In this document: in pieces, positions 1-64,000 of the stretch | Layout: the number at the start of each line of letters is the position of its first letter | How positions within the stretch are numbered: position 1 is the first letter of the stretch | NCBI RefSeq assembly: GCF_000003815.2 | Contig: NC_049982.1 | Location: 19,462,496-19,526,495 of the forward strand | Length of the DNA: 64,000 nt | Source of the DNA: Branchiostoma floridae | Taxonomy: Eukaryota; Chordata; Leptocardii; Amphioxiformes; Branchiostomatidae | Reading direction: 5' to 3' | Position numbers and translations under genes: made by a program | Notes under the pieces: generated by a model | Database searches by the model: none | The model's input: only the letters and a program-made list of their open reading frames with translations | Told to the model about the DNA's origin: nothing

Positions 1-2278
1 GTCATGTAAATCTTAATTGATGGTTAACATCGTATTTACTGAGTAATATGTACAGTGTTGAGAGAAAATATTTTGTTTGTGCCATACAGTTTTTAGTTTT
101 TTATCTGTCTGTGTATGTCTCTTTTATGACAATCAAGTCCTGTTGGGACACATCCGAACAAACAGAAGTTTTAAGTATTAAAATGTTTATGATATACATA
201 TTTGTGTTTCTCTTGTGCAATGTGCCTGCACAATCCAAATTCTGTATTTTTCACATGTACAGTATGTGATAAAAGCTTAGCAACAAAGTTAAGTATGAAT
301 TTGATGAATAACATTCCTGTGTGAGTTATATAACTAACTTAGCATCATCAGTATGTATATGTCCAGTCTGATTGTATATTTTTTTTAAATGCCTATATTG
401 TGTCATTATGTTACAACAGTTAAAGAAAGTTGTATGACATAAAAATGTAGCCATTCTGTGACCTCAAATCATTTATGTCATATTTATGTTCAAGCAATAT
501 CCTGTCTGCCACACAAAATGAGAGCTGTATTTCCCAATGCTGAAAATGACTATCTATTTACAACAAAGCATATCTATTGGAAATTCACTGCCAGGATGGC
601 ATTAACAGTTCTTGTATACTTACGAGTTGTTATATACCCGAAAATGTTTTTGGTAAAACATGCTGTAGAGGTCTTTTAGTCAGTGATGTATTTTCTTGTT
701 GCATTCCCAGGAATGATGCCATTCCACTGCCAACAGATCATAAAAATGTGTACATGTACATGTATGTGTTGTACAAAATGGCAACATTTGGATTTGTGTT
801 ATTTTAGACATGTTTTATGTCTAGAATTTTGTATCTAGCATTTGTTTGAAGAGCAGTTATCCCAAGTACATGTACATGTAGTGTGGCTATTGAGACATGG
901 TTTGGATCAGGGATTTGTGTTATGTACACGTCATACCGGAGCTAGATGAGAGAAGAAAGTGGACACTTAAATGCCAAACCATGCATTGTGAACAATTCAG
1001 TTTGGAGTAAAACAGTCATAATGATGTCTGAGTAAGCTTGATTTCTCTGCTACTTTGTTATGCATGATTATAAACATCCTGTGCTGTTCCCCAGGTATTT
1101 CAGTGCCCATACTGGGGTCATCATTGCTGAATGATGTTCCAGGTATGGTTGTTCCAATCCATTCGAAACCTTTAGCTTTCTACACTGTCAGACATGACAT
1201 GGAACTTCTATAAAAGCGAGTCAACACTCCAACAGAGGTCTTTGACAACATTTATGGATACAGTCAAACCTGCACAAGTCACCACTTTTTGGTGGTCACT
1301 TATTTCATTTTTTTCCTGTTGCCACAAGCGTTAAGACTTCTGACACAGACCAGATTTTATCAGTTTCCTGAGTAGTCTTCTAGGGTAATTTTGACTATAG
1401 TCATATTGTGGAGATGGCACATGTCTAGTATTGCTACATAAACTTGCCTTTCAAAGACACATTCAAGTTTCCAAGTAAATGATCTGATCACATGGATGAC
1501 ACTGAATGCATTACAAATAGTGCTTTATTTTTGGCACCGTAAACATTTCCACAGTTAGTCTCTATTATTTAAGTGCAACATTTATTGCTTCCAAAGTACA
1601 AAATTTGCAATGTAGCAGCAGTGCATGATTATGTGCTCACGATAAGTACACTTCGGAATTTTCCTGCCCCTCACCCACTTAGAAAAACATTGGGTTTATA
1701 GCAAAGGCATCTTTTTCACAGTCTAGCAAAATATATTTTCCTTAGTCTGTCACACACATTGATTGTTGACTCTCATCATTCAAAAAATTCTGGTGATGAT
1801 CTGCAGCAGCCTTTTCAAGACCTTAGCAACAAATGAAATGTTGGCCTTTGTAAGTTTAACCTCACACAGTTACAGAATCCCTTGCTCTAATTAGCTTGCC
1901 TCCATGGCCAAAGGTTCAGCTAGCCATCTGTAGTATCTGGTATATTCATGTATCAAAGACACTTCCTCTAAGGAAACAACTCACATCAGTTGGCATGAAA
2001 TGTCAGCAAACACGGTCAAGATTAAAAGTACTGGACTGTTTGTTATCAAACAGTCATCAGTTGGAGCTTCTCTGGCTGAGGTTTCCAGCACATGTGCAGC
2101 ACATTCACAACTACAGTTGCCATGTAATCTAGGGTTGCAGAAACTACCCAACATCCAGTTGGCCACAGCATACTTTTGCAGCAGTCCTTGCACATTGTCT
2201 TGTTGAAGATCCATTTTTGGTGTGACATGACATGTGTTTCTTGGAAGCATTTCCATAAGATTCTTAGTTGTTCATTTG
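1..2278. other. Intergenic stretch, no gene recognised
   Basis: Low-GC sequence with many ATGTACATGT-like words and no reading frame with recognisable protein features. All open frames are under 100 codons, low in complexity and without splice-linked partners. The right part lies downstream of the helicase stop codon and may include its 3' UTR; the left part may be 3' UTR of a gene outside the window. Confidence 0.5.
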
Positions 2279-9796
<7,518 letters not shown>

Positions 9797-10160
9797 GGCT
9801 ATCAGCTGATCGCCACGCTACACGTCACAGTTTGTAAGGGAAAAGGCTGTACCGACTCCGTTCTTCAAGAGACCCGCCGACATTACCGCTGTCGGAAAGG
9901 TAGCACCAACATGGCTCACGTAGCGACGTTTCTCCGTCAGAACCTCCTCTTAAGGCGAGCGCCGATGACGTGCACGGCCCGACGGAGGGTGGCCGCTACA
10001 GTAGCAGCAGTAGCTCACTGTTTACCTGGCGTCTCGTCACGTGATCAAGGTGTTACATCAACCGTAAAACCGCGAGGTTAAAGGTAGGACGTCGTGGCGG
10101 CGTGACGTCAGCTGGGTACCGCGACATTCAAATGGGTAAAACTCCGAGTAGAGATTTAGA
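9797..10160. promoter_or_regulatory. CpG-rich 5' flank of the helicase gene with CRE and E-box
   Basis: The 360 bases upstream of the helicase ATG are much richer in G+C and CpG than the surroundings. They contain a perfect palindromic E-box TCACGTGA (10037-10044) and a perfect CRE palindrome TGACGTCA (10103-10110). These are established binding sites for bHLH-Zip (USF/TFE type) and CREB/ATF factors. Promoter function is inferred from position and composition. Confidence 0.5.
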
Positions 10161-11428
10161 TACGAGTGCTGACTGATAGATTCTCTCTTCTCGATCCCCC
10201 TCTCTCTCCCATCCATCTAAATATACCTACATACTAGTATCTATCTAGCTATCTTAGGTATCTAAAATAGTAGTGTAGTCATAATAAAGCTGTCATCCGT
10301 TATTGAGGTGGAACATGGTGTTCTCCAATGACAGTACAATACGAACGGGCGCCATGCCTTCGTATTGACCATACTATACACACCAGCTCGGACGCCGACA
10401 CCTGTGGTCATATTGTGTGGTCTTTAGAGCACGATTTAATTATGAGCGTGCTTCACAGTGATGAGCACATAACGGGAAATTATGAAAATAGCTACGAGAG
10501 CGACATTAAGGCAAGTATAGAGCTGAAGTACAAACAAGTTTGCTGATTAAAGACAGTACAGAGTCTACAGACGTTCTGAAATATGAGCACGCAGCACTCA
10601 TACTTGAAGAAAACGAATTTGTGTTCTAACGTTAGAACAATTACACTAACGTTAACAGAAAATTGTTAAAAACTGTTTTTCTCTATGTACTGCTTTATGC
10701 TAAGGTTTCATTCTTTTAACAATTTGATCATCTTGATCCATTGTATATCCCATACCATTTGAGATTTATGGCTCAAACAGCACCCAATGTATTTTATAAC
10801 CCCCAACCTTACATACTCGAATCGTCCACGATACCCATCGTTTGTGACGTCTGGCTAATAAGCGATGTTTGGAACAACAAAGTTCCTCTACTCATTCCTC
10901 TGACACTTGGCGTTCCGGACGGACGGATCAGCCATGTGGGACTTTTTTAGTGACGATCCTGAGCTGCTGCTCCGTTAAGAATACCAACTTGAAGGTTTCA
11001 CCAGCTGAAGAGACTGTAAAAGACGCTGAGAGTGTGGAGACTGTGCCAGACGAGCCAGAATAGATGGTCATGCAGACATGCTGGCGGATAGGGGGAACCT
11101 GACCGGTGAGTGACACCACCTCCGTAGTAATGTTGCGTAACCATACAGTGGCAATGGGGAGTGATGTAGCTATGGGACGCTGGGAGAGTTCCGTGTCGGA
11201 CCACTCAGATCGAGAATACTCACGGGGAGAATACTAAAAGCGGAACAGGGAACTTTTAGAGCAGCAAATGACAACAACTTGAAATGGATGCTATGTTTGC
11301 ATTCTACGCGGTTATTCTTGATGATTGTGTTATTACAAAAAAGAAAAAAAAAGATGTTGAACTTCCTTTGCCAACACGCCTTAGGCTGGGTGAGATGGCA
11401 ATGCAGCGTCTGGACTAACTGTAGGTTA
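10161..11428. other. Non-coding stretch between helicase promoter and transposon
   Basis: No gene recognised. A short plus-strand frame ending at 11063 reads acidic and coding-like over its last 25 codons (SPAEETVKDAESVETVPDEPE) but has no partner exon that I can link. Confidence 0.4.
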
Positions 11429-12302
11429 GGCCATGTTGATTTGATTATATGGATGACATCCGCGCTCGCACCAATTTTCGGCCGTTTCCAAAAAAAAAAA
11501 AAGTTTTTTGACCACAATAAATTTTGCAAGGCAGCTGTAAAATGAGCACAAATATTCCGTAGATTGAAAAAAATGTATCAGAAAACAGATAACTAATCAT
11601 AGTCTAATGCCATAGAATGCCAAAATAAATCTAAAGTCAAAGAATAAAATGTGAAATGACAGAAAGAAAAAAAAATCTACTGTTGGTAAGGGGAGGTACC
11701 AGTACAGAAAATTCAGGTCCCATTCAGGTCCAGAGGATCATTTTCAGGTCCGGATCTGAACCTGGACCTGATTGTCTGTGGACACTTGAGAACTGGCAAT
11801 ACTCAAAACAATGGTAATTAATCAGTTTTGCTACAAAGGAATCGGTTTGGTAGATTATTGGACTCCCACTGGCATTTGCAAATTGAAAATCCCATCTCCA
11901 AGGAATAAAGGCTAACTGCCTCTGTATCTTTGACTATAAACTCTACTTGACTTCCTCTTGTCTTCTTGGCCCCCGGTAAGACCCCAAATGCCTGCCGACA
12001 TAGTGCGTCCATTTTGTGATTGGTGAAACCTATTCCTCTGATTTTGTCCAGGTCTGTTTTTTTCGGATTGGTCCAAGAAGAAAAAAAAATGTCTTTCACC
12101 CGTATGATGTACTGGTCCCTACATCTAACTGTTGGTATACCATACTATGTGTGTTAAGTCCTATGTTCAACCTTCCTGGCCACTTTGATTTCATACTGGA
12201 GGCAACTTTTTTTTTTTGGCCAAACTTTTTTTTTATTCGCTCGCTCACATCAGTTTTGGAGTTCCCAGAGGATGTCATCCATATAATCAAATCAACATGG
12301 CC
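11429..12302. mobile_element. Non-autonomous TIR DNA transposon, copy 1 (874 bp, TTA target duplication)
   Basis: Terminal inverted repeats of about 32 bases begin GGCCATGTTGATTTGATTAT on the left and end with its near-exact reverse complement on the right. TTA flanks both ends (11426-11428 and 12303-12305), a 3-bp duplication typical of PIF/Harbinger elements; the superfamily call is an inference. The interior has repeated CAGGTCC words and poly-A/T runs. The longest frame (93 codons, minus strand, 11818-12099) has no recognisable transposase motif and is broken in the sister copy at 36029-36920. Confidence 0.85.
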
Positions 12303-13446
12303 TTACCAGATAGGCAAATCTGGTAAACTGTAGACTACCAGATGAGGCCTATACATAGCCGTAGAAGCGTGCTAACAATGTTCGTAGTTCTAGAACGTTT
12401 TAACAATTGTCGCCTGTTTTTGTTATCTACAATGTAAAAAAGTAAAATACATGCATAAACCGGCGCGTTGTTTGTTGCTTGGTTACAGTTTGTTTTAATT
12501 CTTACCACACGGACGGTTATGGATGAAATGTACCGATGTACTCCCAGATTGTGTAGGAACATCGATATCTACGATTAATTTTCCAACTCATATCATCATT
12601 TTTTGTTGAAGTGTCCGCTTCACTTTTTGACTAGGGATATGTTTTGTATCCTTGTTCCAAAGTTATCAATGAATAGATATACATAAGTGTATTGTGATTC
12701 ATCTCTCTTAGTCATAATATACACCCGAACATACTTCTGAAGTTTGAAGAATAAGCCACAGCACAAAAGACAAACAGCATAGATGGCATGTATTACTGGT
12801 ATATATAGAACAGTTTTACGTTTTTAAACGTGGTAATTTATCATGAGGTACTGAGTACACACATCGCCATTGCCATATTGTGACATGACATACATATGCG
12901 GTACACTTTGTGCGCCATTAGTGCTGATAGTCTGCTTGGTTAAAAAAGAGTAATACAAAATCAACCAAGAGTAGGGGTGGACATGTACCGTACGGTAGCA
13001 TAACTTGGATACTGGACAACTTTGGTAAAGCAATCATGTTGTTACCTTATTACAGATGTTCGTACATACACCATACTTAAACGTCAAATAAAAGAATATA
13101 CTAGGAAAACGCCAGAATAATACTTTCCTGTATAGCAAGGAATAAATCATTCTCATTGTAACCTGAAAGTCAATATGTACAATATAACCATCACTAATTG
13201 AAACAGTGTACAGGTCATGTTATATGATTTCACAAGCAGTTTGAATAGGACAGTCACAGTGACTTTGTCCGAGAAAAAGCTATTTATAGAGATGCTTCCA
13301 AATAAAGCCGCTTCCAAATAATGGTGATTCCAAATGATATACACTTTCTTTTCAGTAAACGCAAATGTCTCTGAGTCTCTATGTGCTTTTAATACTTCTA
13401 ACGTTACCACGCTGCAATGTTGCAATCAGAAGTGACTTGACAAGGA
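12303..13446. other. Intergenic stretch, nothing recognised
   Basis: AT-rich sequence between the transposon and the alternative last exon of the SLCO gene. No coding or structural feature supported. Confidence 0.45.
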
Positions 13447-13692
13447 TTACGTGGTTGTTTCCAATACAAACGCTGGATTTGCCATCCCATTACTACTGTA
13501 ACCCTGGTTGATCGTGTCCGTGGAGTAAGTCAGGCTTCTGGGATCGTACAGCGCATAGGGGCCGATTCTCTCCTCGCTGTACTGCCTGCGGGACATGGGC
13601 CTCTGGAACAGGCTTAGAGGCCACATCGGTCTCTTGTCCTGGGTTTGACCAGACGCTTCACCATTTTCCCCATCTTCTAGATCTTTAGCGTC
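13447..13692 (-). CDS. Probable alternative last exon of the SLCO transporter
   Basis: An open frame of 81 codons plus stop with an acceptor (GTTGATACAG before GACGCTAAAG) and an upstream branch-point-like CTAAAC. It ends GMANPAFVLETTT; the main last exon ends [15 protein letters not shown], so both tails carry a NPAF motif. The main last exon contains an internal donor AAGAAG/GTAAAG at 15117/15116. Joining it to 13692 keeps the frame (phase 0) and gives a 742-aa isoform with a different cytoplasmic tail. Use of this exon is inferred from splice signals and tail similarity; it could instead be a decayed duplicate exon. Confidence 0.6.
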   Translation of the reverse strand, partial: DAKDLEDGENGEASGQTQDKRPMWPLSLFQRPMSRRQYSEERIGPYALYDPRSLTYSTDTINQGYSSNGMANPAFVLETTT

Positions 13693-14990
13693 CTGTATCA
13701 ACAGTTTAGCAGTGGGTAGATATGGTCCCAACACACAACTACAATCGAATTACACGGTCTGGAAGAGCTGGATTCTCATAGCAATAACACGTACGTCTAC
13801 ACAAGATTCCAACCTATGACTACTAGTCTTCGATATTCTTGGCTAGAACATGTATATCACGGAATATGCTAGTTTCTCAATCTAAAGCTATTTATCTATA
13901 TATGATATATATAATTAATTCCCCTTACTCGTAGGTAGATTTCCTATCTGTTAAATGAATTTCCGCAATATGGACGCAAGCGATAGTTGCAGAACTCATT
14001 AAATCTTCAGCCTATCGTATAAAAACTGATTCCACCGTATGAAAAGGCCCGTACATTACGTCATACAAAAAATTAAATGGTATTGTACACATATATTCGT
14101 TTTTAAAATCGAATATGAAAATTGTGTACAGGATAAGTCTCTACATTCTCTGTGCCAACTAGTAAATAGACGTCTGTACATGACACATCCGCTACATGTT
14201 GCTGGTGTTCAAGATTCTTGCCCATTCTTCTTCCTTGCAGGGGTATTTGATATGTTTTCATTCTTAACATCATCTGATATGGTCTACCGGAAAGACACAG
14301 ATGCTTTTTAAGACATCACTGCTCCGTTTTGCTGGTACAGTATATATGTACATAAAGTGGGTTTACCTAGATTTCATCTTATCAAAAGGTGGAAATCAAA
14401 GTGGGCAAAAATCCTTCACATTGATTTTTATGTGGTATTGATGCTTATAGTTGCCTTAGTCCATTGTGGACTTATCTTTGGCTTATCTGATATTAATGGA
14501 ATTACACATATTGTGACAAAACACACAGTCAGTGTAGTTACATGAAAGTTGTGGAACGTCTACAGAGATTCTAGAACATCTACAGATATTCCAAAACAGA
14601 AAAATTAGTACAAAGTTTTCTAGATACAGTTGACAGTTTGTTACACAATGTCCTTGAAAATAAGGCATAGCCTTCCCCTGATAGGATGTTCGCACTTGAC
14701 GGCACAGTGTATGATATTTAAAAAAGCACAGCGACCTAGCCTGTCATTTTGAGGTCACAGATAATGGTTCATCCAAAGGAATTTTATATTCTGGTGCTGC
14801 TACCTTACCACCAAGCACATAATTGGCCGTGATAGATAGAAATCTGCGTTTTTGCATAATGACCACATGACGATCAGCGGCCACCTTGTTCACCGAGTGC
14901 AAGCATCCTATTCAGTGAAAGTGCACAGCATTAGTCAGAAAACGTTACGTTAGTCAGCTCAGTACTTCTGAAAATTGAGTCAGGAAGTGT

Positions 14991-17900
14991 TTAGAGATGT
15001 GTGTCCTCTACGTCATCAAAGGCTGGGTTAGTTTTGCCAAGGTCGTCCGCATTGCCATTGGGGGCGTGTTTAGTCGGGCTGTCATCCGGAGTGAGATCTT
15101 CGTCATCGGGCTTTACCTTCTTGCGCTGCCGCTGGTAGATGGCGATCCACACCCCGACCAGGAACACGATGGAGAGGAGCTGCAGTGCAGTGGCCAGACC
15201 CAGGTAGGACTGCCGAAAACGGGTGTTGTCGTAAAGCCAACAGTTGCCGCGCTGACCGCAAGTCGTCTGCCACAGGAGGCAGGCTCCGTCGATGGCCGCC
15301 CCGAAGTAGATGGGGCTAGGGATGCTCGCTGTTGGAGCAAAAGTATACATTCGATTATCCAATGAACTTTTCCTTTCGACATATGGTTTCCGTTCATATA
15401 GAACCTTGTAGTGCCTAGTTACACATAGGGCTGCAAGTTTCTTTGCTTTTTTTCAGTAGCTCTCTATATTTTAGAGGGTTTGCTCAAGACACTGCCTCAA
15501 TGAAAATCAAAATACCCCATTCAACGTCACTTCCAAAACACAGGTGCAGTCCAAACCGAGATGCCCTACCCATCATTGACATGAGTGCCCCAGTAACCAA
15601 CTGGAGCCGGGAGCTGCTACCAATTGAGCTACAGTGACATCCTCAGACGTATGTCATTGGATCTCTTGGATATCTCAATCCAATGTTGGAAATGACAGCT
15701 TTCCAACCTGAGAAACGATGTATTGAAATGGAAAGTACTAAAAACAATATAACTTACCAAACAGTCTCTGCGCCATGTAGTTGATGCCCAGTGCAAACGA
15801 CTTGTCCGCCTCTGACACGGATCTATTAGTAAAATAAAGAGAAAGACGTTCTGTGTTTTATTCCAATGAAATTTTAATCTATTATTAGCATAACAACTTT
15901 ATGGTACCACTGGGTTTTGTGTGGTGAATCTTTGTGACACCGCTGATATTTTTTTTTCTACATATAAGACTGCGTCACTTCAATGCCGGTAGTTTTAGAA
16001 ACACTCAAAGATGGGTCCAACGCTAATTTATTTATTTATTTGTTCAGTCAGTTTTACCACATTCGTGGAAGGATTGATATACAGGTGACTATCCCCTTTG
16101 TAAGATATCAACTAATGTTTTCTTACCTGAGTAAAACTATAAACGCAGGCGCCTGTCCCGCCGCCGCCAGGAACGCCATGAAGAACATGAGGGCGACGAA
16201 ACCCTGCGCCTTGGCTGAGCACGCGGTGTAACACTTCCCTGGTGTGGCACTGAACGTGGGAGCCATGACACAGCTGCAGTCTGTGTAGTTCTGAGGAGTA
16301 ATAGTTGAGAGAATCAAACTTTGTCATGACCGATACATTCAGTCTCAGCTGAAATATACAGAAAGCACCAAGGAGACCTTCATAATCAAATCAAAAGGGC
16401 ATAACGGTGTGTGCCAAAACTTTATAGTCACAAATATGATGTCTTCCTATTTTGCTGGAATACAGCCAACTTATGGCAAGCCACAGCATGTCATATAACA
16501 AGGGTTTACGTGTAAATTCAAAAGCTTGGAGACGCCATGCATATCGAGAGTGACTTACTGCTGGTATGGGACCGGTGTATGTAGTACCGGCGCATCCCGC
16601 ATGGCAGGGCGAGTAGTACGTCATCCAGTCCGTTCCACACACCGGGTCAAACCGCTCGGCAGAGCAGCTGCAGTTGGTGTTACACTGCGCCTGGAGGTTG
16701 ATACCATTCGCTGGGTTCTCACTGGAAACATATCAAGGGGAAAATCTGTTATTATATTTCAGCCATACATAGTATGGTGAAATATATTGTATTCGTAATG
16801 TTTCTTTCTTTCTTTCTTTCTCCTGTCAAATCTTCAAAGTGATTCATCTCCGCCATTCCTAGACCGAATGACCTGAAATTTGGCACAAGGGTAGAGTGGG
16901 CCAATACCAAAATGTGTTTTTTTCATTTTTTTCATATCTGCTCTTTAATTGATTTTATTAAGGTTTTATTGCAACTTTTGGACCAAAACTGTATAATTTG
17001 GCCCCCTGTACCATGGTATTACATCCAAATGACCTGAAATTTGGGGCAGAGGTGCCCTAGATACTTATTCAAAGGATCCATGTAAAATATTTGGTATAAA
17101 TTACTTCAAAATGGCTCTATAAGGAGGTTTTTGTGGGAGAGTTTTGGATATGTGAGGTTGAGGTGCCGAGGTCAACGACCTCTAGGTCATTCTGGTGTGT
17201 CAGGGCCACAGGTGTGCCAGGTAGATCCAATTATCTACCTACCTACCTAGTCCATAGACATCCAGGTGGTTGGGGGACAAGGTAAATGCAATTAATGACC
17301 AACCAATGAGCGAGCTGATTTTGCTGGAAGAGTCCATTGTTGGACAGGGGGTGTTTTTTAAAATTTACTTTTAGACTTTGGTGATAATGCCAATGCTCTT
17401 TTTAGCGGAAGTGTTTTTGCACTGAACCACTTGACATAAGACTACTACTGGGACAGCCCATTTTTGCACATAGGGGGGATTTTTTAAAAATTCAGTTTTG
17501 GACATGGGTGATGATTCTGAATTCCATTTGTTGAATGGAAGTTGACCCCCACCTGAAGACTACACATGAGGAGGATTCGGCAGCCAATCAGCAAGCCTGG
17601 TGTTATCTGGAAGAGTCCATTCATGCACGGGGAACTTTATCAAAATTCAGTTTTGAACTGGGATGCTTATCATACAAAAGGCCATGTACTGTGAGTATTT
17701 CTAGACTTGTCTATTGTGCAATTTTAAACAGGGTGTGCTGGGAGATTCCATTCTTCAATGAAGGGGGTATTTTTAAAAATTCATTTTGTAGACTTTGGTG
17801 ATTATGTCCATGTCCTATTTTAGCTGATGTATTTTTGGATCGCTCCACTTTACATAGAGGTATAACAGGAAGAGTCCATTCTTGCACAGAGGGTTTTTTT

Positions 17901-20900
17901 AAATATGGTTTTGGACGGCTGATGATTCAAAATTCCATTTCTTAGCGGAAGTGTTTTTGGAGTCGTCTATTTTACCTTTCTACATGGGGTGCACTAGAAG
18001 AGTCCATTATTGAAGGGTTTTTTGTAAGATTCATTTTTGTTCATAAGTGTGATTAGTAGTTAGAAGTCATTTTAAGCAGAAGTGTTCCATTTTTGCACAT
18101 AGGTGATTTTGGAACAGTCTATTGTTACATGAGGAGGGAGATGGCTGAAATATGCTGTATTTGCTCTCAAGCAAATGTCGGCCTTTCTAGTTCACTTATT
18201 GTCGATACCAACTGTGACCTTATGAAAAATGTACTGCAAAGTGATTGTGTTTCTGTTGGTGCCTCTTAACAAGACAGCTAAATCATAAAGATAAGGGTTT
18301 TTAGAACCAGTCACATTGTCTTGTCACATTGAAGCAAAATGCTTGATCAAGCAGAATCTCCTAGACAATATAAGAGGATTGACAGTCGATATATATATGC
18401 AACTTCTGTAGATTGAACACGTAACAGTACCCCCTCCCTCCGTCCCTACAACAGTTTGGAGATGAAAGCCCTTACCTGCGATAAGGCAAGGTGAGTCCCG
18501 GGATGTAGGGGTTGTCGCAGGTGAAGGCCCACAGCCCGCCGTACATGATAACCACCGCTATATTGGTCACCATGCAGAAGTTGATACAGCGGACGGATTT
18601 CCACTTTAACTTCATGGTTATGGCGCCTCCGAAGAACAGTCCTACAGCCGCTCCTGGTATGGTAGCAAGGCCTGGAAACATTGGTTTCAATGGGAATGAA
18701 TAGTATATTAGCATCGTTGTGTTTGCCCTCCATTGTATAGTAGAGCTTCAACTCTTGACGATAGCAAATGTGTGTTTCATTAAAAAAAAGCTAACAGATC
18801 AATATTGTGCGCTAGTAATCACTACCTCTAATCAAGTCAATTTTGGTTTTGGCGATGCCTCAGGGACGAAGTATGGCGTCATTATGACAGTGCTGAATAC
18901 GTGATCAAACTATTCCAGAATGTGACAATCTTCTGCATCTATGCAACAATTGGGAACGTCCCATATTCTTGCAACAACCAAATGATAGGAAATGCAATAG
19001 GCAATACATGCAACACCTCGTTATGTCCAAAACAGCCACCATCGCCATGGCTGTTTTAACAACCACTCTTGTTGTTTCCTAATATTTTGACAGTGAAGAT
19101 CACACCATAGTAGATTGCTAGAGATGACACTGATTGTGCTCACCTATGAGACTGTTGGCGTCCGAAGCGGCGAGCTGGAAGTGAGACTCCAGGAACTTGG
19201 GCATGAAGACACCGAAGGCGTAGGTCACACTCAGCGCCGCCACCTGCATGAAGGTGATGCCCATGTAGATGAAGTTGGTCAAGATCCTCTTCGAGGCACG
19301 GAACATCCCTGCAAACAATATACCAGTGGTTGTTAATCAGTAGGGACCTAAATCAATGCCTAATAGCATAGGTGATGGTCAGTGATGTCTGCAGCAAGCG
19401 TATGAAATGATACAACTAACAATAAAAAGTCAAAGTCCGTTTTCAGTCTTTGCCATGTAGTTCCGTTCAGTTCAACGTACCGATTAATATCTCTTTGGGG
19501 CCTTCTTTTCCGGTGTCTATCATCTTCGGTGCGTCCGGCATAATGTCGTCCCAGTCATCGTTTGGCTTTTTCAGCGCCTAAAAGTTTGATAACAGTTGTG
19601 AGAAATATTCAGATATGGAATTACGTCACGCAACACCTGCCGTGTTTACTGCTTTGTTTTGAAATAAACATTGCATCTACTCACGAGAAACGATGCGTGG
19701 GTAACAAAGAACAACACAAGAGCACAGACTGAAGCCGACTAAAATAAGGTTTTAATAAAGAAAACTATCACATAAAAGGGAATGGAATAGTGACAACTGA
19801 GGAAGTGAGTGGCTTTCTTGAATGTGTCTATTGATCTCATCTTGAAGTTCTCACCCTCGGGAAGCAGAAGAACGGCACGCCCATCATGATGAGCAGTCCG
19901 CCGGAGAACAGGAACCCGAGCCACCATGCTCCCAGCCACCGCGGGTCTCTGCAAGGTTACACGGGTGGAAACAACTTTTATTTGTTAATTTATTATTCAT
20001 ATTACCACCAAGGATTGACATAACAGGCGACTATCAATAAAAAAAATCTCAATCCGGCAACTACACTGTAAGGTTTGATATCTCATACCGGAAAGGACCC
20101 TTATTTTCGATAAGTGTGGTGGGTTGTTAAAAGCGCTTGAGGTGTGTCTCTACTCAAACACAGGGCCTGCTACCCTTTTGTCAAGTTTTGTCTGCTTGTG
20201 CAACATTATAGATATACCCTCTTTGTATGTTGCTACCCTGTAGTTTGAAAGCTGTAGCCTTAATAAGCTTTTAATTAACGACATCCTATGCAGTAGATTT
20301 GACTTGCAGAGGTGTGATGGCGACGGTTGAGACATCCACACGGTCCACGTCCACCCACCAGGTGAGAGTAATAGCGGACAGGAGGAAGCCCACGGCCGGG
20401 GCTAACACCAGCATCAGCCAGCAACACGCTGAGGAACGAGAGGAGTAAAGTTTGGGCTTAGATTGAACCTAAGGGCTCGCCATGTAATTCACAGCATTGA
20501 AACAAGAATTTTCAGTAACAAAGTTAAATGTCAGTTCATAATTTATGTGCAGATTTGACAGGTGGTTGGGCGTTTTCAAACACTTACTTTCATCTTTACT
20601 CTAACCTGTCAGAAGAAATCTAAGACATAGTTTTACCAAGATAAAGGGGTGAATCTGCCTTCTTCACATGATCATCCATGTAGGAGATACCAAGTGTCAT
20701 CATGGGGGTGTTCCCGAGTCCGATGATGATCTGCGCCACCACAAGGACCGGGAACAGGGGATGAAGGCCAGTAGACACGCCTTGGTCACAAGCGTCACTT
20801 CCGTTTCCGGCTGTGCACTGATTGGTGGTCAGGTTTTGACCGGCACCACCGTAGTCGTAGATCTCCACCCACCAATGGGTGACGCCCGTGAGGATCGCAC

Positions 20901-22468
20901 CGACACCAAGTAGGATGGAGCCGATCCCCACGATGACCGGTCTGTGAGACTTTCCTGAGGAAAGGTAACGTTAGGTCATGGTTAGCCATGCCAAATACAT
21001 GCTATTTAAAAATAGAATCTCCTTGGACAGAGACAATATTCCTCTTGAAGAATCAGTGCCACTCACTGAAGACCGTAAGCTGTCAGTTCGGGAGAGACTG
21101 TGTAGATATTGAGAAACCGGGATGCAGTGGAAGATGAAATACATCTTATTTGCGAACTGCCCTCACTATGGGGATGCAAGAAACAAAACAATATACTCGA
21201 AAACTTTCACATTTCTACTAAAATCACCGAACCCACGTGGACCCGATCATTGAAAACGACTTTTCACTAGCCGCTGCCTCCAAAGAAGTCAAAACCAGTA
21301 GTAGTGTATATAGAAACATTAAGTAGATGTATGGACTGGACTCTTGTTACCTTTTACTGTTTGTAACCCTGCAGTTAGTATAAGGGTAAGAATTTTCAGA
21401 TAGATTCGTGATATAATGCCCTACCGTTGTTACTTGCGACATTTTCAGATGTATCACTTCTCCCATGGAAGTTATCATAGATTCAACACATCTGAATAAA
21501 TAGAGATAATGTAGGAACTAACCTCCCATGTACGTCACGACGCTGACGACGATGACGGTCGTAATCTCGGCAACTGTCGCGAGAGTTCCGCTGACGGAGC
21601 TTGTCATGCGGAACTGCTTCTCCAGGGACGTGATCGCACCTTTGAAGAACCCGCTGTACATCAGGCCCTGGAGTGGACGGCAATGGGCTACGTCGATATC
21701 TCCAAATGAATACAATTTTCTTGGTGAAAAAAAAATCGCTACGTCTAGTAACATCGACTATCATAATTCCACCAGGTACCATAATACCGCCACGTGAAAA
21801 AACGTTAGTATAGAGGTCTTCCCAAGATTGTCTTGAATACCGAATGTTAAATATCGTAAATGTAATACAATTCAGATACATGTATCTAGGTGTTGAAGAC
21901 AATCTTGAGAAGGCCTCTATAACAATGTTTTTTGAGGTGGCGGTATAATGGCACCTGGTGGAATTATGCGAATGTATGTTAGCAAATTTTGATGTTTTAA
22001 CCACATCATGATCACTTCGAGAAAGCTCGCTAGCGGACAGTCGCCGAATTCTTTAAGATGAACCAGTAGGAATGGATGCATAGGACAGTTCTAAGTTGCC
22101 CCTTCTGTTATTTTTTTTTCACCCTAAGTTTATATGTGCAAATTCATCTTTTCATGCACCTTCCCTTCATCCTGATCTTTAAACGTATCGTCGTGAAGAA
22201 AACAACATGGTAAAATGACACTGACCTCAAAGAACATGAACCACGCCAGGACGAAACAGAACATCTTGGGGTTGGCGCACTTCTGGATACAGTCGGGCCT
22301 CCAGCCGCCCAGTCCACACGACACCACGGCAGCCTCCTCGTCACCGCCAGGTTTCCCGTCAGACTTCTCGCCATGGTAGCCATTAGTGAAGTTAGATCCA
22401 CTCCCGTCGACTTTGACGTCATAGGACGATCCTCGCCCTGCCGTGCCTTTTTCCTGATCAGTCGGCAT
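14991..22468 (-). CDS. SLCO (OATP) family organic anion transporter (12 exons)
   Basis: Exons: 22468-22226, 21667-21523, 20954-20637, 20428-20308, 19948-19855, 19577-19481, 19308-19144, 18671-18476, 16721-16559, 16290-16127, 15822-15758, 15328-14991 (2109 nt, 702 aa). OATPs are 12-TM plasma-membrane carriers for amphipathic anions. Seen here: [13 protein letters not shown] before TM1, [17 protein letters not shown], the family signature [13 protein letters not shown] (residues 277-289), a Kazal-type large loop with ten cysteines spread over exons 9-10, and [20 protein letters not shown] before TM12. The length matches the family (about 650-720). Intron 4 only preserves the frame with a GC donor (CT/GCAAGT) and an AG acceptor, giving ITPL-DPRW as in relatives. 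The C-terminus DTHL fits a class I PDZ ligand. The N-terminal CG.GGW motif suggests kinship with SLCO4-type members, but the subfamily is not certain. Confidence 0.93.
15480..15645 (-). repeat. tRNA-derived SINE-like fragment in SLCO intron 11
   Basis: Read on the minus strand, 15631-15617 is TAGCTCAATTGGTAG, an excellent tRNA A-box. A degraded B-box-like GGTTTGGACTGC follows about 70 bases downstream. The rest does not fold as a tRNA, and the 3' part continues as unrelated sequence, as in a SINE. The outer boundaries are approximate. Confidence 0.5.
16722..18475 (-). other. Intron 8 of SLCO, carrying simple and degenerate tandem repeats
   Basis: It contains a TTTC microsatellite (16802-16820), two copies of AATGACCTGAAATTTGG (around 16867 and 17029), a CCTACCTA-rich block (17235-17285) related to 51055-51130, and the degenerate array described separately. 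Confidence 0.7.
17325..18125. repeat. Degenerate tandem array, period near 129 bp
   Basis: Variants of GAAGAGTCCATT recur at about 17328, 17453, 17611, 17741, 17869 and 17998, each followed by a G-run, a T-run and AATTCAGTTTTGGAC-like sequence. Most spacings are 125-130 bases; one is 158. Units have diverged strongly, so this is an old minisatellite. Confidence 0.65.
21773..21967. repeat. Small inverted-repeat element (MITE), copy 2
   Basis: It sits in SLCO intron 1. The arms begin ATAATTCCACCAGGTACCAT and pair over roughly 80 bases with the right half (GGTGGCGGTATAATGGCACC then TGGTGGAATTAT), so the whole element can fold as one hairpin. It is the same family as 6963-7143. Confidence 0.75.
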
Positions 22469-25400
22469 CTTTTATCTGTACGTAAACAAGCATCGATATA
22501 TAACAATGACGATACGACAATGATCTTTCTTCCATATCTTTGCCCAAAATGCATTTAGCAAAATTCATTTAGTTAGTTAATAGCGTAGAGAGGGTTACAC
22601 TACATTCCATCTAATCCAAAAATGTCTTGTAGATTTATAGTCATTTTTTTTAGATCGAACATGTGTAGAAAAATTTTAAGAGTTTGGGAAAATCAGGTTA
22701 GCAGAATATGGAATTAAGGTTGAGTAAACCACATGTATATCCGTATGGCGAAAACAAGATATTTCTTTTCTGACCTTCGCTGGAAATCAGATGCAACTAA
22801 TTAATAAGCTTTGAAAAATCGACATTAAGACAAAATGTGTCATTAACACTATCCCGAAGAGCACCCACACCCCTTACCGTAACACAAATATGACGTGCCA
22901 GTTAGCTTCCAGGTTTGACCATATTTGCCATTTTTGCCGATAAATGTTGAAGTGGTCTTACGTACAATCGAACGACGATTTATAAAGCGGTTATAAGGGG
23001 CGAACTGTTGACTACGAGTAAATAACGTAGGTGTAGAAAATCACGTATGTGCATTTGTCAACGTTCAACAATTTGATCTCTACTCTAATAAAATGATCAG
23101 TAGTATAGTAGTATAATATTTCATAGCAAACTGTGAGTTGTGGTTGTTGACTGACGCTATAAACTCTTCCTACCAATCAAGACCTGCTAATACTACTTAC
23201 TAAACAGTAGACGTAAGGGCACTTAAAGCAGTGATATATGTGAAAACATACTTGAAGAAAATTGCCCCCACAATTAAATACCTCCTTATGATATCTGACG
23301 CTACAATCCAGGTCATCTAGAAGCTAGACTTCCCAAACATCGAAAATATTATCTTTCTCTTCAGCATGCAGAAAACTGATTGCGGCAGCCGTTGAACATG
23401 GGGCACTAAAACAGTTAAAGTTACCTGGTGACGTTAGCTTTACGTTTGTTGTGGTCGTCAGCCTAAGCACCAATAATCCATTAAAACTGGCGCCTCCCAG
23501 GATATGGAGGGTTATTATGATAATTAAGATGTCACAAACCTTTATTATGGTCCACAAAGTACTGCCACAAAATGTAGGTTCTGGAAATACATCATGCTAA
23601 CTGTTGACTTCTGCAGCTGTGGTTCGTGGGAGTATATTACTAGTAGTTGTGTCGCGACCACTTGTTTTGTCCCTGGCATGCCCTGTGCTCAGACCTGCTC
23701 AGATTACAGTCAAAGCTAATGGAATCTCAAGCCAACAACAAAGCTACTCGTATGTTCTTTGTTCAATGCACGCCAGCAGAGTATCCAAACTGCCACAGTC
23801 ACATGTAAAAACACAAACTGCAAGTAACTGTCTTGCGAGCCCGAGCATCAGGGCATGAAAAGCTATCTTCTGTCCAGATCGCCGCGGCCTCTTGCTGAGT
23901 ACGGGACAGGTAAACACAAACAATGGGACATGCCCGGGGGGGCTATGGCTGGCCAGAAATCAGTTCTCTGGTGTCACCTTGAGCCACTAGCTAGAATGTG
24001 CGCTACCTGCATCATGTTTCACAACGAACGACGAACCACACATCACACTGAGAGCTGACAAGGGACAAAATTACTTCTGAAGAACTAGAAAAAAATTATT
24101 TCCACGTCATTACGTCTCCGCAACTCTCATCATCGCCAGAGGGCCATTTTCGGTACACCGTGTTTGGTACCGGACTACCGGCACCCAAAAAAAAGCTGTT
24201 ATGTCCGCCAAATCTACTACCAACTGTGATAGTCGTCTTTAGCACGTGCCTTCTATGCCAAAACAATGAAGCACTCATATGTATCCAAACTCCTATATCG
24301 TAAAGCAATCATTGTAGTCGGACTGAAATCTGTAGCTGTGTTCTGTTTATAGCAAATTCAAGGTCACTAGCCCCTTTCAGTGCGACAACTATACAGCATT
24401 TCTACCATTTAATGGACAAAGGAAGCCTTATACTCACATGCTGTTGTTCTTGACGAAGTAATCCATGTCGTCTACTAATATACCAGTATAACGTTAAACC
24501 TGAATATGTAACAAAAACAAAGGCATCTCACCTGAGCTCCTCTACACGAGACCGTTGAACCTTAAATCCTTTTCGTCACGGCCTCCGGCGGTACGGCCTT
24601 TACCAAACATACATTGACGTAGCCTTGAGTTGAATTGTATCGTGGTGAAATTTGATCTCACTACCATTTGTTTTGGGCGAGCCTCACTCCTACAACACTA
24701 TTGAACCCCTTCAACGTGTGACCTAAGCTAAAAACCCGGCTACGGGTCACGAAACATCCTCAAGATTGCTTAAGTAACTGCCGTTATAAGACAAGAGCTG
24801 GGACATTGCAGTTAGTGTCTATTCAGTAAATCATATTCTCATGTTAGGTAGAACGCGAAAATACATTCGCCACGATCGACTAAAAACGTAAACGATCAAC
24901 AACGAACAAAAATGTGCCCTCGAACGAATAACTGCACCTACCTTAAATATGTATGTGACAGGACGAGTTTCTCGTTCGGTCTCAGATCCTTCTTGCTATT
25001 TCTGTACCGAAAAGAATCACAGATATGAGTGGAAGACTGTACGTAGCTATGAGATACTAGCAGTTCCCAAGTTAAATCTCAGCCACCCTCTGCCGTGCGA
25101 CGCCGAGAGCTGAATGGGCTATTTGCGGCATAGCAAGGTGAGTTTTATAGAGCAGTCGAGTCAGGTGAGAGTGGTAAACAACATGACAGCTTCGCTCAAC
25201 CGTGCATGACTAAATACTGGCGGCTACTATGGTCGTAATTTCAGCATGTCACAGCTATTTGCTCAGTAAACCCACTGTCAGGGTTCAACTATACCGGCGT
25301 TCATCAGATTATGTGAGAGTTTTAAGATAGTTCACATCCTCAAAAACTGAAATATTGTATGTATGTAGCAATTTATGAATTGAACGATCTGTGATCATAA

Positions 25401-27580
25401 CTTTCTCCTGACGATGTTTCAGTGCAACCATTTGCCATTGCAAGTAATCTGACCTACGTGTATGTCCATGTCCATGTTCACCCATTTCTTAGTATTCGAG
25501 GATCAAAACTGAGGTCGTTGGAAGAAACAAAATATCCATACAAGTGGCTCATGAGATCACAGAAATGCAGCAAAAATAAGCACAGATGAATGTAACATCT
25601 CTTCGTACGTGGAGCTACAGCTGTGTCAATAGCTAGGGTGTTACCTGCAGGGGCATCACAGAAGTGTCAGAGAATTTCCCATCCATCGACCAAGAACAGC
25701 ACTCTATCATATCCGCGCCGTAGTGGTCGCGTTTGCAAAGTCACGGTGGGAAAGTTCTGGGGTAAAAAATGTTAGCAGTGTAACGACGTGGAACGATTAG
25801 TGACAACAAACACTGTGTCAGCGACAACCGCAAGACCTCGAAGTTTTCTTGAGAAAAGAAGGATCACGTTTTAGAAGCACAGAAGCCCTATTTGCTCCAA
25901 ACATCTCAACAACAGTGTGACGCACGACAGAAGTACACTGAATGACCTGGCTGGCAAAACTAGCAGCCGCTGTGACGATACTGAACACTGAAGCAAAGTA
26001 CATGTAGCATAACTCCGGAGGGCGTATGCCGAATAGCACTTTGCTTCGCATGACTAAAGCCTAACTATGATGATGATATCGTTAGCCGGACACCTGACCG
26101 GTCAGGACAGGACAGGAGAGATAGGTGAGGCAGGTATCTTTTTACACACCTGGGTAGAGTTATCTCCCAGGTACATCTGCAGGTTTTCCTGAAACATACA
26201 GTCATCACATCACGATAAATAGGGCCGCTATCTACTGAACATTTTTAGCTCCTTGATCGATTTTCAGCTAACGCGTGTATATTCTACATCCTGTTCAACA
26301 TCACCCAATGTAAATATACAGAATTAGCTATAGGGGAATTGTATCATAGAAATCTTAAATTAAAGTAGCCCAAAATAGTACAAAACCTGTAGACAAATGA
26401 TGGGATTCTGATAGACCACTGGCATTATCGTCATAATGCTCTGGCATAGGTAGACAGAAATTTCTGCCTAGGATATAGATTTAATATGTGTTGTCCCACA
26501 GGACTATCTTCCATTGTCCACTTGTTGCTGATTGATGGTAAAGTAGCCACAAGTGCAGTTGACATACATGTATGGTAGACCACAGCCGGGGGCCGCCATG
26601 TTGACCACAAGTAAACATTAGAATTGTAGAAAACCACTAATCCTAACATTTGACTTTTTCCATTCAAGATATGTAGGGAATTGTAATAAGTCCTCATTCG
26701 AAAGAAGTTTATCAGGACAAGAGCACATGGCATCAATAGATGGTATACATATTTTCTTTGTCTTGTAGAGTCCAATATACCCCCTTTCCACTAGGACGGC
26801 GTTCTCGCCGGGCTCTCTCTACGACCTAAACTTTAACATACCGCTCAACGAATTGTATAGAAAAGAAACGAAATTTTTACACTTTGCGTGTTTTGTTGTC
26901 TTCCCAGTCACACTTTTATGTTTCGTATAATATACCCATGCAGTGCGAGATCGAAGATTACCATTTTACACTATTTAGGTCGCATTGAGAGCGCAGCACG
27001 ATCGCCGTCTAGGGGGCCTTAACAGTCCCATAATATCTCTTAGTAAACAGCAGGCCGTGATTATAGATGACGCCGTAAAACTTGACATTTTTGCCACCAA
27101 TAAAGCCTTTGAGTTAGTGCATACTTAAAGTGTTATATTATGCTTACCATCAGTCTGGAGGCAATGGTGCTTGGTGATATATGTGAAAACATACTTGAGA
27201 GTGACGCCCACTATCAAATATTTCTCTGTATGAATTATGTAAGCTCAATCAAGCTTACGATTGTGCATGTTATACTCATCATGTATGTTTTCTTCATGTT
27301 TCACATTTTCGTACTACCATTCCTTTTTGTCGGCCGAAGTGACACAAATCATCGCTAATGCGTTATAAACTGTAGTTTGGGTAGGATTGCGCCTGGCATT
27401 CACTGCGTTCCTCTCTCATGATAGCGGTTGGAGTTTATATTATTTACTGACTAACATACGTTTAACACCCAATAGAAGAATCATCTCATAAAGAGTGTAG
27501 CATTCCGGACCTCAAACGTTTCAACCAAATGAACGTTAGCAGTCACAACAGGTAAATACGATATTGTAAAGTTATAAGGT
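22469..27580. other. Long intergenic region upstream of SLCO
   Basis: No protein-coding gene recognised. An acceptor-like TTTACGTACAG sits 12 bases before the SLCO ATG, so non-coding 5' exons probably lie here. Two segments recur further right: 23232-23300 resembles 27174-27240, and 25075-25290 resembles 30402-30625. Confidence 0.5.
25075..25290. repeat. Segment duplicated at 30402-30625 (copy 1)
   Basis: About 215 bases align well with the second copy. Shared blocks include AGCAAGGTGAGTTTTATAG, GTCGAGTCAGGTGAGAGT, ACAGCTTCGCTCAACCGTG and ACTAAATACTGGCGGCTACT. Same orientation; the second copy has a small insertion (GCACTAGT). The function is not apparent. Confidence 0.75.
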
Positions 27581-28279
27581 TAGAGTCCATTCCGAGACAC
27601 CATGAAGGTTTTTAGACAATAATTGTAATAAGTTAGAATTATTTTGAATGAAAGAATATCTAATCCCCAACAATTATAATTTTTTCAAAAATATTCATAT
27701 GGAAATTTGAACCTATTTGAATTCCTTTGAATACTTTGGAAACATGTTGAAAGAGATCCAAAAAAAAATCTCTTTTTTTACAGTAATTTTCAAACATCTA
27801 CAGGATTCTTTCACTTTTAGAAATATCTACAAAAAATGGTAAACCTTGCCAAATGGTAGAATCAATTTATTGTCCCATAAAAGTTAGCTCCATTCATCTG
27901 CCTGGTATATTTTTAGATTTCACTGATGGGCACTGGTGGATCCTTTGTGGTAGGCCATTGACATGACACCAAATCATACTTTGCAAGGATTGCTTTCTTC
28001 CTAGCCCACTGACCCAATATTACAAAAAATGGTAGAAAATGGTAAATAATGGCAAAATGCTGTTACCATTGTTTACTAACTGTTAGAAGTATTCTGTTCC
28101 ACATTGTGAATATTTCAAAGGTTTTACAGACCGGGGGAAATATTCAGAAAGTTCAAATAGCATTAGAAATATTTCAAAAGTATAAAATATCCTGGACATA
28201 TACTAGTAATTGAAAACAATTGAAACCATTTGTAAATGATGACAATGTCAACCTTCGTGGTGACTCGGAATCGACTCTA
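27581..28279. mobile_element. Non-autonomous TIR element, about 699 bp
   Basis: The left end TAGAGTCCATTCCGAGACAC continues CATGAAGGTT. The right end is its imperfect inverse, AACCTTCGTGGTGACTCGGA then ATCGACTCTA. The arms are about 33 bases with a few mismatches. The AT-rich interior has no coding frame. The flanking bases suggest a TA or TTA target but are not decisive. Confidence 0.65.
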
Positions 28280-29450
28280 TAAAGTTGTAAAAATTGATCA
28301 GTTAGTTCTAAAGCTAATTCTGAGTACTAACAAGTTACGAAAGTTTGTAAAACTAATTCCTATGGAAAGTATATGAGTTTTTTGAATACGTCCTACTTTT
28401 AGTCTGTCAAAGAATATAAAAATCTATAGGAGGATTAGGAGGATGTTTCGCTTGAGCTCGGCAATGTTGCTTTGTTTTCTTTCCTTACGGAGTAAAACAA
28501 AACCTTGTCGAAACAGAGCTGTTGACAAACTACCATCCCCTTTGTCTAAGTCACGATGGTATTCAAAAGAATCCACATTTGTGTTATGCATCAAGAACCC
28601 TGAGAATGTTTTACAGCACGAATTAGTGTTCAACTGCGGCACAATTAAATTTATGTTCTGTTACATCGCTGCATCTTAACAATGCAGGGTATGTTTAACC
28701 GCACAGCTGACAGGTTAAGGCAAAACAGTGACGTACGTAGGCTTGATTTGATCTTTTTACAACGTTGTCAGTATGTTACATTGAGAAGACTGCTACGTTT
28801 GATCTTTATAACAGTTGAGAAAGAGTAGTCGCCATTTTTGTTGGACGCGAAGAGCGAAGAAATCTATCATGTCTACAGTCAATGAGAGTATTTACCTGCA
28901 TGTATGCAGTTTACTGCACTAGAACCAACCTCTCTTGTAGTCGGCCGGATATCAGGCTTGCTTCTGAAGAAGTGGAACAGTGTTTTGCAATTTGGCAAGG
29001 AGCAAGTTTGTACAGAAACGTTTAGCAACGTGGGAAAGGAAATCTGAGTACGAGAATGGATACGTCGCTGTTATTACAAAATAAACTCCGCAGAGTCTGA
29101 CTTTTTTATCGCATTCAAGGTCCTCTAGCATCATCAAGTCGGCGGAATGTGCACAGAACAATCTATTTCATTTTGCATGAATGGTCGCTAATGGATGAGC
29201 AGAAAAGGTATCGACGTTGCTTTCCGTACCTGATACACAGAGTTTTGATTGAAAATAGATCTGATAACCTCTTAACCAATGCAATAACAATGCATATTCC
29301 AATGCTACATAGTTTATGCCTCTTACCTCATAGCTTATGTTAATTTTTCGACTTTGTTACAATACATTTATTACAAATACAAATGTAAAAGAGCGCAGTT
29401 ATGGCTATTCGACATTGTGCCACCGTTGTGGCATTTTACATGTGATACGT

Positions 29451-29970
29451 TTATGGTTTTCTATTCCGGTCAAAACTCAACTACGCCGTACTTCGGCCAA
29501 CTACGCCGTACTTTGCCGAACTAAGCCGTAGTTCACAGAACTGGATCCGATACGGCTTAACTTCCTGAAGTACGCCGTAGTTGAATGAAGTACGGCCTGA
29601 CACAACTACGCCGTAATAACCCCAACTACGTTGTACTGTGGCTGGGCTGTGTTCGGGTATGGGCACTAGACAACGGGAGCAATAAAATCCATGCACACGT
29701 ATATAATGCTGCATCATTGTTGTTGCCAGTTTTAAATTTTATTTGAACATAACCTGTTTAAATGCCGGCCGCAAGTATCGAATTCTCGCCATGTACCAGT
29801 ATAGAATCGATAATATTCCTCGTCAATTGTGCAAATCAGTCATGTATGTGTACAAATAGATTACCTGACGATTATGGTTTTCTATTCCGGTCAAAATTCA
29901 ACTACGACGTACTTCAGCCAACTACGCCGTACTTAAGCTTACTACGACGTACTTACGCGGTAATTGTGTA
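29451..29970. repeat. Interspersed AACTACGCCGTACTT repeats, two blocks
   Basis: The word AACTACGCCGTACTT and its inverse AAGTACGCCGTAGTT recur many times in 29471-29640 and 29890-29960. Both blocks are preceded by TATGGTTTTCTATTCCGGTC, so a unit of about 65 bases was duplicated in direct orientation 421 bases apart. Confidence 0.7.
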
Positions 29971-30111
29971 GTTTGCGGTTCCGAGCGTTGTATTTTGAGG
30001 CCGATAGCCCGGTTGCGCGTCGGTCGACGTTTTAGGTATCCGATGTCACGGTCACCTCTCGCTCGTTATTTTACGTTGCAACGTAGCTGTTTGAAAACCA
30101 GACATCGCTTT

Positions 30112-30277
30112 TTTGAAACCCGACGTCGAAACCCGACGTCGAAGCTCTTTCGAAATCCGACGTCGGTTTGAAAATACNNNNNNNNNNNNNNNNNNNNNNN
30201 NNNNNNNNNNNNNNNNNNNNNNNNNNNNNNNNNNNNNNNNNNNNNNNNNNNNNNNNNNNNNNNNNNNNNNNNNNNNN
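30112..30277. repeat. Short tandem GACGTC-rich repeat abutting an assembly gap
   Basis: GAAACCCGACGTC occurs twice in a row, followed by AATCCGACGTCGG, directly before 100 N. A longer tandem array probably caused the gap. Confidence 0.6.
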
Positions 30278-30401
30278 CGTACGGCTCCAACACCACATTC
30301 TCGTCTTGTCAGGGTGTTGCTACTTGTTTACGCCAAAATTGTTATTCACAGATTTAGTGCAACCTGATAGTTTGTGTTGTTAGACGTGAGACCATTCCAC
30401 C

Positions 30402-30625
30402 GTCAAATCTCAGCCGTCCGCTCTGGCGAGACTCCAAGGGCTGAATGGGGTGTCTGGGCACAGCAAGGTGAGTTTTATAGTGCGGTCGAGTCAGGTGAGA
30501 GTGCACTAGTGGTAAACAACACGACAGCTTCGCTCAACCGTGTATGACTAAATACTGGCGGCTACTGTGGTCGTAATTTCAGCATGCCACAGCTATTTGT
30601 CCAGTACACCCACTGTCATGGTTTA
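30402..30625. repeat. Segment duplicated from 25075-25290 (copy 2)
   Basis: Same blocks as copy 1 with scattered substitutions, in the same orientation, 3' of the SLC22 gene. Confidence 0.75.
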
Positions 30626-31386
30626 TTTATGCCACAGTTGATTATTTCGGGCGATGGGTGCAAAAATTATCCAGATGAGGATAAAAGTATAGAACATGGT
30701 ACAAATGTTCTGTAAAACACTTTTAGTCATTACAAATTTACATAGCAACTGTGGCAGTGCAACTTGCTTTCCTTCGCTAAGCATCTATGTTTATGTTAGT
30801 CATGTCTTTTGGTGTATTTCTATTTTCCAAAATTATGGATTTCTTTATATCGAGGGACAACTTATTTGACTTGAACCAATGATTTGAATTTGCATAGTTC
30901 GTCGTTAATAGCTGCTATTGACGATTAGTGTATCAAAGTTCGTACATGACATGACTAGATGTATATCATCTGCAAGCAATAATGTGAGGAAATGGTCTTA
31001 TGTGAAGTCAAGTTCGTCGACGAATTAAAACCAGAAACAAAAGAGGGCCGAGTTTAATCCTTGTGGAACACCACGCTACAGATTTCTATGATGAAACGAA
31101 ACTACGTTCCATCTTACATATACTCCATTGAAGGAGAGAACCTTTAAATCCACAGGAGTTTAGTTTGTCCAGTAGTATACTGTGCTGGCCGTTCTTATCT
31201 ATAGATAATCAGAAAGATGTTAGACCGCTATATCGACCATCAAATCAGAGTGCATGTACGTCTTTATATAGCCCGACCCATCGTCGTTTGTCGCCTGTTG
31301 TATGTCTGATATATTTCAGCTAATAGTTTCCAACTCAAACTCACAAAAGCCAAATTGTTTTAGATAAAAGTCAGAGGTTGTCCCAT

Positions 31387-34300
31387 TCAAACAGTTGTGA
31401 CCAGCTCCAACCATTCATACTGAGCCCGGTCCTCATACACGATCCTGCCGTCAACTAAAGTCTTCTTGGGAATGGTACCGGCGGCACAGTTGGACTTACA
31501 CGTGGGGGAGGGCGGTGACGTCCTGTAAAGACAAAAACTGAAATTGCATTAAGAGTTAAGACTATATTATCGCGATAGGAATCAAGCGAACTCAAGTCTA
31601 TAAGTATATGGCAGTTTTCCCCAAGGTCCCAGAATTCCGATACCAAGACTTGCTCAGCTCACCTGCCGAAGTTTTCTCCGTCCTGCAGAGTGTTGGGCAG
31701 CGGCACGCCGTGTGTTTCCGGCAGCACGGTGACGACCACGCTGGTGACGCAGGACAGCACGCCCAGCGTCAGCAGAGGGAGGGGCCGCCAGGCGTTACCA
31801 AGGAGACTGAGGAACGGGGCTACAATCCCGCCGGCCCGGGAAACCATGATGTTGGTGCCGACGCCCATGTATCTGTTTTAATCGAACATGTAGTACTTCA
31901 TAAGGGATTTTTTCACGATTATTTTGTCGAAATCACAACTTTTTTGCAGCCGTCAATCTTTAGATGAAACTGTATGGTCAACCTTTTAATGCTGCAAAAC
32001 TATTTGACAGTCTGTTTATAAAGAAATATGAACGTCTTTAGGCCATGCATGCACAACACCATTCTTTACTAAAATTTAGTACGAAGAAGATCTTCGGAGC
32101 TTTCCAACTTTCAACTGCCTACCTAACGTTAGCGACGAAGAATCCACTCACCTGACCACAGTTGGGAAGAGTTCTGTACAGTAGATGTCGAGGACGGCGA
32201 CCGTACTACTAACGCCGAACCTACCCGCTGTAGCTAGTGCTGTCGCCACATGACCGAGATCTGTATCATAGAAGATAGGGAACAATTATAAAGACCTGCG
32301 CCTCTGTTGATTTCAATCGTCAAACGGCCAGTCAGAAACGGGTAATTATTTCTAGTCTACACAGTCAACGCGTTAAGTCTCGCCAGAATTGACCATTTGA
32401 ATAAAAGGTTGGAAAAAGTTCGTCTCTACTAGACTCCCGCCTGACCGAGGGGAATTTGGCCAAGTTAGGAATAAAAGTCTAGTAGGTTAATTGGCCTAGG
32501 AGTGAACTGTTCGGCTATCTGGATATACTGCAAAAGCGTGACTGAAAACCCATACATTTGTCCAGCTGACACGTCTGCCTGGAAACTAGGAAAAGTGTAC
32601 GTAAGAATGGTCAAGAATATGAACAAATCGTAGTCTCACCGTTTGGAACGCCTGCTGTAGCCGCGCATGAGACGCCAGCGAGCAGGCTGAAGCCGACAGC
32701 AGACCGTTTGCGGCCCCATCTCCGCATGGTCATCCCCGCCAGCAAAATGGCGACTGCTTCTACACATGCGCCGAGAATGAAGGTGACGTAATGGCTGCCC
32801 GCCAGCTGAGACGTCCCGAACAGGAGACCGACGTAAACACAGATGGTGTTGAAGCTGTGATACAGACAGGAGGAAACAAACACGGACCCGCTGATGATCG
32901 TTGATGTATGGTGAGACACGAACTGTTAACGGTCTTTCGCTCGATCCCAGTGAGGATGGATAACGTTACAGTCATGCACATTAAGTTAAGTTACAATTGA
33001 GGACATCATGAGTCTTTCAATTGAGCATATACTAGTATACGTTGAGCAAAAATCTATGGACATCAAAATGGGTTGTAACTTTACCTGCCATAGACCACAC
33101 ACCTTACGTCTTACAAAGAGACTAGTAATGTGTTGAGTGACTATCAGATCAATCATTCTGCAAATTAACCATCAAAACAATCAACTTACCTTGCGATAGT
33201 GATCATAACTGTGATCTTCCTCATGTTTTGCGTTCGGACAAGATCAATTAGGTTGTAGTTCCTCTTAGAGTCGCCAGGAATTCCATCCACTTCTTCAGTA
33301 CTTCCAATATGAACTGTACTACTTTCTACATACTCGTAGAAAGGAGGTAAGTCAATTCCGTTGTACTCGGCGATTCGCTGGATGGTTTTTCTCCACTGTT
33401 CTACCCTGTTGTTCATGAGAAGCCACCTTGGGGATTCTGGTATAAACCTGAATAAATCATAATAAACATATATAACAAAAACTTTGAGAGAAACAACAAC
33501 CAGTCCTTGTACCTTGCACTAGTTCAAGTAGGTTGTTGCAAGGTTAGGGATGGCTTCAAGAGTTGACAAAAAAAATCAAAGTCAAAGCTGAGAATGGATA
33601 AAAGGTAGGGCAACAACTTTTTATAGAGCACATTACAATGATGGACACGTGTCGACCTTACCCTTAGACCTTTTAGACATATTTGCGTGTCATATTTAAT
33701 TCTTAAAACAATGGTAATCTTATCTTACCACCAAGCTATGAGGGACAGCACCCCTGGCGATGTTACTGCGAGCTGCAGGATCCACCACTCTCTGATGACG
33801 TAAGCTAAACTACCCAGAAGCGCGTAACCCACTGAAGGAGCAAGGGCTGTACAAATCCCGAATGCCATTCGCCAGGATATTCCAATTGTTTCCATTCCTA
33901 AAGATATCATGATAGAACGTTTGAATCAATGTTAATGGGGTAATTTCAATACAATAATGTACATTCAATATTGAATATACCTTATCAAGTAATATTGAAT
34001 ATACCTTATCAAGTATTGGCATGGATTTCCAAGCGTTACAAAATGTGTAAATGTTTACCTCCATAACTACGTTAGCATCCATAAACAAATCTTTGACCTG
34101 CACATCGATATCCAGCACCATAACTGATATAAGTCAACCAGTGCATCATATACATCATACAACTGACGTCTCTACCAGACTCCTTAGGTGGCTAAAAAAA
34201 TCAGCCAAAATTAGCAAAATAGAATGATTAAAAGGGGGGGGGGGTACACATTCACAACCACTAACCTCATCAGCCCTTGCCAAGTCTTAGAGACTAACAA

Positions 34301-37300
34301 CTCTCTCTCTATTGAAGCAATGTGCAGTCTGGAGGCTAGGCTAGTTGTACCTGTGACCAGTGTAGTGTACTGCAGCCCGTTCTGTGCAGCTCCCAGGACG
34401 AACCGAAGCGCGATGAAGACAGCCAGGTTGGACGTGAAGGCGAGACCGGTGCCGCACGTCACCAGTAGCAGGACGCACACCAGTAACGTCCGGTGACGGC
34501 CGTACCTGAACGGAAGGACATGTGTGACAACAGCTGTAACAGTGGGGTTCAAACTCTCATGTCCACAAACTCCCATGGTTAGGCTTTGGTGTTCTTACCG
34601 TAAAGACCCGGGTTCGATAACCATTGTAACTAGCCTCCTGGCTCCCGGGAGTCGAAACCGCGCCGAACCCTGGGCCGCCCGGATGGTCACAACACCAACG
34701 CCGCTAACCACTACGCTAAAAGGTCGGACCCTTTGGCATGGTGAGTTTGCCTTGTCGGCGCTTGAACCCCAATGTTACACAGCTGTCATCCGTGGTCTCA
34801 AGGTTGAGCCTTCAGTGCTCAATGCGTCATGTCGCTACTATCGTATACAGTAACTTGATCACCTTCGCCAAGAAGGTTATATTTTGGGTTGCGTGTGTAT
34901 GTATGTGTGTTTTTTATAATGAAGTGAAGACCTCGGTTCAAATGAAAGTGAGTGAGAAAACGTGGGCGTACTTAAAACTCACTTACCTGTCAGATAGGAC
35001 TCCGAAGACAATCCCCCCAGTGGCCACCCCCGCCATGAACATGGACTGTGCCAACTCTCGTAACCAGGCTCTCTCACAGACCAAGTCGTACTATTAATAG
35101 GGGTCAGGTACAAATACGTGTCTGCACGGGAGGATCCTGGCAATGCACAAGTCCACATTGTACAATTGTTGTAATTTCTTTGTCTTCCAAAGTTCTAAAT
35201 TAATTAAGGGTTAATGACCCGCCCCGAGGTGTAAATGGTGTCATAACGCCTGGTCCTTACTTCAGGAGAACTCGCAACTGTTAACGATAATTTGACTTTC
35301 TATTGCAAACGGTTTTGGGAACAATTTTCTTTGGACTTTTTCACTTAACTCATGTATTGTCTGGCAAAATTTGTCACATGGGAACATGGCACAGGCTGGC
35401 TTTCAACTTTGCAGTAATCTCGAACAAAGATGTATATGTTGTTGCTGTCATTTAGCACAATTGGAATATGAATTTTCCTCATGAATTGTTCAAATCAAGT
35501 CCTAAATCACATTTACTTGATTTGCATTCGAAACACCATTGTGTTGGTCTTTATCAAAGCTAACTACATATGTCAAAGAGCATTATAATTCATGCATCCT
35601 ATCTCTACCCCTGCAGTTCCAACAAAATAAAGGTACTAGAGGGCTCCAACCTACTTGTATGTCACTTCTTTCCAACCCCAAAAGCTAATCCACTGACCAA
35701 TATTAACTAAAGCATGTTCAGCATGTGAACGTCAAAACCAGAATTCCTGCTGCAGTACCATAAAAGGCAGCTAAGGGAACCAAAATCTAATCGTTTCTAC
35801 CTTTTGCCATCCCATACCCACATACGAAGTTTCACGATAAGCCATCCAATCTTTGAGTTATACCGTGCTGTACCACATCCAAACATCGAAAAACTGCTGA
35901 AAACATAACCTTCTTGACGAAGATGATCAGAGCAGCTCACTGACGGTGAATCAAAGTTCAAACTAGCTCGCTACACCTGACGGAATACAGGATCGTGAGC
36001 GAGAATATGGCCCCCTCTTTTTGTGTTAGGCCATGTTGATTTGATTATATGGATGACATCCACGCTCGCACCAATTTTCGGCCGTTTCCAAAAAAAAAAA
36101 AAGTTTTCGACCACACAATAAATTGGGCAAAGCAGCTGTAAAATGAGCACAAATATTCCGTAGATTGAAAAAAAAGTATCAGAAAGCAGATAACTAATCA
36201 TAGTCTAATGCCACAGAATGCCAAAATAAATCTAAAGTCAAAGAATAAGATGTGAAAGGACAGAAAGAAAAAAATCTACTGTTTGTAGTGGGAGGTACCA
36301 GTACAGAAAATTCAGGTCCCGTTCAGGTCCAGAGGATCATTTTCAGGTCTGAACCTGGACCTGATTGTCTGTGGAAACTTGAGAACTGGCAATACTCAAA
36401 ACAATGGTAATTGGTCAGTTTGGCTACAAAGTAATCTGTTTGGTGGATTATTGGACTCCCACTGGCATTTAAAAATCCCATCTCCAAGTAATAAATTAAA
36501 GGCTAACTGTCTCTGTACCTTTGACTGTAGAAACTTGGTACAATTGACTATAAACTCTACTTGACTTCGCTCTTGTTGTCTTCTTGGCCCCCGGTAAGAC
36601 CCCAAATGCCTGCCGACATAGTGTGTCTATTTTGTAATTGGCGAAACCTGTTCCTCTGACTTTTTTCCAGGTCTGTTTTTTTCGGATTGGTCCAAGAAGA
36701 AAAAATGTCTTGCACCCGTATGTACTGGTCCCTACACCTAACTGTTGGTATACCATACTATGTGTGTTTAGTCCTATGTTCAACGTTAACCTTCCTGGCC
36801 ACTTTGGTTTCATACTGGAGGCAACTTTTTTTTTTTGCCAAACTTTTTTTTTATTCGCTCGCTCGCATCAGTTTTGGAGTTCCCAGAGGATGTCATCCAT
36901 ATAATCAAATCAACATGGCCTTATTGGAAACTAGCCTGGCAGGGACTGGCTGCCCATATTTGGATTGCCATGGCCATCGCCATTGCATTTGCGATACAAA
37001 CAGACGGTGTTTGTTCGGCTTGCTTGCTCGCCCTAACATATAGTTCAGAGAGATTCCAAGTTGAAATCATCGCGACAACATTATTCATCAGACGTATTTG
37101 TACTGAAGATAGGCGAAATGCACAGCCCTCGCTCCCTTAGAGGTCGGATATGGAAAACCTTTAGAAATCCCGGTTTGCATACGCGCCTTTAGTATCTAGG
37201 TTTTTCCAGTTAGTAAAAGGTATGCTTATTCCTTCTATATGAACAAATGGACAAATGTGCACACGTTTAGGGTTCTAGTTGTGAAACGGAAAACGAAATG

Positions 37301-37778
37301 TGTCTGCCACGTTTCACACAAACTGTCTTACCTTCATAACAACGCTGCTGTGATACTGGCTCCTGTCGTATTCCCACCCTTCAGTGCAGCCCGTGGTACT
37401 CCTATTTCTGTAGTCCCATCCACTCTTACAACCCACAGTAGTGGTGGTGCCCTGTTTCGAGTCCTCAGGACACTCCATGGTAGTAAAATTCCCAGAGATG
37501 ATTTCTCGGGTATATTTTCTACAGCTGCTAAGCCTCCACGTTCCGCCCACCTCTTCCATCGGGATGCTGAAGTTCAGCGCGTCGGGCCAGGTCGTGTTGT
37601 AGGCCGAGACACCTGTTTCAGTCACACGGCAGTGGTGAATGGGGATGGCGCCGATGAACGTCATGACGGCAATGTGCAGCCCAGTTTGCATGGATCCCAG
37701 GACCAGTAGCAGTGCTGTTCGTCGCTGAAATGGACCGAAATCTCCAAGATACTGTAGAATCGCGTCGTACTCCATCAT
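31387..37778 (-). CDS. SLC22-family organic ion transporter (9 exons)
   Basis: Exons: 37778-37332, 35090-34987, 34505-34351, 33897-33729, 33447-33190, 32890-32640, 32260-32152, 31872-31663, 31522-31387 (1839 nt, 612 aa; all GT-AG, frame consistent). SLC22 proteins are 12-TM major-facilitator carriers of organic cations, anions or carnitine in the plasma membrane. Seen here: YDAILQYLGDFGPFQRR at the N-terminus, FIGAIPIHHCR, a large cysteine-rich, N-glycosylatable extracellular loop, QYHSSVVMKYDLVCERAWLR, LSDRYGRHRTLL after TM2-3, ESPRWLL (296-302) after TM6, and LPETHGVPLPNTLQDGENF at the C-terminus. The start is the first of two adjacent ATGs (MMEYD), the usual SLC22 position; an upstream frame has no ATG. 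It is about 50 residues longer than typical members. The subfamily (OCT, OCTN or OAT) is not resolved. Confidence 0.93.
34570..34725 (-). repeat. tRNA-derived SINE-like fragment in SLC22 intron 2
   Basis: Read on the minus strand it has TAGCGTAGTGGTTAGCG (A-box), then about 45 bases later GGTTTCGACTCCCGG (B-box), and a second GGTTATCGAACCCGG further on. A clean acceptor stem is absent, so a tRNA-head SINE fits better than a tRNA gene. Boundaries are approximate. Confidence 0.5.
36029..36920. mobile_element. Non-autonomous TIR DNA transposon, copy 2 (892 bp)
   Basis: It lies in intron 1 of the SLC22 gene. It has the same ends and near-identical interior as 11429-12302, in the same orientation, again flanked by TTA (36026-36028 and 36921-36923). 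High similarity to copy 1 implies recent movement. No intact transposase frame. Confidence 0.87.
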
Positions 37779-37985
37779 GGTGTTTATTAAACCACGGATG
37801 TGAGCTGCCGAAGAATTGTCTACGGAGTCCAAAGGTCGCTCAAGATAAACAAGTACCCTGTCACTACGCCGTAGCGAGACAGTTAAACCACAGGGTCGGT
37901 GTTCTCTATTTTATTGGGCACGGTATGCGCCGGGTCACGGGCTTACCCCGTTACATTGCTTTACGTTTATATATATAATTGAATA

Positions 37986-38159
37986 CAGTAGAAGCCAGTT
38001 AATTGCACAACGGATAAACGCACACTTCAGTTAATTGCACGTGATCCCCAAATCCCAAGCCGGTGAGGTCCAGTTGGATAACTTCGCATTATTGCACCAC
38101 TCGGATAATTGCACGAAATACGCTGACAAATGGGATGTGCAATTAAACGGCTTCTACTG
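37986..38159. repeat. 174-bp Tc1/mariner-pogo-type MITE, copy A
   Basis: Ends CAGTAGAAGCC and GGCTTCTACTG, flanked by TA on both sides. The subterminal ATTGCAC word recurs in both orientations. CAGTRGAA-type ends with a TA target match the pogo/Tigger group. Same family as 38472-38645. Confidence 0.78.
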
Positions 38160-38471
38160 TACTGCATTAGTGCCTGTGGTTCATGAACAAGACGTACAAA
38201 ACAATACTTTTTCATATCTACAAAGTTTGTAATGTGTACTGATAGTCTCGATGTAAGTGCTTGACTGTTAATGCACTTCTTATCGATTTTCGGAGATCGA
38301 CTCACGCTAACATGATTTGATGAGGACGAAAAAGTGGAGAATTGGGTTCACTTTCCTGGTGCCATTCTGACTACAACGGAAGCAAATACAGTCTTGTGGC
38401 TCCCAACTGTCTCCTAAAAATATCAAATTGTCACATAAAGAAGCCCTCTAGTTCTGGCTGCGATATATATA

Positions 38472-38645
38472 CAGTGGAAGCCGCGTAATTGCACACCCAA
38501 TTTGCCAGCGAATCCCGTGCAATTTTCCGGCGTGTGCGATAATGCGAAGTTACCCAGTTGGACCGCACCGCCACGGGATTTTGGGATTCCGTGCAATTGA
38601 CCGATGTGTGCGTTTATCCGACGTGCAATTAACTGGCTTCCACTG
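38472..38645. repeat. 174-bp Tc1/mariner-pogo-type MITE, copy B (inverted)
   Basis: Ends CAGTGGAAGCC and GGCTTCCACTG, TA on each side. Its interior is the reverse complement of copy A (for example CGGAATCCCAAAATCCCG versus GTGATCCCCAAATCCC), so the two copies form an inverted pair separated by 312 bases. Confidence 0.78.
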
Positions 38646-40785
38646 TATCATCTCGATCGTCTTTTCGCCTTTTTCGCCAGTTACCATGACCACTTGACCA
38701 TGAAGGAGCATTTCCAACCTTTGTATGTAAATCTTTATCACAGATGTTCCACGTTTGTCTTTCAGCCGAAAGTAAAAAGTACCAAGACAGAAATAAGGTT
38801 TGATCCTGAGCAACTCATAACTCGACCTACTGTTGTCAATTGTTGTACATACTGTTGTCAATGTTGTTACCGTACTGGAGAATATGCCGTGACATGCTCA
38901 TGAACCTGTTATCATCTCATATCATTTAGCTGATTGGTGGTGCAGTGAAAACGTCTTGTCCCCATGCATGGCTGAATGTCGTTGATGTAGAAGTTGACGT
39001 ATAACAATCTGAGATGATGTTGTTCACGTATCCGGCTTTGTACGGTCAGAATATCCGCGTTTTGTGTGTTGTATTGGGTATGGTGATATTTATTTACAGT
39101 TGAATGGTTACAGCAATGTTCTGTGGCTAAAGCAAGGCCACATAGGTATGTTGCTGAGCACTGTTGTATTCAGTCAGCCACCCATATGATATAATATGGC
39201 ATACCATACGTACACTACGAGCTATGGGACAGCTTAGCATGACTTGTCACGTCATTTTCTTATCTAAACGCTACCTGCCCCCACCCCTGCCCTCTATTTC
39301 TGGCTCAAAACCTTAGTGACACCGTCAAGTATTTCAAGTTTGTCACAAGTAAGTATTTAGGTGGCCATGTCTGTCAACTTTAAACTTCTAGATCGTCATT
39401 TGGCGAGACTATCAACCCGTGCCAATGCCTTTACACAATGCCACCTGTTGGAGAGGGGCGTAGCTAACAACCTGTTGAAAGGTCGTCACTAGGACAAGTG
39501 TTGTTCTAAGACATATCACTCTGTAATCTTCAAACAAGTGAGTACTTGTTATTCACGAACAAGTCAAGTTTAACACCATCAACGTTACTTCAAAGTCGAC
39601 ACTCCATCTATTCTGCTTGAAAGCCACTGAAGGCCACTTCAAAGTGGCGTCTATTTGTTAATTTGAATATGTCTTATGACCTCGAGGAGCTAGTGATGCT
39701 TGTGCATAAATGAGTCATCACATCAGCGTTAGGCGTGGTCATTCATGATCAGAGGCAGTTACATCCATGCGCATATGTTTGTGTCAGCATGACGACCAGC
39801 AGTTGTGTGTGTGGACATAAACTTGTTTCTGATCTTCGGCGGCAGGTTGTGGAATAAACCCATTGATGGATAAACAGCTGTCTGTGCCTTCAGTCTTTTC
39901 AACTTACACAGTTGACTTCCATCCGCAAGTTATTTTCTGAGGTCCGTATACTGCTTTATTTCTATTTTTGTGCCTATGTAAGTCCTTCTAATATACATGA
40001 TAGTGTTTGCATATGCAAGCTTTGACGTTAATAATTAAAATTAAGAATGTGCGGGCTTCTAATCGCCGTTAAGCTTTAATACCGTACAAGTAACATGTCT
40101 TTGATACGTCTGTTGGTGATGCATTCACGTCAACCCTGTTTGCAACTCCGAGCCTGAGTTATATTTTGTAATATTTGTATACATGCAGGTCAAAATAATT
40201 ACAGTTGGAGATACGACACGTAGCATTTGGCGGTAAAATACATGAAAGCTTTTAATTGTCAGCTGCTGGATGAAAGAACCATTTGTACAGCTGTGCTGCA
40301 AAAGAGCTTATTCAACCACATTTTCATTACATCTTAGTGATGATCTTATGTAATTCAAAAGTGGCAAAAGGATGGTTATTTACATGTATACAGTAGCAGG
40401 GGGCAAGGTTCAGATCAATTTATCAAGAATGACAAACCGGTGCGACAGGGTATACGTAGTGACCCTGAACCTATCAAGGCCTTTCGTTTATCATGTGTAC
40501 ACTGATCAACACTGAACGTGAGAAACAAACATAAAATGCAATTCTTTCTTAAAGAAAATCGGGAATCAACGTGTTCTTAGATTAAGGTACGAGATAACCC
40601 TGCGCCATATTGAAATCAAAAAGTAGAGCCTAGGGGTGACGCCCTCCTTTCATGACCGTTTTAATGACCATGCTACTATGCACGCAGACAGCGCTTTTTT
40701 TCACACTTACTTTCCGAACTTCCTGAGTGTATGGTTTCACTACAATTTTGTTGAATTTTGCTTCGTTCTGTTTTTGGGTTAGGGC

Positions 40786-43700
40786 ATGCCAATAAGTGAC
40801 ATGGCTAGTTCTGACGAGGAACAGATAGCGATAGTCGGGCTGTGGTGCCGGTTTCCAAACGCCGACGGACCCGACGACTTCTGGAGAGTCCTTGTGAACG
40901 GAGAGGATTGTGTAGAGGTACTCTGTCTTCTCTAGCCTTGTTTTTGTACTATAACGTGAGACGTGTAGGATGACACACAACTGCATGCTGTATGCACCAT
41001 TGTAGAATTAGTAAATGTATTTACAGTTCAGTGATGTATGCAATACTGATGATTGTTGACAGCATAATTGCCGGGCCTTTTGTAGTTACTTCAAAGGGTG
41101 GGGTGTTTGAAAGCAGCCGGGCGTGCAGCCGAGGCATGGTAGTGCTTGGATATTGCGCATGCGCACACCGATTAAAACACCGTACTTCTTGTAGATTTAT
41201 TATGTGGGAGGTGGATAAGACAGTTCACCTCCGTTGTTGTTATTGAAGGTTTCAAGAATATCTTGTAACGATACGAACAATAAGGTTTTCCCTAGTTCGT
41301 TTGCTCTGGTTCTTTTAACAACATATCGACGAATTTGTTTAAGATTGGGTGTGGTTACCCACACTTTATGCTACTTCATGGCATGTATGTCGGGGTTAAG
41401 CACAGATGCATTTACCTTTTGTGGTAACAGCCTGTGGAGTGAAGACAATGAAAAAATGGTGGAAGAAATTAAGATTTAAAGAAAGATGCATATGTTTGGG
41501 GCTATAAATAATATTGCAAGAAAAGCTGACATCTTATATGTCTTACTCTATATTTAAGTCTGAACTCACCCCTCCCCTCCTTTACTAGTTTCCTAGCTCG
41601 TCAGTACAAAATACTGTTTTATGTGTCTATTAAGGAGCTCCCACCAGACCGTAGGAGCCAGGGCGCCTTGTACGATGCCAACGAGAACACTACTGTAACA
41701 GGAAATAGCTCCGTTGAGAGGGCAGCAGTTGTGAAGGGGTACCAGCTTAAACTATCATTACAAACTCCATGAGCAGGGAATGCGTAAAGCATGTATTCAA
41801 GCATGAAATTTCCTCAAGGAAACAGTATCTTGTCATTTTTAAGTTGACAGTCATGAAGAATTTGTGGATAAAATCGGCACAAGAAAAGTATCCATATAGC
41901 ACCCTCATGATACAAATGCTACACACAGAGTCGTTCTATTTTGTCCTGGTGCAGTGTGACGATAAAACATGAATTGATAATAGCGTACACTGCTTGTGTA
42001 ATATCTTATCTCTTACGAATGAAGCCAGTCCAACGTAAGCGTACGTTCACAACTTCTATCTGGAGACTTCCCTTACAATATGAACACTTTCACGGTTGAT
42101 ATCACAGGTACAAGGAATTCGACCCTGGTCTGTTCGGAATGACGCACGAAGAAGCATCGCGGATGGACCCCCAGCAGCGCTTCATGTTGGAGTGTTCGTA
42201 CAAGGCGTTTGAGAATGCCGGCATCACAATGGAAGACCTGGACGGCAGCGACACTGGTGTCTTTGTTGGTCAGTACAGTAATGTGCCTTCATACTACTTG
42301 TCATCTCTTTTTCTGTCTGTATTTGGCATGTTATGCATGGAGTCAACTTTTAAGGCCGAAAAATCTCCCAGTAAGTCTTGGGTCCCAATTGATTGCACCA
42401 GTGCCGAAGCGACATACTTGTCCCGGTGGAATGACGGATGTCGATGTTCGCCACGGATAGGCCACGGCGTCTATTTAGTACCCGGCCACGGGTTCATTTT
42501 AAGTCCGATTTCAATTCAACCCGGTGCCCGGCCGGGAGCCGCAAAATGTCCAATGGGTCCACGAACTGAACCAGTGAACTGCCCGGCAGCGGCCAAGGCC
42601 CCGCTTTCCAATGGGACCTAAGCCTAAGCCATAATAACGAGGTAATTCTTTTCTCAACAGGAGCAACACATAGCGATCACCTATCAGAGGATGACGTAGA
42701 CCCGACCCAGGCAGGGGACCCTTCCATTTCTGGAGCGGCCGCGTCTCTCCTGGCGGCACGTGTGTCCTACACCTTTAACCTGACCGGCCCGGCACTGACT
42801 GTGGACACCGCCTGCTCGTCAGGACTGTACGCCGTACATCTCGGCTGTCAGGCCATCAGGACAGGTGACGATTTAAGCCATCGTTATTTTGTTTGCAAGG
42901 CCATGTTGATTTGATTACATGAATGACATTCGCTTTGGGGTTCTCAGTGGATGTCATCCATATAATCATATCAACTTGTCCTAAGGACAGAAGAAATATT
43001 TACTTCCTGACATATTGAGGACGTTTGACAGAAATGTTTGAAAATTATATAATAGAATTAATATTCTTTAGGTGACTGTTTCATGGCCGTCTGCGGAGGT
43101 GTGAGTTTTATTCGCCAGGAGAAGATGCTAGAGCCGCAGTACCGGGCAGGCACGGCTGGTCCCGTCGGGCGATGTAAGCCCTTCTCCGCGGCAGCTGGCG
43201 GGTACGTGCGAGGGGAGGGCTGTGGAGTCGTCGTGCTGAAAAGGCTACAAAGAGTAAGTTTATCACTTTTGTTTAAGTCAGTACTCAGCAAGTCCATAAT
43301 AGAATCAACTCACGCAACATTCTGGTCCACTCTTAGCATGAAAGTTTTTCCTTTTCCTACATAAAGCCTGATTTTCTAGTTGCCATCATTTTCGATGATA
43401 GGATATGTACAATCATTGAAATTCAGAGATAGTTGAGGATAATACTAATGAGTTAGCCTTCGTCTATCATGTGAGGGAAAAGATTGTAAAAAAATACATA
43501 TTTGATCAATATCCATGTATCATCAATTCATCCAGGCGTTAGAACACAAAGACCACATCTGGGCGGTCATCCGGACGGGAGTGAACCAAGATGGCCGCAC
43601 CGCCATCCCCATCACTGCCCCATCACAGACCCAACAGGAGGAATTACTCCGCCTTGTTTACGAACACCACAAGATCGACCCACAAGACATCGACTACATC

Positions 43701-46700
43701 GAGGCTCATGGAACTGGCACTCCGGACTGGGACACAGTGGAAGCTAGCAGCCTGGGTAATAACATAGGCAAGGCGAGAAAGCCTGGCGATCCCCCCGTAT
43801 TACTAGGTTCGGTTAAAAGTAACATTGGACATCTGGAGTCAGCAGCCGCTATGGCGGGAATCATCAAGGTTCTCCTGATGATGAAGCACGAGAAAGTCGT
43901 GCCAACTCTTCACTTTCACGAGCCGAACCCAAATATTGATTTGGACAGTCTGCGTCTATGCGTGCCAACGGAAGTACAAGATTGGCCACTGCGAGGGAAG
44001 GACAGAAGATTAGCCTGTGTTAACTCCTTTGGATTAAACGGTTCAAACGCCCATGCCGTTTTGGAGCAGCTACAGCTTTCAAGGGACGGCAGCGATTATG
44101 AGGAAGAGGAAACAAAAGACACTGTTGTGGCCTTATCGGCGAGAAAGCGGGAATCTCTGAGATTGGCAGCTGAGGATCTTAACGACTACTTGCGACGCAA
44201 CCCGGGCATATCAGTGCAAAGGCTTGCCTACACATCAACAATGAGAAGAACCCACCACGACTACCGACTAGCAGTATATGGTAGCTCGGTTGAGGATATA
44301 GAACGATCCCTGACGAAAGCATTAAATGAGATTGAAGACAGACCCGAAACCAGAACCGAAAGACAAACTTCACCTGTCAGTTATGACTTTGAAACAGACA
44401 AGCGCGTCATTTTTGTGTTTGGTGGACAGGGAACTTTGTGGGAGGGCGTCTGTCTGGACCTGATGGACAAAGAGTCGGTATTTAGAAAAAAGCTAACTGA
44501 AATAGATTCCCTGTTTGGGCAGTACGTGGACTGGTCCTTGCTCAATAAGTTGTCGAACAGAGAAGATTTTGACGTGCCGATTGTAGCTCAGGCTCTGATT
44601 TTCAGCACGCAGGTGGCACTATTTGCACTTTGGCAGTGGTGGGGAATCACTCCGCACGCCATTCTCGGGCATTCCGTGGGAGAAGTCGCTGCGGCACACT
44701 GTTCAGGTGTCTTGTCGCTACCAGAGGCCGTGCGTGTTATCTACCACCGAGGACGCCTCCAAAATGAAACCCGGGCCGGGAAGATGCTCGTTGTGGGTAA
44801 CCTTCCCATCGAGGAGGTGGAGGAGCTGTGTAAAGGTGTGTCGGGAGACCTGAGCGTGGCTGTTGAGAACAGCGCCACCTGTTGTGTGCTGTCAGGCGAC
44901 AGGGATGCCATACACAACATACATGAGCTGCTGAAATCGATGAATGAAGAGAACCCGACTAGGCAGCTGTTCCTGAGGGAGGTCCAGGGCGTTAAGTTTG
45001 CTTACCACAGCCATCACATGGAGCCTGTCCGAGAGGAGCTGCAGGCATCGTTGGCCGACCTTACAGGACACCCGCCGGAGGTGGAGCTGTATTCTACGGT
45101 GACGGGAGCGAGAGCCACTCCGACAGACTTCGTGACTGGAGACTACTGGGGCAGAAACGTGAGGCAGCGCGTGATGTTCAGAAGTGCCATGTCAGAATCC
45201 CTACGCCCGGAGAAACACAACGTGGTGGTCGGAATCGGACCAAAAGCGCCAAAAAGAAGTTATATCAAGCAACTTGCGGCGAACACAAAGCTAACTTACG
45301 TTGCGTCCGTTAAGCCGAATCAAGAATACCCGACCATGCTGCAAGGTCTCTGTGAGCTGTATCAGGCCGGTTTACTACCAAGATGGGACTCTTTGTTTCA
45401 AGGTCGAAAGTACACTCCATATCAAGTACCGAGGTATCATTTCGCTCGGAGGCTGCTCTGGTCTAAGACAGATAAGACTCTTGCAAGAAGACAAGATTTG
45501 GGAGTGAAATGTGTCTCCAGTCCCACCACACACCCTTTACTAACCCGGGTTTCTACAGATCCACTGCAGTACGAATGCCTTATAAGCAGGCAGAAGATGC
45601 CGTATCTATATGACCACGTCCAGGACGGCACGGTTGTTGTTCCTGGTGCTCAGTACTGTGATCTGGGGATCGCCGCGTGTATGGATGTGATATTCCCGCG
45701 GCAGCCTGTCTCCAGTTGCAGGACAAGTGTGACGTTTCTGACATCAGTCACCCTGCCAAGCCAAGATGGCACAGCCGTTATCCGAGTCATGGTCAATCAC
45801 GACGAAGCCGCCAAGAAGGTTCATTTTGAACAGCGAACGGACCGAGATGTCCATGCGAAGGGCACAGTCATCTATAGCAATCGGCAGCAGTCCACCATAA
45901 CCAGGCTTGACATAGACGCTATACGATACCGCTGTAATAATACCATATCTGGTGATGACCTGTATGAAGCGCTACAAACAACTGGCTTACAATACGGACC
46001 TACACTGCGTAGACTGACGGAATGTCGCTACGGAGAAGGGACGCATGGAAAGGAAGCCATGGCCGTCATTCATGTCCACGATACAGTAGCAGCAGAGATG
46101 CACAGCTGCTGCATACACCCTGCTATTCTCGACTGCCTGATGCAGACTTGTTTTCTACTCGAGTTCAATATTCTGCGTCAAACAAACGGCCGACGCCTAA
46201 AATTCTTCCCCGTCTCCATCGAAAGTCTTGTTGTGGTAAGACCTGTCGAAGAACACATGTGTATGTACATGAAGCAGACTGGCGGAACACCAGGGACAAT
46301 CCGATCAAACGGTGTCCTAGTGGGGATGGACGGGCAGGTCATCCTGGAGCTGAGGGGTCTCACCTTCAGGATGTGCACGGACGGCAACTCCAGCAGTTTG
46401 GAGGACTTTGTCTTCACCACGACGTGGACGGCCGCCCAGTCTCAGTGGGGAGGAGAGGTTGAGCCAAAGCTCGTCAATGAATTCTGTGAGCTGAAATGTC
46501 TGGTACTACAGGATGACTGTGGGATATCCAACCAACTGGAGCCTTTCGTCAGCTCCGATTCTGTCTTCATCTCCCTAGAGGACTTCAAGAGGACTGACTA
46601 CCGAAACGACGAGAGCGCGTTTCCAAAGTTGTTGCAAGAAATGGACGTGAACCTGAACTTTGACTTTGTTCTGCACTGTTGCGGTATATCTCAACTGGAT

Positions 46701-49286
46701 CCCGAAAAGTTGGACGCGGAAGCGCTGGATACTCGTGTGGAACTAGCGTGTGCAAGTCTTCGACAGGTCATGAAGATGCTGATCACAGACGGGAGTAGGG
46801 TCCCTGTTAAAATCATCACGCGCAATGTGCAGTTCTCCATGTGGCAAGAGTCGCTAGATAGTGACGTTGACAGCGCCTGGCATGGTCTGCTGGATCTCGC
46901 TGGAGCGCCTCTGTGGGGTTTGATCCGCTGCGCAATCAGAGAAGGGGCTTACCCACTGCTGCAGCTTGTCGACTTGTCTTCGGGCAACAATTACGAGATA
47001 TATACCCTTCTTCACGAGCTTGTCGCACGCGAGTTGGAAAGCTACACGGAGATCATGTGCGTCCAAAGCGTGAAGTATTACCTGGAGATTGTGCCCTCCA
47101 CACTTCGCAGTGAGTCTACCATGCATCGAATCAACAATGCTGAAGAGGGATGCAGGCTGAAAATGCAGACTACAGGTCCCACAAAACCAGTAAATATCCA
47201 CGCAGTCTACAGCAACAAGCATGTGGAATCACAACCTGGGCATGTCATGGTCAAGGTGCAAAGGTGTCACGTTCAGCCAGAAAACATGTATGCAGTTACC
47301 AGTGAAGCACAAAACGGGTATGTCATACACTGGTCACATGACGCCGACCACGGTTGGGACTTCCTCAGCTTGGACTTTGTGGGAACCGTGGTACAAGTAA
47401 CCCCGAAGTGCAAGTTTCGTCTTGGTGACCGCGTCATCGGCGTCTTCCCTGCTGTAGCGTCCTCTGTCGTCTCCCTTCCCGTTTCAGTAGTCCAGAAGCT
47501 GTCAGACCTCCCACTGTTACAGAACCAGCCCTGTCTGTCGTACTTTGTTTTGGCCTGGGAAATTCTGGTACACTTGCTGGACATCAAACCTAAACAGAAT
47601 GTTTGTTTGTTAGAGGAAACTACAGGCGCGCCTTCTGTCATGGCAAGAGTCATTGAAGCCGTAGCACTGGGTTTGAAGGCCATCTGCTACATAGCACAAG
47701 ACGTTTACAGTCTATCTAGCGTTAGAGGGGGCGTGGCTGTTGTAATCGGAGGTCTACATGCGCCCCTTAGAGCCCAGCTGGCAGATGTAATAGGCAGGAA
47801 TGGAAAAGTAGTGTGTCTGTGTGGTCAGAACCAGCAGACATCTGCTTCCCTCAGAATCAGGCCAGATGTCAGAGTTTTGATAGTCGACACAAGCACAGTG
47901 TTTCACGAGACGAACTTAAAGATGATCATGCCAAATGTATCTAAACTGCTATCGGTACAGTTTCAAAGGAAGTTGAACATCGATCTCCCCTATACACAGA
48001 TCCCCTTGTCCTCGTCCCCTCACAAAGTCGGTCTTCACGATGTGGTAACAACAAGTAGGGCAGAAATCCCCGTTGTCGGTTTCGGCGTACAGTCTGAAGA
48101 TGGGTTACCGGGTACGCCAGTCATCTGTGGGAGAAAGGCGCTCTTCAGGCGTGACGCTTCCTACGTCATTGTCGATGGTCTGACTGGTCTGGGCTTCTTC
48201 ACTATCGAATTCCTTGCTGAGCGGGGAGCGGGGAACATCGTAACCGTGTCCAGGACTCAGCCACAGGCGGACACAGTCACGGAGCTGAGGCGCGTCGGAG
48301 AAAAGTACGGATCAAAAATCATCTGCCTCGTAGCTAACGTCACATCGTACAAAAGCATGACCGCTGCATTGGACAAACTCAGAGACTGTCTTCCCGGCAT
48401 TCCGCTGAAGGGCGTTTTCCTCAGCACTGCCGTCTCCAGTGACCGCATTCTGATCAACCAGAGCCACGCTCAGTTTAAAATGGGACTGGACGCCAAAGTG
48501 GTGGGTACCTGGAACTTGCACCTCACGACAAGACACCTCAACCTCGATTATTTCGTGTGTTACTCATCCATGTCCTCGGTGTTAGGCACCGGTGGGCAAA
48601 CAAGTTACGGGGCGGCAAATGCTTTCTTAGACGGCATCGCCTGCCTTCGTCGTCAGATGCACATGGCCGGTCAGAGTATCAACTGGGGTGCCTTGCAGCT
48701 GAAGACTCTACAGAGAGACAAGAGGATGGCAAAAATCTTGGAGCAAAATGGAATCCGAGATTTGTACAAAGACAGAGTTTCAGAGTGTCTGGAAAATTGT
48801 CTTCTTCTCAATCCGGTTCAGCTGTTAGTTGTTGATCTAGACCGGTCCCGGCTGGCGGCCATGGCGAAACGGTTCCCGGACGTCCGAAGGTTTGAAAAGC
48901 TTGTAAGTGACATTGATGATGTAACAGCAGATGACGTATTGTTGAGCACAGCGGTTGACCTTGACAGATTGGGACAAATGAGCGAGCAGGGCAGACGGGA
49001 GGCGATTGGCGCTTTGACCCGGAACGTGTTTGTCAACCTTCTGAACGCGGAGCCCGGAGATGTGCACACCATGCAGAGGTCCGTCGTTAACATGGGCATG
49101 GACTCACTACTGGCACTCACCGCGCAAAACATCTTCAAGAACAAGTTTCAAGTGGACGTTCCTTGGATCGCCCTGCTAGGCAAGAAGTCAACAATCGAGT
49201 CTATCAACGACCAGGTCTTCGAACAGCTCAATAAACGAATTAGTGAGGGGCAGCCAGTAGCATTTGTCGGAAGAGACGTCCACTGA
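40786..49286 (+). CDS. Animal type I iterative polyketide synthase (6 exons, 2177 aa)
   Basis: Exons 40786-40917, 41635-41738, 42108-42268, 42661-42864, 43072-43253, 43536-49286; 6534 nt, all GT-AG. Domain order: ketosynthase (Cys184 in DTACSSG, His319 in EAHGTGT, His360 in NIGHLES); acyltransferase (Ser641 in GHSVGEV, then YHSHHMEP); dehydratase (His955 in [10 protein letters not shown], Asp1127 in [10 protein letters not shown]); a structural ketoreductase half ([12 protein letters not shown]); an enoyl-reductase-like region (about 1480-1780) with a degraded nucleotide site; catalytic ketoreductase (TGLG near 1809, Ser1938/1939, Tyr1952 in TSYGAANAF); acyl carrier (Ser2118 in GMDSLLAL). There is no thioesterase. 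The architecture is that of reducing animal PKSs related to fatty-acid synthase, such as sea-urchin pigment and fish pks1-type enzymes. Cytosolic; builds an acyl chain on the carrier from malonyl-type extenders. The product is unknown. Start: first ATG after an in-frame TAG; a second in-frame ATG lies 15 bases on. Confidence 0.95.
42899..42981. repeat. 83-bp deletion derivative of the TTA-target TIR transposon (copy 3)
   Basis: In intron 4 of the polyketide synthase. It consists of little more than the two inverted ends (GGCCATGTTGATTTGATTAC ... GGATGTCATCCATATAATCA) of the family at 11429 and 36029, with several mismatches; no target duplication is readable. Confidence 0.75.
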
Positions 49287-50796
49287 CGGGAGACATCACA
49301 AGAGACATAGAGGTAAAAAAAAAGATGTTTCCCCTCCCACATCCATTTAAGATATACCGATATACTCTTTGATTTGTGCAGTGATGTTGAAATATAGACA
49401 ACACTTGTAAGTAAATCAACCGGTACCGTTACTGAGCTGCTCTTCCTATCACAGTTCGAAGACATGAGAAAATTATCCTTGACTATTAAAGACAACTTCG
49501 CAGCGAAAGAGGATATTCTACATTATTTTAGTTGTGCGGTATTCCAAACATCTATCCACTCATAGATACAACAGTGACGTTTTTCCTTAATTTTCAAGCA
49601 AGAAAGTGCGGTGGCATAAGATAGTATCATAGGCTGGGGATGGGACTTGACCGGCAGAGCTAGAGGGGTTTTATTCTCGGTGGCCGGCTGCCGGCTAAAT
49701 CCCTTCCCCAGCTTATGATACTATCTTATGCCACCGCAATATCTGCTTGGAAATTATTTTTTCCTATCGAATTTCAGAAAATTCCACTTGAATGACCTTA
49801 CAATCGACCTGGAGAACGACACGTTGTTTCAATGCGAAACGGACAGAAATGCGGACAGAGAATGGCGAGACTGAGTGGGGAAACAGCGGGCCGAGCCTCT
49901 GGTGATAAGGGTGCAGTCACACGAGCGTGACTGTGTATCAAGTCCGTCCGACATTTTCATACGCATGCGCTGTCGCCCAAACAACGCGCACCTCACACGC
50001 ATCTCAGTCGCTTTGTGGCAGCGTGTATACGAGCCAACACGCATACCTAAATCTGTTCAATGAAAAACAATTGAGATGCGTATGAAGCGCGTATTGTGCG
50101 TACGAGTGCGCATGTAAAAAGTCAATACGGACCTGACTGTCAATTGATCAAAGAGAGAATCCAATGTTGATAGAGTAGTCTGTGATGACTATATCGAATT
50201 TGTTTAGTACATTGTTATGTATCATGTACAGTGGAACCCTGTAGATAACACAGATAATATTTTGAACTGTATCAAATGTTAGATGACTAGATATTGGATT
50301 TCAATAGAAAGCAAATGTACATGTGTTAATCAAGTTCTGTAAGTTCTACGTGGCACATCAACTATCAACAACTGCTGTCGCTTTGTTATTTCTTGCAATG
50401 AAGTTAACAATACTTGGATGTGCATTGTGTATACATGTATATTGTATGCTGTCGACTGTATCTTATCGTTGATAATTTTCCATAGATGAAGCATGTAAAA
50501 AAATCCAGTAATAACGGCCAAGCTGGCATAATGAAATGTTCACATGATAAAATGAATGTATTGTTTTTTGTTGTCTTATCGTCAAATGGAGAAAGTTACA
50601 AATTTGTTTACTTGTTATGTTGTGTGCATTTGAGGGATCCCTTCCCAACATAAGGTACGCTTACAGATAGCATAAAATTGCTGAGTTGTGTGATCTGAAG
50701 CTTTATTGACAATCCGAATTCGACTGCCGCTTATAAGACACACTCGTAGTTGGAGTCGTTTGGCTCGTATGTCTCCAGGGTTTCTTGGTTCAAGAC
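49287..50796. other. Intergenic region between PKS and stathmin-like gene (convergent 3' ends)
   Basis: Both flanking genes end here. Apart from a hairpin MITE (49617-49738) and CG-rich GCATACGCATGC-like sequence around 49960-50110, nothing coding is seen. Confidence 0.5.
49617..49738. repeat. 122-bp hairpin MITE downstream of PKS
   Basis: Arms of about 34 bases: TGCGGTGGCATAAGATAGTA then TCATAGGCTGGGGA, mirrored at the right end with one mismatch (TCCCCAGCTTATGATACTAT then CTTATGCCACCGCA). The loop is about 55 bases. Flanks show no clear target duplication. Confidence 0.8.
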
Positions 50797-52651
50797 TCAA
50801 TTCTGCTGCTCCTCTGACACAGGGCTGAGGTTGCTGCTGGCCGCGAACATGGCCTTGACAACAGTAGCGTCCGCCTGAATCTGGGTGGGGAGAAGGGGTG
50901 CATGGTCAGGATTCAAGCGAGAGATTCAAACAAAGAAACTTATAATTCTTTTTCACACGTCTCCGTCAACTCATAATATATTTTAAGAAACAAGATGACT
51001 CTTAGTTGCAAGCTTACGTTGTACACGAAATACATTGTACCGTTGCAATTTGCAATATTACCTACCTACCAACCTACCTACCTACCTATTCCATTGACCT
51101 CCAGGTCGTTGGGGGGGGGGGGCAAGGTAGCCATCAAGATAGAGATCTAGAGTTGCCTCCAGGTTCGTCTTTCCCTAGCCAGGGTTAACCTCTCCAGGGT
51201 TACAATGTTACGTACATATAAAATATGCACGTATTTTGCTTCCACCTATACATAAGTGTCATACCTTGCGGTGTTCTAAAGCGTCTGCCTGACGCCTCTG
51301 TAGGCCATCCAAGGAAGACTTCTTCGCCACACGGGCCTTCCTCCAGGCCAGCCGCTTCTCCAGGGCCTTCAACTCCCGGCTCTCGCGTGTAGCAATGACG
51401 TCAGAGTCACTCGCAGACGTCAGGGCGACAGGTGTCCCAGATGACTTCTGCTCAGCTGCACGGTTTGCAAGTTTGCGGGATCTTTCTGTCAGAATCTCCT
51501 GTGCAAATTACAGACTATGGCTTGCAACTTACCCTGGATATACCCGCATTCCAGGGCTTATGTGTAGTTTAAGTGCAACTTGCAGGTTTGCCTGATCGAT
51601 AGCTTTCAAGCTGTACCGCAGACTAGTGCCCAAACGAAAAAAGACATACCACCGAAAGGTCCAAACTCGATGTTGGTCATCGACGCACCGCAAAGGTATC
51701 GATCAGACAAACCTGCAAGTTGTACCGAACTACACATATCCTAGGCCCACATAAGCCCATTCTGGTACAGTTGAATCAGAAATCTAGCCTGAGTACCCCC
51801 CCCCCCCCCCCCCATTGGGTTCACTGGCTTAATCCTTTCGCTTGCTAACCAAAGGATTGAGCTAGCGGTCACCGTAGTACGACCGGAGGATGGTACGGCC
51901 ATCGAAAATCACTCCACGAAAATTCGAAACCGTGATTTACCCGTCTCCTGACGTCTGCGTTACTGAGCTGTCTCTCCAGTTCAGTCCCTGACCCTGCCGA
52001 TTTCATCTGGAGCTTCCTCCGCTTCTCCTCCAGCCTCTCCTCCAACTTCTCCAGCTTTATCGGGCGACGCGACTGACGCTTGGACGGAGAAGTTGGCTCC
52101 TCGGCCGGCACATCGAGGGCCACGGAGTCCCCCTGACATGTCAGAGGTAACACACCCTCTTCTCGCAGCTGAACTAAAACGTCGGATGACGACTTGCTCG
52201 GCCTTGGCTGGGACATCGGGGCAGATGGACACTTTTTCACTGGAACCAAAGGCATATGTTACATTAGTTAATTGTCCGATGTGTATATAAGTGAACGATT
52301 AATATCGTATAAGTGCCGTTAACTTGTGTACTCGGTCAAATCGAACCATAGTCAGTATTAATCAGCACATTTATGTGTATCATAGTCAGTGCACTATCGC
52401 TGTACATGTGTTGACCGTGACCATGGCGCAAGTTCATTGACGGACTCCGTTCAGACCGACCGAGCGTTACCTGTGTTGTCTCTCTGTCTCGTTTCCTCCT
52501 GTGTAGCATCTACAGAAATATCCTCTCTACCTTCCTCGGCGTTTGCAGAAATCCCCTTTACATCTCCTCCTGTCTTCTCATCTCCTGGATACACCTTTCC
52601 GTCCTTAGACAGGCACCAACAACTCGCTAGCTTTAGTAAGAAATCCCGCAT
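50797..52651 (-). CDS. Small stathmin-like coiled-coil protein (STMND1-like), 4 exons
   Basis: Exons 52651-52471, 52239-51941, 51498-51265, 50880-50797 (798 nt, 265 aa, GT-AG, frame consistent). The N-terminus MRDFLLKLASCWCLSK has a Cys-x-Cys (11, 13) like the palmitoylated start of SCG10-type stathmins. A segment SSSDVLVQLREEGV (77-90) resembles the SSDIL-like stretch of stathmin-domain protein 1. It is followed by a charged helix KLEKLEERLEEKRRKLQ (122-138), ELERQLSNADVRRRQE..., and a second basic helix (ALEKRLAWRKARVAKKS). Stathmins bind tubulin through such helices; here both the assignment and tubulin binding are inferences. The first exon could be extended by an unseen upstream exon. 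It shares a head-to-head promoter region with NOP14. Confidence 0.6.
51555..51738. repeat. Inverted-repeat element in intron 2 of the stathmin-like gene
   Basis: Left arm TATGTGTAGTTTAAGTGCAA then CTTGCAGGTTTG; right arm CAAACCTGCAAGTTGTACCG then AACTACACATA. About 42 paired bases with few mismatches, loop about 95 bases. A long poly-C run (about 51797-51813) follows. Confidence 0.65.
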
Positions 52652-52741
52652 GGCCGCTGAGCGTTCGGCCGTGACGACCTGTTCAGCAGCCCCGGGAAAC
52701 TTGTTGTTCTATAAACACAACCATGTCAGTAGAACAACGAC

Positions 52742-53110
52742 GTCATAAACGGTTAAAAGGTAGTGCGGCTTGGGGTCTTTTCAAAGAAAACAAATGGAAA
52801 AATTTAAGGTTTGGGTTTTCTTGATTCAAAATCTAATGGATCTGACTCGGTATGGCTAACAAAATCCAATCGGGTTCACCCTAAGTCGGCTAGAATCAAA
52901 CAAGTGCGTCGATGACTTTAGACGTGCTTCGCGCATATCTCGCAAGGTGGCGCCATTGATCGGTGATTGACCCCAACGTGACCCCAAGATGGCGACTGAG
53001 CGCATGTGAGAACATGCTGGCTACTGTTTGTGGAAGCTTTTTCAGAAAATTACGGGTCCTCGGCAAATATCCTGATCATCCGGACTTTTGTAAGTTACTG
53101 TTTGGCCTTT
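52742..53110. promoter_or_regulatory. Head-to-head promoter region of the stathmin-like gene and NOP14, with YY1 motif
   Basis: CAAGATGGCGAC at 52985-52996 matches the well-known YY1 element (CAAGATGGCGGC) found near starts of ribosome-biogenesis genes. AGGTGGCGCCATT lies 40 bases upstream. A donor-like ACTTTTG/TAAGTT near 53090 could end a non-coding first NOP14 exon that would splice to the acceptor at 53712 (TATATTTCAG). Confidence 0.5.
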
Positions 53111-53385
53111 TCTGTTTCCTCTTGTAGTTTAGGTAGGCGGTAGATGCGTAGGAATGCCGCACGTAAAGCCAGATTTGCCAACATGTGCTCTGAAACAGTT
53201 GGTCCTGGAGAGGGAGGGGGCTCAAAATTATAAGAGAGAAAAGCACGAACCGTGGCTTTATATTGACTCAGTTCGGGGTTAAGATCATTGTCATAAATGG
53301 TTTATGTCCATATGTGAAAATAGTATACGCACGTTTGTGCAATGTTACGAAGTCTTTCGAGACACTGCTTTTCAGAAATTATATA

Positions 53386-53640
53386 GCTACGGCCGCGTGG
53401 CGCGTTGGTACACCCGATCCCTCGATCTCGGAAGTTAAGCAACGCGACGGTCCGGACAGTACTTGGATGGGGGACCAACCAAGGACGTCCGAATTGCTGT
53501 AGCCTCACGAAGTTTCCACGAAATCGTCTTCCGGGAGGGACGTAAAACGGGGGTCCCGTGCTCGAGGAGGTGCCTCGACCACAGCCTCATTACTCATACT
53601 GGGTACCTACTGGCTGGCAAAATACACCAGATGATATAAA
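53386..53640 (+). repeat. 5S rRNA-derived SINE (SINE3-type)
   Basis: 53386-53504 is recognisably a 5S rRNA: paired ends GCTACGGCC and CTGTAGCC, CTCGGAAGTTAAGCAA (box A region) and ACTTGGATGGGGGACC (box C, 53461-53476). It has many substitutions in the middle and is followed by a non-5S body containing GGGAGGGACGTAAAACGGGG and GGTCCCGTGCTCGAGG. A 5S head with an unrelated body is the structure of SINE3-class retroposons. The 3' limit is approximate. Confidence 0.8.
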
Positions 53641-53744
53641 GCACCGGGTACCGTGCATAAGATATGATTTAAGCAATAATTGTGAACACAATGGCAATGT
53701 ATCTATATTTCAGAAATTGTTCCAAGGAAAGAAGCACCTCCAAG

Positions 53745-56700
53745 ATGAAGCACAAGCACACGTCTAAAGCTGACTTTGTGCGAAAGAATAAGAAGAAAGC
53801 ACAGGTGAGATTTCAGGACACCTTAAATGTTACAAATAGGTACAGTATCTAGCTTTGTAAGATAAATTACTTACATGAAAGGAGAAAAAGTACTATACAT
53901 TACATTTTGTGTGCCACATAATTGCTAACATGGTAAATATTGTCATATTCATGCTTTTTTTGAATGGTTGGTTTTCAAACCCTCAGAAGGAATCATCCCC
54001 CTACATATCTAATCATTTGGGCTGTACCATCTGATTTTCAGACTGATGTTAAGTCCAACCCCTTTGAAGTGCGGATCAACAGACAGAAGCATAACGTCCT
54101 GGGGAAGAAGCTGCGCAGGTTTGACAAGGGCATGCCGGGCGTCTCAAGGTCAAAGGCCATCAAAAAGGTCAGTCTAGTCTTCATGTGTTGTGATGTGATT
54201 GAATTTTCTATGGAATTACCTATTGTTTTCTCTTCCATGAGTAGATTGTAGAATGCAATGACAGTCAAAGCGAACTATAACTCCACTGTTTTTCATCATT
54301 TCCAGAGGAAAGCCACCCTTCTGCAAGAGTACCAGCAGCGAGACAAGCGGAACCAGTTTGTGGACCGGCGACTCGGTGAGAACGACCCTGAGATGACGTT
54401 GGAAGACAAGATGCTGCAGAGGTTTGCCATGGAGAGGAAGGTACATGTAACATAATCATCAACATTACATCAAATAATCAATGGAAAGGATGACAAATTT
54501 CAACATGGGTACATTTGTTTTGAAAATAATTTCATCAGGTTGGCAGGATATAGGAGAGTTCTTTTCCACAACCAGTAGACATCTTCCTCAGAGCTTCTGA
54601 CTGGAGTTCTGCTTCTCACCGCTATAAATATATAAGAACTCCAGTCAGAAGCTCTGAGAAAGGTGTCTGAGAAACATGGAAAAGTAAGCTAAATAAGTAC
54701 GTACTGGTTTAGTGGAAAAGAATTCTCCTATATCCTATGTGTACATTTGTTCAGGTTGTAGTTACATTGCAGCCCATGATCCCTGTTGACTCTGTGTATT
54801 TTTGACATATGTACATTTGTAGACTCACCATGAGAAGGCCGGTGCCTTCAGTCTGAATGAAGATGAGGAGTTGACCCACTTCGGCCAATCCCTGTCTCAG
54901 ATTGAGAAGTTTGAGGAACCAGAAAGCGATTCTGAGGATGATGCCACTGGAAAACTCTCAGGTACCATGTTTTTGTCATTTTTTTTACCCTTAATTGTTC
55001 ATGTGAAATTATTTTTACAATATGATTGGACTTTCTAACAGTAATTCAATCAATAGACAGGAGACCAGGGCTTCAATGTACTCTATCAATAGTTGTTATC
55101 AAAACAGTTTAAGTAATCTTTGTCCTATATAAACACTGGCTTATGTCTACTGAGTTATTTCGAGTGAGCTTAGACTTTCTGAAATTTTTATTTTGAGATT
55201 GGTTTAGTGATTAATGTTCCCTTACAGGTGAATATGTGAAGGAGGCTCATTTTGGAGGGTTTCTGACCAAGAAAGCATCAAAAGACAGTGGGGAGGAAAA
55301 GGTATGTTGTACATTGTGCAAATTGATCAAAGAAATTTAAGAAGTCCACAAAGACAGCCTGAAGGATATTATGTACTAGTATTTTAGTCTCATTTGGTTG
55401 CCACCATTTTGTGTGTTTGTTTGATTTTGTTTGAACCTTTGTTTATTCACTCTGGCCAATGATATTATGCATCCCCTCCCCCACAGTCTGACAAGCCAAA
55501 GTCAAGACAAGAAATGATAGAAGAAATCATTGCTCAGTCCAAGCAGAGAAAGGTACGTTTTTTTGCATTACAAAATAATGGTGTAATAGAAAACCAGTTA
55601 CTAAGTACTGTATTATGTAGAAAAGTCTGTTTCCTTGTAATTTTAAGCACTTAAAATCAGTTTGTATCATAGTGTTTTCAACAAAACATGTAAATTAATG
55701 TTATGACATACATGTATTTCTAGATTGAAAACTTGTTGTAACAAAGTTAATGATAACATGGTTGACTCCCCATCTGTTATTATAATCAGCATGAGCGTCA
55801 AAACCAGAAGGAACAGACTGATGACCTGAGGGAAAAACTGGACCAACAGTGGACAGACCAACTTCACATGCTGGTCAAGAAAACAAACAAGAAGGAGGTG
55901 ACAAATATATTTTACTCGAACTGTTATGTTTACTTGTAGAATGTTAGATAGTACATCATAGTATGAAACAAGAAGCTTCAAGTTCAGTGTAAGGCAGACT
56001 ATTCTCATTTGCATGGCAAACCTTTGTTGTATTAAAGCATAAGGAAGAGGAAATATCCCCCCAAATGTACATATATTATCAGTGAATAATCTTACATTAG
56101 TGAATAGTCTTTTGATCTCATTCATGATGGCAGTAATGCATTTTTGAAGGAACAAGATGTCATCATTGATGTTTTGCGGTTGTCCAGCTTTACACACTTG
56201 AAATTAGCACATACTTTAATCAGGGCTGATGCAGTAGGACCCAGTATTGATGATACTGCTGTGGGGTTCCCTGACACTGGTGGGCAGCAGTTGGCTAGTC
56301 TTCACACCGCGCTTCCAGACAGTTCTGCTCAGTGGGTCCACGCTGGTGAGGCATATCACAATCATGCTCATGCTGAATGTTATTGACTATAACTTATAAG
56401 CAAAGTTGACACCATGATGACTATATCCTCCACAGTCACAGCCCAAGGAGGACAAGGTCAAGCCTGAGGCAGATGACTATGACATCATGGTGCGAGAACT
56501 TGGTTTTGAGATCAAGGCCAAGGTGAGTCATTAGCTAGTTCACTTCATTCTCAAGTTCACAAGAAACTGTTAGTTAAAAGGTTTTCTATAACCTCTAGCA
56601 CAATCAATGAGGAGGAAGGGTACAATGGGAAAAACACATCAATGTCTATATGTTATCACTAAGTAAACACATGGAGATGATATGTAAAACATTTTTTGGC

Positions 56701-59700
56701 TTCTGTAGATGCCATCAATTTATGATCAGATTTAAGATATATTTGTTATTTTTTTATGGATTTGTAGATCTATTGTCACATACAGAACTTGGTATTGTTT
56801 TGACCTACCAAGGGTGGCACAACAGGGGGCAACGACTAAGTCTCTCTCTCTATTTCAGGCTTCTGACCGACTGAAAACAGAAGATGAGCTAGCCAGAGAA
56901 GAACAGGAGAGATTACAAAAGCTGGAGGTGAGTTTAAATGGGCAGCAATAAATAGCACGAATACAGGTTTCTTTGATTAAAAGAAGTATTGAGAGAACTA
57001 TCAGAAGTAAACACTAATGATCAACACTTGTCCATACGTTGTCCTCTTACAATCCTGAATGTACAGGTGAAGTTGTTTTATACCCCCCTCCCCACCTAGG
57101 CTGACAGACAGTTGAGAATGAAAGGTCTAACCCAGGAGGACATCAGACAACAGCAGCAGAACAGACATGTGTCTGCAGATGATCTGGATGATGGGTAGGT
57201 CTAAGTTTAATGATACTTTCTACATGTGCAAAGTATGTCTTGATTTATACATGTACACACACACACACAAACAAGCACACACACACACTCACAGACAAAC
57301 ACTCAGAAAACATAACCGTCTTGGCATGGGTTGTCAGATTTTTCTTTGGTAAGCAATGCATGATTGTAGAATTTATTAATCATAATTTATTCATTTTTAA
57401 GACACAGTTTGGACTCACACATGTACTTGAAAAAACATGGTCCCAGATAAATGATGTGTTCTGTGAGAATGTGGCTTTCAAATTCATACATTTTACTTAG
57501 TTTGACACATTGACCCAACAGGTTTGACTTCATCAGACCAGAGAGACTTCAGCTAGCCTACAAAGATGGGAAGCTGTTACTGCCGGAAGGAAAAGAGCTG
57601 ATGCCATCAACTTCTGGTACATTGATCTCCATCTTCACTTTAATGGAATTAATAGTGTTTACATGACATGTATATCATTATGCTGCAGCAGCTCTTGCTT
57701 GCCAATATATGTTACATGTAAACTTAAAAGTATAACATGTATATGCGTTTGACTGTTAAATAAACTATTTTTTCTTCTTCACTTTCTTGCTACACAGATG
57801 CAGATCAGAAACCAATCAGAAGGAAGCATCATAGTGAGGCTGCAAGTGGATCTGAAGCTGACCAATCAGAAGATGAAGACAAGGAGGGTCATTCTGATGA
57901 AGAGAATTCTGACCAATCAGAAGGCGAGGGCAGTGACCAATCAGAAGAGGAAGAGAAAGATGATGATGGCTCTGACTTAGAATCAGAGAGGTCTTCAGAC
58001 AATGATTCTGAGGAGGAACAAGAAGAGGAGGAGGAAGACATTGATAATGAAGGAAGTGAAGAGGAGGTAGAAGAGGATAGAGAAGAGAAGGACAAGAGAG
58101 AACAGAAAACTCAAGCAATGGAGAAGACAAGTATATCCAAAAAGGTACAAACTCCATTTCTCTTGTACATGCAGAGTTACTGTACTATGTGTTTATCTTC
58201 AAAAGGCTATATGATTATCTATATGTATCTGTATGTGTTGCTACTGATTGATTTTAACAAAAAAATATGTTCTCTAATATTTTCTTTCAGGAAAGAAAGG
58301 CTATAGCTGAAGCAGCCAAAACAGAACTTTCCTTATACTTTTAAAGGTAAGATTTAGATAAGTTATTTTGCTTGAGTATCTCTTCCTGTACATACTTGTA
58401 TATCAAAAGCACTTTACACTTCCTTCGGTTTAAAGAAATGCTCTTTTGTTTGAAATGTTTCCCAGCACCAGAGTCTTTGAAAGACCTTATGGAGCTGCTG
58501 GAAGGACAGTCGTATGACAGACAGCTACTCATCATGAACAGGATAAGGAAATGCCATCATCCTAGTCTGGCGGAAGGTAACAGGAAAAAACTGCAGGTAG
58601 GGACACCCGATTCACACTGTGGTGTCTTTTTACAACCTCCTTACTTATTCCATATCTCCTTATGGACATTTTGGATAGTTCCAGTTGTAACGGCAAATAT
58701 TCATCTTTTCAGAATCTGTTCTCTATCTTGCTGGAGTACTTTGGAAAGCTGGCCAATCAGAGCCCTGTTGCCATGGAGATGATTGATGGGTTAACCATGT
58801 GAGTATCTGTTGTTTCCTCAGGTCTGCGCTATGAAAATACTGGGCTTGAAATACATGTACATATGCATTTTTGTGCACCCAAAATTGGACCTGTGCAATT
58901 TTAACTAGCGCACCAGTATAACAAGATAGTTATTTTAGCTGTATAGGGTTTACGTACATAAAAGTACTTTACTCTTATATATCATATTCTTGAATTTAAG
59001 GGGGTAAAATTACCATAAAGATAAAGGAATTCATTGGGAGGACAGCGTGCAAAATACCCCCTTGCACACTTGCACATTGCAACCACTTTTTGCTTGGTGC
59101 AACTTACTTCTAAGCTCTGGTTGCACAGGGTGCAACTTAGATTTTGAGCCTCAGAACTCTATTTTGTTGTCAATTTACTTGATTTTTAGTTTGAAACAAA
59201 CATGCTTGTAAGTAAATGATATTAAAAGGTTATGTATTTTTTTAAGAAATTAGTGAATTGTAGGTGGTGCAACTTGAAATTCAGTTGTGCAACCTAGATT
59301 TTGCCCCAGGTTGCACAGTCTGCAACCTGGCTCAGAAAAGTATTTTGTACACTGGAGGACAAACCGTAAGAAAAGTTGTGTCATAGAATATGGCAGATGA
59401 TTCCCAGTCTTCTCCTTGTCCAGCCACCTGTATGAGCTGGCCCAGCAGTCCCCAGGCCCTTCTGCTGACACTGTACAGACTGTGCTGAAGAACAAGTACC
59501 ACAAGTTTGACTCAGTCTGTCAGAGGAAGGGGAGGGCCGTGTATCCTGCTGTGGACACTGTAAGTCATGTTTAACAGTCTTTCTTTAAGTTTTATTTGTT
59601 TAAGCTACAGTTGATGTGTTGGATACTTTAAAGGAGTTTTTGTGTGCCCATAATTCAATGTTGCAATCTCTTGTATTCTGTGATATCTTGAATATAACAG

Positions 59701-62700
59701 TTGAACTAAATCAACTTGAAGTTGACTTCCTCACAAAGCTAGTGTTGATGTTCTTCCCCAGCTGTTGTTGTTCAAGCTGGTATCAGTGATCTTCCCCACC
59801 TCAGACTTCCGACACAGTGTGGTCACCCCGGCTATGTTGTTCATGGCACAGATCCTCACAAAGGTTGGATAGAAGTTTAATTTGTATACTACCTTTAAGG
59901 CCTGAAAAAATGCATTACTGGTATATCATTTTCCTCTTGCTGAATTTGTTTTCAGTTTTACTGGTGTATGTGCAGAGCTTGCCATATCCAATGTCCAAGT
60001 CTTGCATGTAAGCGTAGAATTGTATGATTATACTGACTCTGATCATTATCGTTGTCAATGAGGGAAAAATTACATTTGATAGCAAAAATTACATGACATA
60101 TACCTAATATCTCCCTTCAGTGCCCAGTGACTTCTGGGAGAGATGTTGCCTGTGGACTGTTTGTTTGTACAGTCTTTCTTCAGGTGGGTTGATAATGACA
60201 TTGTACATTTTGTAAGTATGCACCCAAGGTCTAAGGTAAGGTTAGGGCTACCTTATATTGTTATTACATTGTTTGAAAGACACTATAGTGTCAAACATAC
60301 ATGTATAAAACATGACAATCAGTCCAACAACATTGTATCCTGGTGATTTGTGTGCAAATTTGGAAGGATATATGTTAAACATGGATGGGAACATTTGGAT
60401 TTGTTTTATATTTGTATGCATTTGTGTGTATGTGTGTGTGTAGGCGCATGGGTGCGTGTGTGTGTATGCAAGTGTGGGTACTTGCCTGTGTAGCATCTTA
60501 GATGTGCTTTTTTCCGTTCCAGTACGTGTCGCTGTCCAAAAGATTTGTACCTGAAGTCATAAACTACCTGCAAGGGCTTCTCTACCTTGCTGTAAAGAAA
60601 GAATCTAGAAAAGGTATGGCCCTATTAATGTATGTTTACTAAGATAAATGTAGTAGTAGAATCTATTGAGACATCTTGTCCTTCAATGTTCTTTTTGTTT
60701 TTATCTAAAAAGCATTATGACCATGCACACATGAACATGTATAATGCTAGCTTGTACATGTTTGTAGGCTTACACAAGAAAGAACTGCCATTCATAAGTT
60801 GTCCTTGTTAACTACAAATATATATGACCCTGTAATGTAAATACCCGGTACATCATTCTCCTGAAATTGTACATTTGACTGTTTCCAGCTGTGGCTGCTG
60901 AAGTGGTCCCACCTTTCAAGCACACCGGTGCACAAGGAAACCTACTGGTCCTACAGGAACCAGACGACTCGGGGTGAGTTTTGTGTACAGGGGGTTTGTG
61001 TTATGTTTTCTTCAAGTTGTGAATAGTCAGGTTGTGTGTCAGGCTAAAACAACAACATACAGATTTGTCTATTCCCGTAGTTAGCTTGTCATGTGACTTT
61101 TTATTGCCAATATATCTGCCAATTTACCATTGCATTTTGCAATTTCATTTTCTCCACTCTACAAGTAAAAGATACATTGTGCAAAACTGTAGACTCTTTT
61201 TTTCCTAGGTCTATGAGTATCGAGCCCTTGCCTTTGGACTATCTCTCCAAGAACCCAGTACAGGACACAGACACTGATGACTTCAGGTAAGGACAGTCAA
61301 GTCACAGGAATGATTTATGTGTCAGAAAAGCCAAGTTGTGTTCATTCATACATTATTAGACATGTTTTACTCTATTGTTGGTTTACCACTTGTTTTTGCA
61401 ATAAAANNNNNNNNNNNNNNNNNNNNNNNNNNNNNNNNNNNNNNNNNNNNNNNNNNNNNNNNNNNNNNNNNNNNNNNNNNNNNNNNNNNNNNNNNNNNNN
61501 NNNNNNTATGAAGGAACTTGATGTTGTCCCTTTTCTCCAGGATAAGTGCCACTCATGCTACTCTTCAGCTCACCAATATGTTTGCAAACATGTACAAGAA
61601 TCTCCCAGCATTCCATGAGATTTTCTCACCAATCAGTGACCTGCTGTCAAAACACCTGCTGTTGGCTGCCTATCCACAAGAAGTACAGGTAGGTCAAAGT
61701 TGATAGCTATCTGCATGAAGCTTTCTGTGTTTATTGGATATAATTTTAAGATTAGGTCAGTGTACAATCTCTAAATCTAACTTGTTGATGTTGTGAGTAT
61801 CTATCATGACAAGAATCAATACAGTAACTTTATACTTTGTAAAATCAGACATTTTCAACACGAACTACATGTTCAGGCGCTTCTGCATTCTAAATACAAA
61901 TACAATCTACTTTGTCAGTTATCTTAGTGCCTTATACATATACATGATGTAACTGCTAATTCTGCATGTACCCGTATACAGCGTTCCCGCCAGGTTCTTG
62001 AAAGTATGCGTCCAAATATTTGGGAGGGGCGTAATGAGCGCCGAAGGCGCGAGACGAGCGCCGCAGGCGCTCGCATTCTAGGGGGGTCCGGGGGCATGCT
62101 CCCCCAGGAAAATTTGGATTTTCAAACCCTCTAGAACACAATTTCCTGCAATTTGAGAGGATAATCACGCACTTGAGATTGGATGTCGGTTGCCTCTTTT
62201 ACTCCCATTTTTAGTTATCGACGACCACCCTCTTCATCAAAATACGTTATATTAAGAAAAAAAAAAAAAAACTATCGCCTTCCGTGATCTGGCCCGGGTA
62301 TTATTTGTCCAGACATGTCTACATGAAAATTTTGGATTTTTGATGCTTCAAAACAGGACTCTAGCCAGTTCGTCAGCCCATGGAAAAATTCTGCCAATTT
62401 TTTTCCGTCATTGAAAAAAAAATGTCTACCTCGTGCGATCGATGTTGCGCCCTCCCGCATCGAATAGTTTTCCGAGACGATAAAATAACGGCGCCATCAC
62501 ACTTTGTGTTTTTTTCTATTTTGCCCGATGATTTTACTCAAATTTTTCGAACCGGTGGGGTTTTACAAGGCCTTGCCGTCATTTTCCACGAGCGTGCGTT
62601 TGTTTCCTGCGACCTCAGGTAACCCCGTTTTCGGCGTGAAATCTTTGGCTGGATTTCTTTTTAAATAGATCAAGAACGTTATACATTACTCGAAGGAGAA

Positions 62701-64000
62701 CGATCTGCTGCCTCTTTGGCAGTGATCAGTGCCGGTGTAGCCTTGAAGCAGTAGCCAGAAAGACGTCCCAACGTGCTGGGCGTTGCGATCGACGGTCCGT
62801 CAGGGGAGGGGGGCGTGCCGCGCCATGTGCCACGGAGGCGCCAACGCTAGTGCACAGCCGACTCGATCGACGCTTGACAACAATATTGTGGCCCCTTTTC
62901 TGCCACAAATTTTGTCTTTTTGAAAGAAGGAGAAATTTTGTAAATAAGAAATAAAGTGTATAGTTTTGGATTCTTCACTTATTTACCGCACACCGTTTTT
63001 TTTAACTTGGATAAATGAGGAAACTTTAATAGTAAATTGTTAGCAGCTAGGGAAGAAACTCCAGACGACACGGGCGGCTACCAACGTCACGTGCGCTAAT
63101 ACTCGGTAACTTTTGTTTTGTTTTTCCCGATGACCAATGACAGAGTGTAACATTACATTTATCAAACGCTGATTGGTTATCAAGATGATTGGATTTGGAC
63201 CTGGTGGCTAATCTAGACTGATTGGCGCTAGCGGCCTGTTGTCAAAGATACCGACTGCAAATCAACTGCCCACGGTGTGAGAACTTTTGTTGAGATGTGC
63301 AGCACTCGCGCAGAGCAGTTTGTTCGTTCAATACTAGTATTACCTACAAATCTTTAACAAATACGTGAAAATGAGGACAAGTAAATATCAGAATATAAAA
63401 TCTGCATAAGATTTCTTCGAGTGTTAAAGAATGCTGACTCTCAGATGTATTTCACTGACTACAAAAAATTACATTGCGCAACGGACGGCTCAGACTGGCT
63501 CGTGGCAGGGTGTGTCGGACATGGGTCCGCTAGTTGTAAAATGTGCCGCGCTCCGCCCTATGCCCAGACTACTGGGATGACCGGAAAGTGAAGAATTTGA
63601 AGTATAAATTGTAAAGGTAGGATTCCTTCGTATAAAGACAGATATTTTAAAAGATTCCAGATACATTTTGTACACTGGTGGTACAGGTCAGCCTTTCCTT
63701 CAGATTTTTTTACGGACGCATTCAGCCGAGCCGAGTGCGTCTTTCCAGAAAAAAATGCGTCCAAAGACGTAAAGACGTATGCCTGGCGGGAACGCTGCCC
63801 GTATATTATACCTTAGACCTTGGTCTCCATCTACAAAGCACTATCACAAAACATATCCAAAACACTTACACCTATTAGTAAGGTACATGATATTACACCC
63901 GTTCATCCTCAAATCTACATTAACCCATCTGCTGACCCCTGTTTTCAGGATGGTAGGTCCCAGTTCCTCCAGCTTGTGACAGACCACCACAGTCAGGCCA
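53745..64000 (+). CDS. NOP14: NOP14 nucleolar protein, ribosome biogenesis (23 exons, 3' end outside window)
   Basis: Exons 53745-53804, 54042-54167, 54306-54440, 54823-54961, 55228-55301, 55487-55552, 55790-55897, 56436-56522, 56859-56927, 57100-57194, 57522-57616, 57798-58144, 58291-58346, 58466-58596, 58713-58798, 59424-59559, 59762-59863, 60121-60183, 60523-60613, 60889-60973, 61209-61286, 61541-61688, 63949-64000 (partial). NOP14 is part of the small-subunit processome and acts in 18S rRNA maturation with EMG1 and NOC4. Family landmarks: NPFEVRINRQK, LNEDEELTHFGQSL, HFGGFL, YDIMVRELGFE, SADDLDDGF, a long acidic tract (exon 12), RKCHHPSLAEGN, FPTSDFRHSVVTPA and TKCPVTSGRDVACGLFVC. The visible part is about 809 codons of an expected 850-900. 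Exon 13 has one T too many (run 58339-58342), giving an in-frame TAA; with three T the frame continues F-K-APES as in relatives. The 100-N gap 61407-61506 falls in intron 21. Confidence 0.95.
54546..54735. repeat. Inverted-repeat element in NOP14 intron 3
   Basis: Outer arms GGATATAGGAGAGTTCTTTT / AAAAGAATTCTCCTATATCC and a near-perfect inner pair CAGAGCTTCTGACTGGAGTT / AACTCCAGTCAGAAGCTCTG, so the whole 190 bases can fold as one long hairpin. Confidence 0.75.
57254..57300. repeat. CA-rich microsatellite in NOP14 intron 10
   Basis: Imperfect ACACAC run with AA and GC interruptions. A related imperfect TG tract occurs at about 60423-60475. Confidence 0.8.
61407..61506. other. Assembly gap (100 N) in NOP14 intron 21
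   Basis: Exactly 100 N; the flanking exons 21 and 22 are both complete and phase-matched, so no coding sequence need be missing. Confidence 0.95.
61979..63797. mobile_element. Non-autonomous hAT-type transposon, 1819 bp, with 8-bp target duplication
   Basis: In NOP14 intron 22. The ends CAGCGTTCCCGCCAGG and CCTGGCGGGAACGCTG are exact inverse complements over 16 bases. The perfect 8-bp duplication CCCGTATA lies at 61971-61978 and 63798-63805. CAG-type ends with 8-bp duplications define hAT elements. Subterminal sequence carries GCGCC-rich repeats and a near-palindrome GGGGGCATGCTCCCCC. GACGCATT/AATGCGTCC words mark the inner right end. No transposase frame is seen, so it is non-autonomous. 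Confidence 0.92.

Follow-up and report, generated by a model that had tools for sequence, protein, structure and literature searches.

A Branchiostoma floridae polyketide synthase gene with a probably structural enoyl-reductase region and private changes in its ketosynthase and ketoreductase sites

Introduction

Polyketide synthases (PKSs) are large enzymes that assemble small molecules from acetate units, and to our knowledge few animal PKSs have known products. A PKS gene of Branchiostoma floridae, located at 40786-49286 on the plus strand of a 64-kb stretch of DNA (the window), raises the question of how far such an enzyme would reduce its chain and how the chain would leave it. The original prediction described a complete reducing PKS with an inactive-looking enoyl reductase (ER) and no thioesterase (TE), which would make an unsaturated, polyene-type chain. 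One lancelet genome contains four related copies; the ER is silent in all of them and an additional C-terminal region is present in three, which makes them a compact set for comparing reduction and release.

Results

Gene structure and domain organization

The focal PKS is one gene that fills the predicted span exactly, from an ATG at 40786 to an in-frame stop at 49284-49286. It encodes a protein of 2177 amino acids in six exons, the last of which is 5.75 kb long; all introns are GT..AG, and neither stop codons nor frameshifts occur across the 2177 codons (Table 1). A search of the genome (513,431,437 bases in 431 contigs) yielded three paralogs, L007, L008, and L009, with 59, 58, and 43% identity to the focal PKS, respectively, and their exon ends agree with those of the focal gene where they were found. 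The paralog exon 2, which was found in L014 only, matched the exon 2 assigned here best within 40900-42200. The focal gene is therefore real and intact, and it is backed by three paralogs of the same genome.

The domain order was determined to be KS-AT-DH-structural KR-ER0-KR-ACP (KS, ketosynthase; AT, acyltransferase; DH, dehydratase; KR, ketoreductase; ACP, acyl carrier protein; ER0, the ER region). KS, AT, DH, and KR were matched by Pfam, and the Pfam matches of the ACP were weak and under their cut-offs. All residues at the positions that we take to be catalytic (KS C/H/H, AT Ser, DH H/D, KR K/S/Y/N, and ACP Ser) were present, as originally predicted. No methyltransferase match was found in the structural KR stretch.

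Table 1. Exons, domains, and altered sites of the focal PKS in the window
Feature	Position	Strand	Remarks
Exon 1	40786..40917	+	Start codon, KS N-terminus; exon end agrees with 2 of 3 paralogs (L014, L016)
Exon 2	41635..41738	+	KS, with strong divergence; PPDRR where the paralog has PPDRW
Exon 3	42108..42268	+	KS; ends agree in 3 of 3 paralogs
Exon 4	42661..42864	+	KS, DTACSS with active-site Cys; ends agree in 3 of 3 paralogs
Exon 5	43072..43253	+	KS; ends agree in 3 of 3 paralogs
Exon 6	43536..49286	+	KS end, AT, DH, structural KR, ER0, KR, ACP, stop
KS C-terminal domain	43572..43919	+	Pfam; HGTGT and NIGH histidines
Altered KS stretch (12 residues, compared with 12 in the paralogs)	43701..43736 (approx.)	+	KS motif reading GTGTPDWD
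AT	44409..45251	+	Pfam; GHSVGE and AYHSHHM
DH	45531..46391	+	Pfam
Structural KR subdomain	46398..47114	+	Assigned by position
ER0	47115..48122	+	GroES-like half recognizable at about 47232-47438; Rossmann half unrecognizable
ER stretch of 15 residues	47607..47651 (approx.)	+	Site of the GGVG motif in working ERs
KR	48156..48695	+	Pfam; catalytic K/S/Y/N retained
Asp for first Gly of KR NADPH motif	48174..48176	+	IVDGLTGLG vs VVGGLTGLG
ACP	48993..49244	+	GMDSLLAL; weak Pfam matches

The focal PKS is flanked by OATP transporter exons at 14994-15452 (-), by what is presumably an SLC22-like transporter at 37317-37910 (-), which had no Pfam match, and by NOP14 exons at 58351-58779 (+). A 5S rRNA match (52 bits) lies at 53385-53505 (+), about 4 kb downstream of the gene, and a run of N at about 61.4 kb of the window falls inside the open reading frame 61217-61618.

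Further PKS loci were seen in the genome. On contig C9, the partial copy L010, interrupted by two stops, sits about 10 kb away from the intact L008, and L011 is an open stretch consisting mainly of acyltransferase. In the L007 gene, the real PKS exon 2 has a further, partial copy of itself next to it, at 3308-3349 (-) of L014. The KS parts of L025 and L026 (C1, 15.87 and 28.87 Mb) are nearly identical and 13 Mb apart on one contig, reflecting either a recent duplication or an assembly effect.

Loss of the ER nucleotide-binding motif in the whole clade

In the ER region of the focal PKS, only the GroES-like ADH_N half was matched by Pfam (E 3.4e-4; 21.3 bits against a cut-off of 23.5), and no zinc-dehydrogenase Rossmann match was found. 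The predicted lack of a glycine-rich NADPH motif was thus borne out. The same motif was missing in all four members of the paralog clade (the focal PKS, L007, L008, and L009), among which ADH_N was detected in two, at E values of up to 1, and a Rossmann match in none. A profile built from the four ER regions matched the ER of the CurF PKS (E 2.5e-4) over the GroES-like part only. On the other hand, five further PKSs of the same genome, L020-L024 (contigs C4, C1, and C11), retain an intact GGVGQAA, and as positive controls ADH_zinc_N was detected in L020 (1.9e-17) and L024 (2.5e-22). Because the Rossmann match failed in four of four members while other PKSs of the same genome matched clearly, the loss of the motif is real and clade-wide. 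A lesion private to the focal PKS was therefore rejected, and the inactive-looking ER, though supported, is not special to this gene. Methyltransferase domains were confirmed in L020 and L024, the two of L020-L024 that were scanned, and L022 is split over two frames.

The ω values between L007 and L008 were 0.28 and 0.38 in the two ER0 halves and 0.04-0.25 in the other domains. The ER0 values are the highest, yet they are well below one, and they thus fit a retained structural part. For the focal PKS, dS against the paralogs was saturated in the ER0 Rossmann half and in the ACP, so that no ω was obtained for either, and purifying selection on the Rossmann half is accordingly shown between L007 and L008 only. 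Most likely, ER0 is a remnant with a structural role.

Absence of a TE and of the C-terminal AMP-binding region

The check for a downstream TE exon was carried out by a six-frame Pfam scan of 49287-54002, and no TE was found. A TE was detected at 4.9e-21 in L045 of the same genome, which served as the positive control; L045 (C1, 28.876 Mb) has a KR-ACP-thioesterase-condensation order and is PKS-NRPS-like. A hidden TE exon within 49287-54002 was therefore rejected, in support of the predicted absence of an in-cis TE. L007, L008, and L009 did not show a TE either.

Unlike the focal PKS, these paralogs carry a C-terminal extension. In L008 and L009, Pfam detected an AMP-binding domain downstream of the carrier protein, in matches that span a portion of the profile, and the extension of L007 aligned to this AMP-binding region. 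When the paralog C-termini were queried against the whole window, no trace of the region was found: the one match with an E value below 0.1 was the ACP tail (49170-49262), and the rest were at chance level. In a tree of 21 KS C-terminal sequences, the focal PKS grouped with L007 and L008 with a support of 0.87, and L009 lay outside (0.997). On this grouping, the AMP-binding region would by parsimony have been lost on the line of the focal PKS. The description of the PKS as complete overlooked the absence of the C-terminal region of the closest paralogs. A genome search with the PPTase profile (PF01648) gave no match; it was made exon by exon and is thus uninformative.

Private changes in the KS motif and the KR cofactor site

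The unusual reading GTGTPDWD of the KS motif, which usually ends GTGTxxGD, proved to be real and private to the focal PKS. Its glycine is replaced by Trp in the focal PKS. Gly stands at this site in all 24 other aligned rows, among which three row pairs are overlapping loci of single genes, and in every other Ketoacyl-synt_C locus of the genome (14 of 14); L007, L008, and L009 read GTGTPVGDP. A sequencing error was judged unlikely because three adjoining codons differ in sense from those of the paralogs. A change of KS GFGG to GLNG was dropped as a notable change, since relatives vary there too (GISG, GMGG, GFTG, and GAGG). The count of private KS changes was likewise rejected as a mark of the focal gene: over 62 columns, with exons 1 and 2 left out, it was 3 in the focal PKS versus 0 to 9 in eight others. 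Among the four paralogs only, the focal PKS had 22 private changes in 217 columns versus 5, 8, and 55.

The KR of the focal PKS has Asp in place of the first Gly of its NADPH motif. All 17 rows that span the sites (one further row did not), including L007, L008, and L009, have Gly there. Gly also occupies this site in the mycocerosic acid synthase sequences of the PDB alignments. In addition, a conserved KR His, present in 17 of 17 rows, is Leu. The KR Pfam score of the focal PKS was 146 bits, compared with 179 and 182 bits in L008 and L009. The KR catalytic tetrad is intact, including SYGAAN. The catalytic residues were thus as predicted, and the change of the cofactor Gly had been overlooked. 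The altered KS and KR sites and the putative loss of the AMP-binding domain are features private to the focal copy that the original prediction had missed as such.

Evolutionary rates

Three-taxon rate tests were performed on the last exon with L009 as the outgroup, and private changes are given as focal:paralog. Overall, private changes were more numerous in the focal PKS (164:119 and 165:118). A focal excess was observed in the AT (39:18 and 41:16) and the KR (31:14 and 33:15). The ACP (11:4 and 11:3) and the DH (27:17 and 28:20) leaned the same way with no clear significance, and no focal excess was seen in the KS C-terminal part (12:19 and 10:16), the structural KR, or the ER. The Tajima p values are uncorrected for the eight domains; the AT excess survives Bonferroni correction, and the KR excess does not. 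The ω of the focal PKS against the paralogs was 0.10-0.20 where dS could be estimated, and that of the KR was 0.13 and 0.17 at a dS of about 2, which is near saturation. These values suggest that the AT, and less surely the KR, evolve faster in the focal PKS, a pattern that would also fit a gene losing function.

Discussion

The focal PKS is probably an iterative type I animal PKS of the chordate kind and not a fatty acid synthase (FAS), with a structural ER0 and no in-cis TE. Its AT would load malonyl units, and its KS would extend the chain iteratively. Lying between the structural KR and the KR, ER0 would be retained for its structural role and would carry out no enoyl reduction. If the KR works, the KR and DH would leave conjugated double bonds, and the chain may then leave the ACP by spontaneous ring closure or with the help of a separate enzyme. 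The KR and KS substitutions may cripple steps on which this reading depends. The extent of β-ketone reduction is uncertain because the KR cofactor motif is altered, and, since a polyene needs a working KR, the Asp at the cofactor Gly and the additional private KR changes make the product class less certain. Of the predicted polyene, the premises of an inactive ER and no in-cis TE stand, but the product itself is less certain than was stated: it would be one possible product only, and a pyrone or aromatic that closes by itself is plausible should the KR be impaired.

It is possible, though rather unlikely, that the enzyme is functionally non-reducing, the Asp in the NADPH loop blocking ketone reduction and leaving the DH idle, so that a pyrone or aromatic forms as a poly-β-ketone cyclizes away from the enzyme. 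The Asp and the Leu at positions where 17 of 17 rows have Gly and His, the lower KR Pfam score, and the KR private changes all point this way, as do SpPks1 and CrPKS, which are described as TE-less with aromatic products and a KR thought inactive (PMC11414698). Their lesion is a different one, however: they lost the catalytic Tyr, and the focal KR retains its full tetrad. The low KR ω, read with the near-saturated dS, and the failure of the KR excess under eight-domain correction also speak against an impaired KR. An impaired KR would result in a chemistry resembling that of SpPks1. A fuller version of this scenario, which we regard as improbable, holds that the gene became non-reducing on its own line by dropping the AMP-binding region, losing the KR Gly, and reshaping the KS HGTGT loop, and that it releases its own pyrone or aromatic in convergence with the echinoderm pigment synthases.

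The drastic substitutions private to this KS and KR, the loss of the AMP-binding region, and the overall excess of private changes would also be expected of early decay, in which the frame is still whole and the enzyme is weakened or dead, and L010 with its two stops is a broken relative. Such decay is quite unlikely given 2177 codons that are free of stops and frameshifts, splice sites that are all GT..AG, and ω values of 0.10-0.20 where dS is estimable. That the enzyme is FAS-like and reduces fully, by an ER that has diverged yet still works, is very improbable indeed: the GroES-like half is still recognizable and ADH_N was detected in two of the four clade members, but a GGVG-like motif and a Rossmann match occur in none, and the ERs of L020 and L024 score strongly.

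Animal FAS and the FAS-like EcPKS1 share the overall domain order of the focal PKS. Two traits of animal FAS, an intact NADPH-binding ER and a C-terminal TE, are absent from its sequence. In a phmmer search with the last exon, mycocerosic acid synthase scored 363 bits, EcPKS1 252, and FAS (2vz8) 232 among the best 60 of 234 matches, so that the focal PKS scores better to a bacterial PKS than to FAS within these matches; the KS tree, from which vertebrate PKS sequences are absent, groups it with three PKSs of its own genome.

With KS and AT plus DH, KR, and ACP in one chain, the focal PKS agrees with the definition of an animal type I PKS in PMC4604110. In that paper, most vertebrate PKSs are given as KS-AT-DH-KR-ACP without a TE, and sea urchin PKS2 is given with one. 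Medaka OlPKS matches the focal PKS in its domain list and in having six exons, and its KS, AT, DH, KR, and ACP residues are needed for otoliths (PMC4604110). Judged by sequence, the focal PKS, like PKSs of the OlPKS kind, has neither a functional ER nor a TE. Zebrafish pks1 is drawn with a medium-chain reductase region (PMC6531356), which is perhaps the same silent ER, and polyenes are described as products of a bird PKS (PMC10764717). As far as the published descriptions go, OlPKS and zebrafish pks1 resemble the focal PKS in lacking a TE, and OlPKS in its six exons; the altered KR and KS motifs are the focal gene's own. Since the ER motif is lost in all four clade members and TE-less PKSs have been published, the two headline features are ordinary: missing ER activity and a missing TE are normal for the PKS family and add little to published knowledge, and the architecture is that of an ordinary chordate PKS.

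For B. floridae, PMC4604110 tabulates 13 PKS genes with similar architectures (KS-AT-DH-KR, with AMP, with MT-ADH, and with TE-C), and the table has no detail of ER0 or the KR loop. Titles and abstract starts, covering few subscription papers, held nothing on the focal gene or on lancelet PKS function beyond this table. The private KR and KS changes offer a specific, testable prediction. In PMC11414698, the echinoderm enzymes SpPks1 and CrPKS, TE-less like the focal PKS, release their product in vitro, and SpPks1 needs no more than KS, AT, and ACP to form an aromatic. Both are drawn with a pseudo-methyltransferase, whereas the focal PKS has no methyltransferase match, and their KR lacks the catalytic Tyr and is thought inactive, whereas the focal PKS keeps the Tyr (SYGAAN) and has lost the Gly of the NADPH loop.
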